Origin: Siphonodentalium dalli
Lineage: Eukaryota > Mollusca > Scaphopoda > Gadilida > Siphonodentaliidae
Reading direction: 5' to 3'
Length of the DNA stretch: 64,000 bases
Assembly: GCA_032622095.1 (NCBI GenBank)
Contig: CP136061.1
Coordinates: forward strand, 254,399,582-254,463,581
Shown here: positions 1-64,000 of the stretch, one piece after another
Numbering within the stretch: the first letter of the stretch is position 1
Layout: each line of letters starts with the position of its first letter
Translations under genes and position numbers: made by a program
Notes under the pieces: generated by a model
Told to the model about the DNA's origin: nothing
Databases searched by the model: none
Seen by the model: only the letters and a program-made list of their open reading frames with translations

Positions 1-1468
1 ATACATTGGCCAAACAAATTTTATATTATTTTTTATAATTGATAAAAAATGTAAGAAAAATGAAAAAAGTAAGAAAAAAATTGTTAAAGAATGTAAGAAA
101 TAATTATAAAACAAAATTAAAATTGTTAAAGAATGTAAACAAAAAATGATAAAAATTTATAAAGAATGTAAGCAAAAAAATGATAAAATTGTTAAAGAAT
201 GGAAAAAAAATATGATAAAAACACTGATAAAAATGATAAAATTGTTAAAGAATATAAGAAAAAATGATAAAAAATTGTTATAGAATGTAAGAAAAAATTA
301 TAATTAATGATAAAGAATGTAATAAAAAATGATAACAAGAGCTACGCTGGGCGTGCAATATACGCCCTCTCTTGGGTCGACGGAAACTGGTAAAAAAGGG
401 GCATAACTCTGGTAAAAATTGGCGGACGGAACTCAAATTTAAACTTGACCTGTGTTTTGGTGGGAGAAAGTAATATACCAAATTATCATTGAATCCGATA
501 AGCTCTAGTAAAGTTATCATCCGGACAACAAATTTCAGGGATTTTCTAAGTCAAATTACGTCAAATAAGGGGCATAACTCCAGTGAAAATTGGCGGACGG
601 AACCCAAATTCGAACTTGAGCTGTCTTTTCTCCTAATAAACCCACATACCAAATTTGATTGAAATCGGTTCACTCTAACTAAAGTTATCATCCGGACAAC
701 AAATTTCCGGGATTTTCCAAGTCAAATTATGTCAAAAAAGGGGCCATAACTCTCGCAAAAATTATCGGATTAAAACGAAATTCGGAATTTAGCTGTATTT
801 CGATATATGTAATCCACAAAAAAAACGGGTTTTGTGTATAAACATTCCAAAATCGAGTTATCATCCGGAAACCAAAAACATAAGAAAAACAGAATTTTCT
901 GAGTCGAAAAAGGGGCATAACTCTGCCAAAAGTGGTCGGACAGAACCCAAGTTCGAACTTGACCTGTGTTTTGTTGGGAGAAAGTAATATACCAAATTTG
1001 GATTCATTCCGATAAACTGTACTAAAGTTATCATCCGGACAACAAATTTCAAGGATTTTCTAAGTCAAAAAACGTCAAATAAGGGGCATAACTCCGGTGA
1101 AAATTGGCGGGCGGAACCCAAATTCGAACTTGAACTTACTTTTCGGCTAATAAACCCACATACAAAATTTTATTAAATTTGGTTCACTCTAACTAAAGTT
1201 ATCATCCGGACAACAGGTTAACGGACGGACGCCCGCCCGGACGCCCAGACGCCCGGACGGACAGACCAATACTATAATACGGCCTTTTTTTCAAAAGGGC
1301 GTATAAAAATTGTTAAAGAATATAAGAAAAATTGACAAAAAATTGTTAGGCCAATGTATTCTGTTATATATGCGAGGTGACCTATGGTAAACTCGCATAT
1401 ATAAGAGAATGCATTGGCACATGGTATTTAATGTTGCGTCAGCGCAGCTCCCGTCATGAAAGGGTTAA
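1..1468. mobile_element. P2 piggyBac-like MITE, long form, left end outside window
   Basis: The right end reads gcgcagctcccgtcatgaaaggg followed by TTAA at 1465-1468. It has the P2 hairpin core at about 1350-1418, with unpaired changes in one arm. A pearl-like array (349-1305) and runs of aattgttaaagaatgtaag are embedded in it. The intact equivalent is 9247-10820. The TTAA flanks and CCCTTT termini fit the piggyBac superfamily; there is no transposase. Confidence 0.8.
349..1305. repeat. Pearl-like element with five core units of about 171 bp (copy A)
   Basis: The motif ggggcataactc recurs at about 398, 569, 740, 911 and 1083, giving units of 171-172 bp. Each unit also carries ttatcatccggacaaca. 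The array opens with a small hairpin (gggcgtgcaatatacgccc, 349-367), ends in a ggacggacgcccgcccggac tract (about 1222-1265), and closes with a hairpin tacggcc...gggcgta (1279-1304). Tandem cores plus an ACGG tract plus terminal hairpins match the architecture known for bivalve pearl/HINE elements. It is non-coding. Confidence 0.7.
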
Positions 1469-1469
1469 A

Positions 1470-1640
1470 ATTATACATCCGCCATTACAGCATATAAATA
1501 ACTTCTTCTGACAGTAGTAATTCTTTTATGTAAATAGTTCCAGCCTCCCTAGATATAGGGCATTATAATGATTTGACCTGGCAGTCATCAGAATACAATC
1601 ATGGACTGTAGGTGGCGACTAGAAGACTGGCTTCATATAG
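1470..1640. repeat. W dispersed repeat (copy A)
   Basis: The block includes cttctgacagtagtaatt, gggcattataatgatttgac and gactgtaggtggcgac. Diverged copies lie at 6895-7085 and 7985-8190, with an identical one at 10822-10992. I found no termini or coding potential. It may be an old local duplication of unique sequence. Confidence 0.7.
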
Positions 1641-2061
1641 CCTTGGTGTAATATATTCTGACCTGGTAGTCAGAGACTTACTCCTATCAGTCCTTCCAAT
1701 GAGGAAAACACAGCGATAACACTTATTAGCCAATGAAATTCAGAAGACAGGTGTAATTGTGCCTGGAATATAATCGTAGGTTTTCCTCAAACAAAATGTC
1801 ATTGTGGGATAGACCCCATGTCCAGTTGCACGTTCACATAGCCATAAGTTAAGTGAGATGGGAAAGGTTCTCAATTTACCTTCAAATATCTCAATATATA
1901 ATCAACGATTACAGAGACCATGAACATTTTGACAAGAGAGACAAGTGCAAATTTAGCACCTGTGAATTAAAGATTGTGAGTGTATACGGGTGGGAGAGCA
2001 GTCGCTCCCTTCTCCTGGGAAGGACTGTCCTATCCATGATTATAGGCTACAACGATTTTAT

Positions 2062-2461
2062 TTAACCCTTTACCCAACAGAAGGGCCCTGTGCCAATGCA
2101 TTCTCTTATATATGCGAGTCGACCATAGGTCGCCTCGCATATATAAGAGAATGCATTGGCTTAACACATTACAAATTATAAAATTGTTAAAGAATGTAAA
2201 ATAAAATGGTAAAAAGTGTTAAAAAAAGATTTTTTTTAGGCCAATGCATTCTCTTATATATGCGAGGCGACCTATGGTCGACTCGCATATATAAGAGAAT
2301 GCATTGGCACAGGGCATAACTGTAACTATCACAATGTGGTCAAGGAGCCGGTTCCAATGATATCCATATTTGTATGGTTCTATTGAGACAGACCGAAGAT
2401 ATTTTAGGCTGTTGAAGCTTTATTTGGCCGGTTTTGGCCGGTTTGTTGGGTAAAGGGTTAA
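2062..2461. mobile_element. P3 piggyBac-like MITE (copy A)
   Basis: TTAA at 2062-2065, terminus ccctttacccaacag, two opposed hairpin cores (about 2091-2160 and 2240-2309), then a conserved tail with ggccggttttggccgg, terminus tgttgggtaaaggg and TTAA at 2458-2461. Length is about 392 bp plus target sites. No coding capacity. Confidence 0.88.
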
Positions 2462-4244
2462 TGGATCATACACGGCACAATCGTTTTGTCGATTCCGCGA
2501 CCAATTTCACAATTCTGCGGCTTGACAATCACGGTGCTATGGCAGTTTAACGATTCTGCGACCTTACTATACATGATATTTTATGACATACTTAGATACA
2601 GGAGCTTTTTACTGAATTGGGATGTTTTGATTGTATAGAATAGACTTTGCAGTTCCACCAGGTTGACTCATGGAATACATACAGGGATGAGATCTATACA
2701 TAAAATGAGTCACAATCGGCTCGTTCAAATGGGGACCATAAGATCAAACCACGAACCGATCGCTAAAAGTCATTTCTTGGGCTACAAGGGGACATTAGCA
2801 GTGCGAAAATGCAGTAACAATGTCAACTATTTGGCAACGCCCCGGGTTTCGACCATGACAACAACGTTTGTTCGACTCGTTGAACGGTTATTTTCATTTG
2901 TATACGACGTATCTGACCCTGACCGGGCAGCTTAGTTCTGCAAGTAAGCTCATGTATGCTGCATCAGTGATGTTAGGCACCATGCCTTCGTTGTAATGAA
3001 CAGATCATGGATTCAATGCAGTACGTACTGTGTATATACTAATCCCACATGTGATGCCATAGAGACCAAGTCACATAAGAGATGTCCACCAGTCACTAAC
3101 CACGGGTGTACTAGTCAATGAGTATTTAGTAAAGAAACGGAAACACACTATTGGTGTGGCCTCAGAGAGTCTAGTTGACTGGGTTACAATACACCAAATA
3201 CAAATTAGTAGAGTGATTTCCCCTGGCACCCCCAAGCTAGGATCAGCATAAAAAAAATTCTGGCAGGTGAATGGTCAATGATACATGGATGAAAAGTGCA
3301 ACGAAAAAATGCACAAATGTGTTTCCCGTCGAGAAACATCAAATATAACCACATGGTAAACGGTTATGGCTGTGCAAATGGCGAATAATTTATGGGAGGT
3401 GTTTGTGTTTTTTTCGATGTCATTTTTTTCTCAATTTTAAGGGTAGTGTGACGTTTGTCAAGCTGCAGTGTGATTTACCACGTTCACAAGTACTTTTGGG
3501 CACATTTCTGTGTGTCTAAAAGGACGTTCTTTAATTTCAAATACTCGTGCAGGGTCAAAGCTTTCCTGCGAATACAGACCAGCGGGATTTGTTAACACTG
3601 AGGCCTATGTAAATCATTTGGTGTATTGTAACCACTGTGGCATCAATGAGAGTATGCAAATGACAGACACCCTATTTCAAGGCTTGGCCTCAGAGAGTCT
3701 AGTTGACTGTGGCATCCATTAGAGTATGTAGAATGCAGTTATGATCATAACCAGGCAGTGATTTAAATAAATGATCGTGCTTCTTCATGAGAATAACACA
3801 GATGAGACAATCAGCCCCATTCTTTACGGCAGTCACTAACTTAATTAGCTACGTGATTACGGCAAATTGAATTCTGGTCTTCAGATCAGAAAACTACTTC
3901 TGATTCACATAAATAACCCATTAAGAAAACTGGCCTGATGTTTGATTAACACAGTAAAATCTCTGATTGAATCTATCCTATACCACAATGTGAGTTCATA
4001 GTCCATAAACATAACGCACGCACAATACATAACTATCTTATACACAATGTGAGTTCATATAACCGACACAAGTAATGCACACAATGAAGGTCCCAAGCCA
4101 CAGAGTCGAACGATAGTTGCTAACTTCAATCTAGATTTAAATAATGTCAGGCCCCACTTTATATGTACCAATTATTCTAACGAGATTGCATTGTCCACAT
4201 ATATGAAGACTCTGCATCGTGTACATGGGTTCCTAGTAGGGAAG
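2462..4244. other. 1.8 kb without recognised genes (copy A; repeated at 11814-13596)
   Basis: Only short chance reading frames are present; the longest, 90 codons at 2663-2935, resembles nothing I know. A partial Q terminus (tgcaaatgacagacac...caaggcttg) lies at about 3656-3694. The phrase gcctcagagagtctagttga occurs at about 3160 and 3694, near an inverted match of gttacaatacaccaaat (about 3183 and 3620). This suggests debris of an older insertion. Confidence 0.5.
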
Positions 4245-4447
4245 TACAATAATGCTCTTAATTAATCGACTCCTTAAACACAGCAGAATTATGGGTAACT
4301 TTTCAATGGCTTGTTGCCATTCATAGGAAAGCTCTCGATGAGAGCTTTCCGATGAATGGCAACAAGCCATATTTCCAACTAAATCCTGAAAAGTTACCCA
4401 TAATTCTGCTGTGTTTAAGGAGTCAATTAATTAGAGCATTTACTGTA
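4245..4447. mobile_element. FB-TA foldback MITE (copy A)
   Basis: TA flanks at 4245-4246 and 4446-4447. It is a near-perfect inverted repeat around gaaagctctcgatgagagctttc. Arm variants are symmetric: cttaaacacag on the left pairs with ctgtgtttaag on the right, where most copies have aaccacag/ctgtggtt. Part of the left arm (gatttagtcggaaatat) is deleted. The CAGT-like terminus with a TA duplication fits Tc1/mariner. Confidence 0.85.
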
Positions 4448-4449
4448 GA

Positions 4450-4900
4450 TAAAGAGTCCTAATTTACGGTCTGTAAAATCAGCCCTGTTTTGTTTTTTGT
4501 TTTTTTAATTTTTTTGGGTTGAGTTTTTTTTTGGGTATGCTTAAGCATGCTATAGCGAATTTAAAAACAAACTGGATAAAACCTTAGGGGCATGTTATAA
4601 CTCAAAACTATCACCAAGTATTCATAGTCATAATTTTGATGCCCATGAAAAACGTAAGATTCCCTGACACTAAACCTACAAAATAAGTCTGGCACTGAAA
4701 GAGTTAAAGAATATAAGAAAAAATTAATTAAAATTGTAAAAAATTGTAAAAAATAATAACAAATGATGAAAAATTGTTAGGCCAATGCATTCTCTTATAT
4801 ATGCGAGGCGACCTATGGTCGACTCGCATATATAAGAGAATGCATTGGCACAGGGTATATGGGTTGATACAAAAATCGGACCTGGCACTGAAAGGGTTAA
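4450..4900. mobile_element. P1 piggyBac-like MITE, 5'-truncated (copy A)
   Basis: The right terminus acctggcactgaaaggg is followed by TTAA at 4897-4900. The hairpin core is at about 4781-4850. Upstream sequence (aatttacggtctgtaaaatc, cttaggggcatgttataac) matches the complete long P1 at 50612-51082, but its first 15 bp or so are missing next to the preceding FB-TA. Confidence 0.78.
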
Positions 4901-5323
4901 AATTAACCATCGCTTTGGTGTAAACAATGCGATCTCCCACACAAATTAAATCAGTTGATATTTCTTCAGGTTATCGCACTATCATGATCAAAATTCACAA
5001 AAAGAAACGAAAATGGCCGTAACTCCGTGCCAAAACTGTTAATCAAACTCATTCAAGACATTGTTGAGCAAGTTTCATGTACCAAATATCAACAAAATCA
5101 GTTGATATTTGTTCAAGTTATCAACTATACTAATTAAAATGTTACTGTATAACAAAAGTTTATTACCTTCTACCTTTTGTGCAAGATGACTTATTTGCCC
5201 ATTAACTTCTTTTTCATGGAATTGATAAATTTTTTCCTCAATACACTTCATGCTCAAAGATGCAAGATCTATATAAGATAGAGAATGAATGACTTAACCC
5301 TTTCACGACGGGAGCTGCGCTGG

Positions 5324-5620
5324 TGCATTACTAAATTCACCCTCTGGGGACCACATTCTGCTTAGGCCTCATCTTCTCTGGAAAGTTTCTTTTAGTATAA
5401 AATTTCTATAGAAACTTCTTCACATAGTTTCTATTTCTTTCTTAGTTTAGTTTCTCTCCATCTCCAAATTGGCAGACGACACATTGCATAATCGAGGTTC
5501 CCAATGGGTGTCATTTGCAGAATGAGGTCCCCAGAGGGTGAATTTAGTGAGGATAGCCCGCTATGTGGGACATGCCACAAAATTCACCCTCTGTGGACCT
5601 CATTCTGCCAATGACATGCA
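5324..5620. mobile_element. Q element, partial
   Basis: Contains aaattcaccctctgggga, the internal spacer cttaggcctcatcttct, gcataatcgaggttccca, then the palindromic arm gcagaatgaggtccccagag with its inverted partner ending ctcattctgc. The outer CAAGCC termini are missing on both sides. Confidence 0.7.
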
Positions 5621-6053
5621 CTCTTGTTTGCAGATTAATATGCATCTGTTGATCAGCGTGATATATTCATGAGGAATATGCTGCTCTGTGTCTTGTGCAA
5701 ATTTCGAGCCAAGCCAAGAATTCCAAAAGGCAGCGTGGGTCCCCCTCCTTTCTGGAGGACAAGTGGGATGGGGGAAGATGCGTGCACAGCAACTACTGTA
5801 CAGTAATGCCCTAAAATCATTGTTAAGACAGATTAATCATGGACATGCCAGATGATTAATCACATTCAGGGGTTTACGTGAATGCCCAGGCTCCGCATGT
5901 ACATGTAGTGCGTCTTTTGAATGAAAGTATGTTGTAGATTAGCAACGGGGCGGGACTCGGTCCAAAACATGCAGTATCATCCCAACGAGAACGACAAGAG
6001 ACTTGGTTTACAACCAGCTTAGTACAGTAATGCCCCACCAAATAATCGACTCC

Positions 6054-6293
6054 TTAACCCTTTGAGTGCCAGGGGCCGATATTATCGGCCCTAAACCTAC
6101 ACAATAAGTCTGTTAAAGAATATAATAAAATATATTAAAATTGTTAAAAACAAAACAAAAACAAAAATTGTTAGGCCAATGCATTCTCTTATATATGCGA
6201 GGCGACCTATGGTCGACTCGCATATATAAGAGAATGCATTGGCACAGGGTATATGGGTTGATACAAAAATCGACCTGGCACTCAAAGGGTTAA
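6054..6293. mobile_element. P1 piggyBac-like MITE, in left arm of FB-TA
   Basis: TTAA 6054-6057, terminus ccctttgagtgccagggg with a small gccgatattatcggc hairpin, tract ctgttaaagaatataa, hairpin core 6175-6243, terminus cctggcactcaaaggg, TTAA 6290-6293. The 232-bp body is flanked by precise TTAA duplications. Confidence 0.92.
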
Positions 6294-6447
6294 CCACAGC
6301 AGAATTATGGGTAACTTTTCAGGATTTAGTCGGAAATATGGTTTGTTGCCATTCATTGGAAAGCTCTCAATGAGAGCTTACCGATGAATGGCAATAAGCC
6401 ATATTTCCGACTAAACCCTGAAAAGTTACCCATAATTCTGCTGTGGT

Positions 6448-6678
6448 TTAACCCTTGAGTGCCAGGGGTCGATCTCATCGTCCCTAAACCTACAAAATAA
6501 GTCTGTTAAAGAATATAAGAATAAATTATTAAAATTGTAAAAAAAAACCAAATTGTTAGGCCAATGCATTCTCTTATATATGCGAGGCGACCTATGGTCG
6601 ACTCGCATATATAAGAGAATGCATTGGCACAGGGTATATGGGTTGATACAAAAATCGACCTGGCACTCAAAGGGTTAA
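6448..6678. mobile_element. P1 piggyBac-like MITE, in right arm of FB-TA
   Basis: TTAA 6448-6451, terminus cccttgagtgccagggg (one t fewer than consensus), hairpin core about 6559-6628, terminus cctggcactcaaaggg, TTAA 6675-6678. It has the same orientation relative to the + strand as the 6054 copy but sits in the mirror-image site. Confidence 0.9.
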
Positions 6679-6894
6679 AGGAGTTGATTATTTAGGGCAT
6701 TACTGTAGCTTAGTAGCAAGTAAAGCAAGTAAAATGTTATTTATATTTATACAACAGTGATGAGTATAAATCTTTACAGACTTAAATTGTCTGCACAGCT
6801 ATAAGGGCTTGAAAGCAGGGGACATAACTCTTTCAGTTTCACATTTAATACTGGAGTTATTTATAGCCATACCATTACACAGCAGCCTATAAAC

Positions 6895-7085
6895 ACTGAT
6901 GTTTTATTAAAATGATACATCAGCCATTACAACATATATAACTATACTTCTGACAGTAGTAATTCCATTTATGGAAATGTTTCTGGCCTCTCTAGACAGA
7001 GGGCATTATAATGATTTGACCCAGCAGTCAGGAGAATATAAGCATGTAGGTGTTGACCAGAAGGCTGGCTTCAATATAGGCCGAA
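6895..7085. repeat. W dispersed repeat, second locus
   Basis: Diverged from the block at 1470, sharing cttctgacagtagtaatt, gggcattataatgatttgac and ccagaaggctggcttc. No termini found. Confidence 0.6.
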
Positions 7086-7494
7086 AGCCAAGAGGGTTGC
7101 AATTACACTATCGTGTACGAAAGGTTTGATATCTTTGATTTGGTATCACCCTTGAACCATCGCAGAAAACCCATTTCAGGGAAATGAACTTAATTGCGTG
7201 CTTGATTATTAAAACAAGCCACATGTATCCGCTTGTGCATACACTTGATGTAGGGCTAGCTCGAGTTTCCAGTAGCCTCTGACACTATATCTGAAATCTT
7301 CTACTGTCATAATTTATCCAGTTATAAGTACAAGATGTGTGATAAACATAGAACAGCCGATAATAAGATTTGTTAGAATTTAGACATTTAAGTGCACTCA
7401 AGCAAGGCGCTGATTTCTGAAGAAACCGAACAATCTAGAACTAACTGATTATTGATTTATGCAAGGAAAGCCCTCTATAATATCCGGGAAAGGT

Positions 7495-7821
7495 CTATTT
7501 GCACTATAGTATAAAATTGCCCGAAACGTGTTATTTATCAACATGTTGTTCGATGAAATTTGGCCTTATTATCAACACAAAGCCTCTTGATTTTAGAATT
7601 ATCCATCTTCATCCGCAATTTGGTCCGAGATCGTCGGCTCGACGAAATTTTACTGGGGCACTAATAAGTCTTGATGGTGAAAAATAATAGATTTAAAAAA
7701 TTGATATCTAATAAATCTCAGCTTTGATAGGTGGGTTCCTTGACTCGAATCAAATATTTTTTACCCCCGAATCCAAATAAATAGTAATTGAGGGGCGCTT
7801 AATCGGATTATGCATCTTTAA
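7495..7821. mobile_element. R element, partial
   Basis: Matches the R element at 29443-29837 over ggtgggttccttgactcgaa, tttttacccccgaa and the terminal ggattatgcatctTTAA (TTAA 7818-7821). The other terminus is not recognisable. Confidence 0.6.
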
Positions 7822-7844
7822 GCTCTTAATTATAATTATAATCA

Positions 7845-7932
7845 TCTCAATCGTGATGACAAAACATTTGAATTTCCACTCGTGGCTAAAGCCACTCGTG
7901 GAAATTCAATGTTTTGTCATCACTCATGAGAT
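7845..7932. repeat. Near-perfect palindrome, arms about 35 bp
   Basis: gtgatgacaaaacattt... turns at ggctaaagcc and returns as ...gttttgtcatcac. Partial pairing extends outward through atctca/tgagat. It would fold as a hairpin with almost no loop. No known family recognised. Confidence 0.8.
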
Positions 7933-7984
7933 ATAACCCATATCTACTGAAAAAGTGTGGATATCCTCTATATAGCCACATAAT

Positions 7985-8190
7985 TACATAGAAGCCTCTA
8001 AATATTTTGTTAAAATAATATACATGTATCGGTCAGTACAACATATATAACTACTTCTGACAGTAGTAATTTTGTTGATGGAAATGTTTCTGGCCTCTCT
8101 AGACATAGGGCATTATAACGATTTGACCCAACAGTAAGAATAACACAATCACTGTAGGTGGCGACCAGAAGACAAATGTCAATATTTTGG
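7985..8190. repeat. W dispersed repeat, third locus
   Basis: Shares cttctgacagtagtaatt, gggcattataacgatttgac and ctgtaggtggcgacc with the blocks at 1470 and 6895. The preceding phrase gcctctaaatattttgtta resembles about 9226-9248, so the block may extend further. Confidence 0.6.
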
Positions 8191-8345
8191 TGTCTTAAAT
8201 TACTGCTATCCATGATAAGGTCACACCAATAATCATTTCGTAGTTCAAAATTTGTTTAGTGGGCAAAATTAGCCACTTATAATTAGCGGCTAGATGTCTG
8301 TGCTAAGTACAGACGTCTCGCTGTGTTTCATATAGTGTCATGTAC

Positions 8346-8938
8346 CAGGGTTTCCGCTATACCGGCAAGGGGTCCCCTTGACGGCCCCGTTCCCCTCGCC
8401 AAGTTTTCCCCTCCTGCCATACCCCAGGACATACTGCATGTCTATAAAGGTATAAAGATGTTTAAAACTTCTGAATTTTGTTGGAATAGTACTAAGGAAT
8501 TTTAAAAAGTGAATTTATTTTATATCTTGTGAGTGTACACACTCTAAACGCGTTGTTATACAGAAAATTGAAACAGGAAGTGATCGGAACTGACATCGCT
8601 AGAAGCTATGCCTTTGAGGCTGGTTAGTTACGTTGCGGTTAGTACCCGGTTATATTATGCAAAAGAGCAGTATTTTAATCGTACCTGTCATGTTTTATAC
8701 CGCAAAATATACTGTTCACTTTGTAATAGAGCGAGAGAGAAATGTGGGAGTAGCCGCACCGGGACTTGGCACTTGGGCAGAAATGGAACAAAACAATCTG
8801 CCATTTCTACTCTCACACGATTCTATTGGCCGATATAACGAAATTAGTTCAACCAGTGCTAAAACAGGCTACTTTTACCTGGATTTTTCCCCTTGACGGC
8901 TACCGGCCCCATTCCCCTACCCCCTAGCGGAAACCCTG
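8346..8938. mobile_element. H1: hAT-like non-autonomous element, 593 bp
   Basis: Termini CAGGGTTTCCGCTA and, inverted, TAGCGGAAACCCTG. Direct repeats CATGTAC flank it (8339-8345 and 8939-8945). CA-G termini with a 7-8-bp duplication fit hAT. Subterminal sequence is C-rich (ggggtccccttgacggcc and ttccccttgacggc). The internal frames of up to 87 codons show no transposase motif. Confidence 0.8.
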
Positions 8939-9246
8939 CATGTACAGAGTACAGACCTGGTACAGCACACCAGCAGTCAGCCGTCATTGGAGGGAAATAA
9001 GAAATTAGCAACTCGGAAGCAATGTACCTCAATGTTCAAAGAGATCTGGGCTGTATACCTAAATCATCCAACAGAAAATATGCAACAAATGATTGAATTT
9101 GAGACAGTGATGAGTGTAAAATACACTAATGTACTCTATGAATGATGTAAATAACATGGTAATTATAAATTAGTAAATTTAAAACCACTAGACTGGTACC
9201 TGGGCCACAGGATTATACGCAACAGCCTCTAAATACCAACGTTTTG

Positions 9247-10820
9247 TTAACTCTTTCATGGCGGGAGCTTCCATAATTTTTGCGAAAACCTTGTGCCGAT
9301 GCATCTCTCATATATGCGAGTCAACCATATGTCGCCTCGCATATATAAGAGAATACATTGGCCAAACAAATTTTATATTATTTTTTATAATTGATAAAAA
9401 ATGTAAGAAAAATGAAAAAAGTAAGAAAAAAATTGTTAAAGAATGTAAGAAATAATTATAAAACAAAATTAAAATTGTTAAAGAATGTAAACAAAAAATG
9501 ATAAAAATTTATAAAGAATGTAAGCAAAAAAATGATAAAATTGTTAAAGAATGGAAAAAAAATATGATAAAAACACTGATAAAAATGATAAAATTGTTAA
9601 AGAATATAAGAAAAAATGATAAAAAATTGTTATAGAATGTAAGAAAAAATTATAATAAATGATAAAGAATGTAATAAAAAATGATAACAAGAGCTACGCT
9701 GGGCGTGCAATATACGCCCTCTCTTGGGTCGACGGAAACTGGTAAAAAAGGGGCATAACTCTGGTAAAAATTGGCGGACGGAACTCAAATTTAAACTTGA
9801 CCTGTGTTTTGGTGGGAGAAAGTAATATACCAAATTATCATTGAATCCGATAAGCTCTAGTAAAGTTATCATCCGGACAACAAATTTCAGGGATTTTCTA
9901 AGTCAAATTACGTCAAATAAGGGGCATAACTCCAGTGAAAATTGGCGGACGGAACCCAAATTCGAACTTGAGCTGTCTTTTCTCCTAATAAACCCACATA
10001 CCAAATTTGATTGAAATCGGTTCACTCTAACTAAAGTTATCATCCGGACAACAAATTTCCGGGATTTTCCAAGTCAAATTATGTCAAAAAAGGGGCCATA
10101 ACTCTCGCAAAAATTATCGGATTAAAACGAAATTCGGAATTTAGCTGTATTTCGATATATGTAATCCACAAAAAAAACGGGTTTTGTGTATAAACATTCC
10201 AAAATCGAGTTATCATCCGGAAACCAAAAACATAAGAAAAACAGAATTTTCTGAGTCGAAAAAGGGGCATAACTCTGCCAAAAATGGTCGGACAGAACCC
10301 AAGTTCGAACTTGACCTGTGTTTTGTTGGGAGAAAGTAATATACCAAATTTGGATTCATTCCGATAAACTGTACTAAAGTTATCATCCGGACAACAAATT
10401 TCAAGGATTTTCTAAGTCAAAAAACGTCAAATAAGGGGCATAACTCCGGTGAAAATTGGCGGGCGGAACCCAAATTCGAACTTGAACTTACTTTTCGGCT
10501 AATAAACCCACATACAAAATTTTATTAAATTTGGTTCACTCTAACTAAAGTTATCATCCGGACAACAGGTTAACGGACGGACGCCCGCCCGGACGCCCAG
10601 ACGCCCGGACGGACAGACCAATACTATAATACGGCCTTTTTTTCAAAAGGGCGTATAAAAATTGTTAAAGAATATAAGAAAAATTGACAAAAAATTGTTA
10701 GGCCAATGTATTCTGTTATATATGCGAGGTGACCTATGGTAAACTCGCATATATAAGAGAATGCATTGGCACATGGTATTTAATGTTGCGTCAGCGCAGC
10801 TCCCGTCATGAAAGGGTTAA
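9247..10820. mobile_element. P2 piggyBac-like MITE, complete long form
   Basis: TTAA at 9247-9250 is followed by ctctttcatggcgggagct. The right end gtcatgaaaggg is followed by TTAA at 10817-10820. The interior is about 1.57 kb and includes two hairpin-core copies (about 9295-9362 and 10702-10770), AT-rich aattgttaaagaatg runs and the pearl-like array. Short P2 relatives (for example 25424-25672) lack the array, so this form gained cargo. Confidence 0.8.
9701..10657. repeat. Pearl-like element, copy B
   Basis: Same array as 349-1305, with one substitution seen at 10284. It is embedded in the complete P2 element 9247-10820. Confidence 0.7.
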
Positions 10821-10821
10821 A

Positions 10822-10992
10822 ATTATACATCCGCCATTACAGCATATAAATAACTTCTTCTGACAGTAGTAATTCTTTTATGTAAATAGTTCCAGCCTCC
10901 CTAGATATAGGGCATTATAATGATTTGACCTGGCAGTCATCAGAATACAATCATGGACTGTAGGTGGCGACTAGAAGACTGGCTTCATATAG
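10822..10992. repeat. W dispersed repeat (copy B)
   Basis: Identical counterpart of 1470-1640 within the second copy of the duplication. Confidence 0.7.
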
Positions 10993-11413
10993 CCTTGGTG
11001 TAATATATTCTGACCTGGTAGTCAGAGACTTACTCCTATCAGTCCTTCCAATGAGGAAAACACAGCGATAACACTTATTAGCCAATGAAATTCAGAAGAC
11101 AGGTGTAATTGTGCCTGGAATATAATCGTAGGTTTTCCTCAAACAAAATGTCATTGTGGGATAGACCCCATGTCCAGTTGCACGTTCACATAGCCATAAG
11201 TTAAGTGAGATGGGAAAGGTTCTCAATTTACCTTCAAATATCTCAATATATAATCAACGATTACAGAGACCATGAACATTTTGACAAGAGAGACAAGTGC
11301 AAATTTAGCACCTGTGAATTAAAGATTGTGAGTGTATACGGGTGGGAGAGCAGTCGCTCCCTTCTCCTGGGAAGGACTGTCCTATCCATGATTATAGGCT
11401 ACAACGATTTTAT

Positions 11414-11813
11414 TTAACCCTTTACCCAACAGAAGGGCCCTGTGCCAATGCATTCTCTTATATATGCGAGTCGACCATAGGTCGCCTCGCATATATAAGA
11501 GAATGCATTGGCTTAACACATTACAAATTATAAAATTGTTAAAGAATGTAAAATAAAATGGTAAAAAGTGTTAAAAAAAGATTTTTTTTAGGCCAATGCA
11601 TTCTCTTATATATGCGAGGCGACCTATGGTCGACTCGCATATATAAGAGAATGCATTGGCACAGGGCATAACTGTAACTATCACAATGTGGTCAAGGAGC
11701 CGGTTCCAATGATATCCATATTTGTATGGTTCTATTGAGACAGACCGAAGATATTTTAGGCTGTTGAAGCTTTATTTGGCCGGTTTTGGCCGGTTTGTTG
11801 GGTAAAGGGTTAA
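11414..11813. mobile_element. P3 piggyBac-like MITE (copy B)
   Basis: Identical counterpart of 2062-2461 within the duplicated segment, with TTAA on both sides. Confidence 0.88.
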
Positions 11814-13596
11814 TGGATCATACACGGCACAATCGTTTTGTCGATTCCGCGACCAATTTCACAATTCTGCGGCTTGACAATCACGGTGCTATGGCAGTTT
11901 AACGATTCTGCGACCTTACTATACATGATATTTTATGACATACTTAGATACAGGAGCTTTTTACTGAATTGGGATGTTTTGATTGTATAGAATAGACTTT
12001 GCAGTTCCACCAGGTTGACTCATGGAATACATACAGGGATGAGATCTATACATAAAATGAGTCACAATCGGCTCGTTCAAATGGGGACCATAAGATCAAA
12101 CCACGAACCGATCGCTAAAAGTCATTTCTTGGGCTACAAGGGGACATTAGCAGTGCGAAAATGCAGTAACAATGTCAACTATTTGGCAACGCCCCGGGTT
12201 TCGACCATGACAACAACGTTTGTTCGACTCGTTGAACGGTTATTTTCATTTGTATACGACGTATCTGACCCTGACCGGGCAGCTTAGTTCTGCAAGTAAG
12301 CTCATGTATGCTGCATCAGTGATGTTAGGCACCATGCCTTCGTTGTAATGAACAGATCATGGATTCAATGCAGTACGTACTGTGTATATACTAATCCCAC
12401 ATGTGATGCCATAGAGACCAAGTCACATAAGAGATGTCCACCAGTCACTAACCACGGGTGTACTAGTCAATGAGTATTTAGTAAAGAAACGGAAACACAC
12501 TATTGGTGTGGCCTCAGAGAGTCTAGTTGACTGGGTTACAATACACCAAATACAAATTAGTAGAGTGATTTCCCCTGGCACCCCCAAGCTAGGATCAGCA
12601 TAAAAAAAATTCTGGCAGGTGAATGGTCAATGATACATGGATGAAAAGTGCAACGAAAAAATGCACAAATGTGTTTCCCGTCGAGAAACATCAAATATAA
12701 CCACATGGTAAACGGTTATGGCTGTGCAAATGGCGAATAATTTATGGGAGGTGTTTGTGTTTTTTTCGATGTCATTTTTTTCTCAATTTTAAGGGTAGTG
12801 TGACGTTTGTCAAGCTGCAGTGTGATTTACCACGTTCACAAGTACTTTTGGGCACATTTCTGTGTGTCTAAAAGGACGTTCTTTAATTTCAAATACTCGT
12901 GCAGGGTCAAAGCTTTCCTGCGAATACAGACCAGCGGGATTTGTTAACACTGAGGCCTATGTAAATCATTTGGTGTATTGTAACCACTGTGGCATCAATG
13001 AGAGTATGCAAATGACAGACACCCTATTTCAAGGCTTGGCCTCAGAGAGTCTAGTTGACTGTGGCATCCATTAGAGTATGTAGAATGCAGTTATGATCAT
13101 AACCAGGCAGTGATTTAAATAAATGATCGTGCTTCTTCATGAGAATAACACAGATGAGACAATCAGCCCCATTCTTTACGGCAGTCACTAACTTAATTAG
13201 CTACGTGATTACGGCAAATTGAATTCTGGTCTTCAGATCAGAAAACTACTTCTGATTCACATAAATAACCCATTAAGAAAACTGGCCTGATGTTTGATTA
13301 ACACAGTAAAATCTCTGATTGAATCTATCCTATACCACAATGTGAGTTCATAGTCCATAAACATAACGCACGCACAATACATAACTATCTTATACACAAT
13401 GTGAGTTCATATAACCGACACAAGTAATGCACACAATGAAGGTCCCAAGCCACAGAGTCGAACGATAGTTGCTAACTTCAATCTAGATTTAAATAATGTC
13501 AGGCCCCACTTTATATGTACCAATTATTCTAACGAGATTGCATTGTCCACATATATGAAGACTCTGCATCGTGTACATGGGTTCCTAGTAGGGAAG

Positions 13597-13799
13597 TACA
13601 ATAATGCTCTTAATTAATCGACTCCTTAAACACAGCAGAATTATGGGTAACTTTTCAATGGCTTGTTGCCATTCATAGGAAAGCTCTCGATGAGAGCTTT
13701 CCGATGAATGGCAACAAGCCATATTTCCAACTAAATCCTGAAAAGTTACCCATAATTCTGCTGTGTTTAAGGAGTCAATTAATTAGAGCATTTACTGTA
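13597..13799. mobile_element. FB-TA foldback MITE (copy B)
   Basis: Identical to 4245-4447 inside the second copy of the 9,352-bp-offset duplication. Confidence 0.85.
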
Positions 13800-13801
13800 G
13801 A

Positions 13802-14252
13802 TAAAGAGTCCTAATTTACGGTCTGTAAAATCAGCCCTGTTTTGTTTTTTGTTTTTTTAATTTTTTTGGGTTGAGTTTTTTTTTGGGTATGCTTAAGCAT
13901 GCTATAGCGAATTTAAAAACAAACTGGATAAAACCTTAGGGGCATGTTATAACTCAAAACTATCACCAAGTATTCATAGTCATAATTTTGATGCCCATGA
14001 AAAACGTAAGATTCCCTGACACTAAACCTACAAAATAAGTCTGGCACTGAAAGAGTTAAAGAATATAAGAAAAAATTAATTAAAATTGTAAAAAATTGTA
14101 AAAAATAATAACAAATGATGAAAAATTGTTAGGCCAATGCATTCTCTTATATATGCGAGGCGACCTATGGTCGACTCGCATATATAAGAGAATGCATTGG
14201 CACAGGGTATATGGGTTGATACAAAAATCGGACCTGGCACTGAAAGGGTTAA
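13802..14252. mobile_element. P1 piggyBac-like MITE, 5'-truncated (copy B)
   Basis: Counterpart of 4450-4900, ending at TTAA 14249-14252. Confidence 0.78.
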
Positions 14253-14509
14253 AATTAACCATCGCTTTGGTGTAAACAATGCGATCTCCCACACAAATTA
14301 AATCAGTTGATATTTCTTCAGGTTATCGCACTATCATGATCAAAATTCACAAAAAGAAACGAAAATGGCCGTAACTCCGTGCCAAAACTGTTAATCAAAC
14401 TCATTCAAGACATTGTTGAGCAAGTTTCATGTACCAAATATCAACAAAATCAGTTGATATTTGTTCAAGTTATCAACTATATATATATATCGCCAATCTG
14501 TAGATGCAT

Positions 14510-14733
14510 GCTGGTCCTGGCATTAAAGATCATGTGCCAGTGCATTCTCTTACATATGTCTGAGTCTCCCATAAGAAAATGCTCAGGCTTACAAAGTTCA
14601 AGGTAAATATTGTTAGGCCAATGTAATCTCTTATATATTCGAGGCTCCCTATGGGAGACTCGCATATATAAGAGAAAGCATTGGCACAGGGTTTTTGCTA
14701 AATTTCAGGAAGCTCCAGTCATGGAAGGGTTAA
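14510..14733. mobile_element. P2 piggyBac-like MITE, left end degenerate
   Basis: Right terminus gctccagtcatggaaggg is followed by TTAA 14730-14733. A left hairpin core (about 14537-14590) has decayed; the right core (about 14615-14685) uses the loop variant gctccctatgggaga. The left TTAA and CCCTTT terminus are not recognisable. Confidence 0.72.
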
Positions 14734-14788
14734 CAATGATAAAAATTCACGAAAAGGAAAAAATTAATGTCTGTAACTCCACCCGAAG

Positions 14789-14970
14789 TATAGTAATGCC
14801 CTAAATAATCGACTCTTTAACCACAGAAGAATTATGCGTAACTTTTCAGGATTTAGTCGGAAATATGGTTTGTTGCCATTCATCGGAAAGCCATATTTCC
14901 GACTAATTCCTGAAAAGCTACCCATAATTCTGTTGTGGTTAAAGAGTCGATTATTTAGACCATTACTGTA
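14789..14970. mobile_element. FB-TA foldback MITE
   Basis: TA-flanked, starting tagtaatgccctaaataatc and ending ttatttagaccattactg. The centre is shortened: the left arm passes directly from gaaagccatatttccgac into the right arm. Confidence 0.85.
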
Positions 14971-15409
14971 GGTGGAGCAGCCAGTTGTTTTCGAACTTGA
15001 TCAAGACATTGTTGAGTATACCGAATATCAACAAAGTCAGTTGATATTTGTTCAAGTTATCAACTATATATATATCGCCAATCTGTAGATGCCAGCGAAC
15101 CAACCTCGTCAAACTATAGGTCAAGTTTTTGAAAATTTATGATGAAATCTATTCTATGCCACAATCTCAAGTTCTGAGCAAAAGGTTCCAATCAATGCTT
15201 CTATCTCATTAAAGGCAAATGGCCTGTTGAAAGTCACACAAAGTGGCTCAGTATCAGATCTTCATTAGTTTGAAATGTGCGTGAAAACTTTTCACTTTTC
15301 TTATCGAAATGGCCATGTCAAAATCAGAATTGAACAGTGAGATGTCCCTAAACTCAAATTAAGCTTCAACATTTTTTCAAAATACGTCCAAGGTAATTTC
15401 AACAATGGA

Positions 15410-15680
15410 CCAGAATGGCGTGCAGAACCCAAATTTGAATTGGACCTGTATTTTGTGCTAGTAAAGCGACGTACCATATTTCATCTAATTCACTTCAGAC
15501 TTATTGAAATTATCATCTGGAAACAAAAATTAAGTGCAAATTCCAACCAAAAAGGCCATAACTCCAGGTAACTCCGGTAAAAATTTGTGGGTGGAACCCA
15601 AATTCGAACTGTATTTTGTACTAGTAAAACCACATACCAAATTTCATTCCTTTCAGTTCAGATTGCAGGACCCTAAAGCT
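15410..15680. repeat. Degenerate pearl-type core units
   Basis: Two diverged units with gaacccaaatt, gacctgtattttgt, ataccaaatttcat and atcatctggaaacaa, related to the cores at 349-1305. There is no flanking GGAC tract here. The stretch 14971-15409 otherwise holds only a diverged copy of the 14405-14512 sequence (about 14985-15090). Confidence 0.55.
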
Positions 15681-16101
15681 TCAATCGCCATCTGCAAGCT
15701 CTCATTGAGCCTCATGTTCTAATTTGGTGTATTCGCATGATACATGTTAGCCGCACGCCATGTGGGAGGAGTTTTACCTGTATGTATTTGTTCTCACTCT
15801 GTCATTCAGCATCTCTTCGTGGACGGTAATATCTGCATAGCTCCTGAAAATAAATGTGAAAAAAATATTATTGCAGCACCTCGACATTGGCAAAACGTAT
15901 GTATATAATACTACTATATATATAGATGTATAATTTTGTAATTTCTATGAAGCTCCGTTCAGACATATGTTGGTCTAGAATATCATAGCTATATAGTCAT
16001 ACTGTTCAATACATCTAACATATCGGTTCATCTCTGGCTTACCTTGTTCTAAAATGGATCTATCAAGCAAGCAAGCAATCATTTTATTTGGTGTGAGGGG
16101 A

Positions 16102-16235
16102 AAACGGTATTTAGACTTGGAAGCTCATTATAAACGGTATTTAGACTTGGAAACTCATTATAAACGGTATTTAGACTTGGAAGCTCATTATAAACGGTAT
16201 TTAGACTTGGAAGCTCATTATAAACGGTATTTAGA
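16102..16235. repeat. 30-bp minisatellite, about 4.5 units
   Basis: Unit aaacggtatttagacttgg plus aagctcattat, almost identical copies. It is followed by a cca/tct-rich tract ctgtccatccatccatctgt (about 16252-16279). The open frames across it are a by-product of a unit length divisible by three. Confidence 0.93.
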
Positions 16236-16427
16236 ATCAGAGTAGGATCTGTCTGTCCATCCATCCATCTGTCTGTCCAGATTTTTCTCCCAGACTGCTG
16301 GTCCGATTTCAACAAAATTTTGTGTGGTGACTCGGGTTACCCTGGCGGAGGTTTTTCAAATTTTGATTAAAAAAAATGAGCCTATTTCAGAATAATTTCA
16401 GAATGTAATAACAGGCATAAGTCCACT

Positions 16428-16518
16428 ATCAAATAAGTCCAATATAAAATAAGTCCACTATCAAATAAGTCCAATATCAAATAGGTCCAATATCAAATAG
16501 GTCCAATAGAAACCAATG
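16428..16518. repeat. Short degenerate tandem repeat
   Basis: Units around aataagtccactatcaaat and aggtccaatatcaaat, roughly 17-18 bp, about five diverged copies. Confidence 0.7.
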
Positions 16519-16743
16519 CCACTATTTATGTCCAATATGAACTTATTTGCACGAGGATATATTGAAGTAGCATAATAAATAAATATATATATATAAAAGG
16601 GTAGGATCCATCTGTCATATGCGCGAAGCACACACAGGGGCTGCAGGCCCCCCTCCCCCACCCCGATGCTGAATAAAGGCTCCCAAAGGGATCCTGTTTC
16701 AGGTAGTCTAATATAATGTGGAAGCTAAAATACAAACCATGTG

Positions 16744-16968
16744 CGTTTATTCGTGATATAATTAGGGGCTTGCTCACTAAGCGTGGCCCGTTTATTCGTG
16801 ATATAATTAGGGGCTTGCTCACTAAGCGTGGCCCGTTTATTCGTGATATAATTAGGGGCTTGCTCACTAAGCGTGGCCCGTTTATTCCTGATATAATTAG
16901 GGGCTTGCTCACTAAGCGTGGCCCGTTTATTCCTGATATAATTAGGGGCTTGCTCACTAAGCGTGGCA
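16744..16968. repeat. 45-bp minisatellite, five units
   Basis: Unit begins cgtttattcgtgatataatt and ends aagcgtggcc, with exact 45-bp spacing. The first three units read attcgtg and the last two attcctg, so two subtypes amplified in blocks. Both strands are open because 45 is divisible by three; nothing suggests translation. Confidence 0.95.
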
Positions 16969-17324
16969 CATGAATTAAAATCGTGAAAAATTGCCCATAG
17001 ACATTTTTCTCATTACTAACTGTCTGCATCAGTTCACCATTCCCATGTAAATTGAAAAAGTTTAATCAATACATGCTCTGACATGCTCAGTAATTTCCTA
17101 TAATTGAAACAATGTCTCTAAATGATGATGAAATACCAATCTCTTCTCTCAATTTATGAGAACCGTGTGGTTTTATTGTCGCGGACAGCGTCCTCAATAT
17201 CTTTATTAACCCTTCATGACTGAAGACGCTGAATGAAGAGTGTTGTCTTGTTTCTTTCTTAGCTTTTACACAAGACAACGGGGCATTTACATCCCTGGTT
17301 TAAACTCATCATATTTATAAACTT

Positions 17325-17713
17325 GACTACCTTTTAAAGTGATGTGAAACACTCTGGTAGGGTGATCAGATATAAATGGAGAATAATATTGTTCAAAGTA
17401 GTAATTTTTACAAATATTATATCCAAATTGACAACACGCACCGTCATTCTTATATATTAATTAAATGTAGTCACTCACGATGGCAAAATTGTTTTCATTA
17501 GTTTATCGTTGATAGATGCATCCCGAATCGAGATGAAAATATTTACAATTGAGCGTAGTTCAGAAGATGTTTTCTTAGAGCGGTACGGTCGATTTGCTTC
17601 AGATTTTCGGCGATGATAGTAGAATGCTACATTGCTCAAGTTGGCATAGCGCCTGGTTACTAACTGATCAGTTTCACCCACCCGAACAAGTACATAATAT
17701 GTCTTTAATAACA
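17325..17713. repeat. S dispersed repeat
   Basis: Shared with 38755-39121 and 43345-43735 (for example tttaaagtgatgtgaaacac, tagatgcatcccgaat, acaattgagcgtagttc). Terminal features are unclear. On the minus strand a run of about 56 codons stays open in more than one copy, but the differences I compared are nearly all non-synonymous, so I do not call it a gene. Confidence 0.75.
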
Positions 17714-18193
17714 ATATAAATAAACGATATATATAGGATAAGCTGCAACTTTATTTCATATCACATATATATATTTATGGCTAAATTTTCAGCAGACTAT
17801 ACTCCCCTTTGTGCACATTATGATATACAGTAATGCCCAAAGTAATCGACTCCTTAACCACAGCACAATCATGGGTAACTTTTCAGGATTTAGTCAGAAA
17901 TATGGCTTGTTGCCATTCATCGGAAAGCTCTCCCCGAAAAGTTACCCATAATTCTGCTGTGGTTAAGAAGTCGATTACTTTGGGCATTACTGTATATCAT
18001 AATGTGCACGAAGGGGAGTATGGTCTCCCGAAAATTTAGCCATAAATATATATATGTGATATGAAATAAAGTTGCAGCTTATCCTATATATATCGTTTAT
18101 TTATATGGCAACAAGCCATATTTCCGACTAAATCCTGAAAAGTTACCCATAATTCTGCTGTGGTTAAGAAGTCGATTAATTAGGGCATTACTG
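17714..18193. mobile_element. Composite palindrome: FB-TA with inverted flanks plus extra half FB-TA
   Basis: An FB-TA (17826-17994) sits at the centre of a larger inverted repeat. Its left flank (17714-17825: aataaacgatatatatagg, aagctgcaactttatttc) is mirrored at 17995-18106. A right-half FB-TA (18107-18193, ending gggcattactgca) follows directly. The order FB-TA, flank, half FB-TA recurs at 33618-34037. Confidence 0.85.
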
Positions 18194-18199
18194 CATGTA

Positions 18200-18855
18200 T
18201 AACATAGATACACTATGATATGGGGAACTAAGATTACTATGACAAATCTTAGTATGTGTAATGCTATACATGACAACCATTGCATACTCTGCCATATAGG
18301 CTGTACATTAAGCACATACCAGTATATATTGTGTGGACAATTCTTATGACAAATACATGTACCGGTATGTACTAAGCCGTTTTACTTTTTTCTTTAGTTG
18401 ACTTTCTAAAATGCCTTATTGGATAGGAATTAGGATAGGATTATTTTAATTACAATACACATATGAATAGTACAATAAATTAACATATAACTAGATAATA
18501 ATTCAGTATATTTACACACTAAGTGTTGTCATCACTAAATCCAGCATTCTGATTGGTCGGCGCCCACGTGGCTAGTTGCAGTTATTTTTCGGTGAATGCG
18601 CGACGCCTCATAACACAGAGCTAATAACACCATCGATACGTCATTAGGTTTGGAAAGACGAACGCGTAATGCTTTGGGCGCATTTTGACTCGCGCAGGAT
18701 TGACTTAATACATCATCGGGTTTCAACATGAAGAGAAATTGTTCCTATTAACTTTTGCCAAGGGTGCTATTGGGTATTTTGGGCTGATCTTGTCACGATA
18801 CACTTTTCGATTTAAATATATTTACAAAAGCGGCTTTTTCGCTAAATGTATATAA
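18200..18855. other. No recognised feature
   Basis: AT-rich sequence; short frames only. 18540-18720 is somewhat richer in gc (cggcgcccacgtggc, tgcgcgacgcctcat) but shows no motif I can name. Confidence 0.4.
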
Positions 18856-18996
18856 ATATAAGGATTAACTGTCATGTGGACTATTTTTATGGAGATGTAA
18901 CGGTGAGGTAAGTGGACATAACTTGTATGTAAAACCCTTCTTACCTCACCGTTACATCTCCATAAAAACAGTCCACATGACAGTTAATCCTTATAT
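18856..18996. repeat. 57-bp-arm hairpin with 27-nt loop
   Basis: Left arm 18856-18912 and right arm 18940-18996 pair at 56 of 57 positions; one a/g difference lies next to gtggact. The inner end is gaggtaag/cttacctc. This is not one of the other families in the window. Confidence 0.9.
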
Positions 18997-18999
18997 ATT

Positions 19000-19884
19000 G
19001 CTGGGGGGGGAACATAACCCTGCCGGGCTGTCTTCCTGTTTCCCCCATAACAAATATCATTATACAAATAATTTATCAGATAGCGTGAGTAATATTCATA
19101 TTCATATCCACGTACTCGTACAGACTATTAAATCGTATATATAACAAATAATATAAGACAAAATGTTCAGGGCATTTTTTACAAAAACTGTTTATATGTT
19201 TGTGAGCCAATCCAGACGAGTGATCACTATATCGCTTTATCTCTCCCCAGAAACGTTACGTTCTTGTCACATGTTCTAAAATATGAGAAGTTTCTGCATG
19301 TCTTAGTTTCAAACGAAGATTGAGAGAATAGTATTCAGATTATAGAGTTCTCATGATGAAATATCAGAACACAAGCTCAGCACGATGTCTCATCCGACTC
19401 AGAATTATTATTTCATACACAAAGCTTCATAGGATTCCGGGGAGATTATGCATCTTTTATAGTAACAATAAAAATAAATATGAATTCATATGATTCGCCG
19501 GAAGGGTTTTTGTTGAGTGAGGTTTTGGGAGAATGTTAACTAAATGTGATAATTATGTGTGATAATACCATCATAGATTGGAGGAGCAAACTCGGCATGA
19601 GTGTCCATTACTTCTAATATGCTTATTCACCTTTAATGTGTTGATATTATGGCTTGCATTGTAGTCATTGTGGTATTGGTATTGTAGCCTTTGATATGAT
19701 CGAGGACGAGGTGGTGGAAATAATAATGGTAGAGTAGAACTATGGTCCACCTGCCAGTGCATTACTCTGACTTTATCTCATTCTAGGTGGGGTCACTAAC
19801 CTTGGCAGTAGTGCTACATGTACATGTACCTGGTCAGACATCCAGTTATCTTATATGGTTACACATAAGAATACATAATGTAGG
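19000..19884. other. No recognised feature
   Basis: AT-rich sequence with only short chance reading frames and no recognisable repeat termini. Confidence 0.4.
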
Positions 19885-19885
19885 A

Positions 19886-20180
19886 TGTCTGTCATTTGCA
19901 GAATGAGGTCCCCAGAGGGTAAATTAACCACACAGTGGGCTAGCATCAATAAATTCGCCCTCTGTGGACCTCATTCTGATCAGGCCCCATCTTCAGGGAA
20001 GTATATCTATAGTCTCAAATTAACATTGTTTTTAGTTACTTTTTCCCTTCTATCAGTTTCTATACACCCTAATTTGCAGAAGGTAAAATGCATAATCAAG
20101 GTGACTATATATATATAATGGATGAATATCACCAACTTCAACTGGGGAACTTCAATCTCTGAATACTAGGTCTCCCATAG
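19886..20180. mobile_element. Q element, left part
   Basis: Starts tgtctgtcatttgcagaatg, has the palindromic arm, then the internal spacer (ctcaaattaacattgttttt, ctaatttgcagaaggtaaaa, cttcaactggggaacttcaa). The right palindromic arm is missing. Confidence 0.75.
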
Positions 20181-20486
20181 CGGTTGAAGCCTATAAGCAT
20201 AATGAGGTCTGATCTAAGTTGACTAAGCAATATGACGAAGGGAAAACAAGTTTAGATATCAATATTTTAGCATTTTAAAAAGCAAGTCCATCAAGGTATT
20301 AAATATCAAAGATTTATTCTCTTTAATGAATAAACAATGAAATTCCAAAAAAGCTCTTGAAAATGATTGTTTGAGGTACAATAACAGGTCTGGTCATTGT
20401 AATTATAACCACTATCAGGTGATTAGTAAGTACATGTATAACCACTACTGTGATCCATGGTATTAATTTTATCTACGACTCAGTCA

Positions 20487-20624
20487 TTAACCCTTTGATG
20501 ATGGGAGCTGCGCTGGTGCAGCATTAAAGATTCTGTGCCAGTGCATTTTCTTATATAAGTGAGTCTCCCACAGGGAGGTAAATATTGTTAGGCCAATGTA
20601 TTCTCTTATATATGCGAGGCTCCC
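20487..20624. mobile_element. P2 piggyBac-like MITE, left fragment
   Basis: TTAA 20487-20490 followed by ccctttgatgatgggagctg, a decayed first core, then half of a second core ending gcgaggctccc, where it breaks off. An unrelated AT-rich region leading to the 23-bp satellite begins there. Confidence 0.75.
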
Positions 20625-20870
20625 TAATGAATATTCTAGAATGGTACATAGCACCATGAATAAACTGGAATAAAATATGAATAAAATAAACATGAACATT
20701 GTGGAATATTTGAACTTCAAAGTTTATTCTGTTTCCAATTGTTGAAAACTAGTAAAAAGTAAAAAATTCTTGTTTTTTCATGCTTATTCTAGTCTCATAC
20801 TTAGCTGAAAAATAAAATATTCCAGATTATTCAACGTTATTCTTCTCTAATTCATTATAAAGTCACAATA

Positions 20871-22113
20871 TTCTTGTTTATTCATGTTTAATATTCTTGT
20901 TTATTCATGTTTAATATTCTTGTTTATTCATGTTTAATATTCTTGTTTATTCATGTTTAATATTCTTGTTTATTCATGTTTAATATTCTTGTTTATTCAT
21001 GTTTAATATTCTTGTTTATTCATGTTTAATATTCTTGTTTATTCATGTTTAATATTCTTGTTTATTCATGTTTAATATTCTTGTTTATTCATGTTTAATA
21101 TTCTTGTTTATTCATGTTTAATATTCTTGTTTATTCATGTTTAATATTCTTGTTTATTCATGTTTAATATTCCTTGTTTATTCATGTTTAATATTCTTGT
21201 TTATTCATGTTTAATATTCTTGTTTATTCATGTTTAATATTCTTGTTTATTCATGTTTAATATTCTTGTTTATTCATGTTTAATATTCTCGTTTATTCAT
21301 GTTTAATATTCTCGTTTATTCATGTTTAATATTCTCGTTTATTCATGTTTAATATTCTCGTTTATTCATGTTTAATATTCTCGTTTATTCATGTTTAATA
21401 TTCTCGTTTATTCATGTTTAATATTCTTGTTTATTCATGTTTAATATTCTTGTTTATTCATGTTTAATATTCTTGTTTATTCATGTTTAATATTCTTGTT
21501 TATTCATGTTTAATATTCTTGTTTATTCATGTTTAATATTCTTGTTTATTCATGTTTAATATTCTTGTTTATTCATGTTTAATATTCTTGTTTATTCATG
21601 TTTAATATTCTTGTTTATTCATGTTTAATATTCTTGTTTATTCATGTTTAATATTCTTGTTTATTCATGTTTAATATTCTTGTTTATTCATGTTTAATAT
21701 TCTTGTTTATTCATGTTTAATATTCTTGTTTATTCATGTTTAATATTCTTGTTTATTCATGTTTAATATTCTTGTTTATTCATGTTTAATATTCTTGTTT
21801 ATTCATGTTTAATATTCTTGTTTATTCATGTTTAATATTCTTGTTTATTCATGTTTAATATTCTTGTTTATTCATGTTTAATATTCTTGTTTATTCATGT
21901 TTAATATTCTTGTTTATTCATGTTTAATATTCTTGTTTATTCATGTTTAATATTCTTGTTTATTCATGTTTAATATTCTTGTTTATTCATGTTTAATATT
22001 CTTGTTTATTCATGTTTAATATTCTTGTTTATTCATGTTTAATATTCTTGTTTATTCATGTTTAATATTCTTGTTTATTCATGTTTAATATTCTTGTTTA
22101 TTCATGTTTAATA
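20871..22113. repeat. 23-bp satellite, 54 units
   Basis: Unit ttcttgtttattcatgttta plus ata, head-to-tail with almost no divergence. One unit has an extra c (about 21171, 24 bp). Six consecutive units (about 21285-21420) carry ttctcg instead of ttcttg. Flanks contain diverged relatives (gaataaactggaataaaa on the left, aattcctgtttatttatgtt on the right). Unit count in an assembly may be unreliable for such an array. Confidence 0.97.
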
Positions 22114-22513
22114 CACCGGAGTGTTTCATATCACTTTAATCTGGACAAGAAATTCATAAATTTTACTGATTTTACATTGTTTTCTCACAATTCCTGTTTA
22201 TTTATGTTCAGTACCAGGAATAAATTTTAGACTGGAATAATGAACTTGATAAAGCAAGAATATTCTAGAGTATTCCACTTTATTCGAGGTCACTGCATTA
22301 ACAGGAATGCAGGATTTTGACGTACTCGATTTTAGAATGACCTACTCAATCATAATTCTGTTGGTCATTTTGACGAAAACATGTTGGAAAATTATAATTA
22401 GGATTAGAACCTAACCCAGTCTAGTTGGCTCCGATACTGAATGAGTTAATACACGGGAGAAATATAATTCACTTCAGGAAGCAAATAAAGATCTGCTATT
22501 TGCGTAGATCCAG

Positions 22514-22861
22514 TTAACCCTTTACCCAACAGAACGGCCCTGTGCCAATGCATTCTCTTATATATGCGAGTCGACCATAGGTCGCCTCGCATATATAAGA
22601 GAATGCATTGGCTTAACACATTAAAAATTATAAAATTGTTTTTTTAGGCCAATGCATTCTCTTATATATGCGAGGCGACCTATGGTCGACTCGCATATAT
22701 ATAAGAGAATGCATTGGCACAGGGCATAACTGTAACTATCACAATGTGGTCAAGGAGCAGGTTCCAATGATATCCATATTTGTATGGTTCTATTGAGACA
22801 GACCGAAGATATTTTAGGCTGTTGAAGCTTTATTTGGCCGGTTTGTTGGGTAAAGGGTTAA
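22514..22861. mobile_element. P3 piggyBac-like MITE
   Basis: TTAA 22514-22517 with ccctttacccaacag; two hairpin cores with a shortened AT spacer between them; right end ggccggtttgttgggtaaaggg. It lacks one of the tandem ggccggtttt motifs. The right TTAA (22858-22861) is shared with the P1 that follows. Confidence 0.88.
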
Positions 22862-23109
22862 CCCTTTGAGTGCCAGGTCCAATTTTTGTATCAACCCATA
22901 TACCCTGTGCCAATGCATTCTCTTATATATGCGAGTCGACCATAGGTCGCCTCGCATATATAAGAGAATGCATTGGCTTAACAATTATTATTATTTTTTT
23001 TTTTTTTTACAAATTTTTACAATTTTAATATATTTTATTATATTCTTTAACAGACTTATTGTGTAGGTTTAGGGCCGATAATATCGGCCCCTGGCACTCA
23101 AAGGGTTAA
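22858..23109. mobile_element. P1 piggyBac-like MITE abutting P3
   Basis: Inverted relative to the copy at 6054. It starts ccctttgagtgccaggtcc after the shared TTAA and ends gataatatcggcccctggca...ctcaaaggg TTAA 23106-23109. A t-rich run follows the hairpin core. Confidence 0.9.
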
Positions 23110-24250
23110 AGGAAGATAATTTACGTATTTAAATTATGCTCAATGTTCACGTAAACCAAACACGAGTCTCATCATCACTCAAATCTCCCGAGTGAAACTC
23201 GCAGCAAACGATGATTACAGAAAACGTATTCATGTCTGAAATCATCGATGATTACCGCACCTCTCGTGGTGACTTGATGAAAGTCTGCTTAAATTGAGGC
23301 TCAAATTATGTGTTAATTAATAAAATGAGCTTCTTTATTGGGAAGCGTTAGGAAATGGAAGTGATCATTGAAGGTACCAACTGCTAACATCCCTCATCTC
23401 TACTGTGAAAACCAGGGGTGTTGCAAGGGGAGGGGTCAGGTTAATAGCCCCCCCCCACATTGCTGTAATTATTTCCCACAGGGTTAACATATAAATGGCC
23501 TGCAGTCCTGAGTATCCATGATTTGTGATAATTAAATCACCAGGATTGGCATTGGCGCAAAGCTTCTGTATGAAAAAAATCATATTGTCGGGCATGAAAT
23601 GTACCTTTAAATTTTGGATTTATAATTGAGAGTCAGAATTGCATGAATAAAATATTGACATTTTTAACCTCACACCGAAAAAATTCAAACTAGGAATTGC
23701 GTGCATTAAAATGTTCCAATATGTTTTTGTTGGCATCTGAAATTTTTAGGAATGATTGCAGGTATTTTGTATGTTTTAATATCAAAACTACTATTAACCA
23801 ATCAGGGCCCAGAATTTGTTTTAATTCTCTCCTGCATCTTGCCCCAAAATCTGTTGGATGGCGCTGCACCAATCAAATGACTTCACTGTAACCTTTAACA
23901 TAAACAGCAGAACAAACAGGGTGAATTTTGTAAATAGTACTGTGGGACTGTTTATCAGTGTTTATGTCCAGAACACAACATATGTATCACACTTATGATT
24001 GATTTGACATATCAACTCGTGACAGTCATGCCCCAAGAAGGAACCATAAAAGATTGCATCTACCAGGCAGACACTCCCTCGGGGAGGAGAAGCTGTAGAA
24101 CAAACAGGGTGAATTTTGTAACTGGTATTGTGGGACTGTTGATCAGTGTTTATGTCCCCAACACCACGATTAATTTGACATATCAACTCGTGAAAACAAA
24201 GGAAATCCATGACACTCATGGGCCAAGAAGGAACAATAAAAGATTGCATC
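23110..24250. other. No recognised gene; small inverted and direct duplications
   Basis: A direct repeat gaacaaacagggtgaattttg plus gtgggactgtt occurs at about 23911 and 24091, and catatcaactcgtga at about 24008 and 24178, suggesting local duplication. Frames of up to 95 codons overlap on both strands and are not convincing. Confidence 0.4.
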
Positions 24251-24467
24251 TACAGTAATGCCCCAAGTAATGAACTCCTTAACCACAGCAGAATTATGGG
24301 TAACTTTTCAGGATTTAGTCGGAAATATGGCTTGTTGCCATTCATCGGAAAGCTCTCAGTGAGAGCTTTCTGATGAATGGCAACAAGCCATATTTCCGAC
24401 TAAATCCTGAAAAGTTACCCATAATTCTTCTGTGGTTAAGGAGTCGATTACTTAGGGCATTACTGTA
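24251..24467. mobile_element. FB-TA foldback MITE, nearly complete
   Basis: TA 24251-24252 and 24466-24467. Full-length arms meet at agctctcagtgagagct. Identical flanking words (ctaccaggcagacactccct at 24059 and caggcagacact at 24468) lie near it. Confidence 0.9.
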
Positions 24468-24608
24468 CCAGGCAGACACTCCCTCGGGATGAGAAGCGAA
24501 TTGTCTGGGATGGAGCCGAGTCTCAGGTTGCAGAAATGAAGAGTCATGACCAGGAATGTAAACACCCACACCTCTCACCCCCCACCCCCGGTCAAGTGGT
24601 GTATTTCT

Positions 24609-24885
24609 TTAACCATTTCATGAGGTTCACGATGGGAGCTGAGCTGGTGCAGCATTAGAGACCCTGTGCCAGAGCATTCTCTAATATATGCAAGACTCCC
24701 ATAGGGAACCTCTTATATATAATAGAATTCAGTGGCTTACAAAGTCAAGGTAAATATTGTTCGTCCAATGTATTCTCTTATATATGCGAGACTCAATATA
24801 GGAGACTTGCATATATACATAAGACAATATATTGGCACAGGGTTTTCACAAATATTTCAGGATGCTCCAGTAATGGAAGGGTTAA
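24609..24885. mobile_element. P2 piggyBac-like MITE, diverged
   Basis: TTAA 24609-24612 with ccatttcatgaggttcacga; two decayed hairpin cores; right end gctccagtaatggaaggg and TTAA 24882-24885. Confidence 0.8.
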
Positions 24886-25423
24886 TAGTATAACTTTGTC
24901 GGGGTCAGAGTGGCGTGGGTAGATTCTGATATTGCCCGTCATTTTATACTGTGAAGAGAGTGATCGTGAATTCCATTTGGTCCACAGAAAATTCCAAGGT
25001 GAGCATTCTCACCATGTTCCCTTGACAGAAACACTTCATTTCCCACCCTTAAATACATTTTGACACCCCGCTGGTACGTTAGTCTCCTTATAAGAACTAT
25101 AATCCATGATCATGTTTCACAATGTCTTATGTTTGATCATTTCGAGACATTGAAAGTCCTTTTCCTTTTTTTATGAAACATTTTTCAAAAATTTCAAAAG
25201 ATTTGTTTTGAAAAGCATGAAAAAAATTAAAATTCAGGGGCAGGTCTTTAAAATAGTGTCGGTATGGCAAACACAACGACCAATATTTCCCCAGCCAAGG
25301 GCAAGGGGACTGGACACTGTGAATGCCCCATGGCTCTAAACCTATGAAATTATTCTAATAAGAAAATTGCCTAAAAGTCCCTCTTGTTCATCCGGTTAGA
25401 GGGTTCATCGAGTGAAAATACAC

Positions 25424-25672
25424 TTAACCCTTTCATGATGGGAGCTGCGCTGGTGCAGCATTACAGACCCTGTGCCAGTGCATCCTCTTAAATATGCGAG
25501 GCTCCCTATATAAGAGAATGCACTGGCTTACAAGGTCAAGGAAAATATTGTTAGGCCAGTGCATTCTCTTATATATACAAGGTGCCCTATGGGCAACTTG
25601 TATATATAAGAGAATGCATTGGCACAGGGTTTTACGCAAAATTTCAGGAAGCTCCAGTCATGAAAGGGTTAA
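25424..25672. mobile_element. P2 piggyBac-like MITE with covarying hairpin core
   Basis: TTAA 25424-25427, ccctttcatgatgggagctg, first core collapsed, second core at about 25555-25623, right end gctccagtcatgaaaggg and TTAA 25669-25672. The second core reads tatatacaagg on the left and cttgtatata on the right, replacing gcgag/ctcgc of other copies on both sides, and gtgccc/gggcaa around the loop. Confidence 0.88.
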
Positions 25673-25704
25673 TCTCAGACAGTCTTTTCTGGTGGGGTAG
25701 TTGG

Positions 25705-25960
25705 CAAGCCTTGAAATGGTGTGTCTGTCATTTGCAGAATGAGGTTCCCAGAGGGTGAATTTAGTGATGCTACCCCCGCATAGCGGGCTAGCATCACCAT
25801 ATTCACCCTCTGGGGACCTCATTCTGCATACACCTCAGTAGAATGAGGTTCCCAGAGGGTGAATTTGGTTATGCTAGCCCACTATGCGGGGGTAGCATCA
25901 CTAACTTCACCCTCTGGGGACCTCATTCTGCAAATGACAGACACCCTATTTCAAGGCTTG
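25705..25960. mobile_element. Q element, compact complete copy with 8-bp target duplication
   Basis: GTAGTTGG occurs at 25697-25704 and 25961-25968. Outer inverted repeats are caagccttgaaat and atttcaaggcttg. Each half contains its own palindrome: gaatgaggttcccagaggg and its inverse within 25735-25830, and again within 25840-25933. An 8-bp duplication points to hAT-like transposition. Confidence 0.88.
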
Positions 25961-26648
25961 GTAGTTGGTGTCTCAGGTGACGTTAGTTGGTGAGAAACTC
26001 ATGGCCATATCTGAATGATAAAGTTGGCGAGAAGCACGAAGATTCGAGTAAAAAACTCGAGAGAAGATCTTTTGCACTCAGATAACTGCGTATAATGGTC
26101 AACCATCTGAGTACTAATGATGTTCTCTCCAGTTTTTTAGTCAAATCTTTGCCCTATGAAATTATTCTGCTCTCAGCAGCCAAGAAGTCAACAATTTACC
26201 TGTACATGTAATAATGATTTACCTGTAATAATGATGGCCTGAGTTCAAACAGGTGTATAGTGATGATTGGCACTGTTTTTTGCAGCTCATGAAAGATGGG
26301 ATCTAAACTATAAAAGTCTGGCACGAATCTGAGGAATCAGAAATTCAATTGCTCTCGGTATCATAATATAGACATTTTTTTTTTTTAATCTTGACATGGT
26401 TTTCATGTTTCCTTTTTTATATTGAGATCAGATTAATTTTAATTGTCTTTAAATCTACCCATTTCGGGACATAGAAAAGTCCTTTTCCCTTTTTTTACGA
26501 AAAAATTTCAAAATATTATTTTGAAAAGTATGAAAAAAATTTAATTTCAGGGTCGGGTATTTAAAATATTGTCGGAATGGAAAACACAATCACAAATATT
26601 GTCCCAGCCAAGGGCAAAGGGACAGGACCCTGTGTATGCCCCATTGCT

Positions 26649-26898
26649 TTAACCCTTTGAGTGCCAGGTCGATTTTTGTATCAACCCATATACCCTGTGC
26701 CAATGCATTCTCTTATATATGCGAGTCGACGCGAGTCGACCATAGGTCGCCTCGCATATATAAGAGAACGCATTGGCCTAACAATTTTTTTTTTTTTTTT
26801 TTTTTTACAATTTTAATAATTTATTCTTATATTCTTTAACAGACTTATTTTGTAGGTTTAGGGCCGATGAGATCGGCCCCTGGCACTCAAAGGGTTAA
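26649..26898. mobile_element. P1 piggyBac-like MITE with a 10-bp duplication in its core
   Basis: TTAA 26649-26652, ccctttgagtgccaggt, core interrupted by a repeated gcgagtcgac (about 26719-26738), t-rich run, then gatgagatcggcccctggca...caaaggg TTAA 26895-26898. Confidence 0.9.
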
Positions 26899-26899
26899 A

Positions 26900-27289
26900 C
26901 CTATGAAAATGTTCTACCCTCAGCAGCAAAGCAGTAAAGAAGTCAATGATTTACCTGTAATAATGATTTACCTGTAATAATGAGTTCAAACAGGTGTAGT
27001 GATGATTGGCAGAGTTTTTTGCAGCTCATGACAGATGGGATCTAAACTAAAGTCTGGCACGAATCTGAGGAATCAGAAATTCAATTGCCTTCCATGTCAT
27101 AATATAGATAATATTGGCTCTAAATGTGCACTGAGATCTGTCATACTAGGATCTGCTGCAAAAAGGTTTAAAAATTGGAGGCAAGAGTTAATTGGTAAGC
27201 TTCAGCAGATGTTTATGTGAGAATTAGGGATAGGATTAGCCAGTTCCGGTCTGATATGATAGCATGCAATCCTACAAATAGGGTTATGA
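26900..27289. other. Duplicated unique-looking sequence, no gene
   Basis: 26930-27100 repeats 26175-26350 (for example gcagctcatga...gatgggatctaaact, gaatctgaggaatcagaaat), a local direct duplication about 750 bp apart interrupted by the P1 at 26649. Confidence 0.6.
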
Positions 27290-27861
27290 GCTGAACAGAC
27301 ATCGGATGGATCAAACATCCAACATTTCCAGATAAACAAAGATGAATTACTCTAGAATGGAAAAGCAGAACAGAACAATGGAACCCCCTATTGAATGTCC
27401 TCATAGTAGTGAACATCCATACCAAATCCCATTGAGATCCCAGTACAACTGTCGAAGTTACAACATGAACAGACACCAGACGAACCAAAAAGCCAACATT
27501 TCCAGATGAACAAAGATGTATAACTCTAGAATGGAAAATCCGAACAAAACGATGGAATCCTCTATTGAATGCCCTCATAGTAGTGAACATCCATACAAAA
27601 TTTCATTGAGATCCGAGCACTACTGTTCAGGTTATGACATGAACAGACACCAGATGGACCAAAAATCCAACATTTCAAGATAAACAAAGATGAATAACTC
27701 TAGAATGGAAAATCCAAACAAAACGATGGAACCCTCTATTTAATTTAGTGAACATCCATACCTAATTTCATTGAGATCCGAGCACTACTGTTCGTTATGA
27801 CACGAACAGACATCGGACGGACGTACGGACTCACGCACGGCTAGACGGACGGACGGACAGG
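27290..27861. repeat. Second pearl-like array, units about 173 bp, ending in GGAC tract
   Basis: gaacagacaccagatgg-type motifs recur at about 27294, 27467, 27641 and 27804. Each unit carries ctctagaatggaaaa and catcca...catt.gagatcc. The array ends in cggacggacgtacggactca and gacggacggacggacagg. The core is unrelated to that at 349-1305, yet the architecture is the same. Confidence 0.75.
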
Positions 27862-27867
27862 TGCAAA

Positions 27868-28011
27868 ACAGAAAATGAGGCCTAAGCAGAATAAAGTCCC
27901 AAGAGGATGAATTTGGTGACAATATCCCACCGCCACACAGGATAGCATCACTAAATTCACCCTCTGGGGACCTCATTCTGCAAATGACAGACGCACTATT
28001 TTCAGGACTGA
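27868..28011. mobile_element. Q element fragment
   Basis: Has the internal gatgaggcctaagcagaat, one palindromic arm pair (diverged on the left) and the outer end gcaaatgacagacgcac...caggactg. Confidence 0.7.
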
Positions 28012-28364
28012 TAGCATGCTATACCACAAGGCCCTGTGGACTTGAGCAATTGAGCTAAGCAATCAGACTTGCCAGGCCGATTGCTCGTGAGTCGTGTTCT
28101 CAGCAGACTTGAGCAATTTGGCTCCCTACTCTATGACTTAAGTGATTCCAGCCAGACCTATATCACATGACTTACGCCTTACTATCACAATAAACTTAGA
28201 AAGTGACACTTGCACACTTGAGCAATTGGCATAATAACAAACATGTTTGATATGCGAGTCCGATTGTTCGCGAGTCAGATTGCTCAGTGAAATAACCCCG
28301 AAGACTTGAACAATCGGGCTGGTGAGCAATAGTGCTGTTTGATTGCTCAAGTGTGTGCAGGCCT

Positions 28365-28676
28365 TTAAAGGCACAGATGGCCTTCACTGTTAAAATAGTC
28401 ACACCCATTAAAACTGCCATCAATAGAAAGAATATTAAAATAAGGACATTTTGATCTTATACCAATCATAAATATTGCGTAAATAGTATGTTATTGTCAA
28501 GTTCATATACTGTGTTATGTAAACAAAAGCCAGGTTCTGTAACATTTTTGTGAGATTTATGATTGGTATAAGAACAAAATCTGTCTATATTTTAATATTA
28601 TTTCTGTTTATGGCAGTTTTAACGCATATGACTATTTTAACATAATACCCACCACGAAAGCCATCCATGCCTTTAA
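28365..28676. mobile_element. V: TTAA-flanked foldback element, arms about 110 bp
   Basis: TTAA 28365-28368 followed by aggcacagatggcc; right end ggctttcgtgg-type inverse ending atggatgg...gcct TTAA 28673-28676. Arms pair through gttaaaatagtca, taaaactgcca, tataccaatcataaat, with a loop of about 80 nt. TTAA flanks allow piggyBac or Kolobok; no transposase. The 28020-28360 stretch before it has scattered gacttgagcaatt motifs on both strands. Confidence 0.75.
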
Positions 28677-28772
28677 GGCCACTATTAAATCTATTTTGTG
28701 GAAAGTTCAGCAATTTATCAATTATTGGCTGGCATCAAGCTTTCCAATTGTTGGAAATTTTGAGACCTGACA

Positions 28773-28795
28773 CCCCCCCCCCCCCCCCCCCCCCC
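28773..28795. repeat. Poly-C run of 23
   Basis: An uninterrupted run between gagacctgaca and aagcttgag. The flanking caattgttggaaatttt resembles sequence beside the poly-G runs at 37801 and 42322. Confidence 0.95.
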
Positions 28796-29442
28796 AAGCT
28801 TGAGTTCGAAAATCAAACTACGAAAACAATTTCAACCTATTGTTTGTGTGAAATTTCCAACAAATGTTGTGTCAGTTATATCAAATTTCCAAATGTTGAA
28901 CATTTGACCAAAGTTGGGGAGGGGGGTTAAGACACCCACCCCTGTCGTCACGTCCCTGTCTCAACCCATTGTACAAGGACATAAATATATCGTGGATTTA
29001 TCTATGCATTGCACATTTGAATACAATTACCGTTTAGTTACCTTATCGTATGTAGGTGGGGACTGAATTCTCATTTTAATATATATTTACTATCTGAACG
29101 GACATCGCGCATTGGAACCACAATACTTGTGTATACTGTAGTGGGGATAATATAGGTCGCCAAATACACGAAATACCTATACATACTCTACAAAATCTAA
29201 GCATATAAGCAGAGCGAGTTTCAGCTGTTTTCTGTGTTTCGCACAGAAGTGAAGCAAACGCTCTTTATTCAATCCGTATAATAAACAGACTACATTTTGA
29301 CACCTTTTTTGTTACCAAGTTAAACATTCCAACCTACCTCCGGGTTTAGATCCCGACAACAATCCCATTTCTTGGGATAAATATTCCCTTGCCCCGACGG
29401 GCCGACCCTTCGATCTGTTGAAAGATTCCAAACAAGGGTTAC

Positions 29443-29837
29443 TTAAAGCTACTCAAACCGATCAGACGGTCCCAATATCATAAAGTTACAACAAGAACAT
29501 TTCTTCAAAATACGCTTTTGTTATCAGAATCGATTAATTACAACAAAATTATGCTAACTGCTGTCAACTATAGTATAAAATTTTGGCCGCATTACCACTT
29601 GATTTTAGAGTTAAGCATCTTCGTCCGCAATTTTGTCCGAGACCGTTGGTTTGATGACTCTTTTCTGGGCCGCAAATAATTACACAATTCAAGAAATAAC
29701 AAACTTCAAAAATCGATATCTGATCACTCTGCGCTTTGATGGTGGGTTCCTCGATTCGAATCAAATATTTAGTTTTACCCCCGAAGCAAAAAAAAAATAG
29801 TAACTTGGGAGCGTTAATTCGGATTATGCATCTTTAA
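29443..29837. mobile_element. R: TTAA-flanked element, complete copy
   Basis: TTAA 29443-29446 followed by agctactcaaaccgatcag; the right end inverted reads agatgcataatccgaatt next to TTAA 29834-29837. Termini are imperfect inverted repeats (AG..N..AAACCGA/AATCCGA). Other copies: 51224-51628 (inverted), 7495-7821, about 47265-47385. No coding capacity. Confidence 0.7.
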
Positions 29838-30312
29838 TATGACTAAATATTCCCCAACTAAAATAAGGGACAAATGCGGTATTATATCGAACTGAAAGTA
29901 CATGTAGGACAATATTAGACCCTTGGTCTAAAACAATACATTTTACACCGAATATATAACGTAATTGTATATTTGAGCTATCATAATCTATTTTCTAAGT
30001 TTAAAAATTCCAACCGATTTATTGTCAACACTCGATCGGTCTATGACTTGTATAATCCAATTGTTGAAAATGTTACCAATATGAGTGAAAGAAAAGCAAC
30101 GTCCTCTTCCAACTGCCACCTAGCTCGTCCTTGATGAAAGCAACTGATTATCATGGGGCTCATCTAATCTAAATACATATTTCCAACAACCCATAACGCT
30201 AAGTATAACATAGGCCAATAACGCGAATAACAATCTATATCATAATATCTTTTTTGTTGCAGTTGGCTCACCATACATTACCAGTCGATGTGACGAATTC
30301 TACCGGTAAAAC
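29838..30312. other. No recognised feature
   Basis: AT-rich, no open frame of note and no match to the repeat families in this window. 29100-29440 is similarly featureless. Confidence 0.4.
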
Positions 30313-30395
30313 AGTTTGCGATTTCAAAACGTGTACCGGTACGGGTAGTTACCCGTACGCGTACCGGTACCCGTACCGGTTTGAAATCGCAAACT
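30313..30395. repeat. CpG-rich palindrome
   Basis: agtttgcgatttcaaaacg is mirrored by tttgaaatcgcaaact, with the interior built from repeated taccggtac/cgggta words. It contrasts with its AT-rich surroundings. Confidence 0.85.
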
Positions 30396-30942
30396 CGCTA
30401 TTATTACAGTAGGTGTATTTTGAAGTGCAAACTGCCACATATGGCTTTAAGAAAGGTTCTTTAATCGAATCAAATGACAATGGGAGTAAAGTTAGCACAC
30501 GATATAATGGTATCTAAGTTGTTCACCCCCTCCCCCCACAGTGGAGATCATCCTAACCACGTCCCTGATATAAATTTTAAAGTAGTGGGAAAATGTAGGG
30601 GGTCATTGTAGCACCGGAAAGAGAGAGAAGAGAGAGAAGTAGCATACACCTGTTCTTCAATCCCATTGCGAAATGTATGTAATTATACATGTATGCATAT
30701 ATGGTGAATAAATCTGTTTAAACACCAGAACTAATGGAGGAACCAAATTGGTTGCAATTTCACAGCACATTCCCTCAAACAGTCTGGATATCTGTGAATA
30801 AAGGCTTACCCCGGGGTTATGTACAGAGAGTGAGCGGCATGAGTCCATTATCCCCAGGGCTGTGTACAGTCAATGATATCAGTGCAGCAGGCCGCTATTG
30901 CAAAAATCTTAGTTTGCTCAACGTAAAAAGTTAGGATAGGTA

Positions 30943-31079
30943 TACAGTAATGCCCTAAATAATCGACTCGTTAACCAGAGCAGAATTATGGGAAATTTTT
31001 CAGGATTTAGTCGGAAATATGGCTTGTTGCTCTCAGTGAGAGCTTTCTGATGAATGGCATCATTTAGGGCATTACTGTA
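30943..31079. mobile_element. FB-TA foldback MITE, right arm mostly deleted
   Basis: TA-flanked; the left arm is complete to ggcttgttgc, then ctctcagtgagagctttctg, then jumps to catttagggcattactg. Confidence 0.85.
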
Positions 31080-31137
31080 GGTCCTCTAATATTTCTTTTA
31101 TTTTCTTCATTTTCATCTTGAATTTTGTTTATAATTT

Positions 31138-31233
31138 AACTCTGATATTCATGACGGGAGCTGCGCTGGTGCAGCATTAAAGATCCTGTGCCACTGTGCA
31201 TTCTCTTATATATGTGAGTCGCCCAAAGGGAAT
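31138..31233. mobile_element. P2 fragment
   Basis: tcatgacgggagctgcgctg, tgcagcattaaagatcctgt and half a hairpin core ending gtgagtcgcccaaaggg. It is cut where P4 sequence starts. Confidence 0.7.
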
Positions 31234-31751
31234 CATAAATTCATTTTCATTATAATTACCATGTTGGTTGCATCAATCATAGAGCACTTGAGTCACCCCT
31301 GGTTAATTGGTCCTGCTAATATGCTATGATGCTGGTGGTCCTGCTGAATTGATATGATGGGGTATATAGGGCAATCTAACATTGTCATTTTTGAGGTGTT
31401 TGTCTAATCCAAGAGTTTTTGGGAAAAAACCAGTGTGTGTATGAAACATTCAAAAACATATCTGCTTTTGAATGGCTTTTCCTGTATATGTTCAGATTAT
31501 CGGCACACCGCGAAAAAGGCAAATTAAAAAAATATAACCGTCGTTTTGTTAACAGCATCAGTTTGCCCTAACAGCATCATAGCAATTCAGCAGGACTCAA
31601 ATGCATCATAACCAGGGGTGTGAGTGTATTTTGCACTCGATCATCCATGGCTCAAATTCATTCATTTGTTGCATACATGTATATATTCTGTTGAGTAATA
31701 AAAGGAGATGGTCCCATAAATGGATGGGTTTAGGGTACAGTCCCCCCTTAA
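31234..31751. mobile_element. P4 right half, interrupted by a 327-bp element
   Basis: cataaattcattttcattat at 31237 and gagtgtattttgcactc to ggagatggtcccataaatgg...ccccccTTAA (31748-31751) match the P4 copies at 35016 and 39820. It lacks the internal foldback those two contain, so it gives the unoccupied state of that site. Confidence 0.72.
31294..31620. mobile_element. CAC-ended element with 5-bp target duplication
   Basis: Termini CACCCCTGGTTA and TAACCAGGGGTG are flanked by TGAGT at 31289-31293 and 31621-31625. Subterminal inverted matches continue (gtcctgct, ctatgatgctg). Removing it restores the P4 sequence at the same length as in the 35-kb copy. Five-bp duplications with CAC ends are seen in Transib/RAG-like elements, but no other support exists; the superfamily is unassigned. 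Confidence 0.7.
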
Positions 31752-32283
31752 ATAATCACTGCAGGAGTTCTATTATTAGATACCGTGACATCAGTGTATT
31801 ACATAATACTTAACCCTTTATTGTTATGATATGTTCAGGTAATAAGTTCAACAAATTACCAAAGGCATCATAGCGCATTTCCCACCTTTCAATAGGAACC
31901 TTTTGCACATTTAATCTCTGTCTGTTGTCTGCTTATATTTCCTGGACTCCTGAATAAGTTCTCGATAAAGCAGCCTTTCTACAAGTTTATTGTTCTGTGA
32001 CAAGGACCAGCCTAGAAGTTTCAAATTGAGGGAAGTCACTTAATTCTCTCTGTTTGTTCATTAGGGAGAAGTGGACTGTAAATCATGGAGAAGTAACAAT
32101 GGCTGAAGTTCAATTTATACCCCAACATCAGCCTTCTATGATCCAATAAGTATTATGCAATACAAGAGCCCATTTATAAAACCAGTATGGCGAGTAAGAA
32201 CCCTATTATAATCAGGAAATTAGAGCTCTTTCCATCAATGTATCACATTATTATAATCAATAAATTTGAAAAATGATCAAGGA

Positions 32284-32330
32284 AATATGGGTTGATACAA
32301 AAATCGGACTTGGCACACTGAAAGGGTTAA
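32284..32330. mobile_element. P1 right-end fragment
   Basis: atatgggttgatacaaaaatcgg then cttggcacactgaaaggg TTAA. There is no hairpin core. Confidence 0.7.
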
Positions 32331-32691
32331 TAAAACATATCAATTCACATTATTTAGTTGTTAGTCGAGCGAATGACATCAGTGCATTACACAATATTTT
32401 GTAGTGTTACCGGGCGACTATCATTGATACTTCAGCATGCAGTTTGATGAAAACAATGCTGTCTATTATACCACGCATTAACAAGCTAATTAGATAGGAC
32501 CTCGAGCGATCAAATGTCATAACCAATCAGACACGATATGCGGATCCGGGCTCAGATGCGTTAGGACAATACCTGGGGAGATGTATCGTTAAAGCGACGT
32601 ACAAATTTCAAGGTCAACATACAGCTCAGTTCTGGGTAAACCCGACTCGAATAGGTGCGCTAAACTTGGTCTGGAGAAAATGCCCATGTCT

Positions 32692-32804
32692 CGATGCTAC
32701 TACCAAATAGCTCTGTGTCGAAATATATAACTTCTCATGGGATCCTCGATGCTACTATACCAAATAGCTCTGTGTCGAAATATATAACTTCTCATGTGAT
32801 CCTA
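32692..32804. repeat. Two tandem units of about 57 bp
   Basis: tcgatgctacta (then tac in the second) caaatagctctgtgtcgaaa, ataacttctcatgtgatcc appears twice back to back. Confidence 0.9.
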
Positions 32805-33301
32805 GATCATGCCATGAATCTCTACTCTGTCTAACGCCTGTAGAGATCAAATTCCACCAGTACAAAACCTGGGAACATTTTGAAGTTTTGACAGGGAGCC
32901 TTATAAAGTTGAAATAATAATGCGGGAAATTTATTTCTCAGTTATTATCGGCTCATTAATAATGTACTTCACGGTAGGTGAAGGTCCCAACTCGAAATTG
33001 TCCAATTTAAGTGACTCTGGGAGCGATTTTGCTTTGAGTCACTTACAATAATGGACTTTCTCCTGGGTAAATAATTCAATGTTTATTGCTCACAAAAAAT
33101 CATGCGATTTCGAGCTGGGACCTCCCGCTAATGTGAAGTAGATTATGGAGGAACAAGAATCAACAAAGAAATATATTCCCTGCCTTGTTTGTTCAATGTT
33201 ATAATGTTCCCTGTCAGAACAGGTCAGAATATCAAAAAGTTCCCAGGTTTTGTACGGATGGAATCTGATATCTACGTGTGTAGAGATTCAGGGAATGATC
33301 T
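32804..33301. mobile_element. T: long-terminal-inverted-repeat element, short copy
   Basis: Starts agatcatgccatgaatctct and ends, inverted, with agatcattccctgaatctct. Both ends continue with attcca...gtacaaaacctggga. Internal phrases (tgggacctcc, aatcatgcgatttcgag) recur in the T copy at 59300-61555. No target duplication identified. Confidence 0.75.
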
Positions 33302-33617
33302 AATGCGACCCATGCATTATGACATCACAGCACCCATCTATAGCTTTACCAATGAAAGATATGCCTGTATAATTATTATCAGATGCTTAGTTATGTGGAA
33401 ATCTGCGACTGTATAGAGATTCCAACACTCGCCCGAATGGCTACATCGCTTTGTTGATACTATGTTGTGATTGGTTGAGACTGACGTAATGCTTGTTGGT
33501 GGTCATAGGGATCCCCCCAATACTCCAGACTCAGTACAGTGTTATAGCTGTCGAGTCTGTGTTTAAACCAGAACTGCATGCAGCTTAACACATTCACAGC
33601 CGAATACGAGTAAAAGC

Positions 33618-33834
33618 TACAGTAATGCTCTAAATAATCGACTCCTTAACCACAGCAGAATTATGGGTAACTTTTCAGGATTTAGTCGGAAATATGGCTT
33701 GTTGCCATTCATCGGAAAGCTCTCCCCGAGAGCTTTCCGATGAATGGCAACAAGCCATATTTCCAACTAAATCCTGAAAAGTTACCCATGATTCTGCTGT
33801 GTTTAAGGAGTCGATTAATTAGGGCATTACTGTA
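33618..33834. mobile_element. FB-TA foldback MITE
   Basis: TA-flanked, full arms around agctctccccgagagct. It is the first part of the composite that continues to 34037. Confidence 0.9.
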
Positions 33835-34037
33835 TATCATATTGTGCACAAAGGGGAGTATAGTCTCATTAAAATTTAGCCATAAATATATATATATGTG
33901 ATATGAAATAAAGTTGCAGCTTATCCTATATATATCGTTTATTTATATGGCAACAAGCCATATTTCCGACTAAATCCTGAAAAGTCACCCATAATTCTGC
34001 TGTGGTTAAGGAGTCGATTACTTAGGGCATTATTGTA
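33835..34037. mobile_element. Flank plus half FB-TA, second copy of the 17.7-18.2 kb composite
   Basis: atcatattgtgcacaaaggg, tagccataaatatatatata, ataaagttgcagcttatcc match 17995-18106. Then a right-half FB-TA follows (33946-34037, ending gggcattattg TA). Finding the same order twice shows the composite moved or duplicated as one block. Confidence 0.82.
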
Positions 34038-34741
34038 TGCTCTAATTAATCAACCTCTTTAACAAGAATGTAGGACATTAATGACATCGGTTGTACCGCC
34101 ATTCAACCACGGTCAAGTGGTTGACATGCGGCATCCGTGGGTATTAAATCTTACTGCGGTACTGGTAATAATTTTTTCGACACCGTACTTCGCATTAATT
34201 TTTCACATGGCTGCCTTATACACAGTCCAGTTTTTCATGAGGGCCATACACTGCATTAACTATATACAAAATCAACATTCGACATTCGAAGTTGGTCACT
34301 GACCGACATTCACAATTGCATCATCAATGCAGCATCATGTCATGCCAGAAATATACACTCTCTGTGGTGGTGATAAAGCTGATTGCATCAATTCGGTCGA
34401 GTAACACAGTAATATCGGTGGTCAGCATCGTTAAGGAGGGTCGATTAATTACAGTGTAGCTGTATCTCATATTTTTTGCATGGAACTAACTGGATTCTTC
34501 CATCAGTTATATAAGTTATATAAAGTCATATATATTCCGAATTCCAAGGTGTTATCTACCTTGATGTCTCAAGCGATTTATAAACGATAATTATAGTGAA
34601 TTATGTCACTTTAACTAGCACGCTGTGTATTCATATGCGCTGACAAAATCCTGAAAAGTTACCCATAATTCTGCTGTGGTTAAGCAGTCGATTAATTAGG
34701 GCATTACTGTACTTGTCAATCAGTATTTAGTGTAGAAAGTG

Positions 34742-35015
34742 TTAACCCTTCCATGACTGGAGCTTCCTGAAATTTTGCGAAAACCCTGTGCCAATGAATT
34801 CTCTTATATATTGTATATTCGAGTCTCCCATAGGGAGCCTCGGATATATAAGAGAATACATTGGCCTAACAATATTTACCATAACCTAATTAAGCCAGTG
34901 CATTCTCTTACAAATGCGATTCTCCTTATGGGAGACATGCATAAATCGGTATATATAAAAAAAATTAATGTTGCACCTGCAGACTGCAGTGCTGCTCCCG
35001 TCATGAAAGAGTTAA
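34742..35015. mobile_element. P2 piggyBac-like MITE
   Basis: TTAA 34742-34745, cccttccatgactggagctt; cores contain tatattcgag/ctcggatata; right end gctcccgtcatgaaaga and TTAA 35012-35015, which also starts P4. Counterpart at 39543-39819. Confidence 0.85.
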
Positions 35016-35727
35016 AGGGGAACTGTACACTAAATCCGGCCATTTATGGGATCATCTCCTTTTATACTTACCAGAATATATGCAACAAATGAATGAATTT
35101 GAGCCATGGATGAGAGCAAAATACACTCATTTACAATTTGAGCAATACAAGCAACACGGTTATTATATTGAAAATGAATTTATGACTTCAGTCATAAATT
35201 CATTTTCATTATAATTACCATGTTGTAAGCAACGCTCATTCAGTAAATGAGTGTATTTTGCACTCATCCATGGCTCAAATTCATTCATTTGTTGCATATA
35301 TTCTGTTAAGTATATAGATAGAACGACACAAGTGTGTGAACTGGTTAACGTTATTGCACAAGTTTGTTGTGGCGCGATGGTAAAACGAGAACCGGAGGTT
35401 CGAGTTTTACCTCGCGGCACGACAAACGAGTGCAACAACGTTAATATGTTCACACAACTGTGTTCTTCTATGTTTATTGCACACTCTGAAGATTGCAGCT
35501 TGTAACATACTGACATTTAGGTCGATATTGTTGTATTTAATTGAACAAACATGTGCTTAATGTAGACTATATCCCATAATTTAGCGAAGACATTTCTGTT
35601 AAAGTTATTGAACGTTTCAATTCTTCTGTATTTTGCTGTATTTCGCACACAAAAGCCATTGGGTGTGCAATAAAAAAGGAGATGGTCCCATAAATGGCCG
35701 GATTTTGGTGTACGATACCCCTTTTAA
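35012..35727. mobile_element. P4: TTAA-flanked palindromic element with nested foldback
   Basis: TTAA then aggggaactgtacac and aaatccggccatttatggga; the right end is the inverse, ataaatggccggattttggt to cccc TTAA (35724-35727). The arms carry gcaacaaatgaatgaatttg and its inverse around the centre at about 35190-35200. A second foldback (about 35313-35668, centre gagaaccggaggttc) sits in the right arm and is absent from the 31.7-kb copy. Confidence 0.78.
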
Positions 35728-36124
35728 CCCTTTACTCAACAAACCGGCCAAAACCGGCCAAATAAAGCTTCAACAGCCTAAAATATCTTCGGTCTGTCTC
35801 AATAAAACCATACACATATGGATATCATTGGAACCGGCTCCTTGACCACATTGTGATAGTAACAGTTATGCCCTGTGCCAATGCATTCTCTTATATATGC
35901 GAGTCGACCATAGGTCGCCTCGCATATATAAGAGAATGCATTGGCCTAAAAAAAATCATTTTTTAACACTTTTTACCATTTTTTCTTACATTCTTTAACA
36001 ATTTTATAATTTTTAATGTGTTAAGCCAATGCATTCTCTTATATATGCAAGGCGACCTATGGTCGACTCGCATATATAAGAGAATGCATTGGCACAAGGG
36101 CCGTTCTATTGGGTAAAGGGTTAA
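35724..36124. mobile_element. P3 piggyBac-like MITE present only in copy A
   Basis: 393 bp between TTAA 35724-35727 and 36121-36124, inverted relative to 2062. Copy B reads cccctttaagtcagaaac at 40591, a single TTAA, so this is an insertion made after the local duplication. Confidence 0.93.
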
Positions 36125-36253
36125 GTCAGAAACAAAATTCAGGATGAAAATAAAATAAATATTAGACGACCTACGACTCGCATATATAAGAAAATGCACC
36201 AGCACGGGATCGTTAATGTTACACCGGTGCAGCTCCCGTCATGAAAGTGTTAA
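36125..36253. mobile_element. P2 right-end fragment
   Basis: actcgcatatataagaaaat, gttacaccggtgcagctccc, gtcatgaaagtg TTAA 36250-36253. Counterpart at 40599-40737. Confidence 0.75.
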
Positions 36254-36734
36254 ATCAACCAGAAAAACTTACAGAAGTGAGAAATATTCTCCAGAATAAT
36301 GAATAATGAAGAAGACTTGTGGTTCTTTTCACGATCAGATGTCATAACCAATCTGCCGATAAGCCCTCAGACATGTAAAGAGCAATACCCAGGGAGATGG
36401 ATCACTACGGCTGATGCAGTTCAATTCACCTAAACACCCATCACCCTTGACAGTGTGATTGAAGAGAACTTAACACGAAACATCGGGGGTATATCAATTA
36501 CATGTGCATAATGGCAGTTTCAACCAATCGTGACATTTGATATAGCACGCATGTTTTTGTCACCTGACATCCAATCCTTATAAGGTCGGCTACTGAATTC
36601 TTCCTATTGATGTCCATTAAGGGGTATCCATGCCTGAGCTATGTTTCATATTATATTAAGGGGTGGAGCCTGAGTTATGTCAGGAGGTGAAAAGTTTAGA
36701 TGGACAAACACAGAAAACTACTTTATTGTTAAGC

Positions 36735-36863
36735 TACAGTTAAATGCCCTAAATAATTGACTCCTTAACCACAGCAGAATTATGGGTAATTTTTCAGGAT
36801 TTAGTCGGAAATATGGCTTGTTGCCATTAATCGGAAAGATCTCTTATTTAGGGCATTACTGTA
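36735..36863. mobile_element. FB-TA foldback MITE with deleted arm
   Basis: The left arm is intact to ggcttgttgcc; after ggaaagatctc it jumps to ttatttagggcattactg TA. The paralogue at 41219-41437 keeps both arms, so the loss happened after duplication. Confidence 0.88.
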
Positions 36864-37085
36864 GTACACCACATGAAGGAATATGTGATATCTGTAGACC
36901 ATGCACATCAAGCATATTATATAACAACAAAAATGTCCAAAAGATGACTTAATTAAACATAGTTTTAGAAGGGATATTTTGGGAAGAGCGTCCTCAGCAA
37001 TTACCAATGTACACAAATTGAGTGGAAATGAATAACTGCCAATAAAGGTACATGATCTGAACTAGTAAAAGGCTCGAACAGCAAT

Positions 37086-37485
37086 TTAACTCTTTACCCA
37101 ACAAACCGGCCAAAACCGGCCAAATAAAGCTTCAACAGCCTAAAATATCTTGGGTCTGTCTCAATAGAACCATACAAATATGGATATCATTGGAACCGGC
37201 ACCTTGACCACATTGTGATGGTTACAGTTATGCCCTGTGCCAATGCATTCTCTTATATATGCGAGTCGACCATAGGTCGCCTCGCATATATAAGAGAATG
37301 CATTGGCCTAAAAAAAAAAAAATTTTAACACTTTTTACCCTTTTTTCTTATATTCTTTAACAATTATATAATTTTTAATGTGTTAAGCCAATGCATTCTC
37401 TTATATATGCGAGGCGACCTATGGTCGACTCGCATATATAAGAGAATGCATTGGCACAGGGCCGTTCTGTTGGGTAAAGGGTTAA
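37086..37485. mobile_element. P3 piggyBac-like MITE (shared by both duplicates)
   Basis: TTAA 37086-37089 and 37482-37485; same orientation as 35724. Paralogue at 41639-42038, so insertion predates the duplication. Confidence 0.9.
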
Positions 37486-37800
37486 TTGAGTTCAATACTG
37501 CTTCAAGAATCTCAACATTATGTTTGGTGTGTGCTGCAAAATTGTGAACATCCATATTGCAAGAATTGATATAAACCATTGGACTGAGGTGAGTTTAAGC
37601 CTCACTTTTAGGTCATATGTCCCCAGCCAAATTCCCAAATTACCAGCCATCTCCAACACTGTGGCCTATAAATACAGTTGATTGCTCCCAGCTTGAGTGG
37701 ACTGACCTCCTTGATGTAACAGTTCATGGTAATGGCTTCTCCCAACGTTTTAGATCAAAATTATCTGACTGAAATGGACAGCAATTTCAAGCCAGTGTAG

Positions 37801-37890
37801 GGGGGGGGGGGGGGGGAGAAGATTTGAAATTTCCAACAGTTGGAGAGCTCGATGTACCAGTGTATTGGGGGGGGAGCTCGATATACCAGT
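37801..37890. repeat. Poly-G run and two-unit minisatellite
   Basis: A run of about 17 g, then gagctcgatgtaccagtg plus tattgggggggg, then a second diverged unit. The paralogue has four units. Confidence 0.85.
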
Positions 37891-38197
37891 GCAAATGATA
37901 TTTCTCAGACTGAGAAATCTTAATTTGGTTTAAAGTGGGAGGGGGTAACGATGTAGTAGGAAATTCCAAACTGGACACGTCCCTTCAACAGACACCCTCT
38001 ATACATGTATGTAATGTAATACTGAATGTAATCCAGATATATATACTTAAATATCAATCAAATTAACTATAAAAGTCCCCGTAATGACACTCCATTGCTA
38101 ATGACCAAACAGTGTATCACCAGACATCTGCATATAAGTATACCCTGCCGTGGCCGAGATAAAGTCTGTAGACACCGTTATGACATTCTGGGAGTAA

Positions 38198-38643
38198 CCC
38201 TTCAAATAGTGTGTCTGTCATTTGCAGAATGAGGTCCCCAGAGGGTGAATTTAGTGACGCTATCCTACACAGCGGGTTAACACCACTAAATTCATGCTCT
38301 TGGGACCTCATGCTACTAGGACCTCATCTTCTGAGAAGTGTGTATAGTCTCAAATTAACATTGTTTCTAGTTACTTTTTCCTTTCTGTTCAGTTTCTTTA
38401 TGCCCTAATTTGCAAAAGATAAAATGCATAATCAAGGTGACCAATGGGTGAACATCACTAACTTCAACTAGGGAACTTCAATCTGATGCTTACATGTAGG
38501 TCTAGCAGTTTAAAATACTTAACAGAATGCGGTCCCCAGAGGGTGAACTTGGTGATGCTAGCCTACCATGCGGGATAGAGTCACAAAATTCACCCTCTGG
38601 GGACCTCATTCTGCAAATGACAGACACACTATTACAGGGCTTG
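38198..38643. mobile_element. Q element, full length
   Basis: Left end cccttcaaatagtgtgtctg, palindromic arm pair, spacer with aattaacattgtttctagtt and ctaatttgcaaaagataaaa, second arm pair (38525-38610), right end gacacactattacagggctt g. No clear target duplication. Paralogue 42784-43233. Confidence 0.8.
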
Positions 38644-38754
38644 CCAGACAGCCTGTTATAGTCGAGATACCATTGTTATTTATAGTAATTACGAGATGCA
38701 TGTCGGTCATAAATGATGGCTCTCTTAGATTTATTAATATCCTTCTGAGTTGAC

Positions 38755-39121
38755 ATCTTTTAAAGTGATGTGAAATACTCCGACAGGGTGATCAAATAGA
38801 AATGGAGAATAATCTTGTTCAAAGTCGTAATCTTTACAAATAGTATATCCAAATTTACAACACACACCATCATTATTATATATGAATATTAAATGCAGTG
38901 ACTCTCGATGGCGAAATCGTTTTCGCTAGTTTATCGCCGATAGATGCGTCCCGAATAGAGTAGTAAATATTTACAATTGAGCGTAGTTCTGATGATGTTT
39001 TCTATGGAGTGGTAAGGTTGATTTGCTTCAAATTTTCGGCGATGTTAGTAGAATGTTACATTCCTCCAGTTGTCATAGCGCCTGAATACTAAGTTATCAG
39101 TTTCACGCACCGGAACAAGTA
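38755..39121. repeat. S dispersed repeat
   Basis: Same block as 17325-17713, ending at acaagtacat next to the duplication breakpoint. Confidence 0.75.
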
Positions 39122-39308
39122 CATTCTCTATGTACAAGTGATTATTCTCTATGTACATTAGAATGAAACACAAGCAGACGACAGATACACATATATATAT
39201 TAAATTAATTGAGTGCTTGCAGTCCTATTCATCAGTGAGAAATGTTCAGATAATAAGTTCAACAAATGGCCTGTGAACTTATTATCTGAAAACATTTCCA
39301 TACGGAGC

Positions 39309-39512
39309 TGCAGTAATGCCCTAATTAATCGACTGCTTAACCACAGCAGAATTATGGGTAACTTTTCAGGATTTAGTTAGAAATATGGCTTGTTGCCATT
39401 CATCGGAAAGCTTTCTGATGAATGGCAACAAGCCATATTTCTGACAAAATCCTGAAAAGTTACCCATAATTCTGCTGTGGTTAAGCAGTCGATTAATTAG
39501 GGCATTACTGTA
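39309..39512. mobile_element. FB-TA foldback MITE with symmetric variants
   Basis: Starts tgcagtaatgccctaattaa and ends gggcattactg TA. Both arms carry the rare gactgcttaacc/ggttaagcagtc and taattaatc/gattaatta forms. The left TA has become tg. Confidence 0.88.
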
Positions 39513-39542
39513 CTTGTCAATCAGTATTTAGTGTAGAAAGTG

Positions 39543-39819
39543 TTAACCCTTCCATGACTGGAGCTTCCTGAAATTTTGCGAAAACCCTGTGCCAATGAAT
39601 TCTCTTATATATTGTATATTCGAGTCTCCCATAGGGAGCCTCGGATATATAAGAGAATATATTGGCCTAACAATATTTACCATAACCTTGTAATTAAGCC
39701 AGTGCATTCTCTTACAAATGCGATTCTCCTTATGGGAGACTTGCATAAATCGGTATATATAAACAAATTTAATGTTGCGCCTGCAGACTGTAGTGCTGCT
39801 CCCGTCATGAAAGAGTTAA
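39543..39819. mobile_element. P2 piggyBac-like MITE (paralogue of 34742)
   Basis: TTAA 39543-39546 and 39816-39819; same core variants as copy A plus small differences. Confidence 0.85.
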
Positions 39820-40598
39820 AGGGGAACTGCACACTAAATCCGGCCATTTATGGGACCATCTCCTTTTATACTTACCAGAATATATGCAACAAATGAATGA
39901 ATTTGAGCCATGGATGAGAGCAAAATACACTCATTTACAATTTGAGCAATACAAGCAACACGGTTATTATAATGAAAATGAATTTATGACTCCAGCCATA
40001 AATTCATTTTCATTATAATTACCATGTTGTAAGCATGCAACGCTCATAGAGTAAATGAGTGTATTTTGCACTCATCCATGGCTCAAATTCATTCATTTGT
40101 TGCATATATTCTGTTAAGTATATAGATAGAACGACACAAGTGTGTGAACTGGTTAACTTTATTGCACGAGTTTGTTGTGACGTGATGGTAAAACGAGAAC
40201 CGGAGGTTCGAGTTTTACCTCGCGGCACGACAAACGAGTGCAACAACGTTAATATGTTCACACAACTGTGTTCTTCTATGTTTATTGCACACTCTGAAGA
40301 TTGCAGCTTGTAACATACTAACATTTAGGTCGATATTGTTGTATTTAATTGAAAAAACGTGTGCTTAATGTAGACTATATCCCATAATTTAGCGAAGACA
40401 TTTCTGTTAAGTTGACGTCGCCAGAGACGTTGTTGACGTAATATGTTTGTATTGTTCAAGAACAATACACATTTTTTTATTGAACGTTTCAATTCTTCTG
40501 TATTTTGCTGTATTTCGCACACATAAGCCATTGGGTGTGCAATAAAAAAGGAGATGGTCCCATAAATGGCCGGATTTTGGTGTACGGTACCCCTTTAA
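39816..40598. mobile_element. P4 element (paralogue of 35012)
   Basis: TTAA 39816-39819 and 40595-40598. It includes the nested foldback and a 60-bp stretch (gttgacgtcgccagagacgt to gaacaatacacat) missing in copy A. Its right TTAA is the unoccupied site of the P3 in copy A. Confidence 0.8.
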
Positions 40599-40737
40599 GT
40601 CAGAAACAAAATTCAGGATGAAAATAAAATAAATATTAGACGACCTACTAGTACCTACGACTCGCATATATAAGAAAATGCACCAGCACGGGATCGTTAA
40701 TGTTACACCGGTGCAGCTCCCGTCATGAAAGTGTTAA
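40599..40737. mobile_element. P2 right-end fragment (paralogue)
   Basis: Same as 36125-36253 with a small insertion (actagtacct), ending TTAA 40734-40737. Confidence 0.75.
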
Positions 40738-41218
40738 ATCAACCAGAAAAACTTACAGAAGTGAGAAATATTCTCCAGAATAATGAATAATGAAGAAGAC
40801 TTGTGGTTCTTTCCACGATCAGATGTCATAACCAATCTGCCGATAAGCCCTCAGACATGTAAAGAGCAATACCCAGGGAGATGGATCACTACGGCTGATG
40901 CAGTTCAATTCACCTAAACACCCATCACCCTTGACAGTGTGATTGAAGAGAACTTAACACCAAACATCGGGGGTATATCAATTACATGTGCATAATGGCA
41001 GTTTCAACCAATCGTGACATTTGATATAGCACGCATGTTTTTGTCACCTGACATCCCATCCTTATAAGGTCGGCTACTGAATTCTTCATATTGATGTCCA
41101 TTAAGGGGTATCCATGCCTGAGCTATGTTTCATATTATATTAAGGGGTGGAGCCTGAGTTATGTCAGGAGGTGAAAAGTTTAGATGGACAAACACAGAAA
41201 ACTACTTTATTGTTAAGC

Positions 41219-41437
41219 TACAGTTAAATGCCATAAATAATTGACTCCTTAACCACAGCAGAATTATGGGTAATTTTTCAGGATTTAGTCGGAAATATGG
41301 CTTGTTGCCATTCATCGGAAAGCTCTCACTGAGAGCTTTCCGACGAATGGCAACAAGCCATATTTCCGACTAAATCCTGAAAAATTACCCATAATTCTGC
41401 TGTGGTTCAGGAGTCAATTATTTAGACCATTACTGTA
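41219..41437. mobile_element. FB-TA foldback MITE, complete
   Basis: TA 41219-41220 and 41436-41437. Symmetric variants aattgactcc/ggagtcaatt and ggtaatttttcagg/cctgaaaaattacc occur in both arms. Confidence 0.9.
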
Positions 41438-41638
41438 GTACATCACATGAAGGAATATGTGCTATCAAGCATATTATATAACAATAAAAAATTTCAAAAG
41501 ATGACTTTAACATAGTTTTAGAAGGGATATTTTGGGAAGAGCGTCCTCAGCAAGTACCAATGTACACAAATTGAGTGGAAATGAATAACTGCCAATAAAG
41601 GTACATGATCTGGACTAGTAAAAGGCTCGAACGGCAAT

Positions 41639-42038
41639 TTAACCCTTTACCCAACAAACCGGCCAAAACCGGCCAAATAAAGCTTCAACAGCCTAAAATA
41701 TCTTCGGTCTGTCTCAATAGAACCATACAAATATGGATATCATTGGAACCGGCTCCTTGACCACATTGTGATAGTTACAGTTATGCCCTGTGCCAATGCA
41801 TTCTCTTATATATGCGAGTCGACCATAGGTCGCCTCGCATATATAAGAGAATGCATTGGCCTAAAAAAAAAAAAAATTTAACACTTTTTACCATTTTTTC
41901 TTACATTCTTTAACAATTTTATAATTTTTAATGTGTTAAGCCAATGCATTCTCTTATATATGCGAGGCGACCTATGGTCGACTCGCATATATAAGAGAAT
42001 GCATTGGCACAGGGCCCTTCTGCTGGGTAAAGGGTTAA
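41639..42038. mobile_element. P3 piggyBac-like MITE (paralogue of 37086)
   Basis: TTAA 41639-41642 and 42035-42038, two hairpin cores, ccggccaaaaccggcc motif near the left end. Confidence 0.9.
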
Positions 42039-42321
42039 TTGAGTTCAATACTGCTTCAAGAATCTCAACATTATGTTTGGTGTGCGCTGCAAAATTGTGA
42101 ACATCCATATTGCAATAATTGATATAAACCTTTAGACTGAGGTGAGTTTTAGGTCATATGTCCCCAGCCAAATTCCCAAATGTCCCGCTATCTCCAACAC
42201 TGTGGCCAATAAATACAGTTGATTGCTCCCAGCTTGAGTGGACTGACCTCCTTGATGTAACAGTTCATGGTAATGGCTTCTCACAACGTTTTAGATCAAA
42301 ATTATCTGACTGAAATGGACA

Positions 42322-42480
42322 GGGGGGGGGGGGGGGGGGGGTAGATTTGAAATTTTCAACAGTTGGAGAGCTCGATGTACCAGTGTATTGGGGGGGAAGA
42401 GCTCGATGTACCAGTGTATTGGGGGGGGAGAGCTCGATGTACCAGTGTATTGGGGGGGGAGAGCTCGATGTACCAGTGCA
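42322..42480. repeat. Poly-G run and four-unit minisatellite
   Basis: A run of about 20 g, then four units of gagctcgatgtaccagtg plus tattgggggggaga of about 36 bp. The block of open frames here is due to the repeat. Confidence 0.9.
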
Positions 42481-42783
42481 AATGATATTTCTCAGACTGA
42501 GAAATCTTAATTTGGTTCAAAGTGGGAGGGGGTGACGATGTAGTAGGAAATTCCAAGCTGGACACGTCCCTTCAACAGACACCCTCTATACATGTATGTA
42601 ATGTAAATACTGAATGTAATCCAGATATATATACTTAAATATCAATCAAATTAACTATAAAAGTCCCCGTAATGACACTCCATTGCTAATGACCAAACAG
42701 TGTATCACCAGACATCTGCATATAAGTACCCTGCCGTGGCCGAGATAAAGTCTGTAGACACTGTTATGACATTCTGGGAGTAA

Positions 42784-43233
42784 CCCTTCAAATAGTGTGT
42801 CTGTCATTTGCATAATGAGGTCCCCAGAGGGTGAATTTAGTGACGCTATCCTACACAGCAAGTTAACATCACTAAATTCACTCTCTGGGAACCTCATGCT
42901 ACTAGGACCTCATCTTCTGAGAAGTGTGTATAGTCTCAAATTAACATTGTTTCTAGTTACTTTTTCCTTTCTGTTCAGTTTCTATATCCCCTAATTTGCA
43001 AAAGATAAAATGCATAATCGAGGTGACCAATGGATGAACATCACTAACTTCAACTAGGGAAGTTCAATCTGATGCTTACATGTAGGTCTAGCAGTTTAAA
43101 AGACTTAACAGAATGCGGTCCCCAGAGGGTGAACTTGGTGATGCTATATAGCCTACCATGTGGGATAGAGTCACAAAATTCACCCTCTGGGGACCTCATT
43201 CTGCAAATGACAGACACACTATTTCAGGGCTTG
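42784..43233. mobile_element. Q element, full length (paralogue of 38198)
   Basis: Same structure as 38198-38643, with minor differences (tagcctaccatgtgg in the second arm). Confidence 0.8.
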
Positions 43234-43344
43234 CCAGACAGCCTGTTATAGTCGAGATACCATTGTTATTTATAGTAATTACGAGATGCATGTCTGTCAT
43301 AAATGATGGCTTTCTTAGATTTATTAATATCCTTCTGAGTTGAC

Positions 43345-43735
43345 ATCTTTTAAAGTGATGTGAAACACTCCGAAAGGGTGATCAAATAGAAATGGAGAAT
43401 AATCTTGTTCAAAGTCGTAATCTTTACAAACAGTATATCCAAATTTACAACACACACCATCATTATTATATATGAATATTAAATGCAGTGACTCTCAATG
43501 GCGAAATCGTTTTCGCTAGTTTATCGCCGATAGATGCGTCCCGAATAGAGTAGTAAATATTTACAATTGAGCGTAGTTCTGATGATGTTTTCTATGGAGT
43601 GGTACGGTCGATTTGCTTCAAATTTTCGGCGATGTTAGTAGAATGTTACATTCATCCAGTTGTCATAGCGCCTGAATACTAAGTTATCAGTTTCACGCAC
43701 TGGAACGCACCCGAACAAGTACATAATATGTCTTT
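43345..43735. repeat. S dispersed repeat
   Basis: Third S copy, with a small duplication gcactggaacgcacccgaac near its end. Confidence 0.75.
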
Positions 43736-43757
43736 AAAGATTATTCTGAGGTGGTGT

Positions 43758-43866
43758 ACAGTAATGTCGTAAATAACCGACTCCTTAACCACAGCAGACG
43801 TATGGGTAACTTTTCAGGATTTAGTCGGAAATATGGCATGTTGACATTCATCGAAAACTCTCAGTG
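43758..43866. mobile_element. FB-TA left half
   Basis: tacagtaatgtcgtaaataa through ttgacattcatcgaaaactc, then breaks off. Confidence 0.8.
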
Positions 43867-43949
43867 TCCTGCCAGTAGCAAGTCATATAAATCATATACA
43901 ATTATTTTTATTATGAATATTAAGTAAATTTACAATATATCCTGCCCTT

Positions 43950-44132
43950 CAGTAATGTCCTAAATAATCGACTCCTTAACCACAGCAGAATTATGGGTAA
44001 TTTTTCAGGATTTAGTCGGAAATGTGAGAGCTTTCCGATGAATGGCAACAAGCCATATTTAGGACTAAATCCTGAAAAATTACCCATAATTCTGCTGTGG
44101 TTAAGGAGTCGATTATTTAGGGCATTACTGTA
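43950..44132. mobile_element. FB-TA foldback MITE, internally deleted
   Basis: Left arm to gatttagtcggaaatg, then gagagctttccgatgaat and the full right arm to gggcattactg TA. Both arms have ggtaatttttcagg/cctgaaaaattacc. Confidence 0.87.
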
Positions 44133-44261
44133 CCTTGAAACATGTCCTAATCAAGCTATGATACAGTGTGTGTGTCTGTCATTCTTACCAACCCATGGCT
44201 TTAGGTTGAACCAATAACTAATTCACTTAAACACTTCAACGTTAGAATTCAAACTGATATA

Positions 44262-44478
44262 TACACTAATTCCCTAATTAATCGACTGCTTAACCACAGC
44301 AGAATTATGGGTAACTTTTCAGGATTTAGTCGGAAATATAGCTTGTTGCCATTCATCGGAAAGCTCTCGGGGAGAGCTTTCCGATGAATGGCAACAAGCC
44401 ATATTTCCGACTAAATCCTGAAAAGTTACGCATAATTCTGCTGTGGTTAAGCAGTCGATTAATTAGGGCATTACTGTA
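44262..44478. mobile_element. FB-TA foldback MITE, complete
   Basis: TA 44262-44263 and 44477-44478. It has the gactgcttaacc/ggttaagcagtc and taattaatc/gattaatta symmetric forms, centre agctctcggggagagct. Confidence 0.9.
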
Positions 44479-44481
44479 GGT

Positions 44482-45356
44482 GCACATGGGCCTGTAACAT
44501 GCTCTGCTGCCCGCCCCCCTTTGCGCTGCACCTATACGCCAAAACTAAATATGCACCTGCTTTACGTTAATAGTATCATAAATAGGATAAGGGGAACAAT
44601 AGAAATCCACGGTTTTACCATCGCTCGGAAATCAGGAATATCTTGTCCATTTATCCAAGCAATGGTATCGATGTCACCACGGACGCGTCGATGAAGGATT
44701 CCTCTTTCAATCAATACCACAAGCGTCTTCCATTTCAAATTATATCCATATCATTTAATAAAATTTTGACCACTGAATATTGTCTCCAGAGAGCGTAAAA
44801 ATCAAGATTGAAACGGCTCAAGAAAAATGGCGGATAGATTCTCCGAAATTCTTAAATATTTCTTTCTTTATTTCTCTCCTGTTCGTGACCTCATCTACAT
44901 AAATATTAAACAATACTGATGCCCATGCTTATTCTAGCCAATCAGTACACTCAGATCTTCATATTCCATATTCGGGTCATATGTACATGTAGATGGGGTC
45001 ACAATGAGAGAGTGAAAAATAGGGGATTTCTATTGTTCCCCTTGTCCTATACAGTAATTCTCTAAATAATCAACTCCTTAACCATAGCAGAATTATGGGT
45101 AACTTTTCAGGATTTAGTCGGAAATGTGGCTTGTGCGGAAAGCTCTCACTGAGAGCTTTCCGATGAATGGCAACAACCCATATTTCCGACTAAATCCTGA
45201 AAAGTTACCCATAATTCTGCTGTGGTTAAGGAGTCGATTATTTAGGGCATTACTGTATATGATACTATTAACGTAAAGCAGGCGCGCATATATTTTGGGC
45301 ATATAGTGGCAGTGCAAAGGGGGTGGGCAGCGGAGCGCGTTACAGGCCCCTGTGAT
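44482..45356. mobile_element. Inverted-repeat element with FB-TA in its right arm
   Basis: Left arm 44482-44619 starts tgcacatgggcctgtaacat and includes tttacgttaatagtatcat, then ggataaggggaacaatagaa. The right arm is the inverse, from ggatttctattgttcccc (about 45025) to gcgttacaggcccctgtg (about 45351), interrupted by the FB-TA at 45050-45257. A spacer of about 400 bp lies between the arms. No coding match; target duplication unclear. Confidence 0.75.
45050..45257. mobile_element. FB-TA foldback MITE
   Basis: TA 45050-45051 and 45256-45257, inserted in the sequence tcctaTAtgatac whose intact counterpart is in the opposite arm at about 44575-44590. Confidence 0.9.
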
Positions 45357-45713
45357 ACATGTTAAGATACAGAATTCAGAAAGCTGGGTTAAACCTATAG
45401 CCAATTCACTGAAACACTTAGCCTTAGAATAGAGGAAATCTATTGAGTAGTTTGATGTTGAATGACGGCAATAAACTCCGGTAAAAGCAGAAGCCAGACC
45501 AGGGCAGACAGAGTGAACAAAGGAACACAAGCAGAGAAGCAGTGACATATGGCCTCTTGAGGCATAATTAAATGCTCAAACACTCAGGAGCCAGTCTGTG
45601 GTCAAAAGGGAGAGAGGGAATGTAACCCAGTATAACAGAGTAGTATTGTACAAATGGCTGCCGAATATTAATCATAGGGCCTTAAACAAAAATAATGTTT
45701 CCCATCTCCTGAC

Positions 45714-47201
45714 CAAGCCTCAGTTTAGTGTGCCTGTCATTTGCAGAATGAGGTCCCCAGGATAGCAGGATATCACTAAATTCACCCTCTGGAGACCTCA
45801 TTCTGCTTGGGCCATCTTCTCTGGAAAGTTTATTTATCAAATTTCTTTTGCACATAAGATTCTATTTCTTATTTAGTTTAGTTTCTCTAAGTCCCCAAAT
45901 TGGCATTGCATAATCAATCAGTGTTGCCGCTGTTGGTAGCCAAAGTGGCCAAAGGCCAATCTTTTTCGAATTTGGCTAATACAAATTTCATTTGGCCAAA
46001 TTTTTGTATGCTTTGAAGAGAGTTGTTATCAATGAGCACAATTAATGAATAGGTGAATACCTAGTGATGACGCTGTTGTTTTATGGAGTATTTTTGTAAT
46101 GTCCAATACATTGGTGGATCGGAATAGTATCCATCATTCACGTTCACTGCATATAATCACACTTCACCGAAACAGCAACAGGTAAGCTCTAACATTTAAC
46201 CAGCATAATCGTCAAAATGCTTAATCTGTACACTGGTTATGTAATTTTTTGTTGATTAGGCAGTCTGTAAGATAAAATACCTAAATCCATTGTTCCCTTA
46301 ATTGGATGTACAGGCAAACAGTTCTTAACTCAATGGTTACGTAATGTGTCATAAACTGCATCCGGTCTAATATCCACCTGGCTTCACATCATAAAAGGTT
46401 TGAATACAATAGATATCCAACAGTTATCACCTTACTATGATAAGCAATAGTTAGCGACCGTTATGGTGTCAGCGACATAGAGTTATTACAACTGGTTTAT
46501 CGGATTTATGTGATTATAATTACATAGAATGTTAGTTTAATGTTTGCGAATTTCGTTTCAGGTAACAACTCCCATAGTGCATCTGAACAAATGTTGAAGG
46601 AGAGTAAAAACATGAAGGAAATACAAGTAACAACTATATAGCCAAAGCAGAACAGTCCATCGTCTCCGCGATGAAAAATTTCTGACTTTAATTTTCACCG
46701 GGCTTTTTGTTGGATGTGAAATCCCGCGGTATTTTGTATTAATGCTTTACATGAATTGATCTGTCTGTGCGATATAACGCATACCTATGTTCATATAATA
46801 TTGTTCTTAAAGTTGTTTATGTGTTGTTTTAGTTATATTTTTATTCTGAGTAACAAATAAAGTTTAAAACAAATATTTTAGTATTATTTGTGAAGCGCCG
46901 AGAAAATGAGGATTTAATTTGGCCGAAGTTTTTTTTAATTTGGCCAAATATTTTTTCATTTGGCTCAACTTTTGGCCAGAAATTTGTCGGTCCAGCACGA
47001 ACACTGTAATCAAGGTTCCCAATGGATGTACATCACAATATTCACCATTTGTGAACTTCAATCAGTCTATGTCTCCATGCAGAATGAGGTCCCCAGAGAA
47101 TGAATTTGGTGATGCTAGCCCGCTATGCAGGGATAGCATCACTAAATTCACCCTCTGGGGACCTCATTCTGCAAATGACAGGCACACAATAATCTGGCTT
47201 G
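45714..47201. mobile_element. Q element split by hAT-like H2
   Basis: Ends caagcctcagtttagtgtgc and aataatctggcttg. Flanks CTCCTGAC (45706-45713) and ATCCCGAC (47202-47209) are a decayed 8-bp duplication. The second palindromic arm pair is at 47078-47176. H2 occupies 45919-47006. Confidence 0.8.
45919..47006. mobile_element. H2: hAT-like non-autonomous element, 1,088 bp
   Basis: Termini CAGTGTTGCCGCTG and, inverted, CAGTGTTCGTGCTGG; flanks TAATCAAT (45911-45918) and TAATCAAG (47007-47014). Subterminal repeats of the type atttggccaaat occur at both ends, as is usual for hAT transposase binding regions. No transposase frame. Confidence 0.82.
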
Positions 47202-47889
47202 ATCCCGACTGACTCAATTTTATGCTGCCGACTCAAAATATTACAATTGTCTTGTTACTAAATTACGATTTCTTCAAAAAATATTTGAATTGAATCAAGG
47301 AACCCACCCATCAAAGCTCAGAGTTAATAGATTTTGATTTTTATAGTCCGTTATTTTTCACCACCTGGAATATTTGGCGGCCTGGCAAAAATCAGGTGAC
47401 TTCTTACAACAAGACAGTCAATGACTGTGGGGTCGCTCACCAGACTGCAAAGACTGATAAGACTGGGACTCTGGAGACCAAAACAGTCAGCACTTTTCAT
47501 AATCACTTTAAAAGAAGTAGATTTAAACAGGATATGTGGCTAGAGAGACTTCAAGTATGTAGATTGGTGAAAATCCACCTTGAAATTGCCAACTGTACAC
47601 TACTGATCACCCCCTTCCTCCAGCTCAACAAGTCCCCTCCCGACCGGGCTCCAGACTCCCAAGTCTTAGGTTGGAATTTCACAACTGACACCTCAAACTT
47701 TCTCAATTGTTGGAAATTTCCAATCTCACAAGCGCCTTTTTCTAAAACCATTTAGATATGTTTGAAGCCCAATTATCCATGGACCCAAAACACAATACAT
47801 GTATGTCAGACCAATCAGTCAGGTGGTTCCAAGGTAGATGTTTTAATGAATTTGGTATTTCGATGATTTTATTAGACACAAAAGTGTTA

Positions 47890-48400
47890 ACTCCCCATAG
47901 CCTGCAATTTCTTGACAGGTTGACCTCATTTTAACAAATCTGAATCTCAGTCACTAAAGAATCCTCCTGATTCCTCCATACTATATGTAATCTAAATAGT
48001 CCAAACTCTCTTGAGAAGACATTTTAAGAATTACTATAGAGACATATAGTTATGTCCCTGGTCCCACCCTATTTAACCTGGTGACCCCATCTGAATAAAT
48101 TTGAATCCCAGACACCAAAGAACCCTTCATACATATCATAAATATCAGTAAAATAGACCTGATGGTCCTTGTGAAGGAAGCATATTAAGAGGGAAACTGT
48201 CCTTCGCTTGGCCCCTATTTGACCAGGTGACCCCATTTAAAAAAATCTGAATTGCAGTCAAGGAAGAACATTCCATTCTATATAAGCCAACTAGTTCTTG
48301 CAAACATATTTTAAGAATTACTATGTAGTGAAATAGTTAAGTCTCTTGCTCTGCCCTTATTTGACTTTGTGATCCCATTTTCACAAATCTGATAAGGATA
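47890..48400. repeat. Third pearl-type core array, degenerate
   Basis: About three units with gacctcattttaacaaatctg, tgaatctcagtcactaaaga and agaattactatagagacat, related to the array at 49595. There is no GGAC tract. Confidence 0.6.
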
Positions 48401-48625
48401 AGATTTAAGTTCCCCAGTTGAAGTTGGGCACCTCATTTATGAATTTTATCTTCTGCAAATTAGGGGATATAGAAACTTCCTAGACGGGAAATTTAACTAA
48501 CATGTAACAATGTAAATTTGATACTATAGATACTTCCCAGAAGATGAGGCCTAAGCAGAATGAGGTCTCCAGAGGGTCAATTTGGTGATGCTAGCCCACT
48601 GTGCGGGATAGCATCACAAAAAGCG
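48395..48625. mobile_element. Q element, right part
   Basis: ttccccagttgaagttgg, ttctgcaaattaggggatat, gatgaggcctaagcagaatg and one palindromic arm, then cut off at catcacaaaaagcg. Confidence 0.7.
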
Positions 48626-48681
48626 TGTCTGTTCCTACATTGTTCATGCCTGGCCTCAAGCAACACAATGTATTATACAAT

Positions 48682-49105
48682 CAAGCCTTGAAATAGTGTG
48701 TCTGTCATTTGCAGAATGAGGTCCTCAGAGGGTGAATTTAGTGATGCTATCCTGCACAGCGGGCTAGCATCACTAAATTCACCATCTGGGGACATCATTG
48801 TGCTAAGGCCCCCAACTGCTATGGCAGACCTAGGATAAGATTGAAGTTCCCCAGTTGAATTGGTGATGTTCACCCATTGGGCACCTCAATTATGAATTTA
48901 TCTTCTGCAAATTAGGGGACATAGAAACTTCCTATAAGGGAAATGTAACTAACAACAATGTTAATTTGATACTATAGATACTTCCCAGAAGATGAGGCCT
49001 AAGCAGAATGAGGTCTCCAGAGGGTGAATTTGGTGATGCTAGGCCGCTGTGCGGGATAGCATCACTAAATTCACCCTCTGGGGACCTCATTCTGCAAATG
49101 ACATT
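48682..49105. mobile_element. Q element, near complete
   Basis: Left end caagccttgaaatagtgtgt, two palindromic arm pairs (about 48713-48800 and 49003-49096), spacer in the orientation opposite to 38198. The right outer end is lost after gcaaatgaca. Confidence 0.8.
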
Positions 49106-49216
49106 AGTCCTGATATGAACAATACATGAATGATTGGGAATTAATGACTTCTAGCAGATCTGCAAGGAATGTTTATAAACATATGAAGATTGACATGATT
49201 GTGTCAGCATACCCAG

Positions 49217-49289
49217 CATATATACAGTTACAGCCAAAGTAAATGCTTCTTAATAAGAAGCATTTACTTTGGCTGTAACTGTATATATG
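49217..49289. repeat. Perfect 36-bp-arm palindrome (fused Tc1-like ends)
   Basis: Arms 49217-49252 and 49254-49289 are exact inverses around a single a. Each outward end reads tatacagttacagcc, the TA-CAGT pattern of Tc1/mariner ends. It looks like two termini joined with no internal sequence. Confidence 0.92.
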
Positions 49290-49594
49290 TATATAACTGT
49301 ATGATTCTGTCAAGAATTTGAGTAAATTTTATTTTTGGGACCAGGCCAGGGTGACAGAAGCAGTGCACTTGAGTGAAGGGCCAGGGGGCACAATGGCGTT
49401 AGTTTTTCAATTTTCAAAAAATGTTAAACAATATATATATATAATTGACCATGGAGTTAAATACAATTTTTTAATAAAAAAAACAATTCCACAGTTTTTT
49501 TAAATATTCTTTTATTTTTTAATATATCATTTCTTTTCTATTCTTTTCTTTTTTGGTTAAAGAGTTTAATCTTTTTTTTTCTTTTTTTTTTAGT

Positions 49595-50150
49595 TCTGTC
49601 CCTGGCCCCACCCACATTTGACCCAGTGACCTCATTTGAACAAATCTGAACCCCAGTCAACCAAGGATCCTTCATACCAAATATGAACCCATTTGGCCTG
49701 ATGGTATTTGAGAAGATGTTTAAAAGAATTACTAAGGAGGGAAAGAGTTATGGCCCTGGTTTCTCAACTAATCAACCTGGTGACCTCATTTGAACAAATC
49801 TGAATGTGAGTCACATAGGGAACATCCACACCAAATATGAACCCATTAGGCCTTATGATTCTGGAAAAGAAGTCGTTCTAAGAATTACTATCAAGGAATA
49901 GAGTTGTGGCCCTGCTTTCGCAACTATTTGACCCAGTGACCTCATTTGAACAAATCTGAATAAGAGTCACCTAGGAAACATCCACACCAAATATGAACCA
50001 ATTCGGTCCAATGGAACTTCAGAAGAAGATGTTCAAAGAATTGTTGACGGACGGATGGACGGACGGACGGATGGACGGACGGATGGACGGACGACGGACG
50101 AGGAGTGATGACTATAGCTCCACCGGAGACTTCGTCTCAGGTGAGCTAAA
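49595..50150. repeat. Third pearl-like element with GGAC tract and hairpin tail
   Basis: Three units of about 150 bp (tgacctcatttgaacaaatc, caccaaatatgaaccca, aagaattactaaggaggga), then ggacggatggacggacggac (about 50049-50100), then tgactatagctccaccggag and tcaggtgagcta, which fold on each other. This tail is common in bivalve genomic repeats. Confidence 0.75.
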
Positions 50151-50573
50151 AATAGTACAGACATGCACGCATGCGGTAAAGAGAGGTCACGCAATGTGTG
50201 ATCAGTTCCAACCAATTAATTTTGGAATAGAAATTGATGAAAAGTATCGCCATTAACAAGAATATGGTATGCTATGATGGTTGATGAGCGGATACATGCA
50301 TAATACTTATTTACGAATCGGTATTCATGTTTTATCCATGCAAATAGACATGTTATATGGCACCATGCTAGTTACACGTGAAAATACTATGTGTTTACAT
50401 TCGTGACAACACTTGTTGGGGAATTCCAATTTGAATTAGGAATCACGATGTATGGAAGTTGTAAACCACACTCGCTCACCTCCAATCTGCCAAGAAAAAC
50501 TCAATTGGATGTTGGTGGAATTCCGTTGTTGTAACTGGATGATACTGGGACCATCAAATTGGATTATGTATCA

Positions 50574-51120
50574 TTAAATATTTATTTGTTTTTTACCAGC
50601 AGCGAGTTTGGTTAACCCTTTCAGTGCCAGGTTCAATTTACGGTCTGTAAAATCGGCCCTAAAAAATTGTTTTTTTAAATTTTTTTTTTTTTTTAGATTA
50701 TTTTTTTTTTTTTTGGTTGAATTTTTTTTGGGTTTGCTTAAGCATGCTATAGCGAATTTAAAAACAAACTGGATAAAACCTTAGGGGCGTATTATACCTC
50801 AAAACTATCACCAAGTATTCATAGTAATAATTTTGATGCCCATGAAAAACGTGAGATTCCCTGGCACTAAACCTACAAAATAAGTCTGTTAAAGAATATA
50901 AGACAAAAATATTAAAATTGTAAAAATTGTAAAAAATAATAACAAATGATGAAAAATTGTTAGGCCAATGCATTCTCTTATAGATGCGAGGCGACCTATG
51001 GTCGATTCGCATATATAAGAGAATGCATTGGGACAGGGTATATGGGTTGATACAAAAATCGACCTGGCACTCAAAGGGTTAAATATTTATTAGTTTTTTA
51101 CCAGCAGCGAGTTTGGTTAA
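50574..51120. mobile_element. Complete long P1 flanked by 42-bp direct repeats
   Basis: P1 body 50616-51078, TTAA 50612-50615 and 51079-51082, terminus ccctttcagtgccaggttca, hairpin core about 50965-51034. The 42-bp block from TTAA 50574 to TTAA 50615 (tttaccagcagcgagtttgg inside) is repeated at 51079-51120 with one difference. Confidence 0.9.
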
Positions 51121-51223
51121 AATAACATTTTTATTTAACAAACAGTGATTTCTGGGGACTCTCTTTGGAAGTATTCAATGGAAATGCTATAAGGACTAGT
51201 AGATCTTTGTTTCCTAATTAATA

Positions 51224-51628
51224 TTAATGATGCATAATCCGAATTAACGTTCCCAAATTACTATTTCTTTGGCTTTGGGGGGTAAAACATATTTGATTCG
51301 AGTCGAGGAACCCACCCATCAAAGCTCAGAGTGATCAGATATTGAAATTTGTTATTTCTCGAAATGTATACTTATTTGTGGCCGAAAAAAGCTGTCAAAC
51401 CAATGGTCTCGGACAAAATTGGGGATGAAGACAGATAAACTCTAAAATCAAGTGGTAATTAATATGGTCAAATTTCATGATACTCAAGTGATAATACGGC
51501 CATATTTCGTTGAAAGTGGTTAGCATTACATGTATTTTGTTGTAATTAATTGATTCTGATAACTAAAGCATATTTTGAAGAAATGTTGTTGGAGATGGGG
51601 ACCGTCTGATCGGACTGAGTACCTTTAA
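51224..51628. mobile_element. R element, inverted copy
   Basis: TTAA 51224-51227 then tgatgcataatccgaattaa; right end gatcggactgagtacct TTAA 51625-51628. Inverse of 29443-29837, diverged. Confidence 0.7.
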
Positions 51629-51740
51629 GGGGAAAGACATGAAATGAAATCTAGTTAAAAAATATATTGTTTACATAAATATAAAAAAGTGAAGTCATTG
51701 AATTATTAAGATATTAAATACTGACAAGATCTTGGCCAAT

Positions 51741-52109
51741 AAAACACTTCCAATACTAGAGCTTCCTGAAATTTAGCAAAAACCCTGGGCCAATGCATTC
51801 TCTTATATATGTGAGTCTCCCATAGGGAGCCTCACATATATAAGAGACATTAGCCTAACAATATTTACCTCAACCTTGCAAGCCAGTGCTTTCTCTAATA
51901 TTTGCGAGGCTCCCTATGGGAGACTCACATACAGTAATGCCCTAATTAATCGACAACAAGCCAAATTTCCGACTAAATCCTGAAAAGTTATCCATAATTC
52001 TGCTGTGGTTAAGGAGTCGATTACTTAGGGCATTACTGTATATAAGATAATGCAATGGCACAGGATATTTAATGCTGCACCAGCGCAGCTCCAGTCATGA
52101 AAGGGTTAA
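51741..52109. mobile_element. P2 piggyBac-like MITE carrying an FB-TA
   Basis: Left end decayed (acacttccaatactagagct), first core with gtgag/ctcac in both arms, second core interrupted by the FB-TA at 51930-52040, right end gctccagtcatgaaaggg TTAA 52106-52109. Confidence 0.82.
51930..52040. mobile_element. FB-TA, short deleted form, inserted in P2 core
   Basis: TA 51930-51931 and 52039-52040, within cacaTAtataag of the host core. It starts cagtaatgccctaattaatc and jumps to gacaacaagccaaatttcc. Confidence 0.87.
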
Positions 52110-52222
52110 CACCCTACTGTTGTAAGAATACTGGTTTATGAAAAAAAATATTTGACCTACATGTAGTACCTACCGACTCAGCCCCAAAAATATGGGTCGG
52201 GAGAAGAGAAACACAAAATCTT

Positions 52223-52593
52223 TTAACCCTTTACCCAACAGAAGGGCCCTGTGCCAATGCATTCTCTTATATATGCGAGTCGACCATAGGTCGCCTCGCA
52301 TATATAAGAGAATGCATTGGCTTAACACATTAAAAATTATAAAATTGTTAAAGAATGTAAGAAAAAATGGTAAAAAGTGTTAAAAAAAGATTTTTTTTAG
52401 GCCAATGCATTCTCTTATATATGCGAGGCGACCTATTGGCACAGGGCATAACTGTAACTATCACAATGTGGTCAATGAGCCGGTTCCAATGATATCCATA
52501 TTTGCATGGTTCTATTGAGACAGACCGAAGATATTTTAGGCTGTTGAAGCTTTATTTGGCCGGTTTTGGCCGGTTTGTTGGGTAAAGGGTTAA
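52223..52593. mobile_element. P3 piggyBac-like MITE with one collapsed hairpin
   Basis: TTAA 52223-52226 and 52590-52593. The first core is intact; the second reads gcgaggcgacctattggcac, so one arm has been deleted. Confidence 0.9.
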
Positions 52594-52781
52594 GGATGGC
52601 CTAGTGAAGATATCTACTTCGATAAACAGTAGCCCTGCTGGTCAACAGTCTGGTCAGTGGTTCCAGACAGTCTGATTAAACAAGGTAACATCATAAATCA
52701 GAGTAATAAATCAGGGGTCAAGGTTTGCTTTCAACATGTGTACATATCAGATTGGCTGAGAGTGTACACCACAGTGCAATA

Positions 52782-52986
52782 TACAGTAATGCTCTAATTA
52801 ATCGACTCCTTAACCACAGTACAATTATGGGTAACTTTTCAGGATTTATACGGAAATATGGGAGATCTAATTTCTCGGGGAGAGCTTTCCGATGAATGGC
52901 AACAAGCCATATTTCCGACTAAATCCTGAAAAGTTACCCATAATTCTGCTGTGGTTAAGGAGTCGATTACTTAGGGCATTACTGTA
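52782..52986. mobile_element. FB-TA foldback MITE
   Basis: TA 52782-52783 and 52985-52986; left arm diverged near the centre (gggagatctaatttctcggg). Confidence 0.87.
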
Positions 52987-54208
52987 TAAAGTTTGCTTTT
53001 AACCATTGTATTTATCGGAATAGCCACCATGTTAAAAAAATGGTGAAAAGGGTGGGAGCAATCGAACCAATTGAACACAGTATAATAGAGGAGTCTCTTG
53101 CCAAAAATTTTGCCAAATTAATTTATTTTTTGCCAAATTAAAAAAATATTTGCCAAATTTAATTGCTGTTTATAATTGGGGAAATTATCGTGTTTATATA
53201 TTGTTATATACCATCAAAACTAACCACATATACACAGGTAAAATGATCACTGGAAAAGCAAGTTAGTATTATTAATAAATATCAAAGTATAGCAATAAAT
53301 ATCTAAGCGACACCTGCCTGCATGGACACTACGTTTAATTTTACTACACAGTCATCAAGCATACATATTATTTTGCCTTGTATTACTGCTGATATCAACT
53401 AGCCATAAATTAATCCGTCGTTCACATTCTGCTGATTAACCTATTGTTTTGTACTCGCTGGTAATATAACACTGACATCATAAATATGTGCTATGTCATG
53501 TTGCCATTAATATGCATTGTTACAATGACTACATGCGTCCATAATCCAAATGGACAAAGGGAGGATTAACTGTCAAAACATATTAATGATTACCTTTTGC
53601 TGTGTTTTTATTGAGATCATGTTATAAAGTATTTACAACAGCCTCAATAAAAAAATTACAGAACATTGCTTTTTTCCGACTCACATTTTAACCGCGGTCG
53701 ATCAGCTGTTTGAAGAAAGTTTGAGAAAGATGGGATTACCGTTTTGTGAAAACTAAAGAAAGATTACATATAACTGTCGACATAACACTGCTAACTGCGC
53801 TATACAGGTAAATTGATAGATTTCTTGTTTTGGTTTCCCATTGTATTGTCTGTAAGTCGACACACGTAACGAATAACCCACATTCAATGATGTTTTGCGA
53901 CTAGATAGCTCACATCCCATAATTAAAAACTCACTTGCCAAAATTTTTGACAAATGAAAATATTTTTTGCCATTGGCAAATGTGTGTAATGCTGAACATT
54001 TATATGCGAAATGAACATGTGAGTCACAAGTTACAAGTACATGTTGCTCAACCTCGCTATTATGTTCATCAATAAGCCAATTACACAATTTTCTGTTTTT
54101 AAAATTGACTTGGCATTTAATTTGGCAACGACTATTTATTACTTTATTTTTTTAAAACAGTACAGCATGCACTCATGACCAAACCACACAGCCTCTAACA
54201 AACATTCT

Positions 54209-54342
54209 CAGGGATGCCGGAGAAGGGGGCATGCAGGGGCATTTGCCCCCTTGCCCTGGCCCAGGAGAGTCCAGTGGGTACCCGAAAAGTGCCCTCCTGA
54301 CTGGTTTGCCCCCCTTGCCCTTTGGTGCTTCCGGCGTCCTTG
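54209..54342. mobile_element. H4: short GC-rich hAT-like MITE (left arm)
   Basis: CAGGGATGCCGGAG and, inverted, CAAGGACGCCGGAAG, flanked by AACATTCT at 54201-54208 and 54343-54350. It is rich in ttgcccccttgccc-type words. No coding potential. Confidence 0.85.
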
Positions 54343-54849
54343 AACATTCTTAACATACATGTACATCAATCACACATGTTGTCTTATTTATACTCAGGTG
54401 TAATTAATTTAAATACCTGTTTCTGAATATTGATGTATTTCACAGTATGTGGAGGTCCCTGTTCAAGATTACATGATTTAGGGGACTTTGTGAGCCAGTG
54501 TTATAATACACATGAATTGGGGGGGGGGTAATATAAGTGACACAAAGTCAAATTATAAAAGTATATATCTTCACTAGAATTGGTATTCGATCCTCGGCCA
54601 TTTTATATAATAATTGGTTTAATTCCTGGCACACAGCCAATCTGATAAACTAATATTAAAGTCAACCATTTATATACAGTAATGCCCTAAGTGTCGGCTC
54701 ACACGATCCCCCGATAATCGGGGACAATCGGGACCGTGTGCCTCTAACTTTGGAGTGGTTTTTCATTAGGAAAATCCGGCTCGTGACGATGGCAACGCGC
54801 GTGTTTTGTTTGTCACATGGCCGTCACATGACCAAAACCTCATTCAAAA

Positions 54850-55022
54850 TGTCGGAATAGTTCGCGGCGACCGCTATTCAAAATTAAATCAAGAATTCTG
54901 ATCGATCGACAAGGAACAACAGCTGGCAGACCTGTGAGCAGAAAATGAGCGCCTGTTTAATAATCGCAACAAGAGGGCGGCAGCTGTGGAAAGGTCTATT
55001 ATGCAAATTTACAACTATTGCT
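54850..55022 (+). pseudogene. MADF/Myb-like ORF1 fragment, left arm
   Basis: Same reading as the right-arm copy at 56423-56600, but the codon that is tgg there is tga here (54935-54937), so it is broken in the conserved DLW motif. It lies in truncated Hb1. It has no start codon in frame and is cut by the inner boundary of the inverted repeat. Confidence 0.6.
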
Positions 55023-55026
55023 ATGC

Positions 55027-55266
55027 AAAAATGCAGCATTAAAATCCTGTACCAGTGCATTACCTTATATATGAGAGCCTCCCATAGGTATAGCCTCGCA
55101 TATATAAGAGAACACACTGGCTTACAAGGTCATGGTAAATATTGTTAGGCCAATGTATTCTCTTATATATGTGAGGCTCCCTATGGGAGACTCATGTATA
55201 TAAGAGAATGCATGTTGGCACAGGGTTTTCGCAAAATTTCAGGAAGCTCAAGTCATGGAAGGGTTG
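55027..55266. mobile_element. P2, left end missing
   Basis: gcagcattaaaatcctgtac, two hairpin cores (second about 55145-55215), right end gctcaagtcatggaaggg ttga. The left terminus is absent where the giant inverted repeat's arm ends. Confidence 0.75.
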
Positions 55267-55565
55267 AACAAAGTACCAGATCTATATTACACAGGAATTG
55301 GGAGCATCTAACAATTTGTTGATTTCATCAGATTGACCAACGCTGTTGCATTATAAAAAAAATAAAATTGTTGCTAGTAATTAAATTTTAAAAGGGAATT
55401 ACGAGGGAATTACGAACAACTAGACAAGTTTCTTGAACCAAAATATTTATAAAAATATAGAGATGCAAAAATGCTCTCTTCATTGCTATCTGAGGCTATG
55501 CTCTTCATTACACTTTTTTAATTTAATTCAGAAATTGTGTCGGAACAAGTCTGGACATATAATGT

Positions 55566-55775
55566 GTTTGAAGTTCCCCAGTTGAAGTTGGTGATATTCA
55601 CCCATTATAGTCACCTTGATTATGCATTTTATATTCTGCTAATTAGAGGATATAGAAACCGAACAGAAGGGAAAAAAGGAACTAAATCAATGTTAATTTG
55701 AGACTATAGATACTTCCAGAAGAATAGCCCTAAGCAGAGTAAGGTCCCCAGAGGGTGAATTTGGTAAATTTACTC
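55566..55775. mobile_element. Q element fragment
   Basis: ttccccagttgaagttggtg, attctgctaattagaggata, gatacttccagaagaat, gtccccagagggtgaatttg; no outer ends. Confidence 0.65.
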
Positions 55776-56155
55776 TTTCTATACTAAATGGATTCTCCTA
55801 TTCAGTTATAAAAGTATACATTGGAATAGTCTATTATTCATTTATAGGGTTGTTCAAGGAAATAAATGCTGACAGCAGACAGAAAAACAGATAATACCAT
55901 GGCCGTTTGTTGAACTTAATAGCTGAACACTGCCCAAGGGTAAAAGATTAATTTAGTACAGTAATGCCCTAAGTAATCGACTCCTTAACCACAGCAGAAT
56001 TATGGGTAACTTTTCAGGATTTAGTCGGAAATATGGCTTGTTGCCATTCATCGGAAAGCACTCCCCGAGAGCTTTCCGATGAATGGCAACAAGCTTCCGA
56101 CTAAATCCTGAAAAGTTACCCATAATTCTGCTGTTGTTAAGGAGTCAATTACTTA

Positions 56156-56787
56156 GTGTCGGCACACACGATCCCGATTGTGCCCGGTTAAATCCAGCTG
56201 CCGATAAATCGGGCCGGGTCAGCGCACACGAGTCGGATTTTCACTCCGGTCATATGCATGCTATGGTCACTGTAGTATATAGCCAACTGGTGTGGTCAGA
56301 CTATCTAGCGAGTTACTATAGCTAGTCATGGTGAATTACATTAATATGTACATTTGTATTTCTAAAGACTGGTAATATTTATTAATAATAAACAAAATAA
56401 ATATATTAGTAATATATTGAGATCACAAGCAATAGTTGTAAATTGGCGTAATAGACCTTTCCACAGCTGCCGCCCTCTTGTTGCGATTATTAAACAGGCG
56501 CTCATTTTCTGCCCACAGGTCTACCAGCCGTTGTTCCTTGTCGATCGATCAGAATTCTTGATTTAATTTTGAATAGCGGTCGCCGCGAACTATTCCGACA
56601 TTTTGAATGAGGTTTTGGTCATGTGACGGCCATGTAACAAACAAAACACGCGCGTTGCCATCGTCACGAGCCGGATTTTCCTAATGAAAAACCACTCCAA
56701 AGTTAGGCGCACGCAGTCCCGATTGTCCACGATTTATCCGGCAGCCGGATTAATCGGGGACAATTGTGGGATCGTGTGCGCCGACAC
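56156..56787 (-). mobile_element. Hb1: PIF/Harbinger-like element, 632 bp
   Basis: Termini GTGTCGGCACACACGATCCC and, inverted, GTGTCGGCGCACACGATCCC; TTA at 56153-56155 and 56788-56790. The inverted repeats are about 80 bp, with gataaatcg and ggcagc motifs. A 3-bp TTA duplication and an ORF1-type fragment support PIF/Harbinger. It lacks the DDE nuclease. Confidence 0.82.
56423..56600 (-). pseudogene. MADF/Myb-like ORF1 fragment in Hb1
   Basis: The minus strand reads SIDKEQRLVDLWAENERLFN followed by NRNKRAAAVERSI, then tga at 56423-56425. The L-DLW...NRNKRAAA pattern resembles MADF/Myb-SANT-like DNA-binding domains, which PIF/Harbinger elements encode beside their nuclease. Only the first part of the domain is present. 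A stop (tga, 56549-56551) precedes SID where related proteins usually have tryptophan, and no intact start is in frame. Family recognition is from motif pattern only. Confidence 0.6.
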
Positions 56788-57127
56788 TTAGGGCATTACT
56801 GTATTAAAATGGTTGACTTTAATATTAGTTTATCAGATTGGCTGTGTGCCAGGAATTAAACCAATTATTATATAAAATGGCCGAGGATCGAATACCAATT
56901 CTAGTGAAGATATATACTTTTATAATTTGACTTTGTGTCACTTATATTACCCCCCCCAATTCATGTGTATTATAACACTGGCTCACAAAGTCCCCTAAAT
57001 CATGTAATCTTGAACAGGGACCTCCACATACTGTGAAATACATCAATATTCATAAACAGGTATTTAAATTAATTACACCTGAGTATAAATAAGACAACAA
57101 GTGTGATTGATGTATGTTAAGAATGTT

Positions 57128-57262
57128 CAAGGACGCCGGAAGCACCAAAGGGCAAGGGGGGCAAACCAGTCAGGAGGGCACTTTTCGGGTACCCACTGGA
57201 CTCTCCTGGGCCAGGGCAAGGGGGCAAATGCCCCTGCATGCCCCCCTTCTCCGGCATCCCTG
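57128..57262. mobile_element. H4: short GC-rich hAT-like MITE (right arm)
   Basis: Inverse of 54209-54342, with AGAATGTT at 57120-57127 and 57263-57270. Its presence in both arms dates it before the inverted duplication. Confidence 0.85.
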
Positions 57263-58071
57263 AGAATGTTTGTTAGAGGCTGTGTGGTTTGGTCATGAGT
57301 GCATGCTAGCTGTACTGATTGTAAAAAATAAAGTAATAAATAGTCGTTGCCAAATTAAATGCCAAGTCAATTTTAAAAACAGACAATTGTGTAATTGGCT
57401 TATTGATGAACATAATAGCGAGGTTGAGCAACATGTACTTGTAACTTGCGACTCACATGTTCATTTCGCATATAAATGTTCAGCATTACGAACAGGGTTC
57501 GCGCTGCCGCTTGCCAAATTTGCCAATGCTAAAAATATTTTCATTTGGCAAAACATATTTTCATTTGGCAAAACATATTTTCATTTGGCAAATATTTTGG
57601 CAAGTGAGTTTTTAATTATGGGAAGTGAGCTATCTAGTCGCAAAACATCATCGAACGTGGGTTATTCGTTACGTGTGTCGACTTACAGACAATACAATGG
57701 GAAACCAAAACAAGAAATCTATCAATTTACCTGTATAGCGCAGTTAGCAGTGTTATGTCGACAGTTATATGTAATCTTTCTTTAGTTTTCACAAAACGGT
57801 AATCCCATCTTTCTCAAACTTTCATCAAACAGCTAATCGACCGTGGTTAAAATGTGAGTCGGAAAAAAGCAATGTTCTGTAATTTTTTTATTGAGGCTGT
57901 TGTAAATACTTTATAACATGATCTCAATAAAAACACAGCAAAAGGTAATCATTAATATGTTTTGACAGTTAATCCTCCCTTTGTCCATTTGGATTATGGA
58001 CGCATGTAGTCATTGTAACAATGCATATTAATGGCAACATGACATAGCACATATTTATGATGACAGCCTTA

Positions 58072-58768
58072 AGCCGCTTACACATGAGCGCGGCGCGGCT
58101 GACGCGGCCGGACGATCGAGTTTGTGCAGTCATGAAGCACGGGACCTTACACATTGGCGTGGCGCGGCCAATCTACACGCGGCGACATTTTTAATGAGCG
58201 GCGCGATTATTTTCAAAGGAACCGTGAGCCATTTTGCAGAGCGATCGCGCGACGAATCACAGTCAGATCAAAGCATTCCACACATATTCATTGGGTGTTG
58301 TAGTATACTACCTTAAATTTAAGGGAAATCCCCAAAAATATCGCAAGTCTTTGTTGTGGGCTGATTGGCTTCCGCACCCTGTATTCTTTCTTTATATCAT
58401 CTTCGATGAAGAAAAGTATCCGTGCGAACTGTTCCCTTGACGTTCTAAAGTATTGTATAAATTTGTCCTCATCTGAATAGAGTTCACGGTATAAATGATT
58501 AAATACACCAAGTAAATATCTCTTCTTATTAATTGGGTGTACCGAAAACCTTCTATTTCTCTTTTTTCGTTGTCGATACAAATACTATAACAAGTGTGTC
58601 ATCAGGCACTGCCTCCATTCTAGAAATTATGTTATGAAACACAATACTTTGGGCGTTTATAATTATTCTGCCGCTGCCATGTGAAAGCGACACACTCTCG
58701 CGGCGATGACAAAAAGTTTATTCGCTATATAACCGCATCGGCCGCGCCGCGCCCATGTGTAAGCGGCT
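58072..58768 (-). mobile_element. Hb2: PIF/Harbinger-like element, 697 bp
   Basis: Termini AGCCGCTTACACATGAGCGC and, inverted, AGCCGCTTACACATGGGCGC, rich in gcggcgcggc; TTA at 58069-58071 and 58769-58771. The other arm of the giant inverted repeat has a single TTA here (rc gtcagtgTTAtattaccag), so the insertion is verified by its empty site. It contains a HARBI1-like fragment. Confidence 0.92.
58288..58618 (-). pseudogene. HARBI1-like transposase, N-terminal exon remnant
   Basis: An open stretch of 97 codons (58288-58581) includes HPINKKRYLLGVFNHLYREL, then FIQYFRTSREQFARILFFI and SPQQRLAIFLGISLKF. This pattern (W/HPIN, F-L-EL, YFRM-F-LL, LA-FL) is the N-terminal part of PIF/Harbinger DDE nucleases. 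An upstream ATG (58616-58618) begins a short frame (MEAVPDDTL) in another phase, so a frameshift separates it. A gtagta follows LKFK, a possible splice donor. The catalytic DDE part is absent, so it cannot act as a nuclease. Confidence 0.8.
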
Positions 58769-59349
58769 TTATATTACCAGCGAGTATAAAACAATAGGTT
58801 AATCAGCAGAATGTGAACAACGGATTAATTTATGGCTAGTTGATATCAGCAGTAATACAAGGCAAAATAATATGTATGCTTGATGACTGTGTAGTAAAAT
58901 TAAACGTAGTGTCCAGGCAGGTGTCGCTTAGATATTTATTGCTACTTTGATATTTATTAATAATACTAACTTGCTTTTCCAGTGATCATTTTAAATGTGT
59001 ATATGTGGTTAGTTTTTATGGTATATAACAATATATAAACACGATAATTTCCCCAATTATAAACAGCAATTAAATTTGGCAAATATTTTTTTAATTTGGC
59101 AAAAAATAATTTAATTTGGCAAGAGAAAATTTTCGTTCAGCGCCAACCCTGATTACGAAACTTGTAGTAAAGAAAGTTGACTGCGATCCCACTACGGAAA
59201 GCTTGTCTCTACCACCAATGTATGGATTAAAGGTGCTGCTATACTAGTCGGGCCGATATCTCAAAACACCGTCTCAGCACCGTGAAACAGTAGAATGAGA
59301 GATCATGTCATGAATCTATCTCTACGCTGGCTAACATCTGTAGAGATCA

Positions 59350-61085
59350 TACAGTACCCTTGCAAAAAGAAATCCGAGCTTTTTTAAAGAACTTTGGGAA
59401 TCCTAGGAATTCATAGGATTTCCAAGGTTTGAACCAAGCTTTTTGAATGTAAAAATTTACTCTTCAACAAAGTTTGGAAATCCTTGGTTGGAACCTTGGT
59501 AAAGCTTAGTAAAGCTAGGATCTAAGTTTTACCAAGCTTTACCAAGGTTGTCACATAAAGTGAAACCTTGGAAAAGCTTGGAAATCCTTGACTCAGTGTT
59601 GACCAACCTTGGTAAAGCTAAGTAAAGCTTGGATCTAATATTTACTAAGCTTTTCCAAGCTTTACCAAGGTTCTTACATGAAGTTTGAAAAGCTTGGAAA
59701 TCCTTGGAAAAGCTTGGTAAAGCTTAGTTGTAGGTCACATGACTGGGTCAAATGACTATGCAGACGTCACTGTTGTCTGTGGCAGCATTTTGAATTAACT
59801 GTTGCACTGAGTTTAAATCCATGTTTTATCACAACAATCTTCAGGTAAGTTATTGCTTGTGTGTCCCTAATGTTTTCTATTTGACTCATAGAATCTGGTT
59901 GTAGTGATATTTTTATTTATGATATTATGTTAACAATTATTTTACCATTTCCAAGAATAACCTTCAGGACCACTATCTACCTTTTCATTCCAAAGGCTTA
60001 TCTCTATCATTATATATTCTCAGCTAATTTATCTAATTTAACTGTTTTATCACACTCCAAATACCTCAGATCCATAAACATATACCTGTGAATATTATTC
60101 TATACATTTTTACAGGGTATAAGGTACCATTTATCTCAATCTAAATAGAATAACAAAATTCTGTCTGAAAAGTGAACTTTGAATGAATAATATCATGAAT
60201 GATTATATGGCATGGTTCATGACTGTTGTAAATTTCAAGAGATTGTATCATTAATGATGATAATATTGTCAAAGTTGAAGCCTTTGCAGTGTCATTAGAG
60301 ATTTTCACCTTTTAAATACAAAACAATTGCAACCTTGGTAAAGCTTGGTAAAGCTGGGTTGCAACCTTGGTAAAGCTTGGAAAAGCTGAGCTGGAACCTT
60401 GGTAAAGCTTGGAAAAGCTAGGCTGGAACCTTGGTAAAGCTTGGAAAAGCTAGACTGGAACCTTGGTACAGCTTGGTAAAGCTAGGTAAAGCTAGGCTGG
60501 AACCTTGGTAAAGCTTGGTAAAGCTAGGCTGGAACCTTGGTAAAGCTTGGTAAAGCTAGGTAAAGCTAGGCTGGAACCTTGGTAAAGCTAGGTAAAGCTA
60601 GATTGGAAACCTTGGTAAAGCTTGGTAAAGTTATGATTAAGATTTTGCAAAGCTTGGAAATCCTTGGATAAGCTCGGTTTAATTTGCTGAGGTATTCCAA
60701 GGTTTTCCGAACTTGAAACGGGCCAATACCGCCCCAAGGATTTCCCAGCTTTTCCAAGGTCTCTAATCCTAGGATATCCTAGGAATTCCAAGGAATTTTC
60801 CTAACTTTTCCAAGCTTTTATTCCTAGGATATCCTAGGAATTCCTTGGATATCCTAGGACATTTTGGTAAGGGTAATGCCCTAAGTAATCGACTCCTTAA
60901 ACACAGCAGAATTATGGGTAACTTTTCAGGATTTAGTCGGAAATATGGCTTGTTGCCATTCATCGGAAAGCTCTCCCCGAGAGCTTTCTGATGAATGGCA
61001 ACAAGCCATATTTCCGGCTAAATCCTGAAAAGTTACCCATAATTCCGCTGTGTTTGAGGAGTCGATTACTTAGGGCATTACTGTA
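59350..61085. mobile_element. FB-TA foldback MITE split near its tip
   Basis: TA 59350-59351 then cag; the rest (atgccctaagtaatcgactc onward) resumes at 60876 and runs to gggcattactg TA 61084-61085. Both arms carry the cttaaacacag/ctgtgttt variant. Confidence 0.88.
59357..60873. mobile_element. TA-flanked 1,517-bp element with AGCTT-rich subterminal arrays
   Basis: Ends CCCTTGCAAAAAGAAATCC and, inverted, CCCTTACCAAAATGTCC; TA 59355-59356 and 60874-60875. Left (59390-59735) and right (60325-60860) parts consist of degenerate ccttggtaaagcttgg words on both strands; the middle (59740-60320) is unique and non-coding. TA duplication suggests Tc1/mariner-type mobilisation; superfamily uncertain. 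Confidence 0.82.
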
Positions 61086-61555
61086 CTCCACCATTACAAA
61101 ACCTGGGAACCTTTTGGTGTTCTGACTGGGAACTTTATAACATTGAACAAACAAGGCAGGGAATATAGTTCTTTGTTAATAATTGTTCCTCAATAATCTA
61201 CTTCACATTAGGGGGTGGTCCCAGGATGAGATTGCATGCATTTTTGTGACTTTTGTGAGCTGATATTGCAAGAAACATTTAATTAATTACCCTGGAAAAA
61301 TTCCATGATTGTAAGCGACGCAGAGCGAAATCGCTCACAATGTCACTTAAATCATGCAGTTTCGAGTTGGGACCTCACATACAGTAATGTACATTATCCT
61401 GGAACAGATATTAACTGAGAAATGTAATACCTGCACTGTTTTCTTTAATGTAATACACTTCCCGGTCACAAAATCAAGAACTTCCCAGGTTTTGTTCTGC
61501 ATGGTGGAATAATCTCTACGAGCAATTGTTAATATAGAGATTCATGACATGATCT

Positions 61556-61598
61556 ATAAGATGAGGTACTTCAGACTTGAATGCTGTTTTACAAATCG
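61556..61598. other. Short unassigned stretch between T element and direct repeat
   Basis: No motif recognised. The other unassigned long stretches are 5820-6022, 8946-9246, 22114-22513, 24886-25423, 25970-26645, 30400-30942, 31752-32690, 36254-36734, 37486-38197, 45360-45705, 47386-47889, 50151-50573, 55267-55565, 62654-62946 and 63405-63873. In these I see only scattered low-complexity sequence. Confidence 0.4.
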
Positions 61599-61916
61599 AT
61601 ATTTCAATTTATATTTTCTATATTTTCATTATAAATATTGGCAAGAGTTTTCTTCAGTAAAATCAACACTATTTGTTTGCTTCATTGTTAATCAGTCATT
61701 TTATCGGAGAAAGCATCCAGTTTATTATAAAGCCAAGAGCTTTGAGGAAATACAACATGCAGAGAATAGAATGTATAACTGTCAGAACAGAGCATGGGCA
61801 CGAATCACATGTCGATCAATTTGTTAATAAAGTGTGCAAACAATGTGCACACAGTCTATATATATCAGAGTAAATCCTTAAGAAATCCCACAAGTTCACT
61901 TCAGAGATTTACAATT
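61599..61916 (+). repeat. Direct repeat unit 1 of about 320 bp
   Basis: gttttcttcagtaaaatc, cattttatcggagaaagcat, cacatgtcgatcaatttgtt, ttcacttcagagatttacaa; repeated at 62331-62653. Short open frames (38 residues around ECITVRTEHGHESHVDQF) are shared, but I recognise no family. Confidence 0.9.
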
Positions 61917-62330
61917 CTTTGGAATAAGATCAAATCACACAAAAATAGATTTTCGATGTTGAATCTTTGTAGACCTATATATAGGTATCTCCATTATACA
62001 AGGAATCTAATAGTCTGGTTTAAAGTTGTCGAAATGGTATCGTCCCAAGTCAGGTATGGTGTCAGGATAGGCACCACAAGCCAAAAAAAGTCTACATTTA
62101 TTTTGAGTAAGGCATGGTTATTTCTGATCTGACACCCTTCTGTGGTTAAAAACTGATGGCCATTTCAGTACAACTTAAGATTAGACAATGTATTTAGGGT
62201 ATAAAATATACAAATTTCAAACTAAATACTGGTTGTAAGTAAGATCAACCTATTCGAACAATTGCACAAAAAATAGCAAGAAGTTTGCTTTAGAAAGAAG
62301 GTTATCATACGTGAAATATTAAGATGGATA

Positions 62331-62653
62331 AATATTTCAGTTCGTATTTCTATATTTCCATTATAAATATTGATAAGAGTTTTCTTCAGTAAAATCGACA
62401 CTATTTGTTTGCTTCATTGTTTATCAGTCATTTTATCGGAGAAAGCATCCAGTTCAAGTTATTATAAAGCCAAGAGCTTTGAGGAAATACAACATGCAGA
62501 GAATAGAATGTATAACTGTCAGAACAGAACATGGGCACGAATCACATGTCGATCAATTTGTTAATAAAGTGTGCAAACAATGTGCACACAGTCTATATAT
62601 ATCAGAGTAAATCTGATAGAAATCCCACAAATTCACTTCAGAGATTTACAATT
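62331..62653 (+). repeat. Direct repeat unit 2 of about 320 bp
   Basis: Second copy of 61599-61916, about 95% identical, with ttcaagttattataaagcc where unit 1 has tttattataaagcc. The spacer (61917-62330) is not repeated. Confidence 0.9.
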
Positions 62654-62946
62654 GCTAGCAATAATGTTGAATCACAGCAAAAATGTCAATATGTTTTTGT
62701 GAGTTGCCAGTGAAATGAAACAGGAAAATTGAGGAAATGAGTTACAGAATTTTAAAATGTCAATCTCGTGCCAAGACAGATAAAGTTGATTCTTTCCAAA
62801 GGATTCTTAATATTCTTAAGTAACGAGATCAATCAGGAATGTTAGATATGTGGGGGTTGTGTCCACCAATCGTAAAATATATTAGCTGTTATTGGAATCC
62901 TGTCTTATGGATGTCATGGAGGGATATCCAGCAGGGGCCTTATGAT

Positions 62947-63404
62947 CAAGCCTGAGTTTAGTGTGCCTGTCATTTGCGGGATAAGGACCCCAGACAGCTC
63001 CCAGAGGGTAAATTTAGTGATCCCGCATAGGGGTCTAGCATTACCAAATCACCCTCTGGGGACCTCATTCTGCATGGCCTCATCTGCTATGGGAGACATA
63101 GACTCAGATTGAAGTTCCCAAATGGTGAATATTGGGATGTACACACATTAGGAACCTCGATTATGCAATGTATCATCTGTCAATTTGGGGATATAGAGAA
63201 ACTAAACTAAACAGAATCTCTGTGAAGAAGTTTCTATAGAAATTTGACAATAAAGCCACTTTTCAGAGAAGATGAGGCCTAAGCGGAATGAGGTCCCCAG
63301 AGGATGAATTTAGTTATGCTAGCCCGCTATGTGGGATAGCATCACTAAATTCACCCTCTGGGGACCTCATTCTGCAAACGACAGGCACACTAAACTCAGG
63401 CTTG
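62947..63404. mobile_element. Q element, complete, 8-bp target duplication
   Basis: CAAGCCTGAG...CTCAGGCTTG, flanked by CTTATGAT (62939-62946) and GTTATGAT (63405-63412). The first arm pair has a small insertion (cagctcccagaggg); the second (63285-63375) is intact. The spacer includes aactaaactaaacagaatct and gatgaggcctaagcggaatg. Confidence 0.85.
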
Positions 63405-63873
63405 GTTATGATGCAGGAGTGTGGGCTGGGGAGAAAGGGAAGTGATGGGAGTCAGCAGTTTGTTTAGGGGTGGGTATCTCACCCTCCAACTTTGGACAAA
63501 ATGTTCAAGAATTGGATATTTCATGCCTGACCAAAACACGGTTGGATTTGTTCACATAGTATTGATATTCAAACCAGTATTTAGTGTAAAATTTCTTGTT
63601 TTTTGACCAAAGGTATATTCAAGTCAGATGTTTGGACTGAAATGGCTATTTCCAACCAAAGTGGAGGGGTGTTATGTTGGATACTTCCATCAATTGAAAA
63701 ATTAAGCTGCCAATTTCAAAATTCCAACCCAAAATGGGGGAGGGGGAGGTAATATGGATTCAATTAAGGAGGGTGGTGCAGCCGAACATTCCAAGATGGA
63801 CATCAAGAATGCCCTTCCCCCACAAGACAATTAACTGATATCCGGTTCTAGGATTAGTCAAGCTGTTTAGGTA

Positions 63874-64000
63874 TTAACCCTTTACCCAACAAACCGGCCA
63901 AAACCGGCCAAATAAAGCTTCAACAGCCTAAAATATCTTCGGTCTGTCTCAATAGAACCATACAAATATGGATATCATTGGAATCGGCTCCTTGACCACA
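63874..64000. mobile_element. P3 piggyBac-like MITE, cut by window end
   Basis: TTAA 63874-63877, ccctttacccaacaaaccgg, ccaaaaccggccaaataaag, tcttcggtctgtctcaatag, running to ctccttgaccaca at the edge. Orientation as at 35724. Confidence 0.9.

Follow-up and report, generated by a model that had tools for sequence, protein, structure and literature searches.

The two arms of an abundant hairpin MITE in Siphonodentalium dalli share substitutions mostly through descent from symmetric source elements, and a few matched changes point to occasional copying of one arm onto the other. We consider it probable, at roughly two chances in three, that three layers act together: inherited symmetry, one-armed mutation after insertion, and rare arm copying. 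Matched-arm source elements spawned large subfamilies, leaving marking variants (such as those at sites 16, 26, 32, 35 and 53) in both arms; mutations after insertion strike the arms separately and remain one-armed, CpG decay included; and, seldom, part of one arm would be copied onto its own mate arm, which would account for multi-site haplotypes that are symmetric and private to a copy. The data show the first two layers, copies with unlike arms and the private haplotypes themselves. The first-pass annotation of the window, the whole stretch of 64,000 nucleotides analysed here, had proposed that substitutions tend to be symmetric and that one arm templates the other.

The element is a TA-flanked, near-perfect hairpin of about 217 bp, with arms of 107 nt and a loop of mostly 3 nt. 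Genome-wide pattern counts in the 2.2-Gb genome gave 65,220 mid-arm matches, corresponding to about 33,000 copies or more, and 13,194 exact centres. The copy at 44262..44478 has a folding energy of −116.6 kcal/mol, compared with a shuffle mean of −19.4. The element is thus short, forms a stem from terminal inverted repeats and has a high copy number, as expected of a MITE, and from its length and hairpin form we assume that it has no coding capacity. TA was present at both ends of 49 of 66 copies; in the remaining 17 the local alignment ended short, which would also hide any non-TA ends. Foldback (FB) elements of Drosophila have long terminal inverted repeats built of internal tandem repeats and a 9-bp target duplication; no tandem arrays with a score of 150 or more were found inside the MITE copies of the 64-kb window, and the element therefore lacks this FB character there.

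All seven string pairs on which the annotation had based its proposal were found in the window, in both arms of each copy (no strand is assigned to the structures below unless given). The copies at 39309..39512 (loop lost) and 44262..44478 (loop GGG) contain GACTGCTTAACC in both arms, at 39331/39479 and 44284/44445, and carry G26 (GACTGC in the former) in both arms; the remaining changes of the latter copy are one-armed. T53 (GGTAATTTTTCAGG) is found in both arms at 41219..41437 (loop ACT; 41269/41376) and at 43950..44133 (left arm shortened; 43996/44071). The former has a segmental paralogue at 36.7 kb (36735..36863), the right arm of which is mostly deleted, and an unpaired, diverged left arm lies at 43756..43862 on the plus strand. 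A13/G16 (CCCAAAGTAATC, 17836/17973) occurs in both arms of the copy at 17826..17997, the right arm of which is truncated, and A32 (AAACACAG) in both arms at 4245..4448 (left arm with an inner deletion; 4276/4409) and 60870..61085 (loop CCC; 60899/61048). Two of these cases stand in unusual surroundings. The 17826 copy is enclosed in a longer inverted duplication (17714..18106); the 174-nt arms of this duplication are 95% complementary and extend past both ends of the copy into about 110 bp of non-element flank. The block that holds the 4245 copy recurs 9,352 bases further on, with a duplicate of the copy at 13597..13800. At 33617..34038, a full copy with arms unlike at sites 11 and 16 is followed by the flank unit of the 17.7–18.2 kb structure and then by a right arm standing alone; the locus is a one-sided relative of that structure. 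A hybrid type at 52779..52988 also has arms unlike at sites 11 and 16. The other copies are at 24250..24467 (loop AGT, two full arms), 45040..45260 (left arm shortened), 55956..56156 (loop CCC, internal deletion in the right arm), 6274..6466 (outer ends unusual) and 14789..14970 (inner deletion). One-armed decay would leave older truncated copies without symmetry.

For the quantitative comparison, 210 stretches were examined, 169 of which had two pairable arms; removal of 30 duplicates by flank similarity, of which a few with flank scores of 31–42 may share only a neighbouring repeat, left 139 copies, most of which come from the beginning of a single contig. The main set consisted of 66 deduplicated copies (12 from the window, 35 found by the centre and 19 by the mid-arm), and the strictest set of 47 copies, none found through an arm pattern. 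The 40 mid-arm loci were chosen by hand among the first 100 arms, with most of one tandem block omitted. The stretch used for finding a copy was masked, namely the inner 12 sites of both arms (L031–L080) or sites 28–52 of one arm (L131–L170); masking left the main pattern in the 66 copies unchanged.

Over all sites, the arms of one copy are more alike than chance would have them. Within-copy divergence was 5.90% (326 of 5,528 sites) versus 8.73% for random mates, with 8.01% as the lowest of 1,000 shuffles (66 copies, masked); the unmasked values were 5.33% and 7.74%. The proposed symmetry and the higher identity of arms within copies than between them hold in this overall sense. The within-copy deficit lies with 22 sites whose variants are common and mark subfamilies; at the remaining 85 sites, which lack common variants, divergence was 3.96% versus 4.20%, which is not significant in the 66 masked copies. 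Unmasked finding-stretches work against symmetric variants, and the deficit at these rarer sites had therefore looked significant (2 of 1,000 shuffles); because masking raised this to 58 of 1,000, we slightly reduced the probability given to arm copying. The closest relative of an arm was an arm of another copy in 117 of 132 cases, the own mate being strictly closest in 7 and tied in 8.

Symmetry depends on the frequency of a variant. Among non-CpG variants of the 66 masked copies, symmetric and one-armed copy counts were 3 and 66 for variants in one copy, 6 and 88 for those in two, and 8 and 78 for those in three to five; only the classes of six to ten copies (15 and 13) and more than ten copies (79 and 49) were mostly symmetric. 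As a general rule the claimed tendency is not upheld: variants in one or two copies were one-armed 154 times and symmetric 9 times. CpG transitions were symmetric in 5 and one-armed in 43 counts. In the unmasked data, common symmetric variants cluster in the outer arm half, where sites 2–53 hold 194 of the 203 symmetric copy counts, and rare one-armed variants are spread along the arm. A first table of 57 hand-deduplicated copies (4 symmetric and 87 one-armed singletons) was set aside, as it mixed query-selected with other copies. The variant T at site 9 at first seemed to be inherited in one arm (19 one-armed, 1 symmetric; 139 copies). It was dropped, since it came mainly from copies picked by similarity to a T9-bearing query; in the 66-copy set, 1 arm out of 125 carries it.

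Mutations arising after insertion strike single arms. Across 21 pairs of copies related by segmental duplication, 27 changes that followed the duplication were one-armed and none was symmetric, a count that started from 22 pairs (one unusable), leaves out two discordant sites and includes three pairs that share copies; a masked recount of 20 pairs gave 17 one-armed, no symmetric and 2 discordant changes.

Common symmetry, by comparison, is inherited with the subfamilies. G26 occurs in 1,960 arms genome-wide, the first 100 listed of which include 19 copies with both arms, and A32 in 3,375 arms, with 21 such copies in its first 100 listed, although one G26 pair and one A32 pair are more than 300 bp apart and each may not be one element. 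Two-armed G26, A32 and mid-arm copies were recounted by script. The annotation would have given up its claim if most substitutions fell in one arm or if symmetric forms traced to expanded master copies, and both largely describe what we found: rare substitutions in the copy sample are overwhelmingly one-armed, and two of the cited forms, G26 and A32, proved genome-wide to be expanded subfamilies. This favours the strongest rival, in which expansion of matched-arm masters explains all symmetry without any templating, and very small subfamilies or double hits account for the rare symmetric variants. It accords with symmetry at common marking sites and near-chance values elsewhere, with the lack of symmetric changes after duplication, and with the strictest set, in which the excess of rare symmetric alleles was not significant (3 versus 1.6 in the 47 copies, reached by 96 of 1,000 shuffles).

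Against this rival stand matched multi-base changes that are found in both arms of one copy and absent from its relatives. Two such private, multi-site cases were seen. The haplotype of copy L069 occurs at exactly two places genome-wide, which are its own two arms; these are 95% alike, the nearest other scored copy being 91% alike, although L069 may be the lone survivor of a near-extinct subfamily. The triple A88/G92/A96 of L129 occurs nowhere in the genome but in L129 itself and in a segmental duplicate with the same flanks. Each haplotype is thus limited to one element lineage. Furthermore, 13 rare symmetric alleles were counted in the 139 copies, versus a permuted mean of 2.1 and maximum of 8 (1,000 permutations), with only 2 discordant doubles; the 66 copies gave 6 versus 1.75. 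Of four rare symmetric variants followed genome-wide, one, A32, proved to be a large subfamily. TG at sites 38–39, symmetric in 3 of 68 copies, adds to the private symmetric cases. Double variants at site 38 (5 concordant, 3 discordant; 92 copies among the first 100 listed arms) showed no clear excess, which counts against frequent templating; both tallies were made by eye. Master-copy expansion also gives no account of the way in which the masters came to carry two-armed changes at several sites, and we regard it as an unlikely, if serious, full account. The sequence patterns instead support occasional arm-to-arm copying within the three-layer reading, and of the proposed templating this part survives, on the private haplotypes and, more weakly, the rare-allele excess. 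The route may be short-patch template switching by a DNA polymerase at the hairpin, and the symmetric subfamilies were probably born when such copying took place in source lineages. Homogenisation of inverted-repeat arms by template switching is documented (PMC8604942, PMC8794818). A search of mostly open-access literature, a weak negative, found no paper on matched substitutions in both arms of MITEs.

Some two-armed step is needed, because spreading variants are mostly two-armed. Tentatively, arm matching could be tied to the mobile phase, with copying occurring occasionally, mainly in transposition gap repair or a hairpin intermediate, and acting as a filter for new subfamilies. The arms of resting copies drift almost uncorrected (0 of 27 changes symmetric), and in transposing lineages spreading variants are mostly two-armed. 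The same difference between spreading and in-place changes, together with the perfectly matched arms of L063, L027 and L030, would suit the rebuilding of one arm from the other at every transposition, each new copy being perfectly matched at the start, a strict form of one of the two routes that the annotation had suggested, the other being mismatch repair at a cruciform or hairpin. This is disfavoured, because 14 of 53 copies (masked) have arms unlike at two or more subfamily-marking sites, although such hybrids could form after insertion. A looser count of 17 of 53 was replaced, as it took in private alleles. In addition, 14 loci whose flanks are unrelated pair a G26+T40 arm with a G26-only arm; some of these may be fresh mutations, since T40 is also present in 5 of 222 non-G26 arms. 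We judge such regeneration improbable, and suggest that hybrids arose by exchange of arms between copies. About as improbable is selection by a transposase that moves only matched-arm elements well, so that symmetric variants win and asymmetric ones fail to spread: it fits the outer-half position of common symmetric variants and the spread of rare one-armed ones over the arm, but needs matching changes in both arms beforehand and leaves the private inner symmetric changes at sites 88–96 unexplained.

With some 33,000 near-perfect hairpins of two comparable arms each, the genome offers a natural experiment on the rate of mutual arm correction. The analysis tells genuine arm-to-arm copying apart from inherited symmetry, which mimics gene conversion, and warns that higher arm identity within than between copies does not by itself prove templating. 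Among known systems, Galileo belongs to the P superfamily, and its full copies encode their own transposase. Galileo (PMC4168063) and Tetris (PMC4079207) are foldback-like, with long terminal inverted repeats as in the hairpin MITE; the structural variation of Galileo has been proposed to stem from ectopic recombination and from template switching during gap repair, and the terminal repeats of Tetris group together in two of three complete elements, read as possible homogenisation. Unlike Galileo, the hairpin MITE is small and nearly all stem. Stowaway is a TA-site MITE of the Tc1/mariner group. For MITEs of that group, TA duplication is described in PMC7325037. The hairpin MITE shares with them its TA ends, shortness and high copy number, but differs in that almost the entire element is stem. 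Amplification via a hairpin form has been proposed for the Angel hairpin MITEs of zebrafish, which are stem-loop MITEs like the one studied here. The closest parallel in process is that of template-switch quasipalindromes in yeast genes (PMC8604942) and RNA hairpins (PMC8794818), where one arm templates the other and leaves matched multi-base changes, as would be the case here; there the repeats are short and lie in genes or RNA genes, whereas here the arms are the 107-nt arms of a high-copy MITE, copied at a low rate by a mechanism that we infer.

About 20 whole or partial copies of a hairpin MITE lie in the window, with the ends TACAGTAATG...CATTACTGTA, 107-nt arms and a loop of usually 3 nt. 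The single-strand fold of the copy at 44262-44478 reached -116.6 kcal/mol; shuffled sequences averaged -19.4 kcal/mol. Across the 9 contigs (2.23 Gb) of the host genome, 13,194 places matched the exact element centre with any loop, and 65,220 matched a 25-base mid-arm pattern in which one site was left free; reversed patterns, run as controls, gave 0 matches. At two arms to a copy, the 65,220 arms amount to about 33,000 copies, a figure that rises if the arms missed by the pattern are added. On one contig (C1), MITE arms at 734000-923000 are spaced regularly, about 11-15 kb apart, which suggests large tandem duplications.

Arms were compared in a main set of 66 copies, consisting of 35 intact-centre copies from the first 50 such places on C1, 19 mid-arm copies from 40 places of the mid-arm listing and 12 window copies. 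Arms were paired and shared-flank copies removed before counting, and the stretch used to find each copy was masked. A larger set of 139 copies includes query-selected ones, and most of the sampled copies come from a single contig end. TA was present at both ends of 49 of the 66 copies; in the remaining 17 the alignment stopped short of at least one end. The first-pass annotation had proposed that the arms change in step, one templating the other, which calls for greater arm identity within than between copies. This was found, as arms of the same copy differed at 326 of 5,528 compared sites (5.90%), versus 8.73% for random between-copy pairs (lowest of 1,000 shuffles, 8.01%). The excess likeness sits at the 22 sites with common variants, where the difference was 13.2% within copies and 25.4% at random. 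The other 85 sites gave 3.96% versus 4.20% in the 66 copies, reached by 58 of 1,000 shuffles, and 3.59% versus 3.89% in all 139, reached by 1 of 1,000.

The accompanying claim that substitutions tend to be symmetric, i.e. present in both arms of one copy, held for common variants and failed for rare ones. Among non-CpG variants of the 66 copies, symmetric versus one-armed copy counts were 3 versus 66 for variants in one copy, 6 versus 88 for those in two and 8 versus 78 for those in three to five, but 15 versus 13 for those in six to ten and 79 versus 49 for those in more than ten. Rare variants are thus one-armed, and common variants are two-armed more often than one-armed. CpG transitions in these copies were symmetric 5 times and one-armed 43 times. 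All seven cited string pairs were found in both arms of their window copies. GACTGC (G26, named by base and arm site) occurs in 1,960 arms genome-wide, with at least 19 two-armed copies among the first 100 arms listed, and AAACACAG in 3,375 arms, with at least 21. Because a mate matching the pattern exists for 50 of 100 arms in the plain mid-arm listing, symmetry is probable for the majority of AAACACAG copies whose mate can be read. GGTAATTTTTCAGG, which marks T53, was symmetric in 23 and one-armed in 11 of the copies in the 139-copy set. Common symmetric variants were almost confined to the outer arm half (sites 2-53 versus 54-106), and rare one-armed ones occurred all along the arm. A second inverted-repeat family in the window (2085-2315, 11437-11667, 35871-36099 and 41785-42015), with arms 90-99% complementary, could give an independent test of arm symmetry.

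Regeneration from a single arm during transposition had also been put forward. Regeneration of a whole arm at every transposition is disfavoured by unlike arms within copies, by closer foreign arms and by mates lacking a young variant. Eight subfamily-marking sites were readable in both arms of 53 copies; arm haplotypes were identical in 20, differed by common alleles at two or more sites in 14 and at one site in 15. The nearest arm belonged to another copy for 117 of 132 arms, with the own mate strictly nearest for 7 and ties for 8. T40, the young variant, occurs on 139 G26 arms genome-wide, with at least 8 two-armed copies among the first 100 arms listed. Among 26 deduplicated two-armed copies with a T40-G26 arm, 14 had a G26 mate without T40, 6 were symmetric and 6 had a mate of another type; with T40 present in 5 of 222 non-G26 arms as well, some of these 14 may have arisen by new mutation.

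Segmentally duplicated copies provide direct evidence that later changes are one-armed. The 21 same-flank pairs showed 27 one-armed differences and 0 symmetric; once search stretches were masked, 20 pairs showed 17 one-armed and 2 discordant differences, and again no symmetric one. The copy at 41219 has a paralogue at 36.7 kb, from which it differs in one arm only at the sites that can be judged on both sides of the element (10-12); the remaining differences sit where the paralogue's right arm is gone. Repeated blocks at 34640-39400 and 39441-44200, spaced about 4.5-4.8 kb apart, are 96-100% identical, MITE copies being missing or truncated in one of them. A near-exact repeat of about 5 kb (1-5000 and 9353-14352, offset 9,352 bases) contains the MITE copies 4245 and 13597.

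Rare alleles were defined as those in <3% of arms, and mates were shuffled 1,000 times within arm classes, with search stretches masked. The 139 copies gave 386 one-armed, 13 symmetric and 2 discordant cases (shuffled symmetric mean 2.1, at most 8), and the 66 copies gave 149, 6 and 1 (shuffled symmetric mean 1.75, maximum 5). For the 47 copies located without an arm pattern, the counts were 111, 3 and 0 with 1.6 symmetric expected, and this excess, reached by 96 of 1,000 shuffles, is not secure. Four rare symmetric cases were traced across the genome, of which AAACACAG proved to be a large subfamily. TG at sites 38-39 occurs in 71 arms; of the 68 copies involved, 3 carry it symmetrically, two of these being duplicates of one another, and we estimate that independent double hits would yield roughly 0.04 symmetric copies. 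This change (CAG to TGG), found on several backgrounds, e.g. in the sampled copies L063 and L091-L110, looks recurrent, and because a local palindrome (CCAC-A-GTGG) becomes complete when CCACAGCAG changes to CCACAGTGG, it may itself be a small example of template switching.

The sampled copies L069 and L129 are the two multi-site private symmetric cases in hand. L069 carries changes between sites 49 and 92 in both arms, and its 23-base pattern, with either base allowed at one CpG, matched its own two arms and nowhere else in the genome. A 25-base pattern from the left arm is unique in the genome and does not match the right arm, which changed after the symmetric haplotype arose; its own arms are 95% identical, and the nearest other scored copy reaches 91%. 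The L129 triple (sites 88, 92 and 96) occurs only in L129 and in one same-flank copy on another contig, a duplicate that speaks against an assembly artefact at this locus. Since the outer arms of L129 vary freely between sides, a short loop-side patch is favoured.

Both sides of the copy at 17826 form a 174-nt inverted repeat that runs about 110 bp beyond the element into the flank, giving a palindrome of MITE copy and non-element flank at 17714-18106. Relative to a related unit at 33.9 kb, the two sides have states in common, among them an AT run 2 nt shorter, and the structure looks like an inverted duplication of flank plus arm; alternatively, two like units may have been inserted. A one-sided relative of the palindrome lies at 33.6-34.0 kb. 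At 20867-22113, a 23-bp unit is repeated in tandem 54 times with 99% matches.

Spreading variants are mostly two-armed and in-place changes are not. Arm copying may be commoner in moving lineages, elements with matched arms may move better, or both may hold. It is well established that the arms of inverted repeats can undergo template switching: PMC8604942 describes how one arm templates the other and the arms are homogenised, and PMC8794818 describes patterns in RNA hairpins that are consistent with it. The stability of the MITE hairpin makes it a natural substrate for template switching, which probably also acts between the arms of this element, at a low rate.
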